Positions 1-64,000 of a DNA stretch of 64,000 nt are shown here, piece by piece. The position numbers and the translations under genes were made by a program. How positions within the stretch are numbered: the stretch's first letter is position 1; each line of letters starts with the position of its first letter. Location of the stretch: the NCBI RefSeq assembly GCF_003319115.1, contig NZ_QOHF01000001.1, positions 186,001-250,000 on the forward strand, given 5' to 3'. The stretch comes from Geodermatophilus sp. TF02-6. Lineage in GTDB: Bacteria > Actinomycetota > Actinomycetes > Mycobacteriales > Geodermatophilaceae. Below the pieces are notes generated by a model, which had not been told where the DNA came from, made no database searches, and saw only the letters and a program-made list of their open reading frames with translations.

Positions 1-1
1 G

Positions 2-361
2 ATGAGCTTCCTGCGCTCCGAGGGCCGCTTCTGGCTGACCGCCGTCGCCGGGCGGGACCACCTGGAGTCCCTGCGGGCGGACCCGAGGCTGACGATCGTG
101 GTCGACAACCGGGGCACCGGCATGCCCGGGCGCCGGATGGTCGCCGTGCAGGGCACGGCCGTCGTGCACGAGGACCGGGCGACCAAGGACTGGTTCTACC
201 CGGCGTTCGCCGCCCGGATGGCGCCGGCCGACCCGGCCGCGTTCGTCCGGCTGCTGGACAGCTCCCGCCGGGCCGTCCTCGAGGTGACGCCGACCGGCCG
301 GCAACTCAGCCACGACAGCCGCAGGATCGCCGGCGACGGCCGCGGCGGCGAGCGCGGCTGA
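2..361 (+). CDS. PPOX-type flavin/F420-dependent oxidoreductase, 5'-truncated
   Basis: About 119 residues remain of a small split-barrel flavoprotein of the pyridoxamine-phosphate-oxidase-like class. The run 'FWLTAVAGRDHLESLRADP' followed by 'LTIVVDNRG' and 'VAVQGTAVV' matches the central strands and the loop where these proteins bind FMN or F420. The gene begins at the window edge. The first in-frame ATG is probably internal, because family members carry about 25-35 residues before this point. Substrate is unknown. It ends convergently with the SDR operon. Family call fairly sure, cofactor not. Confidence 0.6.
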   Translation: MSFLRSEGRFWLTAVAGRDHLESLRADPRLTIVVDNRGTGMPGRRMVAVQGTAVVHEDRATKDWFYPAFAARMAPADPAAFVRLLDSSRRAVLEVTPTGRQLSHDSRRIAGDGRGGERG

Positions 362-393
362 GGCCGCCGCTCCCGTGCCGACGGCCCCGGGGG

Positions 394-1155
394 TCACACC
401 GTCGCCGGCAGCCCGCCGGCGACCCAGCCGCCGTCGACGGGCAGGACCACGCCGCTGACGTAGCTGGCCCGGGGCGAGGCGAGGAACACGACGGCGTCGG
501 CGATCTCCGACGGCCGGCCGAAGCGGGCCATCGGGATCCGGTCGAGGTAGCGCTCGGCGGAGACCCGACCGCTGGCCAGCATCGCCCGCTGCATGTCGGT
601 GGCCACCGTCCCGGGCGCCACGGCGTTGACCCGGATGCCGTCGGGACCCCACTCGGTGGCCAGGGAGCGCACGAGGCCCTCGACGCCGGCCTTGGCGGCG
701 CAGTACGAGGCCCGGGCGGCGAACCCCTGGGCGGCGGAGACCGACGACACCATGACCATGCTCGAGCCCGCGCCCATCAGCGGCCGGGCCACCTGCGCGC
801 CCACGAACGCCGCCCGCAGGTCGACCGCCAGGACGCGGTCCCAGTCCTCGAGCCGGTAGGTGACCGTCTCCCCCGGCGCGATGACGCCGGCGTTGGCGAC
901 GAAGGTGGCCAGCCCCCCGCCCAGCTCGGCCGCCCGGGTGACGGCGCGGGAGAGCACCGCGGCGTCACCCGCGTCGCCGACCACCGCGTCGTGCCCGGGA
1001 CCGAGCTCCCCGACGACCTCCTCGACGCCGCCGGAGAGGTCCAGGCCCACCACGGACGACCCGGCCTCGGCGAAGCCCTGCAGGATGGCCCGGCCCAGAC
1101 CCTGCGCGGCGCCGGTGACCACCACGCCACGGGGGTGCGCGGCGGGCTCGGTCAC
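394..1155 (-). CDS. SDR-family NAD(P)-dependent oxidoreductase
   Basis: Classical short-chain dehydrogenase of 253 residues. The N-terminal Rossmann motif TGAAQGLG, the NAG strand motif, a Ser in 'VSSVSAA' and YCAAK as the catalytic Tyr/Lys are all present. The C-terminus 'YVSGVVLPVDGGWV' is the usual last strand. It starts with GTG overlapping the stop of the NTF2-like gene by four bases, so the two are translationally coupled. It is the last gene of the operon led by the branched-chain-type ABC importer. It therefore probably oxidises an alcohol or ketone intermediate of the imported compound; the exact substrate is unknown. Confidence 0.85.
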   Translation of the reverse strand: MTEPAAHPRGVVVTGAAQGLGRAILQGFAEAGSSVVGLDLSGGVEEVVGELGPGHDAVVGDAGDAAVLSRAVTRAAELGGGLATFVANAGVIAPGETVTYRLEDWDRVLAVDLRAAFVGAQVARPLMGAGSSMVMVSSVSAAQGFAARASYCAAKAGVEGLVRSLATEWGPDGIRVNAVAPGTVATDMQRAMLASGRVSAERYLDRIPMARFGRPSEIADAVVFLASPRASYVSGVVLPVDGGWVAGGLPATV

Positions 1156-1619
1156 GACGGCTCCCGTCCCACGTGCACGAAGGAGGCGGACGCGGCCGGC
1201 AGGTGCAGGACCCGGTCGACGCGGATCCGCTTGTGGGCGAGCTTGAGCTCACCGTCGCGCTCCACGTGCACGTCGGCGTAGGAGCCGATGACCACGCGGG
1301 TGCGCTGCTCCTCGAGCATGGTGGCCTGGAAGTAGGCGGACGTCTCGATGGCGCCGGTCGCGCCCGCGTCCCGGGCCCGCTGGGCCAGCACGTTGGTCAC
1401 CACGTGCTGGCACACCGGGATCCGCAGCGCGTTGTGCGCGCGGTAGACGTCCAGGAAGGCCTCGACGCCCCGCTCGGTCGGCGCGTCGCCCCGGGTGATC
1501 TCGACGTCCTCGGTCACCATGGCGCGCAGGGCGTCCAGGTCGCCGTCGTCGACGGCCTTGGCGTAGCGGTGGTACAGCCGCGCGCTGTGCACGGCCAGCA
1601 GTGCGGGGTCGTCGGTCAT
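1152..1619 (-). CDS. SnoaL/NTF2-like protein
   Basis: A 155-residue protein of the NTF2-like fold (SnoaL-like, steroid-isomerase or hydratase type). It begins 'MTDDPALLAVHSARLYHRYA', typical of this fold's first helix, and contains 'RAMVTEDVEITRGD' and a hydrophobic C-terminal sheet. The ATG was chosen because homologous folds start just before this helix; the open frame upstream is GC-rich spacer. It overlaps the downstream SDR by four bases and lies 164 bases after livF. It is one of three NTF2-like genes in the same regulon. The reaction cannot be told from sequence: isomerase, dehydratase or ring-hydroxylation accessory are all possible. Confidence 0.75.
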   Translation of the reverse strand: MTDDPALLAVHSARLYHRYAKAVDDGDLDALRAMVTEDVEITRGDAPTERGVEAFLDVYRAHNALRIPVCQHVVTNVLAQRARDAGATGAIETSAYFQATMLEEQRTRVVIGSYADVHVERDGELKLAHKRIRVDRVLHLPAASASFVHVGREPS

Positions 1620-1783
1620 CGGCCTTCCCTCGGTCGGCGTGATGGCGGTCGGCCCCTCCAGGTAGGAGGACCCCGTCCCCCTCACCGCTCGCAAGCTCGC
1701 GACGAGCCTCTGGACGGGGCCTGGCGCGAGCTCGCGAGGGGCGGGGGGCAGGGGGGTCCTTCACGGGGAGGAGGGGTCCTCTT
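1620..1783. other. intergenic gap with GC-rich palindromes
   Basis: Spacer between livF and the NTF2-like gene. It contains the perfect palindrome CGCGAGCTCGCG (1725-1736) and a repeated ggggtcct element. A related palindrome (GCTCGCGAGC, 4426-4435) lies in the livH-livM gap of the same operon. These may be internal hairpins that tune expression within the operon. No gene is supported here. Confidence 0.35.
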
Positions 1784-2506
1784 TCAGGCGCCCGGCCCGG
1801 CGAGCGCCGCCTCGCCGAGGAAGGCCCGCAGCACCGAGGCGTGGTTGCGGGCGTCGCCCGACGCGCCGGTGTAGACCACCTCGCCGCGCGCCATGGCGAC
1901 GACCTGGTCGGTGACGTCGAGGCCGGCCTCGGCGTTCTGCTCGACCATCAGGACGCCGATGCCCTCGTCGGCCATCTGGCGGACCTTGGCCAGGATCGAG
2001 TCGACGACGACCGGGGCCAGCCCCATCGACGGCTCGTCCATCAACACGACCTTCGGCTGGGACATCAGCGCGCGGCCGAAGGCGAGCATCTGCTGCTCGC
2101 CGCCACTGAGCAGCCCGGCGGCACCGTTGCGGCGCTCGGCGAGGATGGGGAAGGTGTCGTAGACCCGGGCCAGCGTCTCCTCGCAGCGCTTGCCGGCGGT
2201 GTAGCCGCCCAGCCGCAGGTTCTCCGCCACGCTGAGCGGACCGAAGACCCGGCGTCCCTCGGGCACCAGGGCCAGGCCGCGCCGGACCAGCCGGTGCGGG
2301 GCCTGCCCGGTGGTCTCGGCGCCGTCGAGGGTGACCGAGCCGCGCAGCGGCGGCACCAGGCCGGCGATGGCCTTGAGGGTGGTGCTCTTGCCCGCCCCGT
2401 TGGCGCCGAGCACCAGGGTGATCTCCCCGGGCCGGACGGACAGGCCCACCCCGCGGACGGCCTCGATCTTGCCGTAGCTGACGTGCAGGTCACTGACCTC
2501 GAGCAT
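1784..2506 (-). CDS. livF: branched-chain amino acid-type ABC transporter ATPase (LivF family)
   Basis: Second ATPase of a LivKHMGF-type importer, 240 residues. Walker A is GANGAGKST, the signature is LSGGEQQM and Walker B is VVLMDEPSMGLAP, followed by the switch His region 'VLMVEQNAEAGLDVTDQV'. The short length and 'EGRRVF' segment are typical of LivF rather than LivG. It overlaps the end of livG by 17 bases. In this setting the substrate is probably not an amino acid. Many such importers in actinobacterial catabolic clusters carry aromatic, alicyclic or carboxylate compounds; this is inferred from the neighbouring degradation genes. Confidence 0.92.
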   Translation of the reverse strand: MLEVSDLHVSYGKIEAVRGVGLSVRPGEITLVLGANGAGKSTTLKAIAGLVPPLRGSVTLDGAETTGQAPHRLVRRGLALVPEGRRVFGPLSVAENLRLGGYTAGKRCEETLARVYDTFPILAERRNGAAGLLSGGEQQMLAFGRALMSQPKVVLMDEPSMGLAPVVVDSILAKVRQMADEGIGVLMVEQNAEAGLDVTDQVVAMARGEVVYTGASGDARNHASVLRAFLGEAALAGPGA

Positions 2507-3320
2507 GCTCGCGCCACCTCCTGCCCAGGTAGGCCTCCTGGACGCGCGGGTCCTGCACGACCTCGCGGGGGGCGCCCTCGGCGATCAGCCGCCCGGAGTT
2601 CATCGCGAACACGTGGTCGCAGGTGTCGATCATCATCTGCACGTCGTGCTCCACCAGCAGCTGGCACAGACCGGCCGAGCGCATGCTCTGCAGCAGGGCG
2701 GAGATCTCCGCGCGCTCGGTCTGGTTCATGCCGGCGGTGGGCTCGTCGAGCAGCAGCAGCCGCGGCTGCATGGCGATCGCCCGGGCGATCTCCACGCGGC
2801 GCTGGGTGCCGTAGGACATCTCCGCCGGGTAGAAGTCCTCGAAGCCCTCCAGCCGGGTGCGGCGCATCGCCTCGACCACGGCCGGCGACGTCCCGCCGCC
2901 CCGGAGCCGGTCCCGCCACCCCCGGCGGGTCCGGCGCTGCCCGGCGGCGGCCGCCCGGGCGTCGGCCCCGATCTGCACGTTCGCCCGGACGGTCAGGTCG
3001 GGCAGCAGCCGCACGGTCTGGAAGGTGCGGGCCACGCCCAGGCCGGCCAGCCGCGAGGGCGCCACGTCGTCGATCGGCTTGCCGTCCAGGAGCAGCTCTC
3101 CGCGGGTCAGCCGGGTCAGCCGGGTGATGGCGGCGATCAGGGTGCTCTTGCCCGAGCCGTTCGGGCCGATGATCCCGTGGATCCGGCCGGGCTCGAGGGT
3201 CAGCGTGACCCCGTCGACGGCCTTGACCCCGCCGAAGTGCACGGCCACGTCGCGCAGCTCGAGGACGGGCGCCGCGCCCGGGGCGTCGACCCGGTCGGTG
3301 TGCGCCGCCGCGGTGCTCAC
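2490..3320 (-). CDS. livG: branched-chain amino acid-type ABC transporter ATPase (LivG family)
   Basis: 276 residues with Walker A GPNGSGKST, the LivG-specific 'VARTFQTVRLLPDLTVRANV' block, a long insertion rich in Arg/Gly, then 'EMSYGTQRRVEIARA' as signature and LLLLDEPTAGMN as Walker B. The C-terminal tail 'QDPRVQEAYLGRRW' is the usual LivG ending. The GTG start was chosen because it forms a GTGA overlap with the stop of livM. It pairs with LivF as the nucleotide-binding dimer of the importer. Confidence 0.92.
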   Translation of the reverse strand: MSTAAAHTDRVDAPGAAPVLELRDVAVHFGGVKAVDGVTLTLEPGRIHGIIGPNGSGKSTLIAAITRLTRLTRGELLLDGKPIDDVAPSRLAGLGVARTFQTVRLLPDLTVRANVQIGADARAAAAGQRRTRRGWRDRLRGGGTSPAVVEAMRRTRLEGFEDFYPAEMSYGTQRRVEIARAIAMQPRLLLLDEPTAGMNQTERAEISALLQSMRSAGLCQLLVEHDVQMMIDTCDHVFAMNSGRLIAEGAPREVVQDPRVQEAYLGRRWREHARGQ

Positions 3321-4339
3321 GACCCCGCCTGCGGGCGTGCGGCGAGCTGGTCGAGCGCGTGCGCGGGGTCCGGTCCGGCGCGGGCCGGCAGCGGGACCCC
3401 ACCCTCGCCCGTGAGGTCCTCCCCCTCGGGGGGCCGCACCCCGCCGTCCTCGTCCTCCTCGACGACCCCGGCGGCCGCCGCCCGCCGGTCGCGGCGCTTG
3501 CGCTGGACCCACCGGACGCCGTCGGCGAGGACGCCGTGGATGCCGCGCGGGAGGTAGATCGCCGCGACCGCCACGATCACGCCGTAGACCAGCTCCTGCC
3601 ACTCGCCGATCACCGCGAGCAGGTCGGGCAGCCAGGTGAAGATGACGGCGCCGATGACGGCGCCCACCCACGACCGCGAGCCGCCGACGACGATCATGGT
3701 GAGGGCCAGCACGATCAGGCCGAAGCCGATGTCCAGGGGGCCGACGGTGCTGCGCACCAGCACGTTCATGGCCCCGGCCAGGCCGCCCAGGGCACCGCTG
3801 GCCACGAAGGCGGCCAGCCGGTAGCGCCGGACGCTGATGCCCATCGAGGCGGCCAGCTCCGGGTCCTCGCGGACGGTCTCGACCCGCCGGCCCAGCCGGC
3901 CCCGCTCGGAGAGCGCCACCAGGGCGAGCGCGACGAGGGTCAGCACGACCATCTGCGCCGTCGTGAAGTCGGCGATGATCCCGTACAGCCCGGTCGAGGC
4001 CCCGGTCAGCTCGCCCCCGTTGATCGCGACGACGCTGATGATCAGGTCGAAGGCGACGGTGGCCATGGCGAGGTAGAGGCCGGCCAGCCGGTTGATGAGC
4101 AGGCCGAGCAGCAACCCGACGACGGCCGTGGCCACCACGGTCAGGGCGATGGCGGGCAGGGCGCCGTACTCGTACCGGAGCACGAGGATCCCCGCGCCGT
4201 AGGCGCCGATGCCGTACGAGCCCGCGCCGGCGAAGGAGAAGACCCCCATGCGGAGCGGGACCTGGATCGACAGCGCCAGGAGCAGGCCGCTGAGCGTGGA
4301 CTGGACGAGGACCAGGTTGGTGGAGAGGAAGCCGCTCAC
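3317..4339 (-). CDS. livM: branched-chain-type ABC transporter permease (LivM family)
   Basis: 340-residue membrane permease with eight or nine hydrophobic segments. Motifs include 'FSFAGAGSYGIGAYGAGILV' near the N-terminus and the conserved 'VREDPELAASMGISVRRYRL' cytoplasmic loop that contacts the ATPases. The C-terminal 60 residues are a charged cytoplasmic tail rich in Arg, Gly and Glu, longer than usual. A GTG start is inferred. It lies 100 bases after livH in the same operon. Confidence 0.9.
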   Translation of the reverse strand: MSGFLSTNLVLVQSTLSGLLLALSIQVPLRMGVFSFAGAGSYGIGAYGAGILVLRYEYGALPAIALTVVATAVVGLLLGLLINRLAGLYLAMATVAFDLIISVVAINGGELTGASTGLYGIIADFTTAQMVVLTLVALALVALSERGRLGRRVETVREDPELAASMGISVRRYRLAAFVASGALGGLAGAMNVLVRSTVGPLDIGFGLIVLALTMIVVGGSRSWVGAVIGAVIFTWLPDLLAVIGEWQELVYGVIVAVAAIYLPRGIHGVLADGVRWVQRKRRDRRAAAAGVVEEDEDGGVRPPEGEDLTGEGGVPLPARAGPDPAHALDQLAARPQAGS

Positions 4340-4439
4340 GAGTCCTCCTCGCTGTCCCCCGCAAGCGGGAGGTGCCCCCAGCTCGTCGGCCGCGTTCGCG
4401 GCGCCGCTGCTGTGTGTCCCGGTTCGCTCGCGAGCTCGC

Positions 4440-5327
4440 TCACGTGCGCCGCACCTCCTTGCGGCCGAAGACGCCGGCGGGCCGGACGAGCAGGACGAGG
4501 AAGATCAGGCCGAAGCTCACCGCCTCGACCCAGGAGCCGTTGGTCTGGGTGAGGATCAGGACCTCCGCGGCGGCCAGCGCGTAGGCGCCGAAGGCGACCC
4601 CGAGCATGCTGCCGACGCCGCCGAGGACGATGCAGGCGAAGGCCTTGACCAGCAGGGTGTCACCGCTCTCCGGGGTCATCGCGCCGAGGGAGAAGGTGAA
4701 CAGGATCCCGGACAGGCCGGCCGTCGCCCCCGCGACCGCCATGGTGACCAGGGCCAGCCGGCGGCGGTCGACCCCCATGAGGGCGGCGGTCTGCGCGTCC
4801 ACGCCGATCGAGCGCAGGGCCAGGCCCTGCCGGGAACGGCGCAGCCACAGCGCGGCGGCGGCCCACAGGGCCACGGCCAGCAGCACCGTCAGGGCGGCCA
4901 CGTTGGTGATCCGCAGGCCCCCCAGGCTGATCGACTCGACGGAGAAGCTGGACGCGGAGAGCCCGAAGGGGTTGCTCTGCGTGTGGTGCTGGGCGATGGC
5001 GAGCGGGATGATCGCCACGCCGATCCCCCCGATGAGGATCTGCATCTCCGCGGTGCGCCTGTCCCTGGCCCGCTTGATGATCTGCTCGAAGGCGACGACC
5101 TGGATCAGCAGCGACATCAGCGCGCCCACGGCGGCGCCGATCAGCAGGACCGGTAGGAGCCCCAGGGTCGTCCGCTCCAGCACCAGGGAGGCCGAGAAGG
5201 CGGAGAACATGAAGATCGACCCGTGGGCGAAGTTCAGGATGTCGATCGTGCCCCAGGTCAGGCTCATGCCGAGGGCGAAGAGCAGGTAGACCGAGCCGAG
5301 CGTGACGACGCTCACGAGGTCCTGCAC
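4440..5327 (-). CDS. livH: branched-chain-type ABC transporter permease (LivH family)
   Basis: 295 residues and largely membrane-embedded. It opens with 'LGSVYLLFALGMSLTWGTID' and 'NFAHGSIFMFSAF', the LivH hallmark, and has the coupling loop 'LALRSIGVDAQTAALMGVD'. 'FVLLVRPAGVFGRKEVRRT' is the normal C-terminus. It starts with GTG, 74 bases downstream of the solute-binding protein gene. It forms the translocation pore with LivM. Confidence 0.9.
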   Translation of the reverse strand: MQDLVSVVTLGSVYLLFALGMSLTWGTIDILNFAHGSIFMFSAFSASLVLERTTLGLLPVLLIGAAVGALMSLLIQVVAFEQIIKRARDRRTAEMQILIGGIGVAIIPLAIAQHHTQSNPFGLSASSFSVESISLGGLRITNVAALTVLLAVALWAAAALWLRRSRQGLALRSIGVDAQTAALMGVDRRRLALVTMAVAGATAGLSGILFTFSLGAMTPESGDTLLVKAFACIVLGGVGSMLGVAFGAYALAAAEVLILTQTNGSWVEAVSFGLIFLVLLVRPAGVFGRKEVRRT

Positions 5328-5401
5328 CGCGACTCCTCTCGCGCCGGTCGTCCGGTCATGGGTGCCCGCTCCTCACCCTCGGCGGGATCGGTCCGAGCGG
5401 A

Positions 5402-6616
5402 TCAGTCCTGCGCGGATGCCTCGTAGAGGATCTCCTCGGCCGTGCCGTTCCACTGCACGACCACCCCGGGGACGACGATGGTGTTGTCCTCCCAGGACAG
5501 GCCCTCGCCGAGGGCGCCGTCGAAGGTCTTCGTCCCCTCCTCGACCATGGCGTCCTTGATCGCCGCGCGGTCGGCCGAGCCGGCCGCGGCGATGGAGCGG
5601 GCGAGGAAGTAGGCCGCGTCGTAGGCCTCGGCGGCGTAGTTGAGCGGGTCCTCGTCGTACTTGGCCCGGTAGGCCTGCACGAAGTCCTGACTGGACGTGG
5701 CCGTCTGCTGGTAGTTGAAGTCGACCGGCCACACCATGCCCGCGCCGTCGGCACCGGCGGGCTTGAGGTTGCCCGCGCCGGCACCGGAGTTGCCGAGCAC
5801 CGGGCCGGTGTAGCCGGCCTGGCGCAGCTGCTGCATCGCGGTGACGTTGGACGCTCCGGTCTGCAGGATCGCCATGATGTCGGGGTTGGTGTCGAGCACC
5901 TGCGAGATGGGGGCGGAGAAGTCCTGGGTCGTCGCGGGGGTGTCGATGCTGGCCGTGACCTGGATGCCGAGGTCCTTCGCCATCTGCGGGATGGTCGTGC
6001 TGCCGACCTCGTCGAGGGTGGGCAGGGCGCTGGTGTAGACCACGCCGATGGACCTGGCGCCCTGCTCCTCGACGAACCTCGAGACGATCGGGTAGTAGGA
6101 GCTCATCAGCGGGGTGGCCCGCCAGGTGTAGTCGCCGGCGATGACGCCCTCGCTGCCGGCCTGGGTGTAGACCACCGGCAGCCCCTGCTTCTGCAGCAGC
6201 GGCGACATGGCCACCGCCTCGGCGCTGGAGACCGACCCGAAGATCGCGGAGACGTCCTGGTCGGCGATGGCCGTGGTGGCCTGCTGGGCCGCGGTCTGCG
6301 CTTCGCTCTTGGTGTCGACGAGGTCGAGCTGGAGCGTGCTGCCGCCCAGCAGGTCGGAGGAGTTGATCTCCTCGACGGCCAGCTGGTAGCCCTTGTTGGC
6401 CGCGTTCCCGGCGAAGGCGACCACGCCCGTCGTCGGGTTCACCGACACCAGCCGGATCGTGTCCGGCAGGCCGCCGCCTCCGGAGTCGCCGCCTCCGGAG
6501 TCGCCGCCTCCGCCGCCGTCCCCTCCGCCACAGGCCGCCGCGCTCATCAGCAGGGCCGCTGCGATCCCGGCCCGGACGGCGCGGCCGCGCGGACGGCGGA
6601 GCGGGTTGCGAGCCAC
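5402..6616 (-). CDS. ABC transporter substrate-binding lipoprotein (LivK-like)
   Basis: First gene of the importer operon; 404 residues from a GTG preceded by GGAGG. The N-terminus is a lipoprotein signal: basic 'VARNPLRRPRGR', a hydrophobic stretch and a lipobox ending AAAC, so it should be anchored to the outer membrane face. A Gly/Ser/Asp linker encoded by 15-bp repeats follows. The body is a type I periplasmic-binding fold ('VAFAGNAANKGYQLAVEEIN', 'AIFGSVSSAEAVAMSPLLQK', 'AAEAYDAAYFLARSIAAAGS'). It captures the substrate for LivHMGF. A copy of the shared 17-bp operator sits 29 bases upstream of its start. Confidence 0.9.
   Translation of the reverse strand: MARNPLRRPRGRAVRAGIAAALLMSAAACGGGDGGGGGDSGGGDSGGGGLPDTIRLVSVNPTTGVVAFAGNAANKGYQLAVEEINSSDLLGGSTLQLDLVDTKSEAQTAAQQATTAIADQDVSAIFGSVSSAEAVAMSPLLQKQGLPVVYTQAGSEGVIAGDYTWRATPLMSSYYPIVSRFVEEQGARSIGVVYTSALPTLDEVGSTTIPQMAKDLGIQVTASIDTPATTQDFSAPISQVLDTNPDIMAILQTGASNVTAMQQLRQAGYTGPVLGNSGAGAGNLKPAGADGAGMVWPVDFNYQQTATSSQDFVQAYRAKYDEDPLNYAAEAYDAAYFLARSIAAAGSADRAAIKDAMVEEGTKTFDGALGEGLSWEDNTIVVPGVVVQWNGTAEEILYEASAQD
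6473..6502 (-). repeat. 15-bp tandem repeat in lipoprotein linker
   Basis: Two perfect units of GCCGCCTCCGGAGTC (plus-strand orientation) plus a partial third. They encode a repeated Gly-Gly-Asp-Ser-Gly linker just after the lipidated cysteine. As 15 bp is in frame, copy-number change would only lengthen or shorten the tether. Confidence 0.8.
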
Positions 6617-6644
6617 GGGGGGTCCTCCTCGATGCCGGCTTAAC

Positions 6645-6661
6645 ATGCGCATCATTCGCAT
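6645..6661 (-). promoter_or_regulatory. shared 17-bp operator, copy 1
   Basis: Best copy of a motif found five times in this island. Read as ATGCGCAT-C-ATTCGCAT it is a near-perfect palindrome around one central base (7 of 8 positions pair). It lies between the predicted promoter and the importer's first gene, at or just after the predicted transcription start, a position suited to repression. Confidence 0.7.
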
Positions 6662-6672
6662 GTGTGGTGGGC

Positions 6673-6702
6673 ACCATAGCCAGCCGGGAAGGGCCTTGTA
6701 AA
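6673..6702 (-). promoter_or_regulatory. predicted promoter of the importer operon
   Basis: On the minus strand a -35-like TTTACA and a -10-like TATGGT are separated by 18 bases and point at the solute-binding protein gene. The match to sigma-70-type consensus is moderate. The neighbouring operator starts about a dozen bases downstream of the -10 element. Confidence 0.4.
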
Positions 6703-6711
6703 GCGCGACGA

Positions 6712-7611
6712 TCAGGGCCGCGGCGGGCCGGCGCCCGGGCCCTCCCCGGAGCAGACCCCCACCGGGACGCCCGGCACCTCCGCGGGGAACGCGAGGACGC
6801 TGCCGGCGAGCGGTTCGGCGGCCGCGCGCCCGGGGTCGAGGTGCGCGCTCGAGGTGGTGACGAAGAGGACGTCGAGGCCGTCGCCGCCGAACGCCGGGCT
6901 GGTCGGGTGGGTGACCGGCACCGGCACCACCTGGGTCAGCGACCCGTCGGGGTCGTAGCGGTGCACCGCCCCGCCGCCGAAGAGGGCGACCCAGACGCCG
7001 CCCGCCCGGTCGGTGGCCAGCCCGTCGGGCAGGCCGGTCCCCTCGGCGAACTCGACGAACGGCTCGCGGGCACCCAGGGCGCCGGCGTCCAGGTCGTAGG
7101 CGTAGCGCCAGACCACCCGGCGGGGCGTGTCGACGAGGTAGGCGACCGACCAGGCGGCGTCCCACGCCAGCCCGTTGGCGGCGGACAGACCGGACTCCGC
7201 GACGCGGACGGAGCCGTCGAGGTCCACGACCGAGAGCGTGGCCCGCGCTCCGCCGTCCCGGTCCCAGGTCCCGATCCACAGCCGCCCCCGGCCGTCGCAC
7301 CCGCCGTCGTTCGTCGTCGTCGCGGCCGTGTCGGGGTCGACGCGGCAGACCACCGCGCGCGTCCCGTCGGGTCGCCACCGCGTCACGGTGCTGCCGCCGG
7401 CGACCACGAGCCCGCCCCCGTCGTCCGGCACGACCAGGCTGACCGGGCCGCCGACGTCCGTGCGGACCTCGTGCCCGGTGTCGGGCGACCAGCGGACCAC
7501 CTGTTCGGCGCGGACGTCGACGCGCAGCAGCTCACGCCGCCGCGGGTCCCAGCACGGGCTCTCGCCGAGACCGTCGCGGGACCGCACCGCGACGTCCACC
7601 CGCGGGGGCAC
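6712..7611 (-). CDS. SMP-30/gluconolactonase-like protein
   Basis: A 299-residue six-bladed beta-propeller of the SMP-30/gluconolactonase/LRE family. 'GLGESPCWDPRRRELLRVD' carries the metal-binding Glu of the first blade. 'NDGGCDGRGRLWIGT' and 'SAANGLAWD' supply the Asn and Asp-type ligands, and 'PDGLATDRAGGVWVAL' is the usual later blade. Family members are calcium- or zinc-dependent lactonases. Here, near a Baeyer-Villiger monooxygenase, hydrolysis of a ring-expanded lactone is an attractive role, as an alternative to the alpha/beta hydrolase. It is the last gene of the acyl-CoA dehydrogenase operon. Confidence 0.82.
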   Translation of the reverse strand: MPPRVDVAVRSRDGLGESPCWDPRRRELLRVDVRAEQVVRWSPDTGHEVRTDVGGPVSLVVPDDGGGLVVAGGSTVTRWRPDGTRAVVCRVDPDTAATTTNDGGCDGRGRLWIGTWDRDGGARATLSVVDLDGSVRVAESGLSAANGLAWDAAWSVAYLVDTPRRVVWRYAYDLDAGALGAREPFVEFAEGTGLPDGLATDRAGGVWVALFGGGAVHRYDPDGSLTQVVPVPVTHPTSPAFGGDGLDVLFVTTSSAHLDPGRAAAEPLAGSVLAFPAEVPGVPVGVCSGEGPGAGPPRP

Positions 7612-7624
7612 CGGGTGGCCGCCG

Positions 7625-8140
7625 TCAGCCGGCGGCGCCGGCCTCGGACTCCGCCGACTGCACGAGCGCGTCGATGTTCGACGGCCCCGCGGCGTCCCGG
7701 CGCAGCATGAGGCCCGCCCGGTGGGCGATGTGCACGACCTCGCCGCGCTGGTTGATGCCCCGGTGCTCGAAGTAGACGATGCCGCTGTCGGTGCGGCTCT
7801 TCGACTCCCGCTTGTCCAGGATCGTCGACTCCGCGCGCAGCGTGTCCCCGTGGAACACCGGCTTCGGGAAGTCGAACTTGGTGTAGCCGAGGTTGCCCAG
7901 CGTCGTCCCGAGGGTCAGGTCGTGCACGATCATCCCGCCGATGAGGCCCGCGGTGTACAGGCTGGGGACGAGCCGCTGGCCGTGCAGCGTGGTGCGCATG
8001 TAGTGCTCGTCGAGGTGGATGGGCGCGGGGTTCATGGTGAGCGACGTGTAGAGGATCGTGTCCGTCTCGGTCACCGTCCGCGACCACTCGTGCCGGTACT
8101 CCCGGCCGACCTCGAACTCCTCGAAGAACAGGCCTGCCAT
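7625..8140 (-). CDS. MaoC-family (R)-enoyl-CoA hydratase-like protein
   Basis: A 171-residue single hot-dog domain. 'YTSLTMNPAPIHLDEHYMR' corresponds to the hydratase-2 motif with catalytic Asn-Pro...His. 'LVPSLYTAGLIGGMIVHDLT' and 'FGDTLR'-like 'FHGDTLRAESTILDKRES' complete the fold. Proteins of this subtype hydrate enoyl-CoA esters or, in pairs with CitE-like lyases, mesaconyl- or malyl-type CoA intermediates. It sits between citE-like and SMP-30-like genes, 13 bases from the latter. ATG start with a plausible ribosome site. Confidence 0.85.
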   Translation of the reverse strand: MAGLFFEEFEVGREYRHEWSRTVTETDTILYTSLTMNPAPIHLDEHYMRTTLHGQRLVPSLYTAGLIGGMIVHDLTLGTTLGNLGYTKFDFPKPVFHGDTLRAESTILDKRESKSRTDSGIVYFEHRGINQRGEVVHIAHRAGLMLRRDAAGPSNIDALVQSAESEAGAAG

Positions 8141-8152
8141 CTGCGCGTCCTC

Positions 8153-8231
8153 CCTCGATCGGGGTTCACTTGGCGCCGTTGCGCCCGGCCAGCCTCGGTC
8201 GGGTTCAGCTGCCGCCGTTCAGCTCGGCCAG
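8153..8231. repeat. about 40-bp direct duplication over the 3' end of the lyase gene
   Basis: Two imperfect copies of an about 40-base unit lie back to back (8153-8192 and 8193-8231), each beginning CCTCG and ending CGGCCAG. The second copy contains the stop codon and last codons of the HpcH/CitE-like gene; the first is a diverged non-coding copy. This looks like an old tandem duplication of the gene's 3' end. Confidence 0.6.
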
Positions 8232-9098
8232 CTGGTCCACCCGCGCCAGCCACTCCACCGCCTTGTCCGCGTGCGCCTTGTCGACGTGGACGTCGCCGTA
8301 CACGACCGCGCCGTCCCCGCGCGCCTCCGCCTCCCGGTAGGTCGACAGCAGCCCGCGGTAGAAGTCGATGGTGGCGGCGTCCGGCGTGAAGACCTCGTTG
8401 ACCACCGGGACGTGCGTGGGGTGCAGCACGACCTGCCCGCGGAACCCCGTCTTCCGGCCGCGGACGGTGAACTCCCGCAGGCCGTCGAGGTCGTGGATGC
8501 GCTCCCAGAGGGCGGTCAGGGGGTGCCGGCCGGCGGCGCGGGTGGCCAGCAGGATCCGCGTGCGGTGGTACAGCGACTCGGTGCCCTCGGGGCTCCACTC
8601 GTAGCCGACCGCCTTGGCGATGTCGGCGTGCTCGGCCGTCGGCCCGATCACCGCGCCGACGCGGGGGCTCGCCGCGGCGATCTCCTCGCAGTGCTGGATC
8701 CCCTGGACGGTCTCCACGGGGATGATGTACTCCACGCCCGAGGTGCCGGACCGCGCCTCGACGTGGTCGAGCAGGGTGTCCCAGCGGACCACGTCGAGGG
8801 CGGTGTCGACCTTGGGGGCGAACACCCCCGTCAACCCCGGCACCACGGTCGCCTCCAGGTCGGCCCCGGCCAGCCCGGTGCCCAGCGAGTTGGGCCGGAC
8901 GAACAGCCCCGTCCGGGGGCGCTCCTGGCTCAGGCGCGCGACCGCGTCGGCGACCTCGCCCCGTGCTGCGGCCTTGAGGTGGTCGGGCACCGAGTCCTCG
9001 AGGTCGAAGCAGATCGCGTCGGCGCCGCAGGCGGCGGCCTTGTCGAACCACGACGTCTTGTGCGCCGGCACGAACAGGACCGTGCGGTACGGCTTCAC
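8205..9098 (-). CDS. HpcH/HpaI aldolase - citrate lyase beta-like (CitE family)
   Basis: 297-residue TIM-barrel lyase. 'RTVLFVPAHKTSWFDKAAAC' is the CitE opening. 'CFDLEDSVPD' has the magnesium-binding Glu/Asp, 'GLFVRPNSLGTG' the CoA-site Arg, and 'YIIPVETVQGIQ' the second metal Glu. Relatives cleave or make malyl-CoA, citramalyl-CoA and similar C-C bonds, or act as thioesterases. Next to MaoC this suggests an adjacent hydrate-then-cleave step on a branched acyl-CoA. A GTG start gives the standard N-terminus. Confidence 0.85.
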   Translation of the reverse strand: MKPYRTVLFVPAHKTSWFDKAAACGADAICFDLEDSVPDHLKAAARGEVADAVARLSQERPRTGLFVRPNSLGTGLAGADLEATVVPGLTGVFAPKVDTALDVVRWDTLLDHVEARSGTSGVEYIIPVETVQGIQHCEEIAAASPRVGAVIGPTAEHADIAKAVGYEWSPEGTESLYHRTRILLATRAAGRHPLTALWERIHDLDGLREFTVRGRKTGFRGQVVLHPTHVPVVNEVFTPDAATIDFYRGLLSTYREAEARGDGAVVYGDVHVDKAHADKAVEWLARVDQLAELNGGS

Positions 9099-9124
9099 CG
9101 TCGTCCTCCCGGGCTCGGGCGGTG

Positions 9125-9195
9125 CTCGATCAGCAGGGGCTCGATCAGCAGGGGCTCGATCAGCAGGGGCTCGATCAGCAGGGGCTCGGTCAGTA
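9125..9195. repeat. 15-bp tandem repeat, four perfect copies plus a degenerate fifth
   Basis: Four exact units CTCGATCAGCAGGGG fill most of the gap between the acyl-CoA dehydrogenase and lyase genes. A fifth, degenerate unit runs into the stop codon of the dehydrogenase. The units contain no gene. The layout suggests serial slippage duplication starting from the gene's 3' end. Confidence 0.9.
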
Positions 9196-10356
9196 GCTGC
9201 GCGGCAGGCCCAGGACGTGCTCGCTGAGGTAGTTCAGGACCATCTCCTGGCTGATCGGCGCGATCCGCTTGAGCCGGGCCTCCCGGAAGTACCGCTCGAC
9301 GTGGTACTCCTTGCCGAACCCGAAGCCGCCGTGCGTCTGCAGTGCGGCGTCCGCGGCGAAGAAGGCCGCGTCGGCCGCCAGGTACTTGCCCATGTTGGCC
9401 TCGCGCCCGCAGGGCAGCCCGTTGTCCAGCAGCCAGGCGGCCTTGGTCACCATCAGGTCGGCCGCGTCCAGGCGCATCAGCGCCTCGGCGAGCGGGAAGG
9501 CGACGCCCTGGTTCTGGCCGATCGGCCGGTCGAAGACGATCCGCTCCTTGGCGTAGGTGGTCGCGCGGCGCACGGCGGCGCGGCCGATGCCCAGCGCGGC
9601 GTTGGCGGAGATGATCCGCTCGGCGTTGAGGCCGGCGAGGATGGCCCGGAACCCCTTGTCGACCTCGCCCACGACGTCCTCGTCGGCGACGAACAGGTCG
9701 TCGATGAACAGCTCGTTGGTGTTCACCGCGTTTCGGCCGAGCTTGGGGATCTCGCGGATCTGCACGTGCTCGGGGTCCATCTCGGCGAACAGCAGCGTCA
9801 TGCCGTCGGTCTTCTTCGCGACGTCGGCGAGCTTGGTGGTGCGGCAGAGCAGCAGCATCCGCTCGGCCTGCTGCGCCTTGGTGATCCACACCTTCTTGCC
9901 CGAGATGCGGTACCCGCCGGGCACCTTGCGGGCGAAGGTGGTGATGCGGGAGGTGTCGGTGCCGGCGTCGGGCTCGGTGACCGCGAAGGAGATGTGCAGG
10001 TCGCCCGAGGGCACGCGGGGCAGGAAGCGCTGCTTGAGCTCCTCCGAGCCGTGCCGGATGATCGGGTCGAAGCCGAAGATGCCGATGTGCACGGCGCTGC
10101 AGGCGTTCATCCCGCCGCCGGTCGCCGAGATCTCCTGCTCGACGATGGCCGCCTCGGTGACGCCCAGGCCGCCGCCGCCGTACTCCTCGGGGATGGTGAT
10201 GCCCAGCCAGCCGGCCTTGGCGACGGCGTTGTAGAACTCCCACGGGAACTCGTGGGAGATGTCGTGCTCCATCCAGTACTGGTCGTCGAACGGCGCGCAC
10301 ATCTCCCGGACGGCCCGGCGGATGTCCTCGTGCAGCGGGTTCGAGCTGAAGTCCAC
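9190..10356 (-). CDS. acyl-CoA dehydrogenase
   Basis: 388 residues. The flavin-binding block 'SFAVTEPDAGTDTSRITTFA' and 'GYRISGKKVWITKAQQAERM' match FadE-type proteins. 'RALGIGRAAVRRATTYAKER'-like and 'DRPIGQNQGVAFPLAEALMR' match the C-terminal helical domain, with 'QTHGGFGFGKEYHVERYFREARL' at the active-site end. It introduces the alpha-beta double bond into an acyl-CoA and passes electrons to ETF. GTG start with GGAGGA six bases upstream. It leads an operon with CitE-like, MaoC and SMP-30-like genes, and has an operator copy over its promoter. Confidence 0.92.
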   Translation of the reverse strand: MDFSSNPLHEDIRRAVREMCAPFDDQYWMEHDISHEFPWEFYNAVAKAGWLGITIPEEYGGGGLGVTEAAIVEQEISATGGGMNACSAVHIGIFGFDPIIRHGSEELKQRFLPRVPSGDLHISFAVTEPDAGTDTSRITTFARKVPGGYRISGKKVWITKAQQAERMLLLCRTTKLADVAKKTDGMTLLFAEMDPEHVQIREIPKLGRNAVNTNELFIDDLFVADEDVVGEVDKGFRAILAGLNAERIISANAALGIGRAAVRRATTYAKERIVFDRPIGQNQGVAFPLAEALMRLDAADLMVTKAAWLLDNGLPCGREANMGKYLAADAAFFAADAALQTHGGFGFGKEYHVERYFREARLKRIAPISQEMVLNYLSEHVLGLPRSY

Positions 10357-10484
10357 CCTGTCCTCCTCCGTGGGTCGCCGGTCCCGGCGCGCACCGACGG
10401 GCCGGCGTGGTCCCGCCGGGGTGCCGCCGGATCCCCCACGCCCGGGTCCGCGCCGCCGACGGGCTGGCGACGACGCGCCGACAC

Positions 10485-10515
10485 ATGCTAATCATGCGCA
10501 GCGTTCTGACGTCAA
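10485..10515 (-). promoter_or_regulatory. shared operator, copy 2, overlapping a predicted promoter
   Basis: The 17-bp site (10485-10501) reads ATGCTAAT-C-ATGCGCAG. On the minus strand a TTGACG box lies upstream and TAGCAT, inside the operator, can serve as -10 with a 19-base spacer. An operator over the -10 region is a classic repressor layout. It serves the acyl-CoA dehydrogenase operon; the MFS gene ends 30 bases to the right. Confidence 0.65.
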
Positions 10516-10531
10516 GGTCGGGCTCCGGCGT

Positions 10532-11998
10532 TCAGGGCAGGGGGTGGGCGGCGCCGGTCGGGGCGTCGTCCGTGTCCGGTGCGGCGGCCGACCGGGTCGG
10601 CGGCCGGCGCCGCGGGACGACGCTGGCCGCCGCCGCGCCGAGGACGACGACCAGCCCCGTGACGGCGGCGGCGTCGTACCCGGCGGCGGCCGGGAAGCCG
10701 TCCGCGGACCCGCCGTAGGCGCTGAGGAGCGCGGCGCTCAGCGCGCTGCCGGTCGCGTACCCGATGGTGCGCGCGACCTGGTTGAAGCCGACGGCGCTGC
10801 CCACCTCCGACGGCGGGACGGCCCGCACGATGAGGCCGGGCATCGCGGCGAACGTGCACCCCGCGCCGAGCCCGGCCAGGGCCATCGTGGCGAACACCAG
10901 GGCCACGTCGTGCCGCGCGGTGAGGAACAGCCCCATCGCGGCCCCGAACAGGACGCACCCGACGGGGAGGAGGAGCGCCGCGTCGCGGCCGCGCAGCAGC
11001 CGCGGCGCCAGCTGCGCCGTGGCCAGGCTGACCACGGCGAAGGGGACCATCGCCGACGCGGTGACGAACACCGAGGCCGCCAGGCCGTCGGGCTCGTCCC
11101 GCGGGGTGCGCAGCAGCCGGGTCGCGGCCGACAGCAGCAGGTAGACGCCGACGCCGGCCGCGAGACCGGTGAGGTCGGCGAGCAGCACCTCCCGGTGCCG
11201 CAGCAGGCGCAGCTGCACGAGCGGCTGCGGCCGGTGCAGCTCGTGGCGGGTCCACAGGACGGCGCTGCACCCGGCGACCCCGAGCAGGCCGAGGACGGCC
11301 GGCGACCCCCATCCCCACGCGGCCGCCTCGCTCACCGCCGTCAGCACCGAGGTCAGCGCGACCGCGAGGAGGACGGCTCCCGGGAGGTCGAACGGCACGG
11401 GCGACAGGTGCCCGCCCGGCGGCAGGACCAGCACGGCGAGCAGCAGCGCGGCGCCGGCCACCGCCGCGCCGAAGGCGAAGCTCGCCTCGACGCCGCCGAG
11501 CTCGGCGAGCGCCCCGCTCACCGGGTACCCGAGGCCGGCACCGGCCACCGTGGTCACCGACAGCAGGGGGACCGCGGGAGCCGCGCGCAGCGGCTGCAGG
11601 TGGTCGCGGGCGATGGCGATGCCGAGCGGCATCATCCCGACGCCGACGCCCTGCATCGCCCGCCCGGCCAGGAGACCGGCGAAGCCCAGCGGCACGGCGG
11701 CGAGCAGACAGCCGGTCGTGACGACCGCGAGCGCCGCCAGGACCACGCGGCGTCGGTGCGGCCCGTCGCCGAGCCGGCCCAGGACGGGCGCGGCCACGGC
11801 ACCGACCAGCATCGCGACGGTCACCGACCACTGGGCCGACCGGACCGACACCCCCCGGTCCGCGGCGATCTCCGGGACCAGCGGCGCGCCGAGGCTGCTG
11901 ATGAGGCCGACCACGACGACGACGAGCACCAGGCACCCGACGAGCGCCGGCTCGCTGCCCGAACGGCGGGACCCGACGGCCGGCGACACGGCGCTCAT
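10532..11998 (-). CDS. MFS transporter (DHA2/EmrB-like)
   Basis: 488 residues with about 14 hydrophobic segments. Motif A-like 'PVLGRLGDGPHRRRVVLAA' lies in the first cytoplasmic loop and 'LLAGRAMQGVGVGMMPLGIA' is motif C-like. The second half has 'FAAMPGLIVRAVPPSEVGSA'. This is the drug/proton antiporter-type family with 14 helices, usually an exporter of hydrophobic or acidic compounds. The ATG overlaps the stop of the amidohydrolase gene by four bases. In this operon it may export toxic intermediates or import an acid; direction is not determinable. Confidence 0.85.
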   Translation of the reverse strand: MSAVSPAVGSRRSGSEPALVGCLVLVVVVVGLISSLGAPLVPEIAADRGVSVRSAQWSVTVAMLVGAVAAPVLGRLGDGPHRRRVVLAALAVVTTGCLLAAVPLGFAGLLAGRAMQGVGVGMMPLGIAIARDHLQPLRAAPAVPLLSVTTVAGAGLGYPVSGALAELGGVEASFAFGAAVAGAALLLAVLVLPPGGHLSPVPFDLPGAVLLAVALTSVLTAVSEAAAWGWGSPAVLGLLGVAGCSAVLWTRHELHRPQPLVQLRLLRHREVLLADLTGLAAGVGVYLLLSAATRLLRTPRDEPDGLAASVFVTASAMVPFAVVSLATAQLAPRLLRGRDAALLLPVGCVLFGAAMGLFLTARHDVALVFATMALAGLGAGCTFAAMPGLIVRAVPPSEVGSAVGFNQVARTIGYATGSALSAALLSAYGGSADGFPAAAGYDAAAVTGLVVVLGAAAASVVPRRRPPTRSAAAPDTDDAPTGAAHPLP

Positions 11999-12870
11999 GC
12001 CGCGGACGCGTCTCCGAGCCGGTACACCCGCCGCGCGGTGCGGCTCAGGACGGCGGCCGCCTCCTCGGCGCCGAAGGGGGCGAGCAGCTCGCGGACGCCG
12101 GTCACCGTCCTGGCGTGGTCCCCGGCCCGCAGGCTGACCGGCCAGTCGCTGCCGAAGAGGACGCGCCCGGACCCGAACGCCTCGAGCACCGCCTCGGCGA
12201 AGGGACGCAGGTCCTCGACCGTCCACCGCTCGAGGTCGGCCGTGGTGGTGAGGCCGGAGAGCTTGCAGCAGGCGTTCGGCGCCCGCGCCAGACGCCGGAT
12301 GCCGGCGTGCCAGGACCGCGACTCCTCGGCGTGCCAGCCGGCCGCCACGGGTGGCTTGCCCGCGTGGTCGAGGACGAAGGTCGTCTGCGGCAGCGCGCGC
12401 ACCGCCGCCGTGGTCGGCTCGAGCTGCGCCGGTCGCATCATCAGGTCGCACACCAGGCCCTGCGCCCCGAGCCGGGCCATCCCGCGGTGCACCTCGGGGC
12501 GGCCGATCCACGCGCCCGGGTCCGGCTCGGCCTGGGCCTGGTGGCGCACCCCGCGCAGGAGCTCTCCGCCGGCGAGGCCGCGCAGGCGGTCGAGCCGGTC
12601 CTCGACGTCGACGGCGGCCAGGTCGACCCAGCCGACCACGCCGGAGACGAGGGGGCAGCCGGCGGCCCGGCGCAGGAGGTCCTCGGTCTCGTCCTCGCGG
12701 TTGAGCACCTGGACGAGCACGACCTCGTCCACGCCCGCGCCCGCCGCGGCCGCGGTCAGGTCCTGCTCGGTGAAGTCCCGGTGGATCACCGCCATGGCGA
12801 CCGGGTCGATCCACGGCTGCGGCCGGTCGGCGAGCCGCCACAGGTGCACGTGCGCGTCGGTGACGTGCAC
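11995..12870 (-). CDS. amidohydrolase family 2 (PDC hydrolase/fuconolactonase-like)
   Basis: 291-residue TIM-barrel metal hydrolase of the Amidohydro_2 group. The metal motif DAHVHLW is right at the N-terminus, 'FVLDHAGKP' supplies the strand-6 His, and 'VLFGSDWPV' the catalytic Asp. Relatives hydrolyse lactones such as 2-pyrone-4,6-dicarboxylate and fuconolactone. Near a Baeyer-Villiger monooxygenase it is a third lactonase candidate in this island. The GTG start was chosen because it lies directly before the HxH motif and five bases after the NTF2-like gene. Confidence 0.82.
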   Translation of the reverse strand: MHVTDAHVHLWRLADRPQPWIDPVAMAVIHRDFTEQDLTAAAAGAGVDEVVLVQVLNREDETEDLLRRAAGCPLVSGVVGWVDLAAVDVEDRLDRLRGLAGGELLRGVRHQAQAEPDPGAWIGRPEVHRGMARLGAQGLVCDLMMRPAQLEPTTAAVRALPQTTFVLDHAGKPPVAAGWHAEESRSWHAGIRRLARAPNACCKLSGLTTTADLERWTVEDLRPFAEAVLEAFGSGRVLFGSDWPVSLRAGDHARTVTGVRELLAPFGAEEAAAVLSRTARRVYRLGDASAA

Positions 12871-12875
12871 GGCCC

Positions 12876-13442
12876 CTACTCGTAGAACTGTCGCAGGAAC
12901 GCGTTGCCCTCGTCGGAGTAGAGGACCTCCGGCCAGTCGGCCGGCCGCCGGTCGCCGTAGGCCCGGACGCTGAGGCGGTCCCCCAGGCCCTCGGGCAGCT
13001 CCGCGAGGGGCATGTAGTACATGTAGGACATCAGCCGGTCGGCGAAGCGCCACGCGCCGTCGGCCTTGCGGTAGGTGTCCTTGTAGCGCAGCGCCACCTG
13101 CATGGCGGCCCCGTCGCGGGTGACCTCCGCGTGCGAGGCGAGCAGGCCCGTGGCGCGGGTCGGGTCGGCGTCGTCAAAGCGGATCACGTGCCCGTGGGTG
13201 AAGTGGTTGGTCGGGCCCAGGGCGGCGAACCGGCCGAGGTAGGTCGTGACGATCTCCTCGATGCCCCGGGCGGCGAACACGCCGTCCTGGGACCGCAGCG
13301 TCGCGTCCTCGCAGAAGATCGCGCGGATCCCCTCCTCGTCGCGCTCGTCCATGACGAAGCCGTACAGCACGGCCAGCTCCGCGATGGCGGTGCGGTCCTC
13401 CAGTCGGGCCAGGCGCGCCTCCAGGTCCGGTTCGTCCGCCAC
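12876..13442 (-). CDS. SnoaL/NTF2-like protein (ring-hydroxylating beta-subunit-like fold)
   Basis: 188 residues. 'LEARLARLEDRTAIAELAVL' then 'YGFVMDERDEEGIRAIFCED' is the standard SnoaL-like_4 opening. 'TNHFTHGHVIRF' and 'YKDTYRKADGAWRFADRLMS' form the sheet and cavity. The GTG start has GAGGAGG six bases upstream, which fixes it over longer frames. First gene of a three-gene operon (NTF2-like, amidohydrolase, MFS), divergent from the flavin reductase. An operator copy lies 68 bases upstream. Function unknown: isomerase, dehydratase or hydrolase are possible for this cavity fold. Confidence 0.8.
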   Translation of the reverse strand: MADEPDLEARLARLEDRTAIAELAVLYGFVMDERDEEGIRAIFCEDATLRSQDGVFAARGIEEIVTTYLGRFAALGPTNHFTHGHVIRFDDADPTRATGLLASHAEVTRDGAAMQVALRYKDTYRKADGAWRFADRLMSYMYYMPLAELPEGLGDRLSVRAYGDRRPADWPEVLYSDEGNAFLRQFYE

Positions 13443-13510
13443 GACACCCTCCTCGTCGACCGCAGGGACCCCATGCCTAGCGCCCGACCCGCCCTGCCGC
13501 AAGGAGTTCC

Positions 13511-13527
13511 GTAGTAATCATGCGCAG
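13511..13527. promoter_or_regulatory. shared operator, copy 3, in a divergent promoter region
   Basis: GTAGTAAT-C-ATGCGCAG lies in the 123-base gap between the NTF2-like operon and the flavin reductase gene, 38 bases before the latter's ATG. The ATGCGCAG half is identical to copies 2, 4 and 5; the other half is degenerate. One site could control both directions. Confidence 0.6.
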
Positions 13528-13565
13528 AAAAAGATAGAAAGGGGCCCCCGCCCGAGGAGGTCCCG

Positions 13566-15575
13566 ATGACAGCCCCCAGCACGGCGACGCCGCCGTCCGG
13601 CCCGGCCACCCCGCCGTACCCGCGCCTGTTCAGCCCGATCGACGTGGGCACGATGCGGCTGCGCAACCGGGTGGTCCTGCCGCCGCACGCCTCGGCGATC
13701 GGGAACGTCTACGGCACCGAGGAGGAGGCGGCGCGCAACATCGCCTACTTCGTCGACCGGTGCCGGGACGGCGGCGCCGGCTGGGTGAGCAGCCTCTCGA
13801 CGCACGTGGCCAACACGCTCATCCCCGGCTTCGAGCCGACCGGGGTGGGCGCGGCCACCACCGGCTTCTTCCGCCTCCCGTTCTTCGTCGAGCGGGTGCA
13901 GCAGTTCTGCGACTCCCTGCACGCGCTGGGGACGTCGGTGTCGGTGCAGATGGTGCACCAGGGCGGCATGCCGCACGGCGCCTCGGCGGTGATGAGCGCC
14001 CCGACCATCAACCTGGTGCCGCACGTGATGACCCGGGCCGACATCGAGGCCTTCGTCCGGGAGTACGCCGAGTCGGCGCGGCTGTCCCAGGCCGGCCGGG
14101 CCGACGGGGTGGAGCTGCACCTCAACCACGACGACCTGCACGAGTGGTTCCTGTCCCCGCTGACCAACCACCGCGAGGACGCCTACGGCGGGTCGCTGGA
14201 GAACCGCTGCCGCTTCTCCGTCGAGACGCTGCGGGCCATCCGCGAGGTCGTCGGCGACACCATGACCGTGGGGGTCCGGCTCAACGTCCGCGAGGAGGTC
14301 CCCGGCGGGTACGGGGTGGACGAGGGCGTCGAGATCGCCCAGTACCTGGAGTCGACCGGGCTGATCGACTACGTGCACGGCGTCGTCGGCAGCCCGTGGG
14401 GCAACCCCAGCTACATCCAGCCGACCTACGTCGCGCCCGCGCAGTTCGCCCCGCTGGTCGGGGAACTCCGCAAGGGCGTCGGCCTGCCGGTCGTCTACAC
14501 CGGCCGGGTCACCGACCCGGACGTCGCCGAGCACGTGCTCGCCGCCGGGCACGCCGACCTCGTCGGCATGGCCCGCGCGCACATCGCCGACGGCGACCTG
14601 CTGCGCAAGGCCCGCGCGGGCCGCACCGCCGAGATCCGCCCCTGCGTCGGGGGCAACGAGTGCATCAGCCGCCGCTACGTCGAGGGCCTCCCCTTCGGCT
14701 GCGCGGTCAACCCGACCACCAGCCACGAGGTGGAGGGCCCCTGGCCGCGGGCGGCGTCCCGACGCAGGCTGGTCGTGGTGGGCGGCGGGCCGGCCGGCAT
14801 GGAGCTGGCGGCCCTGGCGGCCGAGGGGGGCCTTTCCGTCACGCTGCTCGAGGCGGAGGACGAGCTGGGCGGGCAGCTGCGCTACGTCGTCCGGGCGCCG
14901 CGCCACGAGGGCTACACGCAGTACCTCGACTGGCAGCGGCGCCGGCTCACCGCGCTCGCCGTCGACGTCCGGACCGGGTGCAGGGCCACGGCGGGTGACG
15001 TCCGGGCACTGGGCCCGGACGTCGTCGCGGTCGCCACGGGGGCCGGCCCCCGCACCCCGGCCATCGACGGGGTGACCGCCGGGCACGTGCACGACGTCCG
15101 GGACGTGCTGGCCGGGCGGGCCGCGCCCGGCCGCCGCGTCGCCGTGGTCGCCCAGGACGACCACGTCGCCCCGCTGTCGGTCGCCGACTCCCTCGCCGAG
15201 CGCGGCTGCGAGGTCACCGTGGTCTACGCCACCGCCCAGCCGGCGCCGCTGCTGGGCCGCTACATCGTCGGCGCGATCCTCGGCCGGCTCGACGCCCGGG
15301 ACGTGCGCTTCCGGTTCATGGAGGAGGTCGTCGGCATCGGCCGCACGACGATCACGACCCGCAACGTCTACTCCGGCGTGGTCCGCACCGTCGGGGAGTT
15401 CGACTCCGTGGTCCTGGCCTGCGGCAGCGTCTCGGACTCCGGGCTCTACGACGAGCTGGCTCCCGAGCTGCCCGAGGTGCACGTGCTCGGCGACGCCTAC
15501 GCCCCGCGCCGGCTGGTCTTCGCCACCCGCCAGGCGCACGCCCTGGCCCAGGAGCTGGTCACGGCCGCGGCCTGA
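13566..15575 (+). CDS. OYE-like FMN/FAD oxidoreductase (2,4-dienoyl-CoA reductase/TMADH family)
   Basis: 669 residues in two parts. Residues 1-350 form an old-yellow-enzyme barrel ('MRLRNRVVLPPHASAIGN', 'LHLNHDDLHEWFLSPLTNHR', 'YGGSLENRCRF'). Residues 395-669 form an FAD/NAD(P) module ('VVVGGGPAGMELAALAAEGG', 'VVLACGSVSDSGLYDEL'). Between them the family normally has a 4Fe-4S site Cx2Cx2Cx11-12C. Here it reads C360, G363, C366, C379, so the second ligand is glycine. The expected reaction is reduction of an activated C=C bond such as an enone. The ATG is preceded by GAGGAGG. It opens a single-gene unit ended by a strong hairpin. Confidence 0.85.
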   Translation: MTAPSTATPPSGPATPPYPRLFSPIDVGTMRLRNRVVLPPHASAIGNVYGTEEEAARNIAYFVDRCRDGGAGWVSSLSTHVANTLIPGFEPTGVGAATTGFFRLPFFVERVQQFCDSLHALGTSVSVQMVHQGGMPHGASAVMSAPTINLVPHVMTRADIEAFVREYAESARLSQAGRADGVELHLNHDDLHEWFLSPLTNHREDAYGGSLENRCRFSVETLRAIREVVGDTMTVGVRLNVREEVPGGYGVDEGVEIAQYLESTGLIDYVHGVVGSPWGNPSYIQPTYVAPAQFAPLVGELRKGVGLPVVYTGRVTDPDVAEHVLAAGHADLVGMARAHIADGDLLRKARAGRTAEIRPCVGGNECISRRYVEGLPFGCAVNPTTSHEVEGPWPRAASRRRLVVVGGGPAGMELAALAAEGGLSVTLLEAEDELGGQLRYVVRAPRHEGYTQYLDWQRRRLTALAVDVRTGCRATAGDVRALGPDVVAVATGAGPRTPAIDGVTAGHVHDVRDVLAGRAAPGRRVAVVAQDDHVAPLSVADSLAERGCEVTVVYATAQPAPLLGRYIVGAILGRLDARDVRFRFMEEVVGIGRTTITTRNVYSGVVRTVGEFDSVVLACGSVSDSGLYDELAPELPEVHVLGDAYAPRRLVFATRQAHALAQELVTAAA

Positions 15576-15579
15576 CACA

Positions 15580-15618
15580 CCGCGGCTCCGGTCCCGCGTC
15601 GCGGGGCCGGAGCCGCGG
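15580..15618. terminator. bidirectional hairpin terminator
   Basis: An 18-bp stem with one G-T pair and a three-base loop, starting CCGCGGCTCCGG and ending with its complement, lies between the convergent flavin reductase and aldehyde dehydrogenase genes. There is no T-run, as usual in high-GC actinobacteria. Confidence 0.75.
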
Positions 15619-15627
15619 GCCGGTGGG

Positions 15628-17142
15628 CTACGGGGCGGGCGGTGTCTCGGCGTCCGGCTCGCTCGTGGGACGGGCGCCGATGCCCTGGATCAGCTTGGTC
15701 TCGAGGAAGCCGCCGATCCCCTCGGGGCCGCCCTCGCGGCCCAACCCGGACTGCTTGTAGCCGCCGAAGGGCTGGGTGACGCACATGCCCCAGTCGTTGA
15801 CGTAGATCTGTCCGGTGCGCACCCGGCGGGCGACCGACTCGCCGAGCTCCGGGTCCGCGGTGAACACGGCGCCGGACAGCCCGTACGGCGAGTCGTTGGC
15901 GATCCGGACGGCGTCCTCGACGGTGTCGTAGGGGATCACCGAGATGACCGGCCCGAAGATCTCCTCCTGGGCGATCCGCATCGAGTTGTCGACGTCGGCG
16001 AACAGGGTGGGCTGGACGTAGTAGCCGCGCTCCAGTCCCTCCGGCCGGCCGCCGCCGGTGACCAGGCGCGCGCCCTCCTCGATGCCGGTGCGGATGTAGC
16101 CCTCCACCCGGTCGCGCTGGCGCTCGGCGGCCAGCGGCCCGAGCACGGTGTCCTCCTCGCGCGGGTCGCCGACCTTGACCGACTCCATGATCGCCTTGAC
16201 GTTCTCCACGACCTCGTCCTGCTTGTCCCGGGGGACGACGAGGCGGGTCAGCGCGGCGCACACCTGGCCGGAGCTGCCGATGCCGGAGAAGGTGACCGTC
16301 TGGGCGACCGAGGCGACGTCGGCGTCGGGCAGCACGATCGCCGCCGACTTGCCGCCGAGCTCGAGGGTGATGCGGGCGATCCGCTCCGCGCACAGCGCCA
16401 TGATCCGGCGGCCGGCCGCGGTCGACCCGGTGAAGGACACCTTGTCGACGTCCGGGTGCTTGACCAGGTACTCCCCGACCTCGCGCCCGCCCGGGAGGAT
16501 GCTGACCACGCCCTCGGGCAGGCCCGCGGCCTCCAGCGCCTCGGCGAGGACCATCACCGACACCGGGCCCTCGGGCGCCGGCTTGAGGACGACGGTGCAG
16601 CCCGCCGCCAGCGCCGGGGCGATCTTCAGCGACGCGGTGGCCACCGGCCCGTTCCACGGGATGATCACCGCGGCCACACCGACCGGCTCGCGGACGATCC
16701 GGGCCGTGCCGCCGTCGGGCAGGGTGCGCTCCTCCTCCAGCTGCAGGGTCGAGGCGAGGGTCGCCGCGTCGTCCCACATGGCCGAGGCGTTGGCGTGGAA
16801 GGCCTTGCTGATCATCCCCGGCGCGCCGATCTCCGCGGTGAAGGAGGCCTCCATCTCGGGGATCCGCCGGGCCACCTCCTCCCCCACCCGGCGCAGCACC
16901 GCGGCCCGCTCGGCGGGGGTCATCCGTGGCCAGGGCCCCTCGTCGAAGGCCTTGCGTGCGGCGGCGACCGCGGCGTCCATGTCGGCCGGGCTGGCGGCCG
17001 GCACCGTGGCCACGACCTCCTCGGTGATCGGCGAGACCACCTCGATCTTCTCGTCGGTGGCCGGTGGCACCCAGCGTCCACCGATGAAGAGCCTGTCGAA
17101 CGAGCGCACGCCGGCCTCGGCGCGCTCCTGTACCGCGGTCAT
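15628..17142 (-). CDS. aldehyde dehydrogenase
   Basis: 504-residue NAD(P)-dependent aldehyde dehydrogenase. The nucleotide fold is 'VSFTGSTAAGRRI', the catalytic Glu lies in 'ITLELGGKSAAIV' and the catalytic Cys in 'GIGSSGQVCAALTRL'. The C-terminal 'CVTQPFGGYKQSGLGREGG' is diagnostic. It probably oxidises the omega-hydroxy-acid-derived aldehyde made by the alcohol dehydrogenase that leads the same operon. ATG start; a 24-bp palindrome lies between it and the NTF2-like gene. Confidence 0.93.
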   Translation of the reverse strand: MTAVQERAEAGVRSFDRLFIGGRWVPPATDEKIEVVSPITEEVVATVPAASPADMDAAVAAARKAFDEGPWPRMTPAERAAVLRRVGEEVARRIPEMEASFTAEIGAPGMISKAFHANASAMWDDAATLASTLQLEEERTLPDGGTARIVREPVGVAAVIIPWNGPVATASLKIAPALAAGCTVVLKPAPEGPVSVMVLAEALEAAGLPEGVVSILPGGREVGEYLVKHPDVDKVSFTGSTAAGRRIMALCAERIARITLELGGKSAAIVLPDADVASVAQTVTFSGIGSSGQVCAALTRLVVPRDKQDEVVENVKAIMESVKVGDPREEDTVLGPLAAERQRDRVEGYIRTGIEEGARLVTGGGRPEGLERGYYVQPTLFADVDNSMRIAQEEIFGPVISVIPYDTVEDAVRIANDSPYGLSGAVFTADPELGESVARRVRTGQIYVNDWGMCVTQPFGGYKQSGLGREGGPEGIGGFLETKLIQGIGARPTSEPDAETPPAP

Positions 17143-17160
17143 GCGGGTCCTCTCGGTCGA

Positions 17161-17184
17161 GGGCCGAAGTGGCCACTTCGGCCC
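17161..17184. other. perfect 24-bp palindrome
   Basis: A perfect inverted repeat centred on GTGGCCAC (arm GGGCCGAAGTGG) lies in the 66-base gap between the NTF2-like gene and the aldehyde dehydrogenase start. It may be an internal operator, an RNA hairpin that changes the ratio of the two products, or a dispersed intergenic repeat. It is not related to the 17-bp operator. Confidence 0.6.
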
Positions 17185-17208
17185 CGCTGGGGCTGGGGTC
17201 GGGCGGGG

Positions 17209-17655
17209 TCAGGCGTCGAAGCCCTCGAGCTCGGGTGGGGTGAGGGCGGAGATGCGCCGTTCGGCGATCCGCCAGCCGTCGGCGGTGCGCCGGTAGACGT
17301 CCTCGTTGAGCGCGATCGCCTTGAAGGCGGACCCGGACTTGGTGTGGCCCTCGGAGAACACGTAGTTGGTGCCGCGGGCGGTGTCGCCGTCGTCGGCGAA
17401 GTCCACGACGTGGTTGGTGATGACGTGGAACTGGTCGGCGATCGCCGCGGCGTCGCGCTCGAAGAAGCCGAGGATCGCCGCGCGGCCGCTGAACCGCTCC
17501 AGGCCCACCGCGGTGGCGTCCCAGACGGCGTCGTCGGTGAAGGCCGACGCGGCCTCCTGCGGGTCGAAGCGGTCCAGCCCACGGGCGTAGACGTGCGTGG
17601 CCCGCTGGATGTCGAGCAGGTCGGCGGTGCGGGTCTCGGCCGGGGTGAGCGTCAT
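17209..17655 (-). CDS. SnoaL/NTF2-like protein
   Basis: 148 residues of the SnoaL-like fold. 'TADLLDIQRATHVYARGLDR' and 'FDPQEAASAFTDDAVWDATA' form the first helices. 'FHVITNHVVDFADDGDTARG' and 'VYRRTADGWRIAERRISAL' form the sheet. The ATG follows the stop of the alcohol dehydrogenase by 11 bases. It is the third NTF2-like protein in the island and lies between alcohol and aldehyde dehydrogenase genes. Substrate unknown. Confidence 0.8.
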   Translation of the reverse strand: MTLTPAETRTADLLDIQRATHVYARGLDRFDPQEAASAFTDDAVWDATAVGLERFSGRAAILGFFERDAAAIADQFHVITNHVVDFADDGDTARGTNYVFSEGHTKSGSAFKAIALNEDVYRRTADGWRIAERRISALTPPELEGFDA

Positions 17656-17666
17656 GTCCGCCGTCC

Positions 17667-18788
17667 TCAGTCGTCGTAGACGATGACGCCGCGGATGTTC
17701 TTGCCCTCGCGCAGGTCGGCGAAGGCCTGGTTGATGTCCTCCAACCGGTAGGTCCTGGTGATCAGCTCGTCGAGCTTGAGCCGGCCGCTCTTGTACAGGT
17801 CGGCGATCAGCGGGATGTCGTTGCGCGAGTTCGTGGTGCCGTAGAGGGAGCCCTGCAGGCGCTTGCCCGACATCGCGAAGCTGAACAGGTCGAACTGCAC
17901 GTCGCGCTGCATCACCGGCGCGGCGGCGGTGAGCACGATGACCCCGCCGCGGCGGGTGAGCTGGTTGGCCTGCTCGACGATCTCGCCGCGGGCCACGTCG
18001 ACGGTGATGATCACCCGGTCGGCGCCCTGCCCGTCGGTCATCTGCTCGACCAGCGGCCCGGCCTCCTCGAACGAGGCGACCGAGTGGGTCGCGCCGAACT
18101 CCTCGGCCTTCTCCCGCTTGAAGGCCACCGGGTCGACGGTGACGATGTTCTTCGCCCCGCGCAGCCTGGCGCCCTGCACGGCGTTCATGCCGACCCCGCC
18201 GGTGCCGAAGACGACCACGGTGTCGTTGAGCTGGATCTCGGCCGCGTAGACCGCCGACCCCCAGCCGGTGGGGACGCCGCAGCCGATGAGCGACGCCGGC
18301 ATCAGCGGGATCTCCTCGTCGATCTTCACGACCGCGTCGACCGGCACGGTGACGTAGGGGGCGAACGTGCCCAGGTAGCTCATCGCGCCGACGCCCTTGC
18401 CCCGGGCGTGGATGCGGTGCGTGCCGTCCGGCGCGTACCCGGCCAGCACCCCGGCGCCGAGCACGCACATGTTCGCGCGGCCGGAGACGCACATCTGGCA
18501 CTTGCCGCAGGAGGGCAGGAAGGAGAGGACGACGTGGTCGCCCTCCTGCACGTCGTGCACCTCCGGGCCCACCTCGGTCACCACGCCGGCGCCCTCGTGG
18601 CCGCCGAGGACCGGCGCCCACGGCAACGGGATGTCGCCGGTGTCGAGGTGGTCGTCGCTGTGGCAGATGCCCGACGAGGTGAGCTTGACCATGACCTCCC
18701 CGCGCTTGGGCGGGTCGAGCTCGATCTCCTCGACGCTCCAGCCGGAGTGGGTCCCGGGCTCCCAGAGCAGTGCACCGACGGTCTTCAC
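17667..18788 (-). CDS. NDMA-dependent alcohol dehydrogenase (nicotinoprotein type)
   Basis: 373-residue zinc MDR enzyme. 'SSGICHSDDHLDTG' and 'LGGHEGAGVV' hold the catalytic zinc ligands. 'CGKCQMCVSGRANMC' has four Cys for structural zinc, and 'VVVFGTGGVGMNAVQGARL' binds NAD. The long insert and 'GSLYGTTNSRNDIPLIADLY' match the NDMA-dependent, mycofactocin-associated alcohol dehydrogenase family, in which NAD stays bound and electrons leave through mycofactocin. Likely substrate here is a primary or cyclic alcohol of the pathway. GTG start; operator copy 4 lies about 170 bases upstream. Confidence 0.87.
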   Translation of the reverse strand: MKTVGALLWEPGTHSGWSVEEIELDPPKRGEVMVKLTSSGICHSDDHLDTGDIPLPWAPVLGGHEGAGVVTEVGPEVHDVQEGDHVVLSFLPSCGKCQMCVSGRANMCVLGAGVLAGYAPDGTHRIHARGKGVGAMSYLGTFAPYVTVPVDAVVKIDEEIPLMPASLIGCGVPTGWGSAVYAAEIQLNDTVVVFGTGGVGMNAVQGARLRGAKNIVTVDPVAFKREKAEEFGATHSVASFEEAGPLVEQMTDGQGADRVIITVDVARGEIVEQANQLTRRGGVIVLTAAAPVMQRDVQFDLFSFAMSGKRLQGSLYGTTNSRNDIPLIADLYKSGRLKLDELITRTYRLEDINQAFADLREGKNIRGVIVYDD

Positions 18789-18959
18789 GAGCGGCTCCTC
18801 ATCTCGGCATCTCGGCTGGAGGGTCTCGGCCGGCCGGGCGCGCGGGCACGCGCCCGGGAGCGGTCCGGCGGGCGGCCCGGAGGACGGCGCGGCCGGCCGG
18901 ACGCGAGTGACCGGACGTGCGTGACCCTAACCACATCCCCACGCGCGCAGCCAGGGTCC

Positions 18960-18976
18960 CTGCGCATCTTTCGTAG
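18960..18976 (-). promoter_or_regulatory. shared operator, copy 4
   Basis: CTGCGCAT-C-TTTCGTAG; the CTGCGCAT half is identical to copies 2, 3 and 5 and the other half keeps the AA/TT core. Placed to control the leftward alcohol dehydrogenase operon. Confidence 0.6.
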
Positions 18977-19031
18977 GTTTTCGACGGACCGGCCGCCGGG
19001 CGGTCGTCGTGGCCGGCGAACCCTTGCATCC

Positions 19032-19048
19032 CTGCGCATGGTTGCATA
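19032..19048 (+). promoter_or_regulatory. shared operator, copy 5
   Basis: CTGCGCAT-G-GTTGCATA; the conserved half is intact and the second half is offset by one base. It lies within the spacer of a possible TTGCAT / TACGTT promoter for the hydrolase-monooxygenase operon. Confidence 0.6.
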
Positions 19049-19116
19049 CGTTGTTGCGCACCTCACAGCCGGACGGCCGTGACGCCGCCCGGCACCCCGG
19101 CGGAAGGCGGACCCCC

Positions 19117-20058
19117 ATGGCGTTGGACGACGCGACGACGGCGCTGCTCACCCAGCTGGCCGAGAGCGGCACCAAGCCCCTGCACGAGATGACCCCCGAG
19201 GAGGCGCGCGGACTGACCGCGGCGCTGGGTGAGATGTACGGCCCCGGGCCGGACGTGCACCGGGCGGAGATGACCAGCGCGCCGGCGGACGACGGGTACG
19301 CCATCCCCCTGCACGTCCTCGTGCCGACCCCCTCCCCGCGCGGGGTGCTCGTCTACTACCACGGCGGCGGGTGGGTGATCGGGGCGCTGCCGGAGTTCGA
19401 GACCCTCGGCCGCACGCTCGCCCAGCGGACCGGCTGCGCCGTCGTCCTCGTCGACTACCGGATGGCGCCGGAGAACCCCTACCCGGCCGCCGCCGACGAC
19501 TCGTGGGCCGCCCTGCAGTGGGTCGACGCCCACCTGGAGGAGATCGCCGGGTCGCGCGTCCCGCTGATCGTCGCCGGCGACAGCGCCGGCGGGAACCTGG
19601 CCGCGATCACGGCCCAGAAGGCCCGGGACGCCGGCGGCCCGGCGATCGCGATGCAGGTGCTCGTCTACCCCGTCACCGACTGCGACCTGGACAACGAGAC
19701 CTACCGCGACCCGGAGAACCAGCTGATGCTGACGCGGGAGTCGATGGTCTGGTTCTGGGACCTCTACGCCCCCGAGCACGCGGTGCGGCAGAACCCGGAT
19801 GCCTGCCCGTCGAAGGCCGCCGACCTCTCGGGCCTGCCGCCGGCCGTCGTCCTCACCGCCGAGCACGACGTGCTGCGCCAGGAGGGCGAGGACTACGCCG
19901 AGGCGCTGCGCGCCGCCGGCGTGCCGGTGCAGTCGCGCCGCTTCGACGGCCAGATGCACGGCTTCTTCACGATGGTCAACGTGCTGCCCGGCAGCGAGGC
20001 CGGGATCGGCTACGTCGCCGAGGCCGTCGACCGCCAGCTCACCGCCCAGCCCGCCTGA
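19117..20058 (+). CDS. alpha/beta hydrolase (hormone-sensitive lipase family)
   Basis: 313 residues. The HGGG oxyanion motif begins at His82 and the nucleophile motif GDSAGG has Ser156. 'LTAEHDVLRQEGEDYAEAL' gives the acid Asp and 'QMHGFFTM' the catalytic His. The cap-like N-terminus 'LLTQLAESGTKPLHEMTPEE' is typical of this group, which includes bacterial lactone hydrolases and carboxylesterases. Being directly upstream of the Baeyer-Villiger monooxygenase, its likely job is opening the lactone product. The ATG was chosen over an upstream frame because the extra residues resemble untranslated promoter sequence containing operator 5. Confidence 0.88.
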   Translation: MALDDATTALLTQLAESGTKPLHEMTPEEARGLTAALGEMYGPGPDVHRAEMTSAPADDGYAIPLHVLVPTPSPRGVLVYYHGGGWVIGALPEFETLGRTLAQRTGCAVVLVDYRMAPENPYPAAADDSWAALQWVDAHLEEIAGSRVPLIVAGDSAGGNLAAITAQKARDAGGPAIAMQVLVYPVTDCDLDNETYRDPENQLMLTRESMVWFWDLYAPEHAVRQNPDACPSKAADLSGLPPAVVLTAEHDVLRQEGEDYAEALRAAGVPVQSRRFDGQMHGFFTMVNVLPGSEAGIGYVAEAVDRQLTAQPA

Positions 20059-20120
20059 TCCCCACCCACTCCCCGGTCGCCGGCGGCGGCCGGGGCAACC
20101 CCCGAGAGGAACGCGAGCAC

Positions 20121-21797
20121 ATGACCCAGACGCACCAGCAGTCCTCGCGCACCGCGGCGAGCGGCCTCCCCGAGGTCGACGCCGTCGTGGTGGGCGCCGG
20201 CTTCTCCGGCCTGTACCTGCTGCACAAGCTGCGCGGCCTGGGCCTGACGGTCCGGGTGTTCGAGAAGGGCGACGGCGTCGGCGGGACGTGGTTCTGGAAC
20301 CGCTACCCGGGCGCCCGCGTCGACGTGAAGAGCATGGACTACAGCTTCTCCTTCGACCCCGACCTCGAGCAGGACTGGGAGTGGACGGAGAAGTACCCGC
20401 CGCAGGAGGAGCTGCTCCGCTACGTCAACCACGTCGCCGACCGCTTCGACCTGCGGCGCGACATCCAGCTGGAGACCCGGGTGACCGAGGCGGTCTTCGA
20501 CGAGGACGTCGAGCGCTGGCACGTGCGCACCGACCGGGGTGACCAGCTGTCGGCCCAGTACGTGATCATGGCGACCGGCTGCCTGTCGACGTCCAAGGTG
20601 CCCGAGGTGCCTGGCCTGGACCTGTTCCGAGGCCGCTGGTTCCACACCGGGCACTGGCCCCAGGAGGGGGTGGACTTCACCGGCCGCCGGGTCGGCGTCA
20701 TCGGCACCGGCTCCTCCGGCGTGCAGGCCATCCCGCGCATCGCCGAGCAGGCCACCGAGCTGACCGTCTTCCAGCGGACCCCGAACTTCGTCGTCCCGGC
20801 GCACAACCACCCCATCGACCCGGAGCACCAGCGCTCGGTCAAGGCCAGCTACGCCGAGCACCGGCAGGCCGCGCGCGAGTCCGGGTTCGGCATCGCCGTC
20901 CCGCCGGCGACCAAGGGTGCACTCGAGGCCTCCGAGGAGGAGCGCGCCGCGCACTACGAGCTCGCCTGGTACGACCCCGACAACAGCCTGGTCACCTTCC
21001 TCACCGGCTACACCGACATGATCACGAGCAAGGAGGCCAACGACACGGCGGCCCAGTACGTCCGCGACCGGATCGCCGAGATCGTCGAGGACCCGCAGAC
21101 CGCCGCCGACCTGCAGCCGCACGACCACGCGTTCGGCACCAAGCGGCCGTGCCTGGGCACCAACTACTACGAGACGTACAACCTGCCGCACGTGCGCCTG
21201 GTCAACGTGCGCAAGACGCCGATCGTGGAGATCACGCACAAGGGGTTGCGCACCACGCAGGAGGAGTTCGAGTTCGACGACCTGGTGTTCGCCACCGGCT
21301 TCGACGCGATGACCGGCGCCCTGACGGCGGTCGACATCCGCGGCCGCGGTGATGTGCGCCTGGCCGACAAGTGGCACGCCGGGCCGCGCACCTACCTGGG
21401 CATCCAGGTGGCCGGGTTCCCCAACCTGTTCCTCATCACCGGCCCGGGCAGCCCGTCGGTGCTGTCGAACATGATGGTGTCGATCGAGCAGCACGTGGAG
21501 TGGGTGGCCGACGCGATCGCCCACATGCGGGCCGAGGGCAAGGACACCATGGAGCCCACGGTCGAGGCCGAGGACGCGTGGACCGCACACGTGGACGAGG
21601 TCGGGCACATGACGCTCTACCCGACCGCGGACTCCTGGTACATGGGGTCCAACGTGCCCGGCAAGCCGCGGGTGTTCATGCCCTACATCGGCGGCGTCGG
21701 CCCGTACCGGCAGAAGTGCGACGAGGTGGCGGCGGAGGGCTACGAGGGCTTCGTCTTCTCCGACGCCGACGCCAAGGAGCCCGCCACCGTCAGCTGA
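20121..21797 (+). CDS. Baeyer-Villiger monooxygenase
   Basis: 558 residues. FAD motif GAGFSG at residues 25-30 is followed by 'GVGGTWFWNRYPGARVD'. The diagnostic FxGxxxHxxxW motif is FRGRWFHTGHW at 169-179. The second Rossmann motif GTGSSGVQ binds NADPH. 'LVFATGFDAMTGALTAVDI' and 'LFLITGPGSPSVLSNMMVSI' resemble cyclohexanone- and cyclopentanone-type enzymes. It inserts oxygen next to a cyclic ketone carbonyl to give a lactone, using NADPH and O2. The ATG is 62 bases after the hydrolase; the pair ends at a strong terminator. Confidence 0.93.
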   Translation: MTQTHQQSSRTAASGLPEVDAVVVGAGFSGLYLLHKLRGLGLTVRVFEKGDGVGGTWFWNRYPGARVDVKSMDYSFSFDPDLEQDWEWTEKYPPQEELLRYVNHVADRFDLRRDIQLETRVTEAVFDEDVERWHVRTDRGDQLSAQYVIMATGCLSTSKVPEVPGLDLFRGRWFHTGHWPQEGVDFTGRRVGVIGTGSSGVQAIPRIAEQATELTVFQRTPNFVVPAHNHPIDPEHQRSVKASYAEHRQAARESGFGIAVPPATKGALEASEEERAAHYELAWYDPDNSLVTFLTGYTDMITSKEANDTAAQYVRDRIAEIVEDPQTAADLQPHDHAFGTKRPCLGTNYYETYNLPHVRLVNVRKTPIVEITHKGLRTTQEEFEFDDLVFATGFDAMTGALTAVDIRGRGDVRLADKWHAGPRTYLGIQVAGFPNLFLITGPGSPSVLSNMMVSIEQHVEWVADAIAHMRAEGKDTMEPTVEAEDAWTAHVDEVGHMTLYPTADSWYMGSNVPGKPRVFMPYIGGVGPYRQKCDEVAAEGYEGFVFSDADAKEPATVS

Positions 21798-21809
21798 GCA
21801 CCGTGTGCG

Positions 21810-21840
21810 TCGGGGGTCGGCCCGCCGGGCCGGCCCCCGA
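21810..21840. terminator. bidirectional hairpin terminator
   Basis: A 14-bp stem (one T-G pair) with a three-base loop, starting TCGGGGGTCGGCCC, between the convergent monooxygenase and SDR operons. Confidence 0.75.
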
Positions 21841-21888
21841 TGCCGCACATCGTCCGGCGGCGGGTCCGGGCTCAGCGGGTGACTGCGC

Positions 21889-22725
21889 TCACCGGGTGGA
21901 ATAGCCGGCGTCGACCGGGATCTGGGCGCCGGTGACGTACCGGCCGGAGTCCGCGACGAGGAAGAGGACCGCCTCGCTGATGTCGGCCGGCTCCACCCAG
22001 GGCACGGGCAGCAGGTTGGTCTCCTGGAACACCGGGGCCGCGTCCTCCTTGGTCACCGTGGACGCGTCCCGGTCGGGGAAGAAGACGCCGTACGTGGACT
22101 CGTTCTGGATCATCGTCGTGTCCACGTTGGTCGGGTGGACGGTGTTGACCCGGATCCGGTGCGGGGCGAGCTCCATGGCCAGCACCTTCATCATGCCGAC
22201 CAGCCCGAACTTGGCCGCGCAGTAGTGGGCGATGTTCGGGACGCCGCGCAGCCCGGCGACCGAGCTGGTCAGCACGATGGCGCCGCCGTCCTCGTTGCGC
22301 TTCAGGTGCGGGATGGCCGGCCGCACCGTCTTGAAGACGCCGCTGAGGTTGATGTCGATGGTCTCGTCCCACACCTGGTCCGACATCACCTCGGCCGGCG
22401 AGAACGACGCGATGCCCGCATTGGCCAGCACGACGTCCAGCCGGCCCAGCTGCGCGACCCCGTCGTCCACGGCCCGCGCCAGGCCGGCGCCGTCGCGGAC
22501 GTCGACCTTGCTGGCGACGATGCGCCGGTCGAGCGCCTCGACCTGGCGGACCGTCTCGTCCAGGTCGTCCTGGGTGGCCATCGGGTAGCCCACGCTGGCC
22601 ACGTCGGTGAGCCCGTCGACGGCGATGACGTCGGCGCCCTCCTGGGCCAGCCGGACGGCGTGCGAGCGGCCCTGGCCGCGCGCCGCGCCGGTGATGAAGG
22701 CGACCTTGCCTTCGAGTCTGGGCAT
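21889..22725 (-). CDS. mycofactocin-type SDR oxidoreductase (carveol dehydrogenase-like)
   Basis: 278 residues. 'VAFITGAARGQGRSHAVRLA' carries the GARGQGRSHA signature of the mycofactocin-coupled SDR family, whose characterised members include nicotinoprotein carveol dehydrogenases. NAG, a Ser in 'VLTSSVAGLRG' and 'YCAAKFGLVG' complete the active site. The insert 'NTVHPTNVDTTMIQNESTYG' is typical. NAD probably remains bound and is re-oxidised through mycofactocin. Last gene of a four-gene operon; ten bases separate it from a paralogue. Confidence 0.88.
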   Translation of the reverse strand: MPRLEGKVAFITGAARGQGRSHAVRLAQEGADVIAVDGLTDVASVGYPMATQDDLDETVRQVEALDRRIVASKVDVRDGAGLARAVDDGVAQLGRLDVVLANAGIASFSPAEVMSDQVWDETIDINLSGVFKTVRPAIPHLKRNEDGGAIVLTSSVAGLRGVPNIAHYCAAKFGLVGMMKVLAMELAPHRIRVNTVHPTNVDTTMIQNESTYGVFFPDRDASTVTKEDAAPVFQETNLLPVPWVEPADISEAVLFLVADSGRYVTGAQIPVDAGYSTR

Positions 22726-22735
22726 GGCGGTCCTC

Positions 22736-23563
22736 TCAGATGAGCAGGGTGCCCATGTCGACCGGCAGCGCGACGCCGGTGACGAACTTCGCCTGGTCGG
22801 AGAGCAGGAACAGCACGGCGTCGGAGATGTCCCCGGGCTGCACCAGCCCGTGCTCCATCACGTTGGCCATCCAGCCGGGAGGGGCGTCGGCCTGCAGGTC
22901 CTTGGTGAAGAACTCGTTGTTGGTCATCGGGGTGTCCACGCCGGCCGGGATCACCGTGTTGACCCGGATGCCGTGCGTGCCGAGGGCCATCGCGTAGTTG
23001 CGCATGAGCGACAGCACGCCGGACTTGGCGGCGCCGTAGGCCATGTGGCCGGGGTTGAGCATCTCCAGCTTGTAGGCGACGCCGCGGAAGGTCGACGTCG
23101 ACCCGGTGAGGACGATCGCGCCGCCGCGGCCGCGCTCCACCATCCCCGGCGTCACGGCGCGCAGGGTGTAGAAGACCCCGGAGAGGTTCGTGGCGATGGT
23201 GTCGTGCCAGGCGCTCATCCGCTGCGCGTGCGGGCCGGTCGAGGGCAGGATGCCGGCGTTGGCGCACACCAGGTCGATCCCGCCGAAGCGCTGCTCGACC
23301 TGGCCGACCGCGGCGGCGACCTGCTCCTCGTCGCGCACGTCGCCGGGGATGCCGAGGAACTCCCGGCCCTGCTCGCGCACCAGCTTCTCGGTCTCGGCCA
23401 GGTCCTCCGGCGTCGACATCGCGTACTGCACCGAGTCGAACTGCCGGACGACGTCGACCACCGCGACGTCGGCGCCCTCGGCCGCAAGCCGCACCGCGTG
23501 CGAGCGGCCCTGCCCCCGGGCCCCGCCGGTGACGAAGGCGACCTTCCCGTCGAACCGCCCCAT
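22736..23563 (-). CDS. mycofactocin-type SDR oxidoreductase, paralogue
   Basis: 275 residues with the same GGARGQGRSHA signature, NAG, 'VLTGSTSTFRGV' and 'MAYGAAKSGVLSLMRNYAM'. 'NTVIPAGVDTPMTNNEFFTK' matches the family insert. It is related to its neighbour but clearly diverged, so the two probably act on different alcohol stereoisomers or successive intermediates rather than being a fresh duplication. It follows the luciferase-like gene by 24 bases. Confidence 0.88.
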   Translation of the reverse strand: MGRFDGKVAFVTGGARGQGRSHAVRLAAEGADVAVVDVVRQFDSVQYAMSTPEDLAETEKLVREQGREFLGIPGDVRDEEQVAAAVGQVEQRFGGIDLVCANAGILPSTGPHAQRMSAWHDTIATNLSGVFYTLRAVTPGMVERGRGGAIVLTGSTSTFRGVAYKLEMLNPGHMAYGAAKSGVLSLMRNYAMALGTHGIRVNTVIPAGVDTPMTNNEFFTKDLQADAPPGWMANVMEHGLVQPGDISDAVLFLLSDQAKFVTGVALPVDMGTLLI

Positions 23564-23587
23564 GGCTCCTCCTGTCCGTCGCTGCGC

Positions 23588-24634
23588 TCAGGCCGTGCCC
23601 ACGGGCACGGGTTCGGGCTCCGGGGTGGGCAGCGCCCGGATGGCCGGGACCACCTCCCGGCCCAGCCGCTCGATCGCGGCGATGGTCTCCTCGGCGCTCA
23701 TCGAGGGCCACTGCGGCCGCAGCAGCAGCGGGTCCACCGGGAAGCGCGTGCACAGCTCGGTCAGCTGGGCGATGACCTCCTGGTCGGTGCCGAGCACGGC
23801 GTGCTGGACCACGGAGGCGACGAAGTCGGCGTCGAGGTCCGCGGCGCTGCCGGCGAACTTCATGCCCTTCTGCGCGTAGCTCAGGTACTTGCCCTTGGAG
23901 ACCCGGGCGTACTCGACGACCGCCTCCTCGCGGGAGTCGGCGACCAGCACGTTGCGGCGCAGCGGCTGCGGCCCGAACGGCTTGCCGCGGGCGGCGAAGC
24001 CCTCGCGGACGACGGCCAGCCGCTCCTCGATCTCCTCGGGCGTGGCCTCCGGCGTGATGGGGAAGGCGTCGCCGAGCCGGCCGGCCCGCCGGGCGCCGGC
24101 GACGCTCTGCGCCCCGATCCAGATCGGCGGGTGCGGCTGCTGCACCGGCTTGAGGTGCGGGCGGACGCCCTCCAGGGTGAAGAACCGGCCGTGGTGGGTG
24201 ACCTCGTCCTCGGTCCACAGCCGCCTGACCAGCTCGATCGTCTCGTCCATCCGCGGCGCCCGCTCCTTGAACGGGATACCGAGGTAGTCGAACTCCTCCG
24301 GCCGGTAGCCCAGGCCCGCGCCGAAGACCAACCGTCCCTCGGTGACCACGTCCAGGGTCGCCAGCTCCTCGGCGAGCACCACCGGGTGGTACAGCGGCGC
24401 GATCATGATCTGGGTGACCAGCCGGGTCTGCGGATCGCAGTCGGCGGCCAGCCGGGCCAGCAGGGGCACCGGCTGCAGCCAGCGCAGCTCGCCGTAGAGG
24501 AAGTGCTGGCCGATGGCGATGTGGGTCAGCCCGTGGCGCTGGGCGGCGTCGACGATGCGGCGCACGTCGTCGAACTGCTGCGCGGGCGGGACCTCGGTGG
24601 GGACGTCGGAGAGCAGCATGCCGACGGCGACCAT
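23588..24634 (-). CDS. LLM-class flavin (F420 or FMN) oxidoreductase
   Basis: 348-residue luciferase-like barrel. 'GLTHIAIGQHFLYGELRWLQ' holds the expected strand-1 and -2 residues, 'LVTQIMIAPLYHPVVLAEEL' and 'GRLVFGAGLGYRPEEFDYLG' are the classic blocks, and 'PPIWIGAQSVAGARRAGRLG' the later strand. Such proteins are F420-dependent reductases or FMN monooxygenases; the sequence alone does not decide. In this operon a role in enone reduction or a second oxygenation is possible. ATG start with AGGAAGG-like site. Confidence 0.85.
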   Translation of the reverse strand: MVAVGMLLSDVPTEVPPAQQFDDVRRIVDAAQRHGLTHIAIGQHFLYGELRWLQPVPLLARLAADCDPQTRLVTQIMIAPLYHPVVLAEELATLDVVTEGRLVFGAGLGYRPEEFDYLGIPFKERAPRMDETIELVRRLWTEDEVTHHGRFFTLEGVRPHLKPVQQPHPPIWIGAQSVAGARRAGRLGDAFPITPEATPEEIEERLAVVREGFAARGKPFGPQPLRRNVLVADSREEAVVEYARVSKGKYLSYAQKGMKFAGSAADLDADFVASVVQHAVLGTDQEVIAQLTELCTRFPVDPLLLRPQWPSMSAEETIAAIERLGREVVPAIRALPTPEPEPVPVGTA

Positions 24635-24664
24635 GGCAGGCCCCTTCCTCTCGGGTCGGACGGG

Positions 24665-25789
24665 TCAGCGGCGGGTGAGCGTCTTGGCCAGCTGGCCGAG
24701 CAGCACCTCGTTGCCACCCTCGTAGATGCGCATCGGCCGGGCGTTGCGGTAGAGGCGCTCGATGGTCGAGCCGGTGACGACGCCGAAGCGGCCCATGACC
24801 TGCACGCAGCGGTCGGCCACCCGGCCCGCGGTCTCGGTGGCCGCGACCTTGGCCATCGACGACCAGTGCAGCGCACCGAGCGGGTCGGCGGCCGCCTTCG
24901 TCGCCGCGGAGTAGGTGAGCAGCCGGGCCTGCTCGACCTCGGTCCAGCAGGTGCCGAGGATCTGGGGCACCGGGCCCAGCCGGGCCAGGGGGCTGCCGAA
25001 CTGCTCGCGGGAGGTGGTGTGCGCGACCGCCTCGTCCAGCGCGGCCGAGGCCAGCCCGACGGCGGACCCGGCCACCGAGACCCGGAAGGTCGCCAGGGTC
25101 TGCAGCACCAGCGGGAAGGCCTGCCCGGGCTGCCCCACCCGCGCGTCCACCGGCACCCGCACGCCGTCGAAGCGGACGTCGCCGATGACGTGCGGCGCGA
25201 TGAGGTCGGGCCCGGACTCCACGTGCACGCCCGGGGTGTCGGCCGGGACGAACACCAGCGAGAACCCCTCACCCTCCTTGGCCAGCACGGTGAAGAAGGC
25301 CGCCGCCGGCGCGTTGGTGATGAACGACTTGTGCCCGTCGAGCACCAGCTCGCCGTCGCGCTCGGTGAGGGTGGTGGTGATCGACCGCAGGTCCGAGCCG
25401 ACGGCCGGCTCGGTGAGGCACAGCGCGGCGATCGCCTCGAGCGCCACCACCTGCGGCAGCCACTCCTCCTGCACCCGGGGGCCGGCCGCGACCGAGAGGG
25501 CGTAGCTGCCGATGCCCTGCATGGCGAACAGCGAGTCCAGGTGCGCCGACACCCCGCCGAAGGCCTCCCGGACGACGGTCACCGCGAGCGGGTCCACCCG
25601 CTCGGCGGCCCCGCCGTGGGCTGCAGGGACGGTGAGCGCCGCCAGCCCGCTCTCCTGCAGCGCCGCGCGCATCACCGGGTCGACGTCGGTGGCCGCGTCG
25701 GCCTCGGCCGCCCGCCACCGCACCTTGTCGGCCACCTCGCGCGCCCGCTCCAGCAGGGTGCGGTGGGAGTCGGGCAGCTCGAACGACAC
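24665..25789 (-). CDS. acyl-CoA dehydrogenase
   Basis: 374 residues. 'ALCLTEPAVGSDLRSITTTL' and 'DGHKSFITNAPAAAFFTVLA' bind flavin and substrate. 'VAGSAVGLASAALDEAVAHT' and 'QVMGRFGVVTGSTIERLYRNAR' form the C-terminal domain, ending 'MRIYEGGNEVLLGQLAKTLT'. It is a second FadE-type enzyme, only distantly similar to the one further left, and leads the operon containing the LLM and two SDR genes. GTG start. Confidence 0.9.
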   Translation of the reverse strand: MSFELPDSHRTLLERAREVADKVRWRAAEADAATDVDPVMRAALQESGLAALTVPAAHGGAAERVDPLAVTVVREAFGGVSAHLDSLFAMQGIGSYALSVAAGPRVQEEWLPQVVALEAIAALCLTEPAVGSDLRSITTTLTERDGELVLDGHKSFITNAPAAAFFTVLAKEGEGFSLVFVPADTPGVHVESGPDLIAPHVIGDVRFDGVRVPVDARVGQPGQAFPLVLQTLATFRVSVAGSAVGLASAALDEAVAHTTSREQFGSPLARLGPVPQILGTCWTEVEQARLLTYSAATKAAADPLGALHWSSMAKVAATETAGRVADRCVQVMGRFGVVTGSTIERLYRNARPMRIYEGGNEVLLGQLAKTLTRR

Positions 25790-25862
25790 GGGGCCTCCCA
25801 GCGGTTGCGCGCCCGGCGCCGGCGCGGGGCCGACCGGCGCGGGGACCGGGCGCGAGCACTAT

Positions 25863-25895
25863 CCATGTTATTGGTGGTCATGGTTATTGTGTCAA
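25863..25895. promoter_or_regulatory. divergent promoter/operator with direct repeats
   Basis: Two direct repeats, CATGTTATTG and CATGGTTATTG, are spaced 15 bases apart start to start between the acyl-CoA dehydrogenase and thiolase operons. On the minus strand a perfect TTGACA ends the element, with a TAACAT-like -10 19 bases on. This AT-rich island is distinct from the 17-bp operator and probably binds a different regulator, perhaps the nearby GntR protein. Confidence 0.5.
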
Positions 25896-25929
25896 CGCCC
25901 ACACTCCCCGGGAGAGGACGGGAGCGCCC

Positions 25930-27132
25930 ATGACCTCCGCCGTGATCGTCGACGCCGTCCGCAGCCCGATGGGCCGCGGCAAGGCCGGCGGCGCCCTGTC
26001 CGGCGTCCACCCGGTCGACCTGCTCGCGCAGGTCCTGCAGGCGCTGGCCGCCCGCAGCGACCTCGACCCCGCCACGGTCGACGACGTCCTGGTCGGCTGC
26101 GTCGGCCAGAACGGCGAGCAGTCGGCCACCCCCGGCCGGCAGGCGGTGCTGGCCGCGGGCTGGCCCGAGACGGTGCCCTCGGTGACCATCGAGCGCAAGT
26201 GCGGCTCCGGCCAGCAGGCCCTCGACTTCGCCGTCCAGGGCGTCGTCGCCGGCGCCTACGACGTCGTGATCGCCGCCGGGGTGGAGTCGATGAGCCGGGT
26301 GCCGATGGGCTCGGCGCGGGGGGACGCCGACCCGCACGGCCCGCAGGTGCGCACCCGCTACTCCCCCGGGCTGGTGCCCCAGGGCATCTCGGCCGAGCTG
26401 GTCGCGGACAAGTGGGGCCTGACCCGCGAGCAGCTGGACGCCTACGCCGCCCGCTCGCACGCCCGGGCCGCGCAGGCCGCCGCAGGCGCCTTCGACCGGG
26501 AGGTCGTGCCGATCACCACCCCCGACGGCGTCGTGTCGGCCGACGAGACCATCCGGCCGGGCACCACCGTCGACAAGCTCGCCGGCCTGAAGCCGGCGTT
26601 CGCGGGCAGCCCGCACGCGACCCGCTTCCCCGAGCTGGACTGGAAGATCACCGCCGGGAACAGCTCCCAGCTGACCGACGGCGCCGCCGCGGTCCTGGTC
26701 ATGAGCGAGGAGCGGGCCGCGGCGCTGGACCTGACCCCCCGGGCGCGGGTGGTCGCCTCGGCGGTCACCGGCGACGACCCGCTGCTCATGCTCACCGGGC
26801 CGATCCCCGCGACGCACAAGCTGCTCGCCCGCTGCGGCCTGTCCATCGACGACGTGGCCGCCGTCGAGGTCAACGAGGCCTTCGCCTCGGTGCCCCTGGC
26901 CTGGCAGGCCGAGTTCGGCGTGGACGACGCCCGGCTCAACCCCCGCGGCGGCGCCATCGCCCTCGGCCACCCGCTGGGCGCCTCCGGCGTCCGGCTGGCC
27001 ACCACGCTGCTCGGCTTCCTGGAGGACACCGGGCAGCGCCTCGGCCTGCAGACCATGTGCGAGGCCGGCGGGATGGCCAACGCCATGGTGCTCGAGAACC
27101 TCACCGCTCGGGCCCAGGACAGGGAGGGCTGA
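25930..27132 (+). CDS. acetyl-CoA acetyltransferase (thiolase)
   Basis: 400 residues. The acylated Cys is in 'IERKCGSGQQALDFA', the catalytic His in 'GGAIALGHPLGASG' and the second Cys in 'LQTMCEAGGMANAMV'. 'VDAVRSPMGRGKAGGALSGV' is the standard opening. It cleaves a 3-oxoacyl-CoA to acetyl-CoA (or propionyl-CoA) and a shortened chain. First gene of a thiolase-SDR-hydratase operon; ATG with GGAGCG upstream. Confidence 0.93.
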   Translation: MTSAVIVDAVRSPMGRGKAGGALSGVHPVDLLAQVLQALAARSDLDPATVDDVLVGCVGQNGEQSATPGRQAVLAAGWPETVPSVTIERKCGSGQQALDFAVQGVVAGAYDVVIAAGVESMSRVPMGSARGDADPHGPQVRTRYSPGLVPQGISAELVADKWGLTREQLDAYAARSHARAAQAAAGAFDREVVPITTPDGVVSADETIRPGTTVDKLAGLKPAFAGSPHATRFPELDWKITAGNSSQLTDGAAAVLVMSEERAAALDLTPRARVVASAVTGDDPLLMLTGPIPATHKLLARCGLSIDDVAAVEVNEAFASVPLAWQAEFGVDDARLNPRGGAIALGHPLGASGVRLATTLLGFLEDTGQRLGLQTMCEAGGMANAMVLENLTARAQDREG

Positions 27133-27135
27133 CAC

Positions 27136-27900
27136 GTGGACGTCACCGCAGGATCCGCCGTCGTCACCGGAGGCGCCTCCGGCCTCGGCCTGGCCACCGC
27201 CCGCCGGCTGGTCGGGAAGGGCGTGCCGACCGTGCTGGTCGACCTGCCCACCTCCGCCGGCGCCGAGGTCGCCGCCGAGCTCGGCGGCAAGACCCGCTTC
27301 GTCGCCGCCGACGTCACCGAGCCCGAACCGGTCGCCGCCGCGGTCGCCGCCGCCGACGAGCTCGCCCCGCTGCGCACCCTGGTCCACTGCGCCGGCCGGG
27401 GCGGCGCCATGCGGGTGGTCGACAAGGAGGGCAACCCCGGCTCGCTGGAGTTCTACGAGTCGATCGTGCGGATCAACCTCATCGGCACGTTCAACGTGCT
27501 CAGCCAGGCCGCGGCCCGGATGGCGGCGCACGACCCGGTCGGCGAGGAGCGGGGCGTGTGCGTGCTGACCGCCTCGGTCGCGGCGTGGGAGGGCCAGATC
27601 GGCCAGCTGCCCTACGCCTCGGCCAAGGCCGGCATCGTGGGGCTCACCCTGGTCGCGGCCCGCGACCTGGCCAGCCGGCGGATCCGGGTGGCGACCATCG
27701 CGCCGGGCACCTTCGACACCCCGATCCTGGCCCGGCTGCCCCAGCACGTCCGGGACTCCCTCGGCGAGATGGTGCCGCACCCCCGCCGGCTCGGGCAGCC
27801 CGACGAGTTCGCCCGGCTGGCCCTGGCGATCGTCGACAACCCGATGCTCAACGGGGAGACGATCCGGCTGGACGGCGCCATCCGGATGCAGCCCAAGTGA
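27136..27900 (+). CDS. SDR-type 3-hydroxyacyl-CoA dehydrogenase (HSD10-like)
   Basis: 254 residues. '[18 protein letters not shown]' binds NAD; '[17 protein letters not shown]', '[20 protein letters not shown]' and its following AKAG give the Ser-Tyr-Lys set. '[20 protein letters not shown]' matches type-2 3-hydroxyacyl-CoA dehydrogenases. It oxidises the beta-hydroxyacyl-CoA before the thiolase step. The GTG start lies three bases after the thiolase stop, with AGGGAGG upstream. Confidence 0.88.
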
Positions 27901-28667
27901 GCGGGGAGGCCGAAGTCCTGGTCGAGCGGGACGGCGCGGTCCTCGTCGTCACCGTCAACCGGCCGCAGGCGAAGAACGCGATCAACACCGCGGCCGCCGA
28001 GGGCATCGGCGCGGCGATGGACACCCTCGACGCCGACGACGGCCTGTTCGTCGGGGTGCTCACCGGGGCCGGGGGCACGTTCAGCGCGGGCATGGACCTC
28101 AAGGCCTTCCTCGCCGGGGAGAAGCCGCACGTGCCCGGGCGCGGCTTCGCCGGCCTGGTGGAGCGGCCGCCGGCCAAGCCGCTGATCGCCGCCGTGGAGG
28201 GGTACGCCCTGGCCGGCGGCTTCGAGATCGCCCTCGCCTGCGACCTGATCGTCGCCGGACAGAGCGCCTCCTTCGGCCTGCCGGAGGTGAAGCGCGGCCT
28301 GCTGGCCGGGGGCGGGGGCCTGCTGCGGCTGCCCCGCAAGGCCGGGCTGCCGAAGGCGACCGAGTGGGCGCTGACCGGCGACCGGGTCAGCGCGCAGGAG
28401 GCCTCCGCCGCCGGGGTGGTCAACCGGTTGGTACCCGACGGGCAGGCGCTGCCCGCCGCCCGGGAGCTGGCCCGACGGATCGCCGCGAACGGTCCGCTGG
28501 CCGTCCAGGGCACCAAGCGCATCCTCACCGAGGGCGCTGAGTGGCCGGCCGCGGAGGCGTTCGCGCGGCAGTGGGAGGTCTACGCGCCGATCCGCGCCTC
28601 CGAGGACGCCCGCGAGGGGGCCCGGGCGTTCACCGAGAAGCGGGAGCCGGTCTGGCGCGGCCGCTGA
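27897..28667 (+). CDS. enoyl-CoA hydratase/isomerase (crotonase family)
   Basis: 256 residues. 'VTVNRPQAKNAINTAA' is the crotonase opening, the oxyanion-hole block is 'GTFSAGMDLKAFLAGE', and 'EGYALAGGFEIALACDLIVA' with 'FGLPEVKRGLLAGGGGLLRL' holds the second oxyanion Gly and catalytic Glu position. It hydrates trans-enoyl-CoA. The GTG start overlaps the SDR stop as GTGA. With thiolase and SDR it completes a beta-oxidation set; the acyl-CoA dehydrogenase is in the divergent operon. Confidence 0.9.
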   Translation: MSGEAEVLVERDGAVLVVTVNRPQAKNAINTAAAEGIGAAMDTLDADDGLFVGVLTGAGGTFSAGMDLKAFLAGEKPHVPGRGFAGLVERPPAKPLIAAVEGYALAGGFEIALACDLIVAGQSASFGLPEVKRGLLAGGGGLLRLPRKAGLPKATEWALTGDRVSAQEASAAGVVNRLVPDGQALPAARELARRIAANGPLAVQGTKRILTEGAEWPAAEAFARQWEVYAPIRASEDAREGARAFTEKREPVWRGR

Positions 28668-28682
28668 GGGACCGGCCGCGCC
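28654..28682 (+). terminator. hairpin terminator at hydratase 3' end
   Basis: Perfect 10-bp stem GGCGCGGCCG with a nine-base loop that contains the hydratase stop codon. A second CG-rich hairpin follows at once, between the convergent hydratase and GntR genes. Confidence 0.6.
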
Positions 28683-28700
28683 GGGAGCCCGGCGGCGTCC

Positions 28701-29459
28701 TCACCGCCAGTCGATGACCTCCTCGACCAGCCGCGGGTGCTGCTGGTGCACCCAGTCGGCGTACTCCTGCATGTGCTCGCGCATCAGCCGCTCGGCCCGC
28801 TCCGCCTCGCCCTCGGCGATGGCGTCGGCGATCGCGGCGTGCACCTCGAGCACGTGCCGGCGCTCCTCGTCCGGGGAGAGCAGACCGCTCACCTGGTCCC
28901 GGAAGATCTCCTCGAGGGACACGCAGAACAGGTTGAGGATCGGGTTGCCGGACATCGAGGCCACGGTCTTGTGGAAGTCCTTGGTGGCGTCGAAGTAGGC
29001 GTTGTCGTCCTCCACCGGGGTGGTCGCCGGGTCGGCGACGTGGCCGACCAGCTCCTGCCCGCGCCGCTCGGCGGCCCGGCGGGCCATGATCGGCTCGAGG
29101 ACGAGGCGGGCGTCGACCAGCTGCTGGAAGGTGACCCCGCCCAGGTGGAAGAACAGGCTCGACATCCGCCCGTAGTCGCGGGTGCCGACCTCGATGACCA
29201 TGGGGCCGCCGTTGCGGCCGGGCTTCATCGTGATCAGCCCGTGCACCTCGAGGATGCGCAGCGCCTCGCGCAGCGACCCGCGGCCCACCCCGTAGTCCTC
29301 GAGCATCTGGGCCTCGGAGGACAGCAGGGTCCCCGGGGGGAGCTTGCGGGAGACGATCTCGTGCACGATCTCCTGGGCCAGGGCCTCCGCCACCTTGGCG
29401 CCGCGCTTGATGGGGCGCGGGGCGGACCCGTCGACACGGGGACGAGCACTCGAGGTCAT
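28701..29459 (-). CDS. GntR-family transcriptional regulator (FadR/FCD type)
   Basis: 252 residues. The winged helix is at about 20-90 ('LPPGTLLSSEAQMLEDYGVG', 'GSLREALRILEVHGLITMKP'). An FCD effector domain follows, with Asp/His metal ligand candidates ('DATKDFHKTVASMSGNPILN', 'VLEVHAAIADAI'). FCD regulators sense carboxylic acids or acyl-CoAs. It is convergent with the beta-oxidation operon, so it is a candidate regulator for that operon or for the whole island. Its own promoter region lacks the 17-bp operator. Confidence 0.88.
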   Translation of the reverse strand: MTSSARPRVDGSAPRPIKRGAKVAEALAQEIVHEIVSRKLPPGTLLSSEAQMLEDYGVGRGSLREALRILEVHGLITMKPGRNGGPMVIEVGTRDYGRMSSLFFHLGGVTFQQLVDARLVLEPIMARRAAERRGQELVGHVADPATTPVEDDNAYFDATKDFHKTVASMSGNPILNLFCVSLEEIFRDQVSGLLSPDEERRHVLEVHAAIADAIAEGEAERAERLMREHMQEYADWVHQQHPRLVEEVIDWR

Positions 29460-29544
29460 GTCAGGCAGGGTAGACGGGCGTCCGGACGACGGCCGGAGAA
29501 TCCCTGATACTGGTGCGGAGCATTACCTCGCCGACATCGGACAC

Positions 29545-32500
29545 CTACCCCAGGACGACCAGCAGGTCCCCGCCCTCGACCTGCGCGACCTCGGCGATGG
29601 CCAGCCGGGCGACGGTGCCGGCGGTCGGGGCGGTGATGGCGGCCTCCATCTTCATCGCCTCGATGGTGGCCAGGGTCTGCCCGGCATCCACCCGGTCTCC
29701 CTGGGCGACCTGGACGGTGACGACGCCGGCGAACGGCGCGGCCACCTGGCCGGGGTCGCTGCGGTCGGCCTTCTCCGCGGTCTTGACCGCCGCGTCGACG
29801 GATCGGTCGCGCACCGAGACCGGCCGCAGCTGGCCGTTGAGGGTGCACATCACGGTGCGCACGCCCCGCTCGTCGGGGTCGGAGACGGCCTCCACCCCCA
29901 TCAGCAGCGTCACGCCGGGTTCGAGGTCGACGGCGTGCTCGTCGCCGGGCCGCAGGCCGTAGAGGAACTCCTTGGTGGGCAGCACCGATGTGTCGCCGTA
30001 CTGCTCGCGGTGCGCGGTGAACTCCCGCGTCGGCCCGGGGAACAGCAGCCGGTTCAGCGTCGCCCGCGGCTCCTCGAGCAGGCCGCGGACGTCGTCCTCG
30101 GAGAGCTCCGCCGGCGGCTCGGCGGGGCGGCGGCCCTCCAGCGCGCGGGTGCGGAACGGCTCGGGCCAGCCGCCGGGCGGGTCGCCGAGCTCGCCGCGCA
30201 GGAACCCGATCACGGAGTCGGGCAGGTCGTACTTGCCCGGGTCGCTGGCGAAGTCCTCCACCGTCACGCCGGAGCCGACCAGCTGCAGCGCCAGGTCGCC
30301 GACCACCTTGGACGACGGGGTGACCTTGACCAGCCGGCCGAGCAGCCGGTCGGCGGCGGCGTAGGCGTCCTCGACCTCCTCGAACCGCTGGCCCAGGCCC
30401 AGGGCGATCGCCTGCTGGCGCAGGTTGGACAGCTGCCCGCCGGGGATCTCGTGGGTGTACACGCGTCCGGTCGGCGCCGGCAGGCCGGACTCGAACGGCG
30501 CATAGATGCGGCGCACCGCCTCCCAGTAGGGCTCCAGGTCGTTGACCGCGGCCAGGCTCAGGCCGGTGGCCCGCTCGGTGTCGTCGGTGGCGGCCACGAT
30601 CGCCGACAGCGGTGGCTGGCTGGTGGTGCCGGCCATCGAGGCGACCGCGCCGTCGACGGCGTCGACCCCGGCCGACCAGGCCGCCATGAGGGTGGCCAGC
30701 TGCCCGCCGGCGGTGTCGTGGGTGTGCAGGTGCACCGGCGCGTCGAACCGCTCGCGGAGCGCCGTCACCAGCCGGGCCGCGGCCGGCGGGCGCAGCAGCC
30801 CGGCCATGTCCTTGATGGCCAGCACGTGCGCGCCGGCGTCGACGATCTGCTCGGCCAGCCGCAGGTAGTAGTCGAGCGTGTAGAGGTCCTCGCCGGGATC
30901 ACCGAGGTCGCCGGTGTAGCACAGGGCCACCTCCGCCACCGCCGTCCCGGTGGCTCGGACGGCGTCGATGGCCGGGCGCATCTGGGCGACGTCGTTGAGC
31001 GCGTCGAAGACCCGGAAGACGTCGATGCCGCACGCCGCGGCCTCGGCGACGAAGGCGTCGGTGACCTGCTCGGGGTAGGGCGTGTAGCCGACGGTGTTGC
31101 GGCCGCGCAGCAGCATCTGCAGGCAGACGTTGGGCACCGCCTCGCGCAGCGCGGCCAACCGGTCCCACGGGTCCTCGTGCAGGAAGCGCAGGGCCACGTC
31201 GTAGGTGGCACCGCCCCAGCACTCCAGGCTGAACAGCCGAGGGGTGGTCCGGGCCAGGTGCCCGGCGACGGCGAGCAGGTCCTTGGTGCGCACCCGGGTG
31301 GCCAGCAGCGACTGGTGCGCGTCGCGGAAGGTGGTGTCGGTGACCGCCAGCGGGGTCTGCGCGCGCAGGTCGGCGGCGAACCGCTCGGGGCCGGTGGCCA
31401 GAAGGCGCTGCCGGGAGCCGTCCGGGGCCGGCGCGCCCAGGTCCACGGGGGGCAGCTTCTCCAGCGGGTCGACCAGGTGCGGCCGCGGCCCGTGCGGCTC
31501 GTTCACCGTCACGTCGGCCAGGTAGGTCAGCAGCTTGGTGCCGCGGTCCGCGGAGCTGCGCGCGGTGAGCAGGTGCGGGCGGGTCTCGATGAACGACGTC
31601 GTCACCCGCCCGGCGCGGAAGTCCGGGTCGTCGAGCACCGCCTGCAGGAACGGGATGTTGGTGGCCACCCCGCGGATGCGGAACTCGGCCACCGCGCGGC
31701 GGGCGCGGGCCGCGGCGATGTCGAAGGTGCGGCCCCGGCAGGTCAGCTTGACCAGCAGCGAGTCGAAGTGCGCCTGCACCTCGGCACCGAGCGAGGCGCC
31801 GCCGTCCAGCCGGATGCCGGCGCCGCCCGGGGAGCGGTAGGCGGTGATCCGGCCGGTGTCCGGGCGGAAGCCGTTGGCCGGGTCCTCGGTGGTGATCCGG
31901 CACTGCAGCGCCGCCCCCCGCACCGTGACCGACTCCTGGGACAGGCCCAGGTCGGCCAGCGTCTCCCCCGCCGCGATGCGCAGCTGGGACTGCACCAGGT
32001 CGACGTCGGTCACCTCCTCGGTGACCGTGTGCTCGACCTGGATGCGCGGGTTCATCTCGATGAACACGTGCCGGCCGGACCGGTCGAGCAGGAACTCCAC
32101 CGTGCCGGCGTTGACGTACCCGATGTGCTCGGCGAACCGCACGGCGTCGGCGCAGATCCGCTCCCGCAGCTGCGGGTCGAGGTTCGGGGCCGGGGCCAGC
32201 TCGATGACCTTCTGGTGGCGGCGCTGCACCGAGCAGTCCCGCTCGTAGAGGTGGATCACGTCGCCGGCCCCGTCGGCGAGCACCTGCACCTCGATGTGGC
32301 GGGGGTCGACCACGGCCTGCTCGAGGAAGACCGTGGGATCCCCGAAGGCGGACTCCGCCTCCCGCATCGCCGCCTGCACCGCCCCGGGCAGGTCGGCGGG
32401 GTCCTCCACCCGCCGCATGCCGCGCCCGCCACCGCCGGCGACCGCCTTGACGAACACCGGGAACGGGATCGACCCGGCGGCGGCCACGAGCGCGTCGACG

Positions 32501-32919
32501 TCGGCGCTGGGTGCGCTGGAGGCCAGCACCGGCAGCCCGGCCTCCCGAGCGGCGGCGATCGCCCGCGCCTTGTTGCCGGTCAGCTGCAGCACCGCCGCCG
32601 ACGGGCCGACGAAGGTGATCCCCTCCCGGGCGCAGGCGGCGGCCAGCTCCGGGTTCTCCGACAGGAAGCCGTAGCCCGGGTACACCGCGTCCGCGCCGGA
32701 CCGGCGGGCGGCCCCGACGATCTCCTCGACCGACAGGTAGGCCCGCACCGGGTGCCCGACCTCGCCGATCTGGTGGCTCTCGTCGGCCTTGAGCCGGTGG
32801 ACGGAGTTGCGGTCCTCCCACGGGAAGACGGCCACGGTGCCCGCGCCGAGCTCGTAGGCGGCGCGGAACGCCCGCACCGCGATCTCCCCCCGGTTGGCCA
32901 CCAACACCTTGGTGAACAC
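29545..32919 (-). CDS. pyc: pyruvate carboxylase
   Basis: 1124 residues, full length. The biotin carboxylase domain (1-450) starts 'VFTKVLVANRGEIAVRAFRA' with the glycine-rich ATP loop 'AVAGGGGRGMRRV'. The carboxyltransferase barrel (about 530-970) contains 'DTTFRDAHQSLLATRVRTKD' and 'LHTHDTAGGQLATLMAAW'. The biotin carrier at the C-terminus has IEAMKMEA. It makes oxaloacetate from pyruvate and bicarbonate, refilling the citrate cycle. GTG chosen because GGGAGG lies eight bases upstream and residue 1 matches the family start. Monocistronic. Confidence 0.96.
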   Translation of the reverse strand: MFTKVLVANRGEIAVRAFRAAYELGAGTVAVFPWEDRNSVHRLKADESHQIGEVGHPVRAYLSVEEIVGAARRSGADAVYPGYGFLSENPELAAACAREGITFVGPSAAVLQLTGNKARAIAAAREAGLPVLASSAPSADVDALVAAAGSIPFPVFVKAVAGGGGRGMRRVEDPADLPGAVQAAMREAESAFGDPTVFLEQAVVDPRHIEVQVLADGAGDVIHLYERDCSVQRRHQKVIELAPAPNLDPQLRERICADAVRFAEHIGYVNAGTVEFLLDRSGRHVFIEMNPRIQVEHTVTEEVTDVDLVQSQLRIAAGETLADLGLSQESVTVRGAALQCRITTEDPANGFRPDTGRITAYRSPGGAGIRLDGGASLGAEVQAHFDSLLVKLTCRGRTFDIAAARARRAVAEFRIRGVATNIPFLQAVLDDPDFRAGRVTTSFIETRPHLLTARSSADRGTKLLTYLADVTVNEPHGPRPHLVDPLEKLPPVDLGAPAPDGSRQRLLATGPERFAADLRAQTPLAVTDTTFRDAHQSLLATRVRTKDLLAVAGHLARTTPRLFSLECWGGATYDVALRFLHEDPWDRLAALREAVPNVCLQMLLRGRNTVGYTPYPEQVTDAFVAEAAACGIDVFRVFDALNDVAQMRPAIDAVRATGTAVAEVALCYTGDLGDPGEDLYTLDYYLRLAEQIVDAGAHVLAIKDMAGLLRPPAAARLVTALRERFDAPVHLHTHDTAGGQLATLMAAWSAGVDAVDGAVASMAGTTSQPPLSAIVAATDDTERATGLSLAAVNDLEPYWEAVRRIYAPFESGLPAPTGRVYTHEIPGGQLSNLRQQAIALGLGQRFEEVEDAYAAADRLLGRLVKVTPSSKVVGDLALQLVGSGVTVEDFASDPGKYDLPDSVIGFLRGELGDPPGGWPEPFRTRALEGRRPAEPPAELSEDDVRGLLEEPRATLNRLLFPGPTREFTAHREQYGDTSVLPTKEFLYGLRPGDEHAVDLEPGVTLLMGVEAVSDPDERGVRTVMCTLNGQLRPVSVRDRSVDAAVKTAEKADRSDPGQVAAPFAGVVTVQVAQGDRVDAGQTLATIEAMKMEAAITAPTAGTVARLAIAEVAQVEGGDLLVVLG

Positions 32920-32998
32920 GGGTCCTCCCGTCGTCGTCGGCCCCGTGGGCCTGCCGGTGGTGCGACCGGACACCACGCGGTGCGGGGAGCCGGCGGGC

Positions 32999-33826
32999 TC
33001 ACCCTCTCATCCCCATCGCCTGCCGGATCGCCGGCTCGGAGTCGGCCAGCCAGAGGCGGTAGGCCTGCGCCGGCATCCGCAGGTCCGAGTGCGCGTACTC
33101 GGCGAACGCGGCGTGCCCGGCCGCGGCGTACCGGTCGACCAGCCGGCAGAACCACGCCTGGTTCTCCCGCACGGCGGCGACGACCCGGGCGCGGTCGGCC
33201 TCCGCCAGCCCGTAGCCGTCGCAGAACAGCCGCAGCCGGTCGAACCCCCGGCCGCGGCGCGCGTCGTGGACGGAGGCCTCCGGCCGCAGGGGCGCCCACA
33301 GCCGGGCGGCGCACGCGACGTCCCACAGCCGGGAGCCGGGGGCGGCGAGGTCGAAGTCGATGAGCGCGACCGCCCGCCCGCCGCGGAAGACGACGTTGTC
33401 CAGGTTGGGGTCGTTGTGGCTGACCAGCTCGCCCGCGAAGGACCCCGGCGGCGACGTCGGCCACTCGTGCGGCGCGGGGTCGAAGCCCTCGACCGCCCGG
33501 TGGTACTCGCGCAGCAGCCGCGCCACGCTGAGCAGGGCCTCGTCGTGGAGCGCCCACTCCGGGTAGGGCGGCAGGACGGTGGAGCCGGGGATGAACGAGA
33601 GGACCTCCCGGCCCTGGGCGTCCACCCCGAGGAACCGCGGAGCGCCGGCGAAGCCGACGTCCGCGAGGTGGCGGAGCAGGGCGTGCGTGGCCGGGCTGGT
33701 CCGGCGCCGGGGGCGGCGCACGGTGTCCCCGACCCGGACGACGGCGCCGCGGTTGGCGATCCCCCCGGGCAGCGGCACCTCCGCCGGGTCCCCCGCCGGC
33801 GACCCGGTCCGCCGCCTCCCGGTCAC
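32999..33826 (-). CDS. aminoglycoside phosphotransferase-like small-molecule kinase
   Basis: 275 residues with the APH/choline-kinase fold. The catalytic loop is 'LVSHNDPNLDNVVF' (HxDxxxxN) and the magnesium motif follows as 'ALIDFDLAAPGSRLWDVACA'. The glycine-loop end is degenerate. It is unlikely to be a resistance enzyme; such kinases often phosphorylate sugars or amino alcohols. Its GTG start overlaps the stop of the SorC regulator, tying it to the hexitol locus, so a polyol or sugar substrate is a reasonable guess. Confidence 0.8.
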   Translation of the reverse strand: MTGRRRTGSPAGDPAEVPLPGGIANRGAVVRVGDTVRRPRRRTSPATHALLRHLADVGFAGAPRFLGVDAQGREVLSFIPGSTVLPPYPEWALHDEALLSVARLLREYHRAVEGFDPAPHEWPTSPPGSFAGELVSHNDPNLDNVVFRGGRAVALIDFDLAAPGSRLWDVACAARLWAPLRPEASVHDARRGRGFDRLRLFCDGYGLAEADRARVVAAVRENQAWFCRLVDRYAAAGHAAFAEYAHSDLRMPAQAYRLWLADSEPAIRQAMGMRG

Positions 33827-34773
33827 GCCGACGCGAGCAGCGCCTCGGCGAACGACGTGTGGGTCACCAGGCCGTTCACCAGGCCACTGCGCAGCGCGGC
33901 GCGCGCGGCGGGCACCTTGGGCAGGCCGTAGGCGATCACGACGACCTCCGCGATGGCGCGCATCTGCTCGGCGTCGATCCCGATCATGCGCTCGGACAGA
34001 GCGGTGCGGACCGGCTCGCCGTCCGCGGTGAGGAACACCCCCGAGACCTCGGCGCAGACACCGAGCCGGCGCAGCGACCTGCGGTCGCTCTCGGCGGCGG
34101 CGTCGTGGAGCGTCGACTGCCCCGGCGCCCACAGCCCGACCCCGACGACGGCCTTGGTGACGCGCGGCAGCTGGTCGAGGGCCAGGGCGACCTCCCGCTG
34201 CCGGCGCAGGGTCCGCGCGGTGGCCGCGTCGGGCACCGTGAACGGCGCGTAGAAGACGTAGGCCGGCCCGCCGGCGGCCCGGGCCACGTCGCGGACGACG
34301 TCGATGGAGCTGGCGTCGCCGTCCGGCAGCGACACCGCGCCGGTGAGCTGGACCACCGGGACGGCGGCCAGCCGGGGCAGCGCGCCGGCCATGGCCCCGA
34401 CCGAGCGGGCCCAGGCCACCCCGAGGACGTCGTCCGGGCCGGTCACCTCGGCGAGCAGCTCGGCGGCCACCTGGCCGAGGTGCTTGCGCAGGGTCTCGGC
34501 CGAGTCGTCCCGGGTGTCGACGACGACCGCGTGCGCCAGCCCGAACCGGCTCTGCAGCCGCGCCGACAGGTCGACGTCGATGAGCCCGCGGTGGCCGATC
34601 TCGATGCGGACCAGGCCGCTGGCCCGGGCGCTCTCGATGAGCCGCGCGACCTTGAAGCGGCTCAGCCGGAACTCCTCGGCGATCTCCACCTTGGAGCGGC
34701 CGTCCAGGTAGTAGCGGCGCACGACCTGGGCCGAGAGCACCAGCGAGGCCGGCCCCGCGAGCTGCTTGGCCAT
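33823..34773 (-). CDS. SorC/DeoR-type sugar-binding transcriptional regulator
   Basis: 316 residues. The N-terminal helix-turn-helix is 'RRYYLDGRSKVEIAEEFRLS' followed by 'RFKVARLIESARASGLVRIE'. The larger C-terminal part is the SorC sugar-phosphate-binding domain ('LGVAWARSVGAMAGALPRLA', 'VVGVGLWAPGQSTLHDAAAE', 'EVVVIAYGLPKVPAARAALR'). It is divergent from the PTS genes and very probably controls them in response to a phosphorylated hexitol. The kinase gene downstream overlaps it. Confidence 0.9.
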   Translation of the reverse strand: MAKQLAGPASLVLSAQVVRRYYLDGRSKVEIAEEFRLSRFKVARLIESARASGLVRIEIGHRGLIDVDLSARLQSRFGLAHAVVVDTRDDSAETLRKHLGQVAAELLAEVTGPDDVLGVAWARSVGAMAGALPRLAAVPVVQLTGAVSLPDGDASSIDVVRDVARAAGGPAYVFYAPFTVPDAATARTLRRQREVALALDQLPRVTKAVVGVGLWAPGQSTLHDAAAESDRRSLRRLGVCAEVSGVFLTADGEPVRTALSERMIGIDAEQMRAIAEVVVIAYGLPKVPAARAALRSGLVNGLVTHTSFAEALLASA

Positions 34774-35024
34774 CCCACCTCCTGCTCATCTGAGCGGTCT
34801 GCGCGCATTCTGCCAGTGACGCCTTGACGGGCGAAGACATCGGTCACGACACTCCAGGTGCACGAGGGCAGGGGCCGTCCTGCGCAGCCGCCGTCGAGCG
34901 GCGCCGTCGACGATCCGCGGCCCCCCGCGCACACGTCCGTCGAGCCGCGCAGCCGCCGGGGACGACCGCCCGGGCCCGTCCCGGGCCGCCGCCCGAGCGC
35001 AGAGACCGAGAGCAGAGGCAGACA
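34774..35024. other. divergent regulatory region of the hexitol PTS locus
   Basis: 251 bases between the SorC-type regulator and the EIICB gene. It must hold both promoters and the regulator's operator. A TTGACG box about 200 bases before the EIICB start is the only clear promoter-like element, and no strong inverted repeat was recognised. No gene is supported. Confidence 0.4.
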
Positions 35025-36599
35025 GTGTCCGCAACCGCCACCGCGCCGGCCACGACCCGCGGCAGCAGGACCTCCGGCGCCAGGATCGCGGTCCAGAAGT
35101 TCGGCACCTTCCTGTCCGGGATGATCATGCCGAACATCGCCGCGTTCATCGCGTGGGGCTTCATCACGGCGTTCTTCATCGAGACGGGGTGGACCCCGGT
35201 CCCCGGCATCGGCGGCTTCGGGGTCGACGCGAACGGCGACCCGAACACCGGCCTGGTCGGGCCGATGATCCGCTACATGCTGCCGCTGCTGATCGCCGTG
35301 CAGGGCGGCCGGATGGTCTACGGCGTCCGCGGTGCCGTGGTCGCCGCCGTGGCCACCATGGGCGTGATCGTCAGCACCGAGCAGCCGATGTTCCTCGGCG
35401 CGCTGATCATGGCCCCGCTGGCGGCCTGGGTGATGAAGCAGCTCGACAAGCTCTGGGACGGCAAGATCAAGCCGGGCTTCGAGATGCTCGTGAACAACTT
35501 CTCCGCCGGCATCGCGGCCGCCGCGCTCGCCGTCCTCGGCTACTTCACCTTCGGCCCGGTCATCGACAACGTCTCCCGCGCCCTCGGCCACGGCGTCGAC
35601 TGGCTGGTCGCCCACAGCGTGCTGCCGCTGGCCAGCATCATCATCGAGCCGGCCAAGGTGCTGTTCCTCAACAACGCCATCAACCACGGCGTGCTGACCC
35701 CCCTGGGGATCTCGCAGGCGGCCGCGGAGGGCAAGTCGATCCTGTTCCTGCTCGAGGCCAACCCCGGGCCCGGGCTGGGCGTCCTGCTGGCCTACATGGT
35801 CTTCGGGACCGGGACGGCCCGCAGCACCGCCCCCGCCGCGGCGATCATCCAGTTCTTCGGCGGCATCCACGAGATCTACTTCCCGTACGTGCTGATGAAG
35901 CCGATCCTGCTGCTGGGTACCATCGCCGGCGGCATGGTGGGCATCGGCACCCTCACCGTGTTCAACGCGGGCCTGCGGGCGCCGGCCGCTCCCGGGTCGA
36001 TCATCGCGGTGCTCGCCCAGACCCCCGGCAACAGCTTCGTGGGCGTCATCCTGTCGGTGCTGCTGGCCGCGGCGACGTCCTTCGTCGTCTGCTCGCTGCT
36101 GCTGCGGCTCAGCCGCGGCAAGGACAGCGCCGACCTGGCGCAGGCGACGGCCTCGATGGAGGCCATGAAGGGCAAGAAGAGCTCCGTCGCCGGGGTGCTG
36201 ACCCCCACGGAGGAGGGGGTCGAGGACCAGCTGGAGGCCAGCGGTGTGGCGCCCCACGACACGGCGACCCGGGACACGGCGGCGCAGCAGCCGATCCACC
36301 GCATCGTCTTCGCCTGCGATGCCGGCATGGGGTCGAGCGCGATGGGCGCCTCCGTGCTGCGCAACAAGATCAAGAAGGCGGGGTTCGCCGACGTCGACGT
36401 GCAGAACATCGCGATCGCCAACCTGACCGACGACGCCGACCTGATCGTCACCCACCAGGACCTCACGCCGCGCGCTCGGACCATGTCGCCGTCGGCCCAG
36501 CACGTGTCGGTCGACAACTTCCTCAACAGCCCGCAGTACGACGCGATCGTCGAGGAGCTGAAGGTCAGCAACGCGCACGGCGCGGCGTCGCAGAACTGA
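35025..36599 (+). CDS. mtlA: PTS mannitol-type transporter subunit IICB
   Basis: 524 residues. The EIIC membrane part (about 25-375) opens 'VQKFGTFLSGMIMPNIAAFI' and contains 'NNAINHGVLTPLGISQA' and 'FFGGIHEIYFPYVLMKP', the mannitol EIIC hallmarks. The EIIB domain (about 425-524) has the phosphorylated Cys431 in 'VFACDAGMGSSAMGAS'. It imports and phosphorylates mannitol or a related hexitol. The GTG start is the last one before the conserved sequence and has an AGAGG site. HPr and enzyme I are not in the window. Confidence 0.93.
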   Translation: MSATATAPATTRGSRTSGARIAVQKFGTFLSGMIMPNIAAFIAWGFITAFFIETGWTPVPGIGGFGVDANGDPNTGLVGPMIRYMLPLLIAVQGGRMVYGVRGAVVAAVATMGVIVSTEQPMFLGALIMAPLAAWVMKQLDKLWDGKIKPGFEMLVNNFSAGIAAAALAVLGYFTFGPVIDNVSRALGHGVDWLVAHSVLPLASIIIEPAKVLFLNNAINHGVLTPLGISQAAAEGKSILFLLEANPGPGLGVLLAYMVFGTGTARSTAPAAAIIQFFGGIHEIYFPYVLMKPILLLGTIAGGMVGIGTLTVFNAGLRAPAAPGSIIAVLAQTPGNSFVGVILSVLLAAATSFVVCSLLLRLSRGKDSADLAQATASMEAMKGKKSSVAGVLTPTEEGVEDQLEASGVAPHDTATRDTAAQQPIHRIVFACDAGMGSSAMGASVLRNKIKKAGFADVDVQNIAIANLTDDADLIVTHQDLTPRARTMSPSAQHVSVDNFLNSPQYDAIVEELKVSNAHGAASQN

Positions 36600-36618
36600 C
36601 GAACGGGGGACGAGCAAC

Positions 36619-37056
36619 GTGAGCGACATCCTGGCCAGGTCACAGGTCAAGGTCCCGGGCACCGCGAGGACGAAGGACGACGCCATCCGGGAGGCGGGGC
36701 AGCTCCTCGTCGAGGCCGGCGCGGTCACCCCCGCCTACGTGGACGCGATGTTCGAGCGGGAGGAGTCGGTGTCCACCTACATGGGCAACTACCTGGCGAT
36801 CCCGCACGGCACGAACGAGGCCAAGGACGCCATCACGCGGTCGGCGATCTCCGTCGTCCGCTACGACACCCCGATCGACTGGGACGGCAACGAGGTGCGC
36901 TTCGCGGTCGGGATCGCCGGGGTCGAGGGTGGCCACCTCGAGGTCCTGGGCAGGGTCGCCGTCCTCTTCGCGGACACCGACGAGGTCGACAGGCTCGTCG
37001 CCGCGCGGTCGGCCGACGAGGTCTACGAGTTGCTGAACGCGGTCAACGAGGAGTGA
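36619..37056 (+). CDS. mtlF: PTS mannitol-type subunit IIA
   Basis: 145-residue EIIA of the mannitol/fructose family. The phospho-accepting residue is His63 in 'NYLAIPHGTNEAKD'. 'VRFAVGIAGVEGGHLEVLGR' is the usual later block. It passes phosphate from HPr to the EIIB domain of the preceding gene. GTG start 20 bases after that gene, with GGGGGA upstream. Split from IICB, as in several Gram-positive bacteria. Confidence 0.93.
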   Translation: MSDILARSQVKVPGTARTKDDAIREAGQLLVEAGAVTPAYVDAMFEREESVSTYMGNYLAIPHGTNEAKDAITRSAISVVRYDTPIDWDGNEVRFAVGIAGVEGGHLEVLGRVAVLFADTDEVDRLVAARSADEVYELLNAVNEE

Positions 37057-38108
37057 CAGCGACCATGAGGGCCCTACGGTTCTACGCACCCGAGGACGTC
37101 CGGCTCGAGGACGTCCCCGAGCCCCAGTGCGGTCCCGACGAGGTGAAGCTGCGGGTGCGCAACTGCTCCACCTGCGGCACCGACGTGAAGATCCTGCACA
37201 ACGGCCACCAGAACATGACCCCGCCGCGGACCATGGGTCACGAGATCGCCGGCGAGGTGGTCGAGGTGGGTGCCGAGGTGGGCGGCTGGTCGGTCGGCGA
37301 CCGCGCCCAGGTGATCGCCGCCGTCCCCGACGGGGAGTGCTACGAGTGCCGGCGGGGCTGGATGGCGGTCTGCGAGAACCAGACCTCGGTCGGCTACCAG
37401 TACGACGGCGGCTTCGCCGAGTACATGGTCGTGCCGCGCCAGGTGCTGAAGGTCGACGGGCTCAACCGCATCCCCGACGGCGTCGGCTTCGACGAGGCCT
37501 CGGTGGCCGAGCCGTTCGCCTGCGTCATCAACGCCCAGGAGCTCATCGGTGTCGGCGAGGGCGACGAGACCGTCGTCGTCTTCGGCGCCGGGCCGATCGG
37601 CTGCCTGCACACCCGCCTGGCCCGGGCCAACGGCGCCGGTCGGGTCTTCCTCATCGACGTGCTCGCCGACCGGCTGGCCATGTCGGCCAAGGCGGTCGAG
37701 CCCGACGAGGTCATCAACGGCCGGGAGGTCGACGTCGTCGAGCGGGTCAAGGAGCTCACCGGCGGCCGGGGCGCCGACGTGGTGATCACCGCGACCGCCG
37801 CCAACGTGGCCCAGGAGCAGGCGATCGCGATGGCGGCGCGGCGCGGTCGCATCTCGTTCTTCGGGGGGCTGCCGAAGACCAACCCCTACATCCAGTGCGA
37901 CTCGAACCTGGTGCACTACCGGGAGCTGATGATCATGGGGGCCAACGGCTCGGCCCCGTCGCACAACAAGCGGGCGCTGGAGTACATCGCCAGCGGCCAG
38001 GTCCCGGTCAAGGACCTGATCACCGTCCACCTCCCGCTCGACCGGGTGCTCGACGCCTTCGACATCGTCGCGAAGGGCGAGGCCATCAAGGTCACCGTCG
38101 AACCCTGA
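37053..38108 (+). CDS. zinc-dependent MDR dehydrogenase (polyol or polyol-phosphate)
   Basis: 351 residues. 'NCSTCGTDVKILHNGHQNMT' and 'MGHEIAGEVVEVG' give zinc ligands; the structural-zinc lobe is reduced ('GECYECRRGWMAVC'). 'VVVFGAGPIGCLHTRLARAN' binds NAD(H). It resembles sorbitol and galactitol-1-phosphate dehydrogenases. Being translationally coupled to mtlF (GTGA), it should oxidise the imported hexitol phosphate to a ketose phosphate, replacing the usual MtlD, which is a different fold. An alternative ATG start lies four codons in. Confidence 0.85.
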   Translation: MTATMRALRFYAPEDVRLEDVPEPQCGPDEVKLRVRNCSTCGTDVKILHNGHQNMTPPRTMGHEIAGEVVEVGAEVGGWSVGDRAQVIAAVPDGECYECRRGWMAVCENQTSVGYQYDGGFAEYMVVPRQVLKVDGLNRIPDGVGFDEASVAEPFACVINAQELIGVGEGDETVVVFGAGPIGCLHTRLARANGAGRVFLIDVLADRLAMSAKAVEPDEVINGREVDVVERVKELTGGRGADVVITATAANVAQEQAIAMAARRGRISFFGGLPKTNPYIQCDSNLVHYRELMIMGANGSAPSHNKRALEYIASGQVPVKDLITVHLPLDRVLDAFDIVAKGEAIKVTVEP

Positions 38109-38115
38109 CGCCGGG

Positions 38116-38141
38116 CTGGTCCGGGTGCGGCCGGACCAGCG
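38116..38141 (+). terminator. hairpin terminator of the hexitol operon
   Basis: Perfect 10-bp stem GCTGGTCCGG with a six-base loop, eight bases after the dehydrogenase stop. Confidence 0.7.
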
Positions 38142-38371
38142 GCGCCCCGACGACAGAGGTCCACCACCCGTGCCGCGGTGCACCCGGTCGGCTGCCCCGC
38201 TCCCCGCAGGTGCGCTGGTCGCCGTGTCCGGACGGTGCGCCGCCGCCCCTCGGCGTCCCGGAGCGCCGGCCGTCCCGAGGACGGAGGTCCCCCATCGGGC
38301 GCGTCTGCCGACCCTGGTGGCCGGCCGGCCGTCTGCCCAGCGTCCGATGGCAGCCCACCGAGGGAGGATCC

Positions 38372-38840
38372 GTGCAGCCGGCAGACGGGGCTCGCCACGG
38401 CGGTCCCGGCGGAGCACCGCCCCGACCCGGCGGGCTACCAGGCGGTGCTGCTCGGCAGCGCGGTCTACCAGGGGCGATGGCAGGACGCCGCCCGCGACGT
38501 CGCCCACGCCCACCTGACCACCCTGCGGGCGCGACCGGTGTGGCTGTTCTCCAGCGGGCCGATCGGCGAGCCGCCGTTCCCGCCGGACGAGCCGCACGAC
38601 GTCGCCACGATCGGCCCGATGCTGGGCGCCCGCGGACACCGGGTCTTCCCCGGCCGCCTCGACCCGCGGCGGCTGACCTTCGGCGAGCGCGCCGTGGTGA
38701 CCGCGATGCGGGCGCCGCTCGGCGACTTCCGCGACTGGTCGGCCGTCCGGTCGTGGGCCGGGGCGATCACCGCCGAGCTGCTCCCGCTCGACGGCGCCGG
38801 GACCCCGACCGAGGACACGGGTTCCGCCACCCCCGCCTGA
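38372..38840 (+). pseudogene. flavodoxin-like protein, N-terminus missing
   Basis: The last 135 codons read as the C-terminal two thirds of a flavodoxin-domain protein of the menaquinone-dependent protoporphyrinogen oxidase type: 'AVLLGSAVYQGRWQDAARD', 'RPVWLFSSGPIGEPPF', 'LGDFRDWSAVRSWAGAI'. The N-terminal FMN phosphate loop is absent. A GTG with an excellent GGGAGGA site lies just upstream, but in a different frame, so the fragment lacks a proper start. Most likely a gene that lost its 5' part by a frameshifting deletion; a short functional protein from another start cannot be excluded. Confidence 0.5.
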
Positions 38841-39002
38841 CCGTCCCGGACAGAGTCTCATCCTGTCCCCGACTGTGTCGATCACGGGGTCGTCGGCCGG
38901 CGCGAGGCGATCGGCACCGCCCGCCGGCGCGGGCTGCTGTAGCCGCCCCTCGGTCCGGCAGGTGCCGGAGCCCGACGACAGTCGAGCCGCCGGCGGGGGC
39001 GC

Positions 39003-40547
39003 TCACCCCGCCGCCGGGTCCCCGGCCCGGGCCAGGACGTCGTCGGCGCCGGTCTCGACGTCGTCGGGCTCGAACTCGGCGACCGTGGCGTGCGGCAGCC
39101 GCACGGTGAACACGGTCCGCCCGGGGACGCTGGTGACCGCCACCCGGCCGCCGTGGCCGGTGACGACGGCCTGCACGATGGCCAGCCCCAGGCCGGTGCT
39201 GCCGCGCTCCCGCGACCGCGCCGAGTCGCCCCGGGCGAACCGCTCGAACACCCCGCCGAGCAGGTCGGGCGGGATGCCCGGGCCGTCGTCGGCCACCTCG
39301 AGCACCGCCTCGCCGTCCTCGGCGGAGAGCCGGGTGGTGGCCGTCGTCCCCTCCGGGGTGTGCGTCCGGATATTGGCCAGCAGGTTGGCCAGCACCTGGT
39401 GCAGCCGGCCGCCGTCGCCGGGGACGGTGACCACGGCATGCGGCAGGTCGACCCGCCAGCGGTGTCCCGGCCCGGCCGCGTGCGCGTCGCTGACCACGTC
39501 CACGACCAGCGCGGTGAGGTCCACGGTCCCGGTCGCGAGCTCCCGGCCGGCGTCGAGCCGGGCCAGGAGCAGCAGGTCGTCGACCAACCCGGACATGCGC
39601 ACCGCCTCGGACTCGACCCGGCGCAGCGAGGCGTCCACGTCGTCGGGGACGCGCCCGCTGCGGCGGACCAGCTCGGTGTAGCCCCGGATCGACGTGACCG
39701 GGGTGCGCAGCTCGTGGCTGGCGTCGGCGACGAACTGCCGCAGCCGGGTCTCCGACGCCTGCCGGGCCGTCACCGACGCCTCGACGTGGTCGAGCAGCCG
39801 GTTGAGCGCGCCGCCCACCCGGCCGACCTCGGTGTGCCGGTCGGTGTCGGCGGCCGGCACCCGCTCGGCCAGGCGCACCTCCCCGCTGGACAGCGGCACC
39901 TCGGCCACCCGGCTGGCGGTGGCCGCGACCCGGTGCAGGGGACGCAGCGTCCGGCCGATGAGCAGGAACCCGGCGGCGCCGGCGGCGAGCAGCCCGAGCA
40001 GACCGGCGGCGACCTCGACGGCGACCAGCCGCAGCAGGGCGGACTGCGCCGAGTGCAGCGGCAGGCCGGTGACGATGACGTCGCCGTCGTCGGTCGCCGT
40101 GGCGACGACCCGGTAGTCGCCGAGGTCGCCCAGCCCGGTGGTCCGGGGGACGCCGTCGGCCGCGACCCCGGCCAGGGCGGCGACCTGGGCGTCGGTCAGG
40201 GGGTCGCCCTGGCCCCGGGTCCCGATGACGGCGGCCTCGGTGACCACGCCGTCCTCCACCCGGGCCCCGAGCGTCCCGTCGCCCTGCCCGGGCGCGAGGA
40301 GGAAGTCGGGGCCCACGTCGTCCCGGCGGACGGCTCCCGGCGCCTCGTCGGCGCGGGCCGACCGGTCGACCGCCGCGGCCAGCTGGGTGTCGACCTGGCC
40401 GAGGAGCTCGCGGTACAGCGCCGCGGTCGCGGCGGCACCGACGACGGCCAGGACGCCGACCAGCGGCACGAGGAACGCGCACAGCAGCCGGGCCCGCAGC
40501 GACAGCCGCCGGGGGCGCAGCCGTCCCGGGAGGCGCCGCGTCGTCAC
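39003..40547 (-). CDS. two-component sensor histidine kinase
   Basis: 514 residues. One N-terminal membrane helix, an extracytoplasmic region of about 130 residues, a second helix at about 180-205, a HAMP linker, then the H-box 'DASHELRTPVTSIRGYTELV' with phospho-acceptor His278. ATPase motifs are 'HQVLANLLANIRTHTPEG' (N), 'VADDGPGIPPDLL' (G1) and 'GSTGLGLAIVQAVV' (G2). Layout matches the actinobacterial MprB/PrrB type. A partner response regulator would normally lie directly upstream on the same strand; here the upstream neighbour is divergent and unrelated. Confidence 0.92.
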   Translation of the reverse strand: MTTRRLPGRLRPRRLSLRARLLCAFLVPLVGVLAVVGAAATAALYRELLGQVDTQLAAAVDRSARADEAPGAVRRDDVGPDFLLAPGQGDGTLGARVEDGVVTEAAVIGTRGQGDPLTDAQVAALAGVAADGVPRTTGLGDLGDYRVVATATDDGDVIVTGLPLHSAQSALLRLVAVEVAAGLLGLLAAGAAGFLLIGRTLRPLHRVAATASRVAEVPLSSGEVRLAERVPAADTDRHTEVGRVGGALNRLLDHVEASVTARQASETRLRQFVADASHELRTPVTSIRGYTELVRRSGRVPDDVDASLRRVESEAVRMSGLVDDLLLLARLDAGRELATGTVDLTALVVDVVSDAHAAGPGHRWRVDLPHAVVTVPGDGGRLHQVLANLLANIRTHTPEGTTATTRLSAEDGEAVLEVADDGPGIPPDLLGGVFERFARGDSARSRERGSTGLGLAIVQAVVTGHGGRVAVTSVPGRTVFTVRLPHATVAEFEPDDVETGADDVLARAGDPAAG

Positions 40548-40690
40548 GGGCCCACCGTCCGCGGCGGTCCTCGGCGTTGCCTGGACGCCGGGATGGAGCT
40601 GGCTGGGCGGCCGGCGCGACTCACAGTCGGCCCACAGGTGGGCGGGGCAGACTGCGCGCGGCTGGATCAGACCACGGAGAGGAGCAGGTC

Positions 40691-41158
40691 ATGGCCCCTT
40701 CGGCCGACAGGGACGGCGCGGGCCCGTCCGGAGCGCACCGGGACGGGCCGCCGTTGCGCGCCTCGGACGCCGACCGGTACGCCACGGTCGCGGTGGTGCA
40801 GGACGCCGTGGCCCGCGGCCTGCTCACGCCGGACGAGGGCAGCCAGCGGATGGCCGCCGCGTACGCCGCCGTCCACCTGCGCGACCTGGGCCCGCTCACC
40901 GAGGACCTGCCGCCGGCACCGGCGGCGAGCACCCCGCCGGGGTGGCGCTCGCTCGGCACGATGGCGGTCGAGCAGCTGCGCTCCTCGGTCAGCGGTCCCG
41001 CCCCCGGGCGGCTGCGCCCCGCGCGGATCGCCGTCGCGGTCGCGCTCGCCGTCCTGTTGCTGGTGCTCGTCGGCCACCTGGCCGCGCAGCTGCTGTTCGA
41101 CGGGCCGCACCTCGACGGCTGGCACGGGCCGGGCCCGGGCCTCTACGACGTGCCCTGA
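40691..41158 (+). CDS. DUF1707-domain membrane protein
   Basis: 155 residues. '[20 protein letters not shown]' and '[20 protein letters not shown]' form the DUF1707 (SHOCT-like) helix pair at about residues 17-70. A linker and one hydrophobic helix follow ('[20 protein letters not shown]'), then a short tail. Actinobacteria carry many such small proteins of unknown role. ATG with GAGAGGAGC upstream. It ends convergently, overlapping the P-loop gene by 16 bases. Confidence 0.8.
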
Positions 41159-41766
41159 CCGCACCCGCGCGGCTGTCCCCGGCCGAGGACCTCGGCCGGG
41201 GACAGCCGGGCGGCCTGCTGCCGGTCCACGACGACGGCCGAGTCGACGCCGCGCAGGCCGTCCCGGCCGAGAGCGGCGGAGCGCAGTCGGGCCCACCGGG
41301 CGGTGTGCCGGCGCATGCGGCGCGCCGGGACGGCCCGGCCGCGCGCGGCCTGGCCGCGTTCGGCCAGCTCCGGGGAGGCGTCGAGGAGGACCAGCCGCAC
41401 CGACCGGCCGGCCCGCCGGGCGGTCCGGAGCACCGCCGCCCGCCACGGCGCGCTGGTCCACGGGTCGGTGAGGACGACGACCGGTGCGGGCCCGGCGATT
41501 ATCCGCAGCGCCCGCCACCGGTGCCAGCCGTGCACCAGCGGGCGGAGCAGGCGGTAGGGGACGCGCACCCCGGCGCCCCGCAGCCGGGCGGCGACCTGCT
41601 CGGAGTCGACGCCGGTCACGCCGGGCACCCCGCCGGCGAGCAGCCGCCGCAGCAGCGTCGTCTTGCCGCTCCCGGGCAGCCCGCCGACGACGACCAGGAC
41701 GGCGCCGCCCCCGGCCGCGGGCTCCCCGGACGGCCTGGTCAGGGTCGGCACGGATCCGCTCTGCAC
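41143..41766 (-). CDS. P-loop (AAA/zeta-toxin-like) ATP-binding protein
   Basis: 207 residues. Walker A is '[20 protein letters not shown]' near the N-terminus; '[20 protein letters not shown]' and '[20 protein letters not shown]' fit the small-molecule kinase-like AAA_33 fold. It may be a nucleotide or sugar kinase, or a toxin-like protein; no partner antitoxin is adjacent. The GTG has GGGGAGGAGG seven bases upstream, which fixes the start. Substrate unknown. Confidence 0.75.
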
Positions 41767-41988
41767 CGCTGCCTCCTCCCCTCTGCGCCACCGAGCATCC
41801 GCCTGCCCCCTCGGCGGATCCTCGAGGTCACCTGGACGGACCCTGTGCACCCGGACCGGGCTCACAGCTCGCCCCCACGCGCCGGCCAGCCGCACCGCAG
41901 GCCGGCGGCCGATGGTGGTCCTCCCCCGCGACCTGGCAGGGCCGCCTCCGCCAGAGCGCCCCGCGGCCGACCGACGAGGAGCACCCCC

Positions 41989-42072
41989 GTGCAGCCTGCC
42001 CGACGGCGGCACGCCCACCACGCCGGAGACCGGGTCGGACGCGGCCACCCAGGAGACCTGACGCTGCCCTGA
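41989..42072 (+). CDS. possible 27-residue peptide or leader
   Basis: GTG with GAGGAG eight bases upstream opens a 27-codon frame rich in Arg, His and Gly; its stop codon lies inside the left arm of the following hairpin. It could be a leader peptide or a remnant of a lost gene. The evidence is only the ribosome site and the hairpin, so confidence is low. Confidence 0.25.
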
Positions 42073-42090
42073 CCAGCGGGTCAGGGCAGC
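42063..42090 (+). terminator. perfect 12-bp hairpin
   Basis: GCTGCCCTGACC, loop AGCG, then the exact complement. Placed 45 bases before the DUF1540 gene. It may end a short transcript from the left or attenuate the DUF1540 gene. Confidence 0.65.
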
Positions 42091-42135
42091 CTGTCCTGGC
42101 TGGCGGGCACCTCCCCGTCCGTGCCAGCCTGCACC

Positions 42136-42426
42136 ATGACCTCCCTCCAGGACATGCCCCAGGTGCAGGACTGCGCGGTGACCAGCTGCTCGTACAACGC
42201 CTCCTCCAGCTGTCACGCCGGAGCGATCACCGTCGGCGGCGACCACGCCCACTGCGGCACCTTCGTGGAGATCAGCTTCCGCGGCGGCCTGGACCGCAAC
42301 GGGCTGGTCGGCGCCTGCCACCGTGCGGACTGCCGGCACAACGACAAGCTGGAGTGCACGGCCCCCGGCGTGCGGGTCGGGCCCGGGGCCGACGCCGCTG
42401 ACTGCCTGACCTACGAGGCCAGGTAG
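42136..42426 (+). CDS. DUF1540 cysteine-rich protein
   Basis: 96 residues with eight cysteines in two four-Cys groups: '[18 protein letters not shown]' plus Cys40, and '[14 protein letters not shown]' plus a late Cys. This is the doubled DUF1540 arrangement, thought to bind metal. The ATG was preferred over a GTG five codons upstream because the conserved part begins just after it. No signal peptide, so probably cytoplasmic. Function unknown; an iron box and metal-linked genes lie nearby. Confidence 0.8.
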
Positions 42427-42538
42427 TCAGCGCCGGGTAGCCGGCGCCAGGTAGTCAGCGCCGGGTAGCCGGCGCCGGGTAGTCAGCGCCGGGTAGCCGG
42501 CGCCGGGTAGCCGGCGCCGGGTGGTCGGCGCCAGGTGG
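42427..42538. repeat. 14-bp tandem repeat, eight units, between two stop codons
   Basis: Eight units alternating TCAGCGCCGGGTAG and CCGGCGCCGGGTAG (some with single changes) fill exactly the space between the stop of the DUF1540 gene and the stop of the convergent ABC-like gene. Many units carry stop codons on both strands, and the core CCGGCGCCGG is palindromic, so the array could act as a convergent terminator. Copy number is likely to vary between strains. Confidence 0.9.
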
Positions 42539-42964
42539 TCAGCTCAGCGGGTCGAGGTCGCCGACCGGTTCCGACGCCAGCCCGCCCGCCGGGTCGGCGC
42601 GCAGCGCCCCGTCGGCGACGGCCAGGGCGGCCACCGGGTCGGTGTCGTCGACGAGGACCGCCCGCCCCGTCGTGGCCACCGGTCGCAGCGCCGCGAGGAC
42701 CGCGCGCCGGTCCGGCGCGGCGAGCCCGTCGGTGAACCGATCGACCAGCACGATCGTCGCGCCGGCCTGCCGGACGGCCTCGAGCGCGGCCAGCCGCCGG
42801 TGCACGTCGTCGTCCACGCCCGCCGCGAGGCGGTGCACCGGGACAGACGCGTGCCCGGAGGCGCACCGCCCGCTGTCGTCGTCCAGCGCGGTCATCACCC
42901 GTCGCCGGGCCGCATCCGGCCCCAGCAGCACGGTCACGTTCCCGACCGGCAGTCGCAGCCCCAC
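42539..42964 (-). CDS. degenerate ABC-ATPase-like protein
   Basis: 141 residues that follow an ABC ATPase layout but lack its catalytic residues. 'VTVLLGPDAARRRVMTAL' stands where Walker A should be, without the Lys. 'TIVLVDRFTDGLAAPDRRAV' replaces Walker B and D-loop, without the Glu. 'TGRAVLVDDTDPVAALAVAD' matches the switch region. It could be a regulatory pseudo-ATPase or a decaying gene, but its intact frame, strong GGGAGGAGG site and an iron box upstream argue for expression. Confidence 0.6.
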   Translation of the reverse strand: MGLRLPVGNVTVLLGPDAARRRVMTALDDDSGRCASGHASVPVHRLAAGVDDDVHRRLAALEAVRQAGATIVLVDRFTDGLAAPDRRAVLAALRPVATTGRAVLVDDTDPVAALAVADGALRADPAGGLASEPVGDLDPLS

Positions 42965-42984
42965 CCCGACCTCCTCCCTCTCGG

Positions 42985-43003
42985 TGAGGTGAGGCTAACC
43001 TCG
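42985..43003 (-). promoter_or_regulatory. DtxR/IdeR-like iron box
   Basis: The core AGGTGAGGCTAACCT differs at one of 15 positions from the IdeR/DtxR consensus core AGGTTAGGCTAACCT; the 19-base site agrees at 15 positions. It lies about 20 bases upstream of the degenerate ABC-like gene's start, overlapping the apbE stop codon, so iron repression of that gene is likely. Confidence 0.6.
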
Positions 43004-43800
43004 CCATGGGCGCGCCGTCCACACCGGCCCGCGGACCGGCGTGGTGGAGCCGTCGGACCACACGACCAGGGCGGTCCGCCCGGGCCGGGTCCGCAGCCAC
43101 GCGGCGGCGTCCGGGCCCTGCGCGTAGGCCGCGGTGGCGTCGACGTCGGCGTCGGTCAGCGAGGCGGTCACGACCGTCACCGAGGCCACCTCGGACGGCG
43201 GTCGGCCGGTGCGCGCGTCGACGACGTGCTGGCCGCGGTGGGCGCCACCCGAGGTGGCCACCGCCCCCGTGCGCACGGGCACCGTGGCGAGCAGCCGGCC
43301 CAGGTCGGCGGGGTCCTCGATGCCGACCAACCAGGGCGGCCCGGCCGGGTCGAGGGTGCGGCAGACGAGGTCGCCGCCGGCGGAGAGGCAGAAGTCGGTG
43401 CCGGCCAGCGGCCCGGCGGCCCGGCGGCCCGCTCGGCGGCCCAGCCCTTGACCACGCCGCTGGGGTCGAGCACGACCCGGCCGTCGGGCCCGGCGCGGTA
43501 CACGTCGAACGCGCCGCCGGAGTCCCGCCGGGCGGCCTCCCCCAGCGCCAGCACCTCGGCCACCTCCGGCGGGCAGTCGGCCAGGTCCAGCTCCCCGCGG
43601 CCGAGCCGGGAGACGACGGAGTCGGCGCGGTGGGTGCTGAAGACGGCGTCCAGCCGGCGCAGCTCGGCCATGGCCGCCGCCCAGGCGGCCCGGGCGGCGT
43701 CGTCGGCGGCGTGCCGACCGCGCAGCGCCAGGCTGATCGGCATGCCCATGACGTGCCCAACGGAGCGGGCCGGCCGCTGCCGGGTCGCGGTCGTGCTCAC
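42995..43800 (-). pseudogene. apbE: FAD:protein FMN transferase, frameshifted
   Basis: Both halves of an ApbE protein are present in different frames. The N-terminal part has 'GHVMGMPISLALRG', 'DAVFSTHRADSVVSRL' and 'VVLDPSGVVKGWAAERAA'. The C-terminal part reads 'GTDFCLSAGGDLVCRTLD', 'TGAVATSGGAHRGQHVVDAR' and 'DADVDATAAYAQG'. The shift falls in a run of three 8-bp repeats; removing one unit restores a single 265-residue frame. The GTG start overlaps the FMN-binding gene stop. ApbE attaches FMN to Thr of SGAT motifs, and such a substrate is encoded directly upstream. Confidence 0.85.
43407..43430. repeat. 8-bp tandem repeat causing the apbE frameshift
   Basis: Three consecutive 8-base units on the plus strand: AGCGGCCC, GGCGGCCC, GGCGGCCC. 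Two units give an intact apbE frame, three break it. Such a repeat can gain or lose units by slippage. Confidence 0.9.
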
Positions 43801-44255
43801 CGGCCCGCCTGGTCGAGGGCGGACTGCAGCGACTCGACGTAGCCCTCGCTGGTGACCGTGGCGCCGCTGACCATGTCGATGTCGGCGCTCTGCGCGTCCA
43901 GCGTCGCCTGCACCAGCCGGGGGATGGCGTAGGCGTTGATCTGCCGGTCCTTGCCGTTGCCCGTCGGGTACTCGACCACCGTGACGTCGGTGATCGTGCC
44001 GTCGGCCACGGTCGCCTGGACCTGCACCGGGCCCCAGCGGGTGTCGACCGCCGGCCCGGTCACGGTCACCGTGGAGGACGAGGTGGGCTCCTCGTCGGCG
44101 GCCGACCCGGAGGTCGCCGTCGAGCTCTGGCCGGCCGGCGCGGAGACCACGGTCGTCCCGCCCGTGGCCGACTCCGCCGACGTGGACGTGTGGTAGCCGA
44201 ACAGCAGCGTCACCACGGTCGCGGTGCTCGTGAACCAGAGCACGATGCGCCTCAC
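43797..44255 (-). CDS. secreted/membrane FMN-binding domain protein
   Basis: 152 residues. An N-terminal signal anchor ('VLWFTSTATVVTLLFGY') is followed by a Ser/Thr/Ala-rich linker of about 40 residues and an FMN-binding domain like those of NqrC/RnfG: 'VQVQATVADGTITDVTVVEY', 'INAYAIPRLVQATLDAQSAD' and the flavinylation motif SGAT at 130-133, Thr133 being the attachment site. It should carry covalent FMN outside the membrane, loaded by ApbE. It lies between the ferric-reductase-like gene and apbE, four bases from the former and overlapping the latter. Confidence 0.88.
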   Translation of the reverse strand: MRRIVLWFTSTATVVTLLFGYHTSTSAESATGGTTVVSAPAGQSSTATSGSAADEEPTSSSTVTVTGPAVDTRWGPVQVQATVADGTITDVTVVEYPTGNGKDRQINAYAIPRLVQATLDAQSADIDMVSGATVTSEGYVESLQSALDQAGR

Positions 44256-44259
44256 CGGA

Positions 44260-45669
44260 TCACCATCCGAAGCTCTCGACGTGGAAGCGGTCGGCGGGCA
44301 GGCCGGCCGCGGCGGTGGTGCGGTGGACGGCCTCGGCCCAGGCCTCGGGCCCGCAGACGTAGACGTCGCGCTCGGCGACGTCGGGCACCCAGGAGGTCAG
44401 GGCGGTGAGGTCGTCCACGCCGCCGACGCCGGCGCCGAGCCAGGAGTCCGGCGCCCGGCGGGAGCCGGGCAGGTACAGCACCCGCAGGCCGCGCTCCGCG
44501 GCGAGGGCGGCGAACTCGGCGTCGAACAGCGGCCGGTCCCGGAACCGGTACAGCAGGACGGCGTCCCCGGGGGCGTAGTCCAGCTCCTCGGCCAGGGCCC
44601 GCAGCGGCGCGACGCCGACCCCGGCGCCGATGAGGGCGATCCGCGGCCGGGTGCGGGCGCGGGCGGAGAGCCGGCCGTGCGGCCCCTCGACCAGCACCCG
44701 GGTGCCGGGCCGCAGCGCGGTGAGGGCGGCGCTGCCGTCGCCGACGAGCCCGGCCGTGATCCGCAGGCCGCGGCCGTCCGGCGCCGCCGACAGCGAGTAC
44801 GGGTGGCCCCGGCTCCACCCGGGACCGGTCAGGAACCGCCAGGTGAAGAACTGCCCGGCCTCGGCCCGCAGCCGGTCCAGCCGCCGGCCGGTCAGGTGCA
44901 CCGACACGACGCCGTCGTCCTCGGGGACGACGGCGGTGACCCGCAGCCGGTGCCGGGCGTTGCGCCACAGCGGCAGCCCGACCCGCCAGACGAGCACCGC
45001 CCCGGCCGCCGCCACCCACAGCCCCCACCAGAAGACGGTGGCCGCCGGCGAGGACTGGAACTCCTGGCCGGTCCACAGCTGGTGCGGCAGCGCCAGGCCC
45101 ACGCCCAGGTAGGCGTAGAGGTGCAGCAGGTGCCACGACTCGTAGCGCAGCCGCCGCCGGGCCGCCCGCACGCTGGTGGCGACGACCACGACCAGGCAGG
45201 CGGTGCCGGCTCCGGCCAGCAGCATGCCGGGGTAGTCGACGGTGAGGTCCCACAGCGTCGCCGGCGTCCGGGCGAGCTCTCCGGCGGCGTAGCCCCAGGT
45301 GATCAGGCCGACGTGGGCCAGCATCAGGGTGAACGAGGTGAAGCCCACCAACCGGTGGGTCCGGGCGAGCCGGTCCTGGCCGAAGGCGTGCTCGAGCACC
45401 GGCACCCGGGCCATCAGCAGCACCTGCACCAGCAGCAGGACCGAGGCCAGCAGGCCGGTGAGCCGGCCCGCGGAGGTCAGGCCGCTCGCCCAGCCGGCGA
45501 GGTCCTGCACCCCGCCTCCGGCCGCCCACCAGAAGGTGACCAGCAGCAGCGCCGCCCACAGCAGTCCGCCCGCGCCGGTGCGCACGGCGGCGTCGACCTG
45601 CGCCCTCCCGGCACGGCGACCGCCGACCCCCGCCGGCCGCCGCGTGTCCGGGACCGCCACGGCGCTCAC
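44260..45669 (-). CDS. ferric reductase-like transmembrane flavoprotein
   Basis: 469 residues. The N-terminal half has about six membrane helices with paired haem-ligand candidates in 'RTHRLVGFTSFTLMLAHVGL' and 'ESWHLLHLYAYLGVGLALPH'. The C-terminal half is a ferredoxin-reductase module: 'GHPYSLSAAP' binds FAD, 'ALIGAGVGVAPLRALAEEL' NAD(P), and 'DVYVCGPEAWAEAVHRTT' ends it. It should move electrons from cytoplasmic NAD(P)H across the membrane, probably onto the flavin of the next gene's product. GTG start chosen just before the basic N-terminus. Confidence 0.87.
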   Translation of the reverse strand: MSAVAVPDTRRPAGVGGRRAGRAQVDAAVRTGAGGLLWAALLLVTFWWAAGGGVQDLAGWASGLTSAGRLTGLLASVLLLVQVLLMARVPVLEHAFGQDRLARTHRLVGFTSFTLMLAHVGLITWGYAAGELARTPATLWDLTVDYPGMLLAGAGTACLVVVVATSVRAARRRLRYESWHLLHLYAYLGVGLALPHQLWTGQEFQSSPAATVFWWGLWVAAAGAVLVWRVGLPLWRNARHRLRVTAVVPEDDGVVSVHLTGRRLDRLRAEAGQFFTWRFLTGPGWSRGHPYSLSAAPDGRGLRITAGLVGDGSAALTALRPGTRVLVEGPHGRLSARARTRPRIALIGAGVGVAPLRALAEELDYAPGDAVLLYRFRDRPLFDAEFAALAAERGLRVLYLPGSRRAPDSWLGAGVGGVDDLTALTSWVPDVAERDVYVCGPEAWAEAVHRTTAAAGLPADRFHVESFGW

Positions 45670-45748
45670 GCTGTACCGCCCGCGGGGTCCGCGGTCACCT
45701 GTCGCGCGGCCGCGGGCCCCGACCCGGGACCTCCGCAGCGATCGTCCT

Positions 45749-45788
45749 CCACGGTGCTCCTCCCGTCCGATCCGGAGCACCACCGTGG
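45749..45788. other. imperfect inverted repeat in the ferric-reductase leader
   Basis: CCACGGTGCTCC pairs with GGAGCACCACCGTGG across 13 bases with a three-base bulge. It lies 80-120 bases upstream of the ferric-reductase-like gene, so it could be a leader hairpin or a regulator site. Confidence 0.45.
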
Positions 45789-45874
45789 CGGCCCGGGCTG
45801 GGGCGGACCCGGAGGGTGGCTGTGCGTCTGCTGTATGCCGCCCGGCTTCCACGGCACCGCTCGACACGGGCTCC

Positions 45875-45904
45875 TAACGATGTATCGTTACTGTCATCCG
45901 ATAC
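45875..45904 (+). promoter_or_regulatory. probable PadR operator
   Basis: TAACGAT-GT-ATCGTTA is a perfect 7-bp inverted repeat 28 bases before the PadR start codon; a second, looser repeat GTATCG...CGATAC overlaps it. It is the only AT-rich inverted repeat in the divergent gap, as expected for PadR autoregulation, and could also control the ferric-reductase operon. Confidence 0.65.
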
Positions 45905-45918
45905 GTCAGGAGGATCCC

Positions 45919-46494
45919 ATGCACCCCTTCCGCGACCGCGAGGGCCGGCACCCCGGCCAGCGTCTCCACCACCCCCGCCACGGCCGCCCGGGGCCGGTCG
46001 AGGGCGGTCCGCCCCACCACCGCCGCGGCAGCCGGGGCCGAGCCCCCCGCGGCGACGTCCGCGCCGCCGTCCTGCTGCTGCTCGCCGAGCAGCCGATGCA
46101 CGGCTACCAGCTCATGCAGACCATCGCCGAGCGCAGCGGCGGGCGCTGGACGCCCAGCCCCGGCGCGATCTACCCGACGATCAGCCAGTTGGAGGACGAG
46201 GGCCTGGTCTCCGTGACCGCGGACGCCGGCCGCAAGCTCGTCACGCTGACCGACGCCGGCCGCCAGCAGGTCGAGGTCGGCCGCGACTCATGGGCCGATC
46301 CGTTCGCCGGCCGCGAGGGCGCCGGGTCCGAGCCCGACCTGCGCGGGCTGCTGATGGGCCTGCCCGGCGCCGTCCGGGAGATCTCGCGCACCGGCACCGA
46401 CGCGCAGCGCGCCGCCGCGGCCGACATCCTCAACGACACCCGTCGCAGGCTCTACCTGCTGCTCGCCGACGGGCCGCAGACCCCCGGCGCCTGA
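45919..46494 (+). CDS. PadR-family transcriptional regulator with His-rich N-terminus
   Basis: 191 residues. The PadR winged helix is at about 48-120: 'VRAAVLLLLAEQPMHGYQLM', 'RWTPSPGAIYPTISQLEDEG' and 'LVTLTDAGRQQVEV'. A C-terminal helical part follows ('AQRAAAADILNDTRRRLYLL'). The first 37 residues are unusual: seven His with many Gly, Arg and Pro, a possible metal-binding tail. The ATG has AGGAGG seven bases upstream. Divergent from the ferric-reductase operon, which it may regulate. Confidence 0.88.
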   Translation: MHPFRDREGRHPGQRLHHPRHGRPGPVEGGPPHHRRGSRGRAPRGDVRAAVLLLLAEQPMHGYQLMQTIAERSGGRWTPSPGAIYPTISQLEDEGLVSVTADAGRKLVTLTDAGRQQVEVGRDSWADPFAGREGAGSEPDLRGLLMGLPGAVREISRTGTDAQRAAAADILNDTRRRLYLLLADGPQTPGA

Positions 46495-46509
46495 CCCGCC
46501 ACCGACCGG

Positions 46510-46538
46510 CGGCGGGGTCCGCCCTCCGGACCCCGCCG
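46510..46538 (+). terminator. hairpin terminator after padR-like gene
   Basis: 12-bp stem CGGCGGGGTCCG with a five-base loop, 15 bases after the stop codon. Confidence 0.7.
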
Positions 46539-46697
46539 GAGGGAGGCCGCACGCGACCGGACCCGTCGCGCGCAACCGATTCCGTACCACGTGGTTCCGT
46601 ATACCGAGAGCGACGGCGCGCCCAGGCGGCGTTGACGCTCGGGATGGGGACTGATCGGGTGCTCGGAACGGACGGCGGAGGACTTGGGGGACGCGGT

Positions 46698-46925
46698 ATG
46701 CCGGTGTGGACGGTGCAGGTCGCGGGCGGCGAGCACGAGCGGGTCGAGGCCTGGGGGCTGGCCACGGAGGCCGGGGCGCTGGTCGCCCTCTCCGAGGACG
46801 GCGTGCTGGTGCGAGCCTGGGCACCCGGTCAGTGGTGGACGGTCCGGCACCTCGGGGAGTCCAGCGCCCATCCGGTGGGCCGCTCCAACGGGACGAACGT
46901 GCTGGTCGGGCTGCCACAGGTGTGA
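46698..46925 (+). CDS. small conserved-looking hypothetical protein
   Basis: 75 residues, not recognised. 'VWTVQVAGGEHERVEAWGLA' and 'VLVRAWAPGQWWTVRHLGES' suggest a small beta-sheet protein. Third-base GC is high throughout, which supports coding. The ATG follows a Gly-rich stretch with GGGGGA upstream. The 160 bases before it contain a repeated TTCCGTA and a CCACGTGG palindrome that may be promoter elements. It ends at a 20-bp perfect hairpin shared with lon. Confidence 0.55.
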   Translation: MPVWTVQVAGGEHERVEAWGLATEAGALVALSEDGVLVRAWAPGQWWTVRHLGESSAHPVGRSNGTNVLVGLPQV

Positions 46926-46958
46926 CCTCCGGCCGGCGCGCGAGCGCCACCGGCCCGG

Positions 46959-47003
46959 GCACGTCCGCGGGAGGTGCAGCGTGTGCACCTCCCGCGGACG
47001 TGC
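46959..47003. terminator. 20-bp perfect-stem bidirectional terminator
   Basis: Left arm begins GCACGTCCGCGGGAGG, loop GCGTG, then the exact complement; one of the strongest hairpins in the window. It separates the small gene from the convergent lon gene. Confidence 0.85.
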
Positions 47004-47007
47004 GCTC

Positions 47008-49338
<2,331 letters not shown>

Positions 49339-49438
49339 GTCTGTCACTTCCTGAGGTCGAGCGATCTCCACTCAACCCAGGTGCGTGCCCGGCACTTCCC
49401 GGGAGGGCCGCCGCTTCGCCCACAGCGCAACCGCGGGG

Positions 49439-49617
49439 TCAGCCCGCCCGCTGCGCCGCCGACGCCACCACCTCCGGAGGAATCTCCTCGAGCGGGCCGA
49501 CGACGGCCGTGGCGAGCGCCGGGGCGCCCCCAGCACGGAGGAAGGCGGCACCGGGGACGGCGACGACGCCGAGGCCGGCCCGGGCGCCGGTCGTGCGAGC
49601 GGGCGCTATGTTGCGCA
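49439..49617 (-). pseudogene. possible C-terminal remnant of a HAD-type hydrolase
   Basis: About 58 codons with normal high-GC third positions read 'GLGVVAVPGAAFLRAGGAPA' and then 'VVGPLEEIPPEVVASAA', like the last strand and helix of HAD phosphatases. The rest of the gene is absent: the neighbouring esterase gene begins at once on the other strand. It may equally be untranslated spacer; the call rests on weak similarity from memory. Confidence 0.25.
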
Positions 49618-49620
49618 CCC

Positions 49621-51117
49621 ATGGCCCCTGAACCCCTCGTCCGGACGACCAGCGGCACGGTCCGGGGAACGATCCGCGACGGCGTGCACGCCTTCCTCGG
49701 CATCCCCTACGCGGCGCCGCCGTTCGGCCCGCGCCGGTTCGCCGCGCCGGCGCCCCCGGAGCCGTGGGACGGCGTCCGCCCGGCCACCGGGTACGGCCCG
49801 ACGGCGCCCAAGCCGCCCTACGCCCCGCCGTACGACGTGCTGCTGCCCGAGCCGCAGATCCCCGGTGAGGACTGCCTGAACCTCAACGTCTGGACCCCGG
49901 ACCCGGGCGCCTCGGGGCTGCCGGTGTTCGTCTGGGTCCACGGCGGGGCTTTCGTCAACGGCTCCGGCGCCGTCCCGGTCTACGACGGGGCGACCTTCGC
50001 CCGCGACGGCGTGGTGTGCGTGACGCTCAACTACCGGCTGGGCGTCGACGGCTTCCTGCACTTCGCCGACGACGGGCCGGCCAACCGCGGCCTGCTCGAC
50101 CAGGTGGCCGCGCTGCGCTGGGTGCAGGAGAACGTGGCCGCCTTCGGGGGCGACCCGGCGCGGGTCACCGTCGGCGGCGAGTCGGCCGGCGGGATGAGCG
50201 TCGGGTGCCTGCTGGCGATGCCGTCGGCGCGGGGGCTGTTCGCGCAGGCGGTGCTGCAGAGCGGTGCCGGCCACCACGCGTTGAGCACCGGGACGGCGAC
50301 CCGGATCGGCGGCTACGTGGCCGAGCGACTCGGCCGGCCGGCGGAGCGGGAGGCGCTGGCGCAGGTGCCGGTCGACGAGCTGGTCGCCGCCCAGCAGGCG
50401 GTCGTCGCGGATGCGACGACCGTGCCCGACCCCGCCCGGTGGGGCGAGGTGACGGTGAACCTCATGCCGTTCGAGCCGGTGGTCGACGGCGAGGTGCTGC
50501 CGGACCTGCCGATCCGGCGGATCGCCGCCGGGTCGGCCCGCGACGTCGCCGTCCTGGTCGGCGCCAACCGCGACGAGCAGCGGCTGTTCCTGGTGCCCAA
50601 CGGCCTGATCGACCTGGTGACCGACCAGCTGGTGCAGATGGCGGTCGCCGGCTACGGCGCGCCGGTGGCCGAGACCCTCGAGGTCTACGGCCGGGGGCGG
50701 CCCGGCGCCACGCCCGGCGAGCTGCTGGCCGACGTCGCCACCGACTGGTTCTTCCGGATCCCGGCGCTCCGGGTTGCCGAGGCGCAAGCCGAAGAGGGCG
50801 CCGGCGCGTGGGTGTACGAGTTCTCCTGGCCGTCCCCGCAGTACGGCGGCCGGCTGGGCGCCTGCCACGCCCTCGAGCTCGGCTTCACCTTCGACACCCT
50901 GGCGCTGGAGGCGCACGGCGCCCTGATGGGCCCGGCGGCGCCCCAGGCCCTCGCCGACGAGGTGCACGGCGCCTGGGTGCGCTTCGTCCGGGACGGCGAC
51001 CCGGGCTGGGCGCCCTACGACCTCGACCGGCGCCCGGTGCAGGACTTCGGCGAGCAGGTGCGGCTGGACGACGACCCGCGGGCGGAGCAGCGGACGCTCT
51101 GGGACGGCGTCCGCTGA
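49621..51117 (+). CDS. type-B carboxylesterase
   Basis: 498 residues of the cholinesterase-like family. 'GIPYAAPPFGPRRFAAPAPP' and 'EDCLNLNVWTPDPG' are the entry signatures. The oxyanion motif is 'VFVWVHGGAFVNGSG', the nucleophile motif 'VTVGGESAGGMSVG' and the catalytic His is in 'LGACHALELGFTF'. It hydrolyses carboxylic esters; substrate unknown. No signal peptide, so probably cytoplasmic. The ATG directly follows a TTGCGCA element. Confidence 0.9.
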   Translation: MAPEPLVRTTSGTVRGTIRDGVHAFLGIPYAAPPFGPRRFAAPAPPEPWDGVRPATGYGPTAPKPPYAPPYDVLLPEPQIPGEDCLNLNVWTPDPGASGLPVFVWVHGGAFVNGSGAVPVYDGATFARDGVVCVTLNYRLGVDGFLHFADDGPANRGLLDQVAALRWVQENVAAFGGDPARVTVGGESAGGMSVGCLLAMPSARGLFAQAVLQSGAGHHALSTGTATRIGGYVAERLGRPAEREALAQVPVDELVAAQQAVVADATTVPDPARWGEVTVNLMPFEPVVDGEVLPDLPIRRIAAGSARDVAVLVGANRDEQRLFLVPNGLIDLVTDQLVQMAVAGYGAPVAETLEVYGRGRPGATPGELLADVATDWFFRIPALRVAEAQAEEGAGAWVYEFSWPSPQYGGRLGACHALELGFTFDTLALEAHGALMGPAAPQALADEVHGAWVRFVRDGDPGWAPYDLDRRPVQDFGEQVRLDDDPRAEQRTLWDGVR

Positions 51118-51140
51118 CCCCGGGGCCGCACGAGGCGGCG

Positions 51141-51684
51141 TCAGTACATGACCAGGCCGGCGGAGACGTTGAGGTCCTCCCCCGTGACGCCGGCCGCCCG
51201 CGACGACCCGGTTCACCAGCGGTCGCTTGCCGGTCGCCGAGCCGATGACCACCACCGACCCCGAGCCGCGGGCGATCATGCCGGGCAGGAACGCCTTGCA
51301 GGCCAGCATCGTGCCGGTGACGTTGACCCGGAAGGTGTCCTCCCACTCCTCCAGCGGCATCTCCACCACCGGGGCGCTGGGCCCGCCCACCCCGGAGTTG
51401 TCGACCAGCACGTCGACCCGGCCGAACTCCGCGTCGGCCGCCCGTGCCGCGGCGTCGATCGAGGCCGGGTCGCGCAGGTCCACGGGCACGACCACGGCCC
51501 GCCGTCCGGCGGCCCGGACCTGCTCGGCGACCTCCGCCATGGGTCCGGTCGAGCGGGCGGCGAGGACGACGTCGGCGCCCTCGGCGGCCGGCCGCAGGGT
51601 GATCGCCCGGCCGATGCCGGTGCCCGCGCCGGTCACCACGGCGACCGAACCGTCGAGCAGGCCGGCTCCCCTCGAGGCGGTCAC
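51141..51684 (-). pseudogene. SDR oxidoreductase with internal deletion
   Basis: The first 150 or so codons are a normal SDR ('VAVVTGAGTGIGRAITLRPA', 'DVLVDNSGVGGPSAPV', 'VVVIGSATGKRPLVNR'). The frame then jumps directly to the family's last residues, 'AAGVTGEDLNVSAGLVMY', in another frame. About 80 residues including the catalytic YxxxK are gone. The GTG start overlaps the stop of a cyclase remnant, showing that both once belonged to the alcohol dehydrogenase operon upstream. Confidence 0.8.
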
Positions 51685-51830
51685 GTCACGGCGGCGGGGT
51701 CCACCGGCGAGCCGGCGGCACCGGTGACGGGCAGCGGGACGGCGGAGAAGAAGAACTCGTGGACGCCGTCCTCGGCGCCGTCGCGGCCGATGGCCTCCAG
51801 GTCCCAGATCTCGCCGAACGGTGTGCCCAT
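51681..51830 (-). pseudogene. C-terminal remnant of a cyclase/kynurenine formamidase-like gene
   Basis: About 49 codons read 'FGEIWDLEAIGRDGAEDGVH' then 'SAVPLPVTGAAGSP', the conserved C-terminus of actinobacterial cyclase-family (PF04199) proteins. The N-terminal 200-plus residues with the metal-binding HxGTHxD motif are missing. The stop overlaps the SDR pseudogene start as GTGA. The ATG at the left end of the fragment is probably not a real start. Confidence 0.65.
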
Positions 51831-51869
51831 GCGGTGAACACGGCGGTCTCCTGGGCTGGGACGGGCGGT

Positions 51870-52922
51870 TCAGGTCTCGTTGGGCACGAGGATGCCGCGG
51901 CCGATCACGCGACCCTCGTCCAGCGCGTGGAGGGCGTCGTTGACGCCCTCGAGCGGGAAGGTGGTCGAGGTCAGCTCGACCCGGCCCTTCTCGGTGAGCT
52001 TCACCAACTCCACCAGCTCGTTGTACGGGCCGACGATGCAGGAGACGAAGCTGGTCTCGGGGAACAGCCCCTCCTCGAGGATCTTGACCTGCAGCGTGCC
52101 GCCGTAGCCGACGAGGAAGTCGACGCCGTTGGCGGCCAGCAGCTCGACGGCGTCGCGCTCGGCTCCTCCCTCGCCGACGTAGTCGATGACCACGTTGGCG
52201 CCGAGCCCCTCGGTGAGGTCGCGCACCTCCGCCACGTGGGAGCGGTCCTCGCGGGACGCGACGACGTGGTCGGCGCCCCAGCCGCGGGCGTGCTCGAGCG
52301 CCGCGGGGTTGCGGTCGACGACGATGATCTCGGTGGCGGTCATCGCCCGCAGGCACTGGATGCCGATGTGGCCGAGCCCGCCCGCGCCCAGGACGACGGT
52401 GTAGGAGCCGGGGACCGCGTGCGGGACGGCCTTCTTCACCGCGTGGTAGGCGGTGAGCCCGGCGTCGCTGAGCGGGGCGACGTCGACCGGGGTGAGGTTC
52501 TCCGGCAGCGGCACCACCGCGCGCGCGTTGGTGCGGACGTACTCGGCGAAGCCCCCGGGGGAGTCGATGCCGGGGAAGAAGCTGCTGGTGCAGTGCATGT
52601 CGTCGCCGGCACGGCAGGCGTGGCAGTAGCCGCAGGTGGCCAGGTCGTGCAGGAGCACCGGCTGGCCGACCGACAGGTGCGACGCGCCCGGGCCGACCTC
52701 GGCGATCCAGCCGGCGTTCTCGTGGCCGCAGACGAACGGCAGGCCGGTGCCGGCCGCCTTCCACATCTCGGCGAACTGCCCGTCCCAGATGTGGATGTCG
52801 GTGCGGCAGAAGCCGGCGGCCCCCACCCGGACGATGACGTCGCTCGGCGCGGTGATCTGCGGATCCGGGACGGTGTCGACGACGAAGTCCTCGTGGAAGT
52901 CCGTCAGCAGCGCAGCCTTCAT
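51870..52922 (-). CDS. zinc-dependent alcohol dehydrogenase (MDR)
   Basis: 350 residues. 'GAAGFCRTDIHIWDGQFAEM' and 'FVCGHENAGWIAEVG' hold catalytic zinc ligands, 'CGYCHACRAGDDMHC' the structural zinc, and 'VVLGAGGLGHIGIQCLRAM' the nucleotide site. It is close to NAD-dependent enzymes for secondary or aromatic alcohols. The ATG giving MKAALL was preferred over an earlier in-frame ATG because it matches the family start and has a purine-rich site upstream. The rest of its operon (cyclase, SDR) is destroyed, so its pathway is probably lost here. Confidence 0.88.
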   Translation of the reverse strand: MKAALLTDFHEDFVVDTVPDPQITAPSDVIVRVGAAGFCRTDIHIWDGQFAEMWKAAGTGLPFVCGHENAGWIAEVGPGASHLSVGQPVLLHDLATCGYCHACRAGDDMHCTSSFFPGIDSPGGFAEYVRTNARAVVPLPENLTPVDVAPLSDAGLTAYHAVKKAVPHAVPGSYTVVLGAGGLGHIGIQCLRAMTATEIIVVDRNPAALEHARGWGADHVVASREDRSHVAEVRDLTEGLGANVVIDYVGEGGAERDAVELLAANGVDFLVGYGGTLQVKILEEGLFPETSFVSCIVGPYNELVELVKLTEKGRVELTSTTFPLEGVNDALHALDEGRVIGRGILVPNET

Positions 52923-52987
52923 GGGGACCCTCTTCTCGGGCGACCGGGGTCCGTGCAGCATGCTGCGCGCCATCTTGTGGTGTCAAT

Positions 52988-53076
52988 CACACCGCTGCCG
53001 GCCACACCGCTGCCAGCGGTCGGACTCCGGCGGCCGGCGTCCCCGGGTCGGCGTCCCCGGGTCGGCGTCCCCGGAG
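52988..53076. repeat. 15-bp and 14-bp tandem repeats in a divergent promoter gap
   Basis: Two 15-bp units beginning CACACCGCTGCC (52988-53017, two mismatches) and three 14-bp units CGGCGTCCCCGGGT (53035-53076, the last diverged) occupy the gap between the alcohol dehydrogenase and the solute-binding-protein pseudogene. Confidence 0.85.
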
Positions 53077-53093
53077 CGGGGTACCGGCCGGGG

Positions 53094-54695
53094 ATGCCGA
53101 GGACGAGTCGGGCGCGACGCGCGCCGCGCGGCGTGCTGCGGGTGGTGGACCCCAGCCCGCTGAACTGGCTGTACACCACGTACAACACCGTGGAGGAGCC
53201 CGTCCGGGTCACCCACCGGGGCAAGGTGCGCCCGGCGGCGATGAGCCGCTACCGGTGGCGGGACGGCGGGCGGACGCTGGAGATCCGGGTGCGCCGCGGG
53301 GAGCGCTTCGCCGACGGCACCCCGCTGACCACCGACTCCGTGCGCCGGGCCGCCGAGGAGCAGTTCCGCTGGCAGGCTCCGCACCCGCCCGGCACCCACT
53401 TCAACATCGACCCGCGCACCCGCGTCGAGGTCGTCGACGACCGCACCGTGCGGCTGCACCTGCCGGAGGTCGACGGGCTGGCGCTGGGCAAGCTGCGGGC
53501 CACGCACGTGATGAGCGAGCGGTTCTGGCGCGACCTCGGCTTCGGCTACGCGCGGAAGGGGTCCGGCGAGGGGCACTGGTAGGTGATCGACGAGCCGGGG
53601 CCGTGGGCCTCGGGGGCCTTCACCCTCGTCGAGGGGTACTCCCGCATCGACACCGAGCCGGTCGTCACCGACGGCGACGACCGCACCTGGCTGCAGACCG
53701 AGCACCGCACCCCCACGGTGCGGCTGCGGGCCAACCCGCGCTACTGGGACCGGGCCCGTGGACCCCGGGTGGCCGAGGTGGAGTTCCGCAGCGACGTCGA
53801 CCCCGACCGGGCTCTGGACCTGGTCTGCGACACCGTCGGCGAGGTCGACGTCGTCACCGAGGTGCCGCACGCCCGGGCCGACCGGGTGCGCCACTCACGG
53901 CACGCCCGGCTGGTGGCGGTCGACGCCGTCCGCGTGCTCGCCGGGGCGATCGACCGCGGCGCCGAGGGGCTGCCGCTGGCCGACGTCCGGGCCCGGCGGG
54001 CGCTCAACCTCGCCGTCGACCGGCGGGCTCTGGTCCGCGACGTCCTCGGCGGGCACGCCCGGCCGCTGGCCGGGCTCACCCCGCCCACGCCGCTGACCGC
54101 TCTGCACCGTGCACCGGGGCGGCTGCGCTCCTACCCGCACGACCCGGGCGAGGCGGCCCGGCTCTGGCGCGCCGCCGGCGGAGCGGAGCGGCCGCTGCGG
54201 CTGGCCACCCTGGCGCCCTGGGAGGCGGTCGCGCACACCGTCGCCGCCCAGTGGCACACCGCCCTCGGCCTGGCCGTCGAGGTGACGGTGCTGCGCGGCG
54301 CGGACGCCGAGCGCGACGCGCGCCGCCGGCAGGCGGCGAAGCTGCCCCGCGACTGGGACGTGCTGGTGCTCGAGCAGGGCGCGCAGTCGGTCGACGTCCC
54401 GCCGCTGGAGCTGCACCGGGCCTTCGTCGGCCGCTCCGGCGAGTTCCGCGCCGGCCCGGTGGACCCGACCTTCGAGCGGCTGTTCGACCGGATCCGGATG
54501 CACACCTCGCAGCTGGGGCAGGTGCTGGCCGCCAACCGCGTCGACCGCCACGTGACCGGGCAGGCGCTCGCCCTCTTCCTCGTCGCGCCGCGGGTGCTCT
54601 ACGCGGTCAACCGCGAGGTCGCCTTCCGCCCGTACGCGACCACGTTCGAGCTGGCCGACACCTCGACACGGCGCCGGCACTGGTCGCGGCGCTGA
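53094..54695 (+). pseudogene. family-5 solute-binding protein with in-frame amber codon
   Basis: A TAG at 53580-53582 splits an otherwise continuous 533-codon frame. Before it: 'VVDPSPLNWLYTTYNTVEEP', 'LEIRVRRGERFADGTPLTTD' and 'GFGYARKGSGEGHW'. After it: 'VIDEPGPWASGAFTLVEGYS', 'RARRALNLAVDRRALVRDVL' and 'WDVLVLEQGAQSVDVPPLEL'. These are oligopeptide-binding (SBP_bac_5) blocks in the right order. Relatives have a full residue at the stop position, so a single base change such as CAG to TAG explains it. No signal peptide is visible, and no permease or ATPase genes are adjacent. Confidence 0.75.
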
Positions 54696-54712
54696 GAGTC
54701 GCGGCGCTGAGA
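54683..54712. repeat. 15-bp direct duplication across a stop codon
   Basis: GTCGCGGCGCTGAGA occurs twice in direct succession. The first copy contains the last codons and stop of the solute-binding-protein pseudogene; the second repeats them outside the gene. Confidence 0.85.
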
Positions 54713-54716
54713 CCGG

Positions 54717-54749
54717 ACCGGGGCGGAGCGTCCGCTGCCCCGCCCCGGT
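54717..54749. terminator. hairpin between convergent genes
   Basis: 10-bp stem ACCGGGGCGG with a 13-base loop, seven bases before the royal-jelly-like gene's stop. Confidence 0.5.
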
Positions 54750-54755
54750 CGGACC

Positions 54756-55862
54756 TCAGCGCAGGCGGACCGGGCCCGCGTCGATCGGCGTCCGGAACAG
54801 CACGTAGGGCTTGCGCCGCTGGTCCTCTCCCCCGCGGTACTTCTCCTGCCGGTACAGCTGGTTGGCGGTGACGTAGAGGTGGCCGTCGGCGGCCACCGAC
54901 ATGGTGTCCGGCCACAGCAGCCGGGGGTCGTGGACGACGGTCTGCCACGTGCCGTCCGGCAGCCGCCGGTGAACCGCGTCGTGCTCGCCGTCGGTCACGT
55001 AGAGCCGGCCGGCGTCGTCGGTCTCCATCCCGTCGCCGACCGAGCCCTTGTCGCCCTCGTCGGTCACCGTCGCCGCCACCGCGTCGTCGTCCAGATCCCG
55101 GTCGACCAGGGCGTCGACCGGGACGCTCCACCACCGCCGGCTGGCCAGGCAGCAGTAGTACAGCCGGCTGCCGTCGGCGGCGATGGCGACGCCGTCGGCG
55201 CCCATCCGCACCGGCGCGGTGGTGCCGTCCGGCGAGCGCTCGCAGAAGTCCTGGCCCTCGACGACCATCCGCAGGTCGGGCGGCGTCTGCGCCTTGGTGC
55301 TCGGGTGCTCGTGCAGCCGCCGCCAGCTCTCCCCGGTCGCCAGGTCGACCACGATGATGCCGTTGGGCCCCTGGTCGGAGGAGTCGGTGATGAACGCCGT
55401 CCCCGCCGCACCGCGCCGCAGGTCGAAGCGGACGTCGTTGAGGTAGGTGGTCGGCAGCGCCACGTCGGTGGGGAACAGGATCGTCTGCACCACCTGGTCG
55501 CTGGCCAGGTCGACGCAGACCAGCTTCGGCCCGCCGTGCTCGGTGGGCTGGAACACCGGGCTGCCGGTGTCCAGGATCCACAGCCGGTCGGCCGGGTCGA
55601 CGACGACGCTCTGCACCGAGACCAGCCGCTCGGGGTCGGCGTCGGACCGGTTGTCGTTGAGCTGCTGGTCGGGGAAGGCGACCACCTCGCCGTCGCGGAT
55701 CTCGCCCACGGTGAACCCGACGTCGTCGCCCCACTTCGGGTAGCAGACGAACACCCGGCCGGTGTGCGAGACGCTGACGCCGGTGGGCATGGCGCCGTCG
55801 AAGAGGTGGACGACCTCGAGCTCGCCGAGCGGCTCGTCGGTCGCGATCCGGTCGCCGCTCAC
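54756..55862 (-). CDS. major royal jelly/yellow-like beta-propeller protein
   Basis: 368 residues of the MRJP/Yellow family (SMP-30-like propeller). 'VVVDPADRLWILDTGSPVFQ', 'TYLNDVRFDLRRGAAGTAFI', 'TDSSDQGPNGIIVVDLATGE' and 'GSRLYYCCLASRRWWSVPVD' are typical blades. Bacterial members are of unknown substrate; lactonase or isomerase activity has been suggested for the fold. No signal peptide. The GTG start overlaps the stop of the truncated hemerythrin gene. Confidence 0.85.
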   Translation of the reverse strand: MSGDRIATDEPLGELEVVHLFDGAMPTGVSVSHTGRVFVCYPKWGDDVGFTVGEIRDGEVVAFPDQQLNDNRSDADPERLVSVQSVVVDPADRLWILDTGSPVFQPTEHGGPKLVCVDLASDQVVQTILFPTDVALPTTYLNDVRFDLRRGAAGTAFITDSSDQGPNGIIVVDLATGESWRRLHEHPSTKAQTPPDLRMVVEGQDFCERSPDGTTAPVRMGADGVAIAADGSRLYYCCLASRRWWSVPVDALVDRDLDDDAVAATVTDEGDKGSVGDGMETDDAGRLYVTDGEHDAVHRRLPDGTWQTVVHDPRLLWPDTMSVAADGHLYVTANQLYRQEKYRGGEDQRRKPYVLFRTPIDAGPVRLR

Positions 55863-56026
55863 GCGCCGATCCCGGTGGAGGCGCGGGTGGAGTGGGAGAT
55901 CTGGTCGACCAGCACGCGGCGGCCGCGGCCGGCCTCCAGGTGCTGGAACTGCCGCTCGACGACGGCGTGGTCGTCGGCGATCAGGTGGTCGATGTCGCCG
56001 GGCTGGGTCGGGTGGTCCAGGGCCAC
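55859..56026 (-). pseudogene. truncated hemerythrin-domain protein
   Basis: Only 55 codons, 'DIDHLIADDHAVVERQFQHL' followed by 'GRGRRVLVDQI', matching the first helix and the start of the second of an HHE hemerythrin (His at the first metal site). The remaining three helices and metal ligands are missing and the frame ends in unrelated residues. GTG with GGAGG seven bases upstream, so it may still be translated and couple to the next gene by a GTGA overlap. Confidence 0.6.
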
Positions 56027-56113
56027 GGGGGCCTCCAGTCGTGGGACGGAGTCGGGTGCCGACGCCCTACCCACGGGCGGCGTGCCGCCGAACGCCTGCC
56101 CCGGCGGGGGTGC

Positions 56114-56716
56114 TCAGGCGGTCCGGCGGCGGGTGCGCAGCGCCTCGACGGCCACGGGCACCAGCGAGACCGCGACCACGCCCAGGACGAACAGCTCGAC
56201 GTGGTCGCGGACGACGGCGACGTGGCCCAGCCAGTAGCCGAGGACGGTGACGCCCGCGGCCCAGACGACGCCGCCGACGACGGAGAGCAGCGCGAACCGG
56301 CGGAAGTCCATCCGGGCGACGCCGGCCATCACCGTGGCGAAGGTGCGCACGACGGGCACGAAGCGGGCCAGGAAGACGGTGCGGGCGCCGTGGCGCTCGA
56401 AGAACCGGCGGGCCCGCTCGACGTGCTGCGGCCGGAACAGCCGCGACCCCGGCCGGTCGAACACCGCCGGGCCGGCGCGGTGGCCGATCCACCAGCCGAC
56501 CAGGTTGCCGGCGACGGCCGCGACCGGCAGCAGCACCACCAACACCCACAGCGGCGCGACCAGGCCGCCGGCGGCCAGCAGGCCGGTGGTGAACAGCAGG
56601 GAGTCGCCCGGGAGGAAGAAGCCCACCAGCAGGCCGCACTCGGCGAACAGGACGGCCATGACGCCGACCAGCCCGAAGGTGTCGATGAGGTGTCTCGGGT
56701 CGAGGAACGTGCTCAC
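56114..56716 (-). CDS. DedA-family membrane protein
   Basis: 200 residues with about five hydrophobic segments. 'LLVGFFLPGDSLLFTTGLLA' and 'GNLVGWWIGHRAGPAVFDRP' are the DedA opening; 'FFERHGARTVFLARFVPVVR' with 'TFATVMAGVARMDFRRFALL' is the SNARE-associated core with its Arg-Pro pair. DedA proteins affect membrane phospholipid distribution and envelope stress. GTG start. Independent of its neighbours. Confidence 0.92.
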   Translation of the reverse strand: MSTFLDPRHLIDTFGLVGVMAVLFAECGLLVGFFLPGDSLLFTTGLLAAGGLVAPLWVLVVLLPVAAVAGNLVGWWIGHRAGPAVFDRPGSRLFRPQHVERARRFFERHGARTVFLARFVPVVRTFATVMAGVARMDFRRFALLSVVGGVVWAAGVTVLGYWLGHVAVVRDHVELFVLGVVAVSLVPVAVEALRTRRRTA

Positions 56717-56776
56717 CGGCGCATTCTGGACAGACGGACCTGTGGATTCCCTGGACGCGCCCGCCGTCCCCCGTGG

Positions 56777-58258
56777 TCACACCACCGCGGCGAGCAACAG
56801 CACCCCGACGAGGCCGACGACGGAGATGATCGTCTCCATCACCGACCAGCTGGCGATGGTCTGGCCGACGGTCATCCCGAAGTACTCCTTGACCAGCCAG
56901 AAGCCGGCGTCGTTGACGTGGGAGAAGAACAGCGAGCCGGCACCGATGGCCAGCGCCAGCAGCGCCACCGTCGAGGCGTCCAGGCCCGCGGCCAGCGGCG
57001 AGACGATGCCCGCCGCGGTGATGGTGGCGACCGTCGCCGAGCCGGTGGCCAGCCGGATCCCCACCGCCACCAGCCAGCCGAGGACGAGCGGCGACAGGTT
57101 CGCGCCCTCCGCGGCGCTGGCGACGAGGTCGCCGACGCCGGCGTCGACGAGGACCTGCTTGAAGCCACCACCGGCCGCGACGATGAGCAGGATGCCGGCG
57201 ATCGAGGGCAGCGACCCGCCGAGGACGGCGGAGATCTGGTCCCGGCCGTACCCGACGGCGACGCCCAGCGTGAACATCGACAGGACGACGCCGGCGAGCA
57301 TCGCGACGACCGGGGTGCCGACGACGTCGAGCACCGAGCGCAGGCGGCCCTCGTCGAGGGTCAGCTCGCCGATGGCCCGCAGCAGCATGAGCAGCACCGG
57401 CAGCAGCACCGTCACGATCGTCGACCCCAGCGCCGGCTGCCGCCGCGGCCGGCCGGCGACCGTGTCCAGGGCATCGGCGTCCCGGGGGTCGTCCGCGCCG
57501 CCCGCCCCGGTCGCCGGCCGGCCGGCCGGGGTGGCCTCGTCGCCCACCCCCGTGTCGCCCACCCCCGTGTCGCCCACCCCCGCTCCGACCAGCTGCCGCG
57601 GCGACCCCAGCCGGATCCGGTCGCTGATGAAGGTGCCGAACACCGGGCCGGCCAGGATCACCGTGGGGACGGCGACGATGAGGCCGAAGAGCAGCGTGCG
57701 GCCGAGGTCGGCGCCGAGTGCGTCGATCGCCACCAACGGTCCGGGGTGCGGCGGCACCAGGCCGTGCAGCACGGAGAGCCCGGCCAGGGCGGGGATGCCG
57801 ACCCGCAGCACCGGCAGCCGGCTGCGCTGCGCGGCGAGCAGCACGATCGGGACGAGCAGCACCACACCGACCTCGAAGAACAGCGGGATGCCGATCAGCG
57901 CCGCCACCCCGCCCATCACCCAGGGCAGCCGCCGCGGCGACACCCGGTCGACGAACCCGTTGACCACCCGGTCGGCTCCCCCGGACTCGGCGAGCATCCC
58001 GCCGATCATGGCGCCGAGGGCGATCAGCAGGCCCACGCCGCCGACGGTGGACCCGACGCCCGTGCTGAAGCTGTTGACGATGTCGGGAGCCGCCACCGCC
58101 GCCACCGCCCCCATCACCCCCGAGCCGAAGATCAGCGCGAGGAACGGGTGCACCCTCAGCCAGGTGATGAGCAGGACGACGGTGCCGATGCCGAGCAGGG
58201 CGGCGACGACGAGCTGGGCGTCGTTGTCGGTGTGGTCCACGGCGGCGAGCAGGGTCAT
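56777..58258 (-). CDS. gluconate:H+ symporter (GntP family)
   Basis: 493 residues with 12-14 hydrophobic segments. 'HPFLALIFGSGVMGAVAAVA', 'GLLIALGAMIGGMLAESGGA' and 'SVLHGLVPPHPGPLVAIDAL' are GntP-family marks. 'SHVNDAGFWLVKEYFGMTVG' lies near the C-terminus. The central loop has a repeated GVGDT segment made by 15-bp repeats. It imports gluconate for the kinase encoded just upstream; their start and stop overlap as ATGA. Confidence 0.92.
   Translation of the reverse strand: MTLLAAVDHTDNDAQLVVAALLGIGTVVLLITWLRVHPFLALIFGSGVMGAVAAVAAPDIVNSFSTGVGSTVGGVGLLIALGAMIGGMLAESGGADRVVNGFVDRVSPRRLPWVMGGVAALIGIPLFFEVGVVLLVPIVLLAAQRSRLPVLRVGIPALAGLSVLHGLVPPHPGPLVAIDALGADLGRTLLFGLIVAVPTVILAGPVFGTFISDRIRLGSPRQLVGAGVGDTGVGDTGVGDEATPAGRPATGAGGADDPRDADALDTVAGRPRRQPALGSTIVTVLLPVLLMLLRAIGELTLDEGRLRSVLDVVGTPVVAMLAGVVLSMFTLGVAVGYGRDQISAVLGGSLPSIAGILLIVAAGGGFKQVLVDAGVGDLVASAAEGANLSPLVLGWLVAVGIRLATGSATVATITAAGIVSPLAAGLDASTVALLALAIGAGSLFFSHVNDAGFWLVKEYFGMTVGQTIASWSVMETIISVVGLVGVLLLAAVV
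57540..57584. repeat. 15-bp tandem repeat inside the gluconate permease
   Basis: Three units of TCGCCCACCCCCGTG (last diverged) encode Gly-Val-Gly-Asp-Thr repeats in a cytoplasmic or periplasmic loop. In frame, so harmless to expression. Confidence 0.85.
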
Positions 58259-58827
58259 GACGGGGCCTCCTGGGGTGGGAGGGTGCGGCCGCGTTCGCGG
58301 CGCAGCACGCGGAGCACGTCGTCGGCCACCTGCGCCGGGGCGGGGACGCCGGAGACCGTCCGCCCCGGCTCGTCGGCGGCCAGGGGTTCCAGGGTGGCCA
58401 GCTGGCTGTCCAGCAGGGACGGCGGCATGTAGTGGCCGGTGCGGCGCTCGATCCGGTCGCGGATGACCTCCGGGGAAGCCGCGACGTGGACGAACCAGAC
58501 CGAGGGGTGGCCCGCGCGCAGCAGGTCGCGGTAGCTGCGCTTGAGCGCCGAGCAGGTGACCACGGCCGACTCCCCCGCGGCCTCCCGCTCGCCGATCCAG
58601 CCGGCCAGCCGGCGCAGCCAGGGCCAGCGGTCGTCGTCGTCCAGGGGCTGGCCCGAGCGCATCTTCGCCACGTTCTCCGGCGGGTGGAAGTCGTCGCCCT
58701 CGGCGAACGGCCAGCCCAGCCGGGCCACCAGCTCGTCCGCGACGGTCGACTTGCCCGACCCGGAGACGCCCATCACCACCAGCGTCGTCGTCGGAGCCGA
58801 CCTGTCCGGGGCCTCCGCGGCTGCCAT
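58255..58827 (-). CDS. gntK: gluconokinase
   Basis: 190 residues. Walker A 'VVMGVSGSGKSTVADEL' is followed by 'GWPFAEGDDFHPPENVAKM' and 'GQPLDDDDRWPWLRRLAGWI', the thermoresistant gluconokinase signature; 'SALKRSYRDLLRAG' and 'RTGHYMPPSLLDSQLATLEP' complete it. It makes 6-phosphogluconate for the pentose phosphate or Entner-Doudoroff route. The ATG was chosen by alignment of the Walker A position. Operon with the permease; no GntR regulator adjacent. Confidence 0.95.
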   Translation of the reverse strand: MAAAEAPDRSAPTTTLVVMGVSGSGKSTVADELVARLGWPFAEGDDFHPPENVAKMRSGQPLDDDDRWPWLRRLAGWIGEREAAGESAVVTCSALKRSYRDLLRAGHPSVWFVHVAASPEVIRDRIERRTGHYMPPSLLDSQLATLEPLAADEPGRTVSGVPAPAQVADDVLRVLRRERGRTLPPQEAPS

Positions 58828-58942
58828 GGCCGGGACGTTAGGTCGGGGATCGGCGCACCGACAAGTCCGGGCGGCGGGGGACGGCCGCCGCAGCCGGCCG
58901 GTGCGGGTGCGGAGCTCCCGGGGCGGCTGCCAGGCTCGGGCC

Positions 58943-60400
58943 ATGAGCGCTGCGCAGGACGTGCGACGAGGACACCCCGTGCTCGCATCGGCCGACGGCG
59001 ACCAGTTCGCCTCCCTGCGGCGCGGCGCGTCGCCGCGGGCCGAGCGGTACGCGCTCGGCCGCCGGCTGCGCGGGCGGGTCCCGCGCAGCGCGCTCGGCGA
59101 CTGGGCCGCCCCGCCCGGCCGCCCCGACGTCGCCGACCAGGTGGCCCGGTCCAACGAGGGCCGCCTGGCCCAGCTCGTCCCCGTGCGCGTCGGGCGGATG
59201 ACCGCCTCCCCCTACGCCTTCCTCCGCGGCGCGGCGAACGTGCACGCCGACGACTTCGCCGCGCTGCCCGCCACCGGCATCACGCCGGTGGTCTGCGGCG
59301 ACGCCCACCTGGGCAACTTCGGCTTCTACGCCTCCCCGGAGCGGGACCTGGTCTTCGACCTCAACGACTTCGACGAGGCGCACCCCGGCGCCTGGGAGTG
59401 GGACCTGCGCCGGCTGGCCACCAGCGTCTGGGTGGCCGGCCGGCAGAACGGCTCCTCGGAGGACTCCTGCGCGCAGGCGGTGGCGCGCTGCGTCGCGCAG
59501 TACCGCGAACACATCGCCACCCTCGCCGAGCGGCCGCTGCTCGCCCGCTCCTTCGAGCGTCTCGACGTCGACCGGATGCTCCGCACGGCCGGCGACTCCG
59601 GGCTGCGCGCCGAGGTCGAGGACTCCGCCCGCCGGGCCCGCCGGCGCACCAGCGACCGGGCGTTGCCCCGGTTCACCGAGCAGCGCGGGGGTGCGCGCAG
59701 GATCGTCGAGGAGCCGCCGCTGACCACCCGGCCGCAGCCGGCCGAGGCCGACGCGCTGGCCCGGGCGCTGGACGGCTACCTGGCCACGCTGCCCTCGCAC
59801 TGGGCCCGGGTGCTCGGCGGCTACCACCTCGTCGACATCGCGCACAAGGTGGTCGGGGTGGGCTCGGTCGGGCTGCGGGCATGGGTCGCCCTGTGCGAGG
59901 GCAGCAGCCCCGACGACGTGCTGTTCCTCCAGCTCAAGCAGGCCCGGCGCTCGGTGGTCGCGCCGTTCGTGCACGGCGACGCCGCCTGGCACGCCCACCA
60001 GGGGCAGCGGGTCGTGGAGTACCAGCAGGCGCTGCAGACGGTCAGCGACCCCCTGCTCGGCTGGACCACCGTGGACGACGTCCACCACGGCGGGGTCCAC
60101 GACGGCGGGGTCCAGTACTACGTCCGCCAGTACCGGGACATGAAGGGCGCGATCACCGTCGACGGCATCGACGCGGCCGCGCTGGCCGACTACGCGGGCA
60201 TCTGCGGCTACCTGCTGGCCAAGGGGCACGCCCGCACCAGCGGGGCATCGATGATCGCCGGCTACCTGGGAGGCGGCCGGCGGGTCCGGGAGGCGCTGTG
60301 CCGGTTCGCCCGCGCCTACGCCGACCAGACCGAGCGCGACCACGCCGCGCTGGTCGCCGCCGTCCGGCGCGGCGTCCTGCCGGCCGAGACCGGCGTCTGA
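58943..60400 (+). CDS. DUF2252 family protein
   Basis: 485 residues of the DUF2252 family, which has a protein-kinase-like fold. 'RMTASPYAFLRGAANVHADD', 'VVCGDAHLGNFGFYASPERD' and 'LVFDLNDFDEAHPGAWEWDL' contain His, Asn and Asp residues in the order seen in phosphotransferase active sites. 'KVVGVGSVGLRAWVALCEG' is the later glycine motif. Physiological substrate unknown; it may phosphorylate a small molecule. A 15-bp repeat adds a second VH-GGV unit. ATG start. Confidence 0.88.
   Translation: MSAAQDVRRGHPVLASADGDQFASLRRGASPRAERYALGRRLRGRVPRSALGDWAAPPGRPDVADQVARSNEGRLAQLVPVRVGRMTASPYAFLRGAANVHADDFAALPATGITPVVCGDAHLGNFGFYASPERDLVFDLNDFDEAHPGAWEWDLRRLATSVWVAGRQNGSSEDSCAQAVARCVAQYREHIATLAERPLLARSFERLDVDRMLRTAGDSGLRAEVEDSARRARRRTSDRALPRFTEQRGGARRIVEEPPLTTRPQPAEADALARALDGYLATLPSHWARVLGGYHLVDIAHKVVGVGSVGLRAWVALCEGSSPDDVLFLQLKQARRSVVAPFVHGDAAWHAHQGQRVVEYQQALQTVSDPLLGWTTVDDVHHGGVHDGGVQYYVRQYRDMKGAITVDGIDAAALADYAGICGYLLAKGHARTSGASMIAGYLGGGRRVREALCRFARAYADQTERDHAALVAAVRRGVLPAETGV
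60080..60109. repeat. 15-bp direct repeat inside the DUF2252 gene
   Basis: Two 15-bp units GTCCACNACGGCGGG (one mismatch) encode the local repeat HHGGVHDGGV. Another in-frame short duplication. Confidence 0.75.
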
Positions 60401-60422
60401 CCGGCCGACCCGGTGCCGCGGG

Positions 60423-61280
60423 TCAGACCGGGACGCGCCCGGTCAGCAGGCGCAGCTCCTCCAGCATCGCCTCGGGCTGCTCCAGCGGCAGGAAGTGCGA
60501 CGCCGCGAACTCGCGGTACCGGGCGCCGGGGACCGCGCGGGCGGTGCTGCGCACGTCGGCGACGTCGACGAGCACGTCGTAGCGGCCGGCCAGGAAGGTC
60601 ACCGGGCAACGCAGCGGCGACAGGTCGAGCGGAGCGTGGCCGGCGACCGCCACCGCCAGGTGCCGGAACCACCGCCAGTCGTGACCGGCGAACTCGCGCA
60701 CCACCGTGGCCAGGCTCCGCAGCCGCGCGGTCTCCTCGGTCGACCGGGAGGCGGTCGCGAGCGACAGCAGGGGCTGCCACGGCTGCGCGCTGTCGAGCAG
60801 CAGCGGCAGCAGCGGCCCGACGAGCGGCAGCAGCCGGCTGCCGTGCCGCCCCGCCACGGCGCGCAGCCGGCGCGGCACGCCCATCGGCGCGAACAGCGAC
60901 GAGAAGCTGCCGCCCGGCACCCCGGCGACGGCGAGCACGCCGCGCACCCGCGCCGGGTCCTCCAGGGCCAGCTCGAACGCCACGTTCACCCCCAGCGACC
61001 AGCCGACGACGACCGCCGAGTCCAGGCCGAAGGCGTCGAGGACCGCCCGGGCGTCGGCCACGTGGTCCTCGACCTGGACCCGGCCGGGGTCCCGGGGGCG
61101 CTCGGAGGCGCCGAGCCCACGGTGGTCCCAGGTGACGACGTGCACGGCGCCGGTGCGGGCGACGACGGCCGGCCAGGCGGCGGGGGAGGCCCCCAACCCG
61201 TTGCACAGCAGCACGGGGGTCCCGCTGCCGCCGTTGGACCAGGCGCTGACCAGCGTCCCGTCCGGGCTGCGCACCGGCAC
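60423..61280 (-). CDS. alpha/beta-fold hydrolase
   Basis: About 285 residues. The oxyanion strand is 'VLLCNGLGASPAAWPAVVAR', then 'VVTWDHRGLGASERP', the nucleophile elbow 'AVVVGWSLGVNVAFELAL' (GWSLG), the acid region 'VTFLAGRYDVLVDVADVRS' and the catalytic His in 'EFAASHFLPLEQPEAML'. Hydrolase or esterase of unknown substrate. Start uncertain: two close GTGs precede 'VRSPDGTLVSAWSNG' and another lies 21 codons upstream; none has a convincing ribosome site. Confidence 0.82.
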   Translation of the reverse strand: MPVRSPDGTLVSAWSNGGSGTPVLLCNGLGASPAAWPAVVARTGAVHVVTWDHRGLGASERPRDPGRVQVEDHVADARAVLDAFGLDSAVVVGWSLGVNVAFELALEDPARVRGVLAVAGVPGGSFSSLFAPMGVPRRLRAVAGRHGSRLLPLVGPLLPLLLDSAQPWQPLLSLATASRSTEETARLRSLATVVREFAGHDWRWFRHLAVAVAGHAPLDLSPLRCPVTFLAGRYDVLVDVADVRSTARAVPGARYREFAASHFLPLEQPEAMLEELRLLTGRVPV

Positions 61281-61543
61281 CGGACGCCCGAGGTGAGGAC
61301 GACGGGGAATGGAACCGCTCCCCTCCCGCGCTGCGGGACCCACGGCGGTGCCCCGGTTCCCCTCGACGCTAGGCCGACGGCGGCGCGCGCCGCAGGGACC
61401 GCGGCCGGGTGTGGCGGAGTCCACAGCCGGGCGGCGGCGGACGCGGCGCTCCGGGTCGCTGCGCCGCGGCGTGCCGCGAGCGCCTCGTCGAGGAAGGCGG
61501 TCACGTCCGCCAGCACCTCGTCGGAGGCTGCGACCATGGGCGC

Positions 61544-62233
61544 GTGTGCACGGTCGTCGCGTGCTGGTCCCGTGGACAGCCGGTCCGGATCCTGGCCCTG
61601 CGGGACGAGCTGACCAGCCGCGGGTTCGACGACCCCGGTCGCTGGTGGCCGGGGTCCCCGGACGTCGTCGGGGGGCGCGACCGCAGCGCCGGGGGCACGT
61701 GGTGCGCCTCCCGGGTGGGCACCGGCGCTACCGCGCTCGTGCTCAACCGGCCGCAGAAGCCGCTGGCCGACCCGGGTGCGCCGAGCCGGGGGGTCCTGCC
61801 GCTGCTCGGGGTCACGCACGGCGCGGACTGGCCCCGGTACACCGCTCTCGACGGGATGGCCAGCTTCACCCTGGTGCTGGCGACGCCGTCCCGGCTGACC
61901 ACCTGGGACTTCGACGGCGCCACCCTCGGGACGACCGAGCACCCGCCGGGGACGTCGATGGTGACCTCCGGCGGCCCCGAGGACGGCAAGGTGGCCCGCC
62001 ACCTGCGGGCCTTCGCGGACGCCGGCTACCCGCACGGGTGGCGCCGGCTGGTCGCGAGCGGTCCCCCGAGGGACGACCCGGCCGCCCTGGTGGTGCGCCA
62101 CGAGCACGACGGCCGGGTGTTCGCGACGGTGTTCGGCGAGCTCATCGAGGCCCGGCCGGGCCGGCTGCGCCTGGAGTACAGCCGGCAGCCGTGGACGGGA
62201 GCACCGTGGCGCACGCTCGCGGTCGGTCGGTGA
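61544..62233 (+). CDS. NRDE-family (TANGO2-like) protein
   Basis: 229 residues. The start 'VCTVVACWSRGQPVRILALR' followed by DEL gives the Cys2 and Asn/Arg-Asp-Glu motif of this family; 'WWPGSPDVVGGRDRSAGGTW' is its second conserved block and 'TALVLNRPQKP' the third. The GTG giving Met-Cys-Thr at the N-terminus was chosen because the cysteine at position 2 is the conserved candidate nucleophile. Role in bacteria unknown; human TANGO2 has been linked to haem and lipid handling. Confidence 0.8.
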   Translation: MCTVVACWSRGQPVRILALRDELTSRGFDDPGRWWPGSPDVVGGRDRSAGGTWCASRVGTGATALVLNRPQKPLADPGAPSRGVLPLLGVTHGADWPRYTALDGMASFTLVLATPSRLTTWDFDGATLGTTEHPPGTSMVTSGGPEDGKVARHLRAFADAGYPHGWRRLVASGPPRDDPAALVVRHEHDGRVFATVFGELIEARPGRLRLEYSRQPWTGAPWRTLAVGR

Positions 62234-62294
62234 GGGCCGCGGGCAGTACCGTGGCCCATCGGCGGACGGCGGGTGGGGCCATGCGGGTGGGATC

Positions 62295-63275
62295 GTGGAC
62301 GTTCGCGTCGTGACGCCGGACGGCGTCGAGCACCACGGACCCGACGACCTCCCGGACCTGCTCGCGCGGGACGACGGCGTGCTCTGGGTCGACGTCCCGC
62401 AGGGTGACCCCGACGCGGTGAAGGTGCTCGAGCGGGTCTTCGGCTTCCACGCCCGGGCGGTGCAGGACTGCCTGCAGCGCAACCCCGTCCCCAAGGTGCA
62501 CGTCTACCCCGGCAGCGTCTTCGTCGTCCTGCACGGCCCCGAGCTGGGGCAGCGCGGCCACGTGCACTACGTGGAGCTCGACCAGTTCGTCGGGCCCCGC
62601 TTCCTGGTCACCGTCCACGGCCCGGTCAACCCGGCCGTCGACCCGGCGGCCGCGCACCGGGAGACCGACGCGGTCGCCGCGCGCGTGGACAGCGGCCGCT
62701 TCCGACCGGCGTCGGGCGCCGAGCTGTCCACGGCCGTCGTCTCCGCGCTGGCCGTGCGGATGCGTGACCACCTCAGCCGGCAGACCACCGACGTCTGGCG
62801 CTACGAGCAGCAGGTGACCGCCGGCGAGCTCGGGGACCCGGAGCGCTTCCTCGACGGCATGTTCCGGGTGCGGCACGGCCTGCTGGCCGTGCGGACCATG
62901 GCCTCCCTGAACGGCGAGGTGTACGGCCGGATGCACGCGTTGGCCGCCTTCGGCCCGGACGGGCAGCCGCTGCTGGAGAACAGCGCCGACCAGTTCCACC
63001 GGCTGGCGACGATGGGGCAGACCCAGGAGGACTACCTGCGCGGGGTGATCGAGTTCTACCAGGCCCGCACCAACACCAAGATGACGATCGCGGCCGAGCG
63101 GCTGGCGGTCATCGCCGCCGTCACGCTGCCGATCACCGCGCTGTCCGGGGTGCTGGGGATGAACGTCATCGTCAGCTCCACGACCCACCTGGCCTTCCTC
63201 GCCGTGATCGTCGCGGTGATGGTGGCGATGTCGGCCCTGCTGCTGCTCTGGACGAGGCGCCAGGGCTGGTGGTGA
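62295..63275 (+). CDS. CorA-like divalent cation transporter
   Basis: 326 residues. A long cytoplasmic N-terminal part ('VLERVFGFHARAVQDCLQRN') leads to two C-terminal membrane helices. The pore motif is 'LSGVLGMNVIV' (GMN), and the end is basic ('LLLLWTRRQGWW'). It probably forms a pentameric Mg2+ or Ni2+/Co2+/Zn2+ channel. GTG start; a run of GGGTGGG upstream may be the ribosome site. An alternative upstream start is not supported by the family. Confidence 0.88.
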   Translation: MDVRVVTPDGVEHHGPDDLPDLLARDDGVLWVDVPQGDPDAVKVLERVFGFHARAVQDCLQRNPVPKVHVYPGSVFVVLHGPELGQRGHVHYVELDQFVGPRFLVTVHGPVNPAVDPAAAHRETDAVAARVDSGRFRPASGAELSTAVVSALAVRMRDHLSRQTTDVWRYEQQVTAGELGDPERFLDGMFRVRHGLLAVRTMASLNGEVYGRMHALAAFGPDGQPLLENSADQFHRLATMGQTQEDYLRGVIEFYQARTNTKMTIAAERLAVIAAVTLPITALSGVLGMNVIVSSTTHLAFLAVIVAVMVAMSALLLLWTRRQGWW

Positions 63276-63291
63276 GACCCCGGCCCGTCGG

Positions 63292-64000
63292 TCAGGGCGT
63301 GCGCCCGCCGGGTGCCCGCGGACCCGCGTCGGAGAGGAGGAACGCCCCGTAGCCGACCACCCGCCGGGGGTCGGCGCCGCTGTCGGCCGAGGTGGCCAGG
63401 CGCAGCAGCTCGACGTCCAGGTCCCGCTCGGCGGCGGAGTGCAGCAGCCCCCGCAGGGGGTGGTGGCCGCAGGCGTCGGCCGGACCGAGCGCGGCGGCGT
63501 CCCGGGCGAGGACCGCGTCGGCGGTGCGACGGTCCCGCTCCCGGGCCGCCCGGTCGCCCAGGAAGTGGCTGAGGTCGGTGGAGACGACGGCGACCGTGCC
63601 GCCGAGGGGCAGCAGCGCGTCCAGGAGAGCGGCCACCGCCGGTGGCGGCGTCCGGCCGACGAGGACGGGCAGCACCCGCACCGCGGGCCCCAGCGTCCGG
63701 ACCAGGAAGGGCAGCTGGGTCTCGAGGGAGTGCTCACCGACGTGCGGGGCGTCGTCGAGCGCGACGTGCGGGGACGCGGCCGCCGCCGTCCGGGCGTCGG
63801 CGTCGACCTCGACCGGGCCCAGCGGCGTGGCGAAGGCGTCCACGGTCGGCACGGCCATGCCGTCCAGGGGCACCAGGTGCGCCGGGCCCAGCACCACGAC
63901 GCGGCCGACCGCCTCGCGCCGGCAGGCCAGGCAGGCGTGGGCGGCGGCGGCCACCGCACCGGAGTACCGGTAGCCGGCGTGCGGCGCGACCACGGCGACC
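63292..64000 (-). CDS. MEMO1-family protein (AmmeMemoRadiSam system B), N-terminus outside window
   Basis: About 236 residues of the C-terminal part: 'VAPHAGYRYSGAVAAAAHAC' with the first His, 'VGEHSLETQLPFLVRTLGPA' with 'SLETQ', 'VSTDLSHFLGDRAARERD' and 'CGHHPLRGLL'. These are the His/Cys positions of MEMO1 and extradiol-dioxygenase-type folds. In many prokaryotes it is encoded with an AMMECR1 protein and a radical SAM enzyme; those would lie beyond the right edge. The stop is 17 bases from the CorA-like gene, convergent. Confidence 0.88.
   Translation of the reverse strand, partial: VAVVAPHAGYRYSGAVAAAAHACLACRREAVGRVVVLGPAHLVPLDGMAVPTVDAFATPLGPVEVDADARTAAAASPHVALDDAPHVGEHSLETQLPFLVRTLGPAVRVLPVLVGRTPPPAVAALLDALLPLGGTVAVVSTDLSHFLGDRAARERDRRTADAVLARDAAALGPADACGHHPLRGLLHSAAERDLDVELLRLATSADSGADPRRVVGYGAFLLSDAGPRAPGGRTP

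Follow-up and report, generated by a model that had tools for sequence, protein, structure and literature searches.

GntR regulators of the FadR (FCD) subfamily that control catabolic operons, such as NanR, LldR and PdhR, carry a winged helix and an FCD domain and are encoded in linkage with operons, and these features are shared by the locus described here. NanR recognises an operator repeat that differs in type from the 17-bp element of this locus. According to the accessible part of PMC4494728, the usual operator core of FadR-type GntR proteins is GT-N-AC, with NanR and BioR among the exceptions. Atu1419, an FCD/VanR-type repressor of hydroxycinnamate catabolism, likewise combines an FCD protein, a catabolic cluster and palindromes, which start with ATG, end with CAT and overlap promoter elements, as described in the available portion of PMC7797058. 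Here we analysed a 64,000-nucleotide stretch (the window) of the Geodermatophilus sp. TF02-6 genome. In contrast to the consensus in the accessible part of PMC4494728, the operator core in the window is AAT-C-ATGyGCA, without GT...AC, and it also differs from the 10-bp Atu1419 operator ATGTATACAT (PMC7797058, same portion) in that it is 17 bp long with one half better kept. No description of this GntR-mycofactocin-Baeyer-Villiger monooxygenase (BVMO) combination, or of the operator strings, was found in the partial literature covered by our search. We consider it likely that the 17-bp element serves as operator for a regulon specific to one pathway and that the factor is the FCD-type GntR of the cluster.

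The island carries on its minus strand an importer operon (394..6616; substrate-binding protein, LivH, LivM, LivG, LivF, SnoaL and SDR), genes for SMP-30/gluconolactonase, MaoC, an HpcH/HpaI lyase and an acyl-CoA dehydrogenase (6712..10356), an MFS transporter (10532..11935), amidohydrolase_2 and SnoaL_4 genes (11995..13442), and an NDMA-dependent (Rxyl_3153) alcohol dehydrogenase with SnoaL and aldehyde dehydrogenase (15628..18788). The plus strand carries an OYE/FadH-type flavin reductase (13566..15575), which falls short of the mycofactocin OYE_2 model cut-off, and an alpha/beta-hydrolase-3 esterase with a BVMO (19117..21797). The remaining conserved cluster (21889..27900) contains two mycofactocin-coupled SDRs, a luciferase-like monooxygenase and an acyl-CoA dehydrogenase on the minus strand and a thiolase and an SDR on the plus strand, and the GntR gene lies at 28701..29459 on the minus strand. 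The island probably degrades ring-shaped or ketone-type compounds, and the substrates may be alicyclic or terpenoid-like, or ketones. A Rhodococcus carveol/limonene-type route would presumably be compatible with the mycofactocin-coupled SDRs, the reductase, the BVMO and the alpha/beta-hydrolase; in contrast to those pathways, the nearest solved relatives of the island BVMO are phenylacetone and steroid monooxygenases.

The preliminary description had reported five 17-mers, at 6645, 10485, 13511, 18960 and 19032, and all were confirmed there. Written on the strand ending ATGCGCAk, copy 1 (ATGCGAATGATGCGCAT, 6645..6661, minus strand) lies 28 bp 5′ of the likely GTG start (6616) of the importer binding-protein gene, and copy 2 (ATGCTAATCATGCGCAG, 10485..10501, plus strand) lies 128 bp upstream of the start of the acyl-CoA dehydrogenase gene (10356, minus strand). 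Copy 3 (GTAGTAATCATGCGCAG, 13511..13527, plus strand) lies in the gap separating the reductase, which starts at 13566, from the SnoaL/amidohydrolase genes, whose start is at about 13442. The divergent gap between alcohol dehydrogenase and esterase holds both copy 4 (CTACGAAAGATGCGCAG, 18960..18976, minus strand) and copy 5 (TATGCAACCATGCGCAG, 19032..19048, minus strand), the latter 68 bp 5′ of the esterase-BVMO operon. All five occupy gaps before operons, as had been claimed; copy 5 is enclosed by an ORF called mechanically (19009-20058), yet it precedes the probable ATG start at 19117. The consensus first given fits four of the copies, while the fifth has A rather than T at position 2, and the near-perfect palindrome noted for the best copy is true of copy 1, the others being less symmetric. 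Copy 5 is the weakest, and its two halves are unequally preserved. A sixth operator site was found 20 kb left of the window, 5′ of an AMP-binding (CoA-ligase-like) gene; the reported sites hold, and the regulon is wider than first claimed. From 38 sites (six from this genome and 32 hand-picked from matrix matches in relatives, some overlapping or weaker matches being omitted) we derived the 17-bp consensus TgctAAT-c-ATGyGCAk, which leans to the right half because the scoring matrix itself favours that half.

A promoter-like pair, TTTACA-18-TATGGT (9/12 matches; mean 0.0 in shuffles), was located at 6673..6702 on the minus strand with its second hexamer 11 bp upstream of copy 1, in agreement with the earlier placing of this copy just downstream of a promoter. 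Among the four gaps scanned only this one was positive, and the -10 box said to overlap copy 2 was not found at the stringency of the scan. We infer GntR binding, repression rather than activation, and the identity of the inducer. A GntR dimer would bind across TgctAAT-c-ATGyGCAk. When substrate is lacking, it would cover the promoters or lie immediately behind them and prevent transcription of the importer, reductase and acyl-CoA dehydrogenase genes, of the operons for alcohol dehydrogenase and esterase-BVMO, and likewise, through the sixth site, of the AMP-binding gene outside the window. Binding of a pathway acid or acyl-CoA by the FCD domain would then release GntR. GntR might instead act at these sites as an activator, which would suit the spread of site-to-start-codon distances (28 to 171 bp) and the position of sites 2 and 4 far upstream; however, numerous conserved sites are found a few tens of bp 5′ of the start codon, copy 1 sits behind the promoter-like pair, and FCD-type GntR regulators are mostly repressors, and we regard activation as unlikely.

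As to the factor, the preliminary description had offered two guesses, a gene outside the window or the GntR at 28.7 kb, and co-occurrence, linkage and nearby sites favour the second, making the island's FCD-type GntR the likeliest candidate binder. Its N-terminal part matches the GntR winged helix (PF00392, 43.6 bits against a cut-off of 27) and its C-terminal part the FCD effector domain (PF07729, 80.5 bits against 24.3), as in the FadR (FCD) subfamily. The helix GRG(T/S)LRE is common to 14 of 16 readable homologues. The nearest solved homologue is NanR; the NanR model NCBIfam NF003011 gave 106.2 bits, below its cut-off of 260. The protein is the sole homologue of its kind in the host genome at E<=1e-12. 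GntR (50% identity or more) and the importer (E<=1e-60) occur in the same 12 of 146 genomes, about 10-15 kb apart in nine of 11 relatives, and in the eight near relatives GntR comes next to that end of the cluster which carries the thiolase. Against GntR as the factor, the importer of genome G070 is separated by 2.6 Mb from the 67% orthologue, though a 44% homologue is found about 7 kb away.

The element could also be a real operator bound by a regulator encoded elsewhere, with GntR controlling other targets or part of the cluster. This would accord with the motif's lack of the usual FadR-type core: GT-N1-4-AC was found in one of the 38 sites, which, assuming that GntR is the binder, sets them apart from FadR-type operators. 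Since exceptions such as NanR and BioR exist (PMC4494728, accessible part), the missing core excludes these sites from the typical operator class but does not exclude GntR from the protein family. It would also accord with the region upstream of the window's own GntR, where no clear site was seen (best 8.3; 6.5 for the G070 orthologue), with a TetR gene adjoining GntR in G010, and with a LacI gene (C13:149949) at the far left of the island itself. The neighbouring unassigned genes were family-searched in part, so that a second recurring regulator may have gone unseen, which slightly lowers our confidence in GntR. Against it, GntR is the sole regulator seen to recur in the relatives' clusters within that partial search, and shares its 12 genomes with the importer, whereas the LacI protein has a single homologue (28% identity) among the loci searched and is not favoured as a candidate. 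Sites also adjoin GntR genes in G111 and G128, where GntR and the esterase-BVMO operon are transcribed divergently and the sites lie in the gap between them, and in four other places. A site lies close upstream of several distant homologues of the GntR. Of 19 GntR genes scanned (18 of the 27 hits with E<1e-30 plus one weaker hit), four carried a site scoring at least 12 no further than about 35 bp from the matched start; on the other side, a separate upstream scan gave only three of 16 reaching 12. We judge a binder other than GntR to be quite improbable.

The preliminary description had proposed a scan for random scatter. Exact matches to AANNATGCGCA number five in the whole 4.73-Mb genome, all of them copies 1-5 (backward pattern, two), and five in the window against a mean of 0.05 in shuffles; TNNNAANNATGCGCAK gave four matches in the window and none in 100 shuffles. 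The one-mismatch pattern TNNNAANNATGYGCAK has 26 matches genome-wide (backward control, eight), eight in the island and 18 elsewhere, the latter comprising 13 within called ORFs and five where the rough caller found no ORF. Allowing one mismatch in the symmetric pattern ATGNNNATSATNNGCAT gave between 20 and 81 matches in each of 15 genomes, many of them coding-like, and this search was discarded as too loose. Since sites in relatives frequently read ATGTGCA, counts of AANNATGCGCA across 146 relatives separate clusters and background poorly.

For the relatives' scans, the matrix was built from the host genome's sites only, and recurrence was seen in other genera. The regions around reductase and GntR homologues gave 14 matches (12 separate places) at a score of 16 or more in 388 kb, versus none in 400 kb of controls, and nine versus none at 18 or more; without five regions from genomes whose motif matches were already in view, the figures were 7 to 0 (at least 16) and 5 to 0 (at least 18). 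Loss of the motif in relatives, proposed earlier as a check, was not seen at two heads: the site is present at the importer operon in 8/8 near relatives and at the alcohol dehydrogenase in 7/7 covered. Reductase promoters (39 loci including L042, three without usable upstream sequence) were scored with a matrix excluding the window's own copy 3; six of seven orthologues of at least 71% identity had a site of at least 12, and only 4/29 homologues below 71% reached 12. At the acyl-CoA dehydrogenase head two of eight reach 12, including the Nocardioides relative L047. No site was found upstream of the importer's internal genes (0/24), none of 9.5 or more upstream of the importer in G111 and G128, and, in the scan that gave the acyl-CoA dehydrogenase count, none of 12 at the likely heads of P450 (0/6, best 11.2), alcohol dehydrogenase (0/2) and luciferase-like (0/4) genes. 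Recurrence at orthologous promoters and rarity elsewhere are thus as expected of a cluster-linked regulon, and fail at some genes and at distant reductase homologues. With exact matches island-confined and sites kept at orthologous operon heads, the claim of one catabolic regulon stood, and the putative sites are supported as its operators. That short AT-rich words should cluster by chance in this genome of 75% GC, a reading which a consensus derived after the fact from five sites might invite, is extremely improbable given that every exact genome match lies within one region and that a matrix from the host genome alone recovered sites in other genera.

The scattered oxidative genes would thereby be united in a single defined regulon whose regulator and operator can be tested, and the operator could help to identify additional members, the inducer, and hence the substrate of a recurring pathway with mycofactocin-coupled enzymes. 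If GntR binds the operator, the operator code of the family must be widened. We lean slightly towards a broader reading, in which an FCD-type GntR subfamily with its own operator class (no GT...AC core) serves catabolic clusters in a number of actinobacterial genera, the operator moving together with the catabolic cassettes. A 9-kb segment (about 6.7-15.6 kb) is absent at that place in 7/7 near relatives covered; as it carries sites 2 and 3, newly gained enzymes may arrive pre-wired to the resident regulator, a case of an acquired module bringing the right switch. Across seven aligned genomes the copy-4 block CTGCGCATCTTTCGCAG is almost unchanged, and conserved blocks are also seen in the aligned gaps at copies 1 and 5.

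We confirmed all five copies of the 17-bp operator in the window, at 6645, 10485, 13511, 18960 and 19032 (copies 1 to 5). The full consensus of the preliminary description held for four of them and failed for copy 5, which carries an A at position 2. AANNATGCGCA matched five times in the window versus 0.05 expected from shuffles, and the whole 4,725,362-base genome again contained five matches, all of them the window's five sites, with two for the backward control. When TNNNAANNATGYGCAK was searched with one mismatch, the genome gave 26 matches versus 8 for the backward control. Eight fell in the island, the catabolic gene region carrying the operator copies, and 18 elsewhere, 13 of these in called ORFs and five where our rough gene caller found no ORF.

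Island genes were assigned with Pfam and NCBIfam models. The importer (394..6616, minus strand) was identified as a branched-chain-type ABC system, and other matches were SMP-30, MaoC, HpcH, acyl-CoA dehydrogenase, MFS, amidohydrolase, SnoaL, an OYE/FadH-type flavin reductase (13566..15575, plus strand) and aldehyde dehydrogenase. An NDMA-dependent alcohol dehydrogenase and two mycofactocin-coupled SDRs all exceeded the model cut-off. The island also carries an esterase, a BVMO whose nearest solved relatives are phenylacetone and steroid monooxygenases, a luciferase-like enzyme, an acyl-CoA dehydrogenase, a thiolase, an SDR and an FCD-type GntR regulator (28701-29459, minus strand). We infer a pathway of the alicyclic, terpenoid-like or ketone class. 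At 33823-38108, a sugar-binding-domain regulator adjoins PTS EIIC/EIIB, EIIA and a zinc dehydrogenase, forming a PTS locus of its own for a polyol or sugar.

Among 146 genomes, 21 had a GntR match at E<=1e-25, and at E<=1e-60 the binding protein of the importer was present in 12; the 12 genomes with GntR of at least 50% identity were the same 12. The chance of two sets of 12 in 146 coinciding is about 1e-17 for independent genomes. The real value is less extreme, because the genomes are related and the 50% line was set after both lists were known, with the GntR below that line at no more than 40%. GntR lies about 10-15 kb from the importer in nine of 11 relatives; in G005 the two are on separate contigs, and in G070 a 67% orthologue is 2.6 Mb from the importer and a 44% homologue about 7 kb from it. 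In the eight near relatives with GntR of at least 80% identity, the importer was always preceded by a site with a matrix score of at least 19.6. Sites also preceded the alcohol dehydrogenase in 7/7 near relatives covered (six at least 23, one 14.6) and the AMP-binding gene in 6/6 (three at 19.5-22.7 and three at 12.2-13.4, two of the latter within the longest reading frame). In alignments of the importer and alcohol dehydrogenase gaps, the operator stood out as a kept block amid drifting flanks. G111 and G128 had no site of at least 9.5 before the importer; there GntR and the esterase-BVMO operon diverge from a shared gap that holds sites scoring 17.9 and 15.4. In G005 the BVMO gene was called in two pieces (L247:1-3054), perhaps through disruption of the gene or an error of the gene caller.

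The importer's binding-protein gene directly adjoins the aldehyde dehydrogenase in all seven near relatives covered (of eight), and between these genes our genome carries 9 kb (~6.7-15.6 kb), absent there in the seven, with SMP-30, MaoC, HpcH, acyl-CoA dehydrogenase, MFS, amidohydrolase, SnoaL and the reductase. Copies 2 and 3 sit in this segment, and its reductase is preceded by the same operator in other genera. With the reductase as query, 38 loci were found in the genome collection; among the 146 genomes at E<=1e-100, only our genome and G070 matched. Scoring 250 bp upstream with a matrix built without the window's own reductase site, we found a site above 12 in six of seven orthologues of at least 71% identity, while 2 of 303 control promoters reached the lowest of the six scores. 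In the seventh (Kribbella), the site instead heads the apparent operon; below 71% identity, 4/29 homologues scored 12 or more.

In distant relatives, twenty test regions around reductase and GntR homologues (388 kb, nine genomes) held 45/30/14/9/4 positions scoring at least 12/14/16/18/20; the counts for 400 kb of control DNA (20 regions from four of the nine genomes, places picked by round numbers) were 9/3/0/0/0. The 14 positions of at least 16 represent 12 separate places. Some test regions had been picked after an earlier motif search revealed matches there; minus five such regions, the remaining 288 kb, which in part overlap loci scanned before, held 26/17/7/5/2. By gene, sites of at least 12 preceded the binding-protein gene in 4/5 cases, SDRa in 3/6, the reductase in 8/24 and the first acyl-CoA dehydrogenase in 2/8, with 1/303 control promoters; none was found before livH/G/F/M (0/24), SDRd (0/7), MaoC (0/4), ACAD2 (0/8), P450 (0/6), alcohol dehydrogenase (0/2) or the luciferase-like gene (0/4). 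Closely similar sites ending ATGCGCCT form a sub-variant in five genomes (L149, L152, L163, L166, L167), mostly before SDRa.

The earlier guess that GntR is the binding factor gained from the recurrence of its homologue near the reductase and importer, and lost from the window's own GntR, whose best upstream site scores only 8.3. Homologues were present in 15/15 genomes searched, and our genome has a single one at E<=1e-12 against 10 FCD matches in all. Judged from contig coordinates and lengths, reductase and homologue are on one contig, within ~80 kb of each other, in 10/15 genomes, ours included. G070 would join them only if its contig is circular; in G157 importer, site and homologue are together on one contig that does not carry the reductase; a further three genomes have no established contig identity. 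A site of at least 12 lay within ~35 bp of the matched start in 4/19 GntR genes scanned upstream. A variant resembling GTGCTAATsTTnnnCAT, perhaps a sign of autoregulation, is common to the sites before several distant GntR genes (L162, L166, L167, L149, L152). The helix GRG(T/S)LRE is common to 14 of 16 readable homologues and absent from two weaker ones elsewhere on a G155 contig. No other recurring regulator was seen among ten selected neighbours searched by family, which included one TetR beside GntR in G010 and one LacI in our island; inspection by eye added one more TetR-like gene, at L156:5676-6437 in G155.

Copy 1 does lie, as proposed, just downstream of a promoter-like pair, 11 bp from TTTACA-18-TATGGT; the other three operator gaps showed no such pair at the same stringency. 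The operator positions suggest that a bound factor would block transcription, and by analogy with the family a carboxylate or CoA ligand would release the block. FadR-type GntR operators have a GT...AC core in the consensus outlined in PMC4494728, whereas 1/38 sites here do; these centre on AAT-C-ATG and conserve GCA well, though the 38 were partly hand-picked with a matrix favouring the GCA half. The operator is a variant rather than a break with the family, because PMC4494728 names other exceptions, NanR and BioR. No published description of the operator was found, as judged from search results.

The one-mismatch search and matrix scans revealed a sixth operator, ATGCGAAACATGTGCAT, some 20 kb beyond the window's left edge on the same contig (C13:165723-165739; L008:19723-19739). 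It is a strong site before an AMP-binding gene, within that gene's longest reading frame yet upstream of the likely ATG, and on its opposite side P450-SDR-P450 genes are oriented the other way. The island continues tens of kilobases leftward beyond the window. At its far left, a LacI-type regulator stands beside another ABC transporter (L008:3949-5091; C13:149949-151091). Just left of the window are two adjacent FAD_binding_2 flavoproteins (L007:16296-19739; C13:182296-185739), perhaps dehydrogenases of the same pathway.
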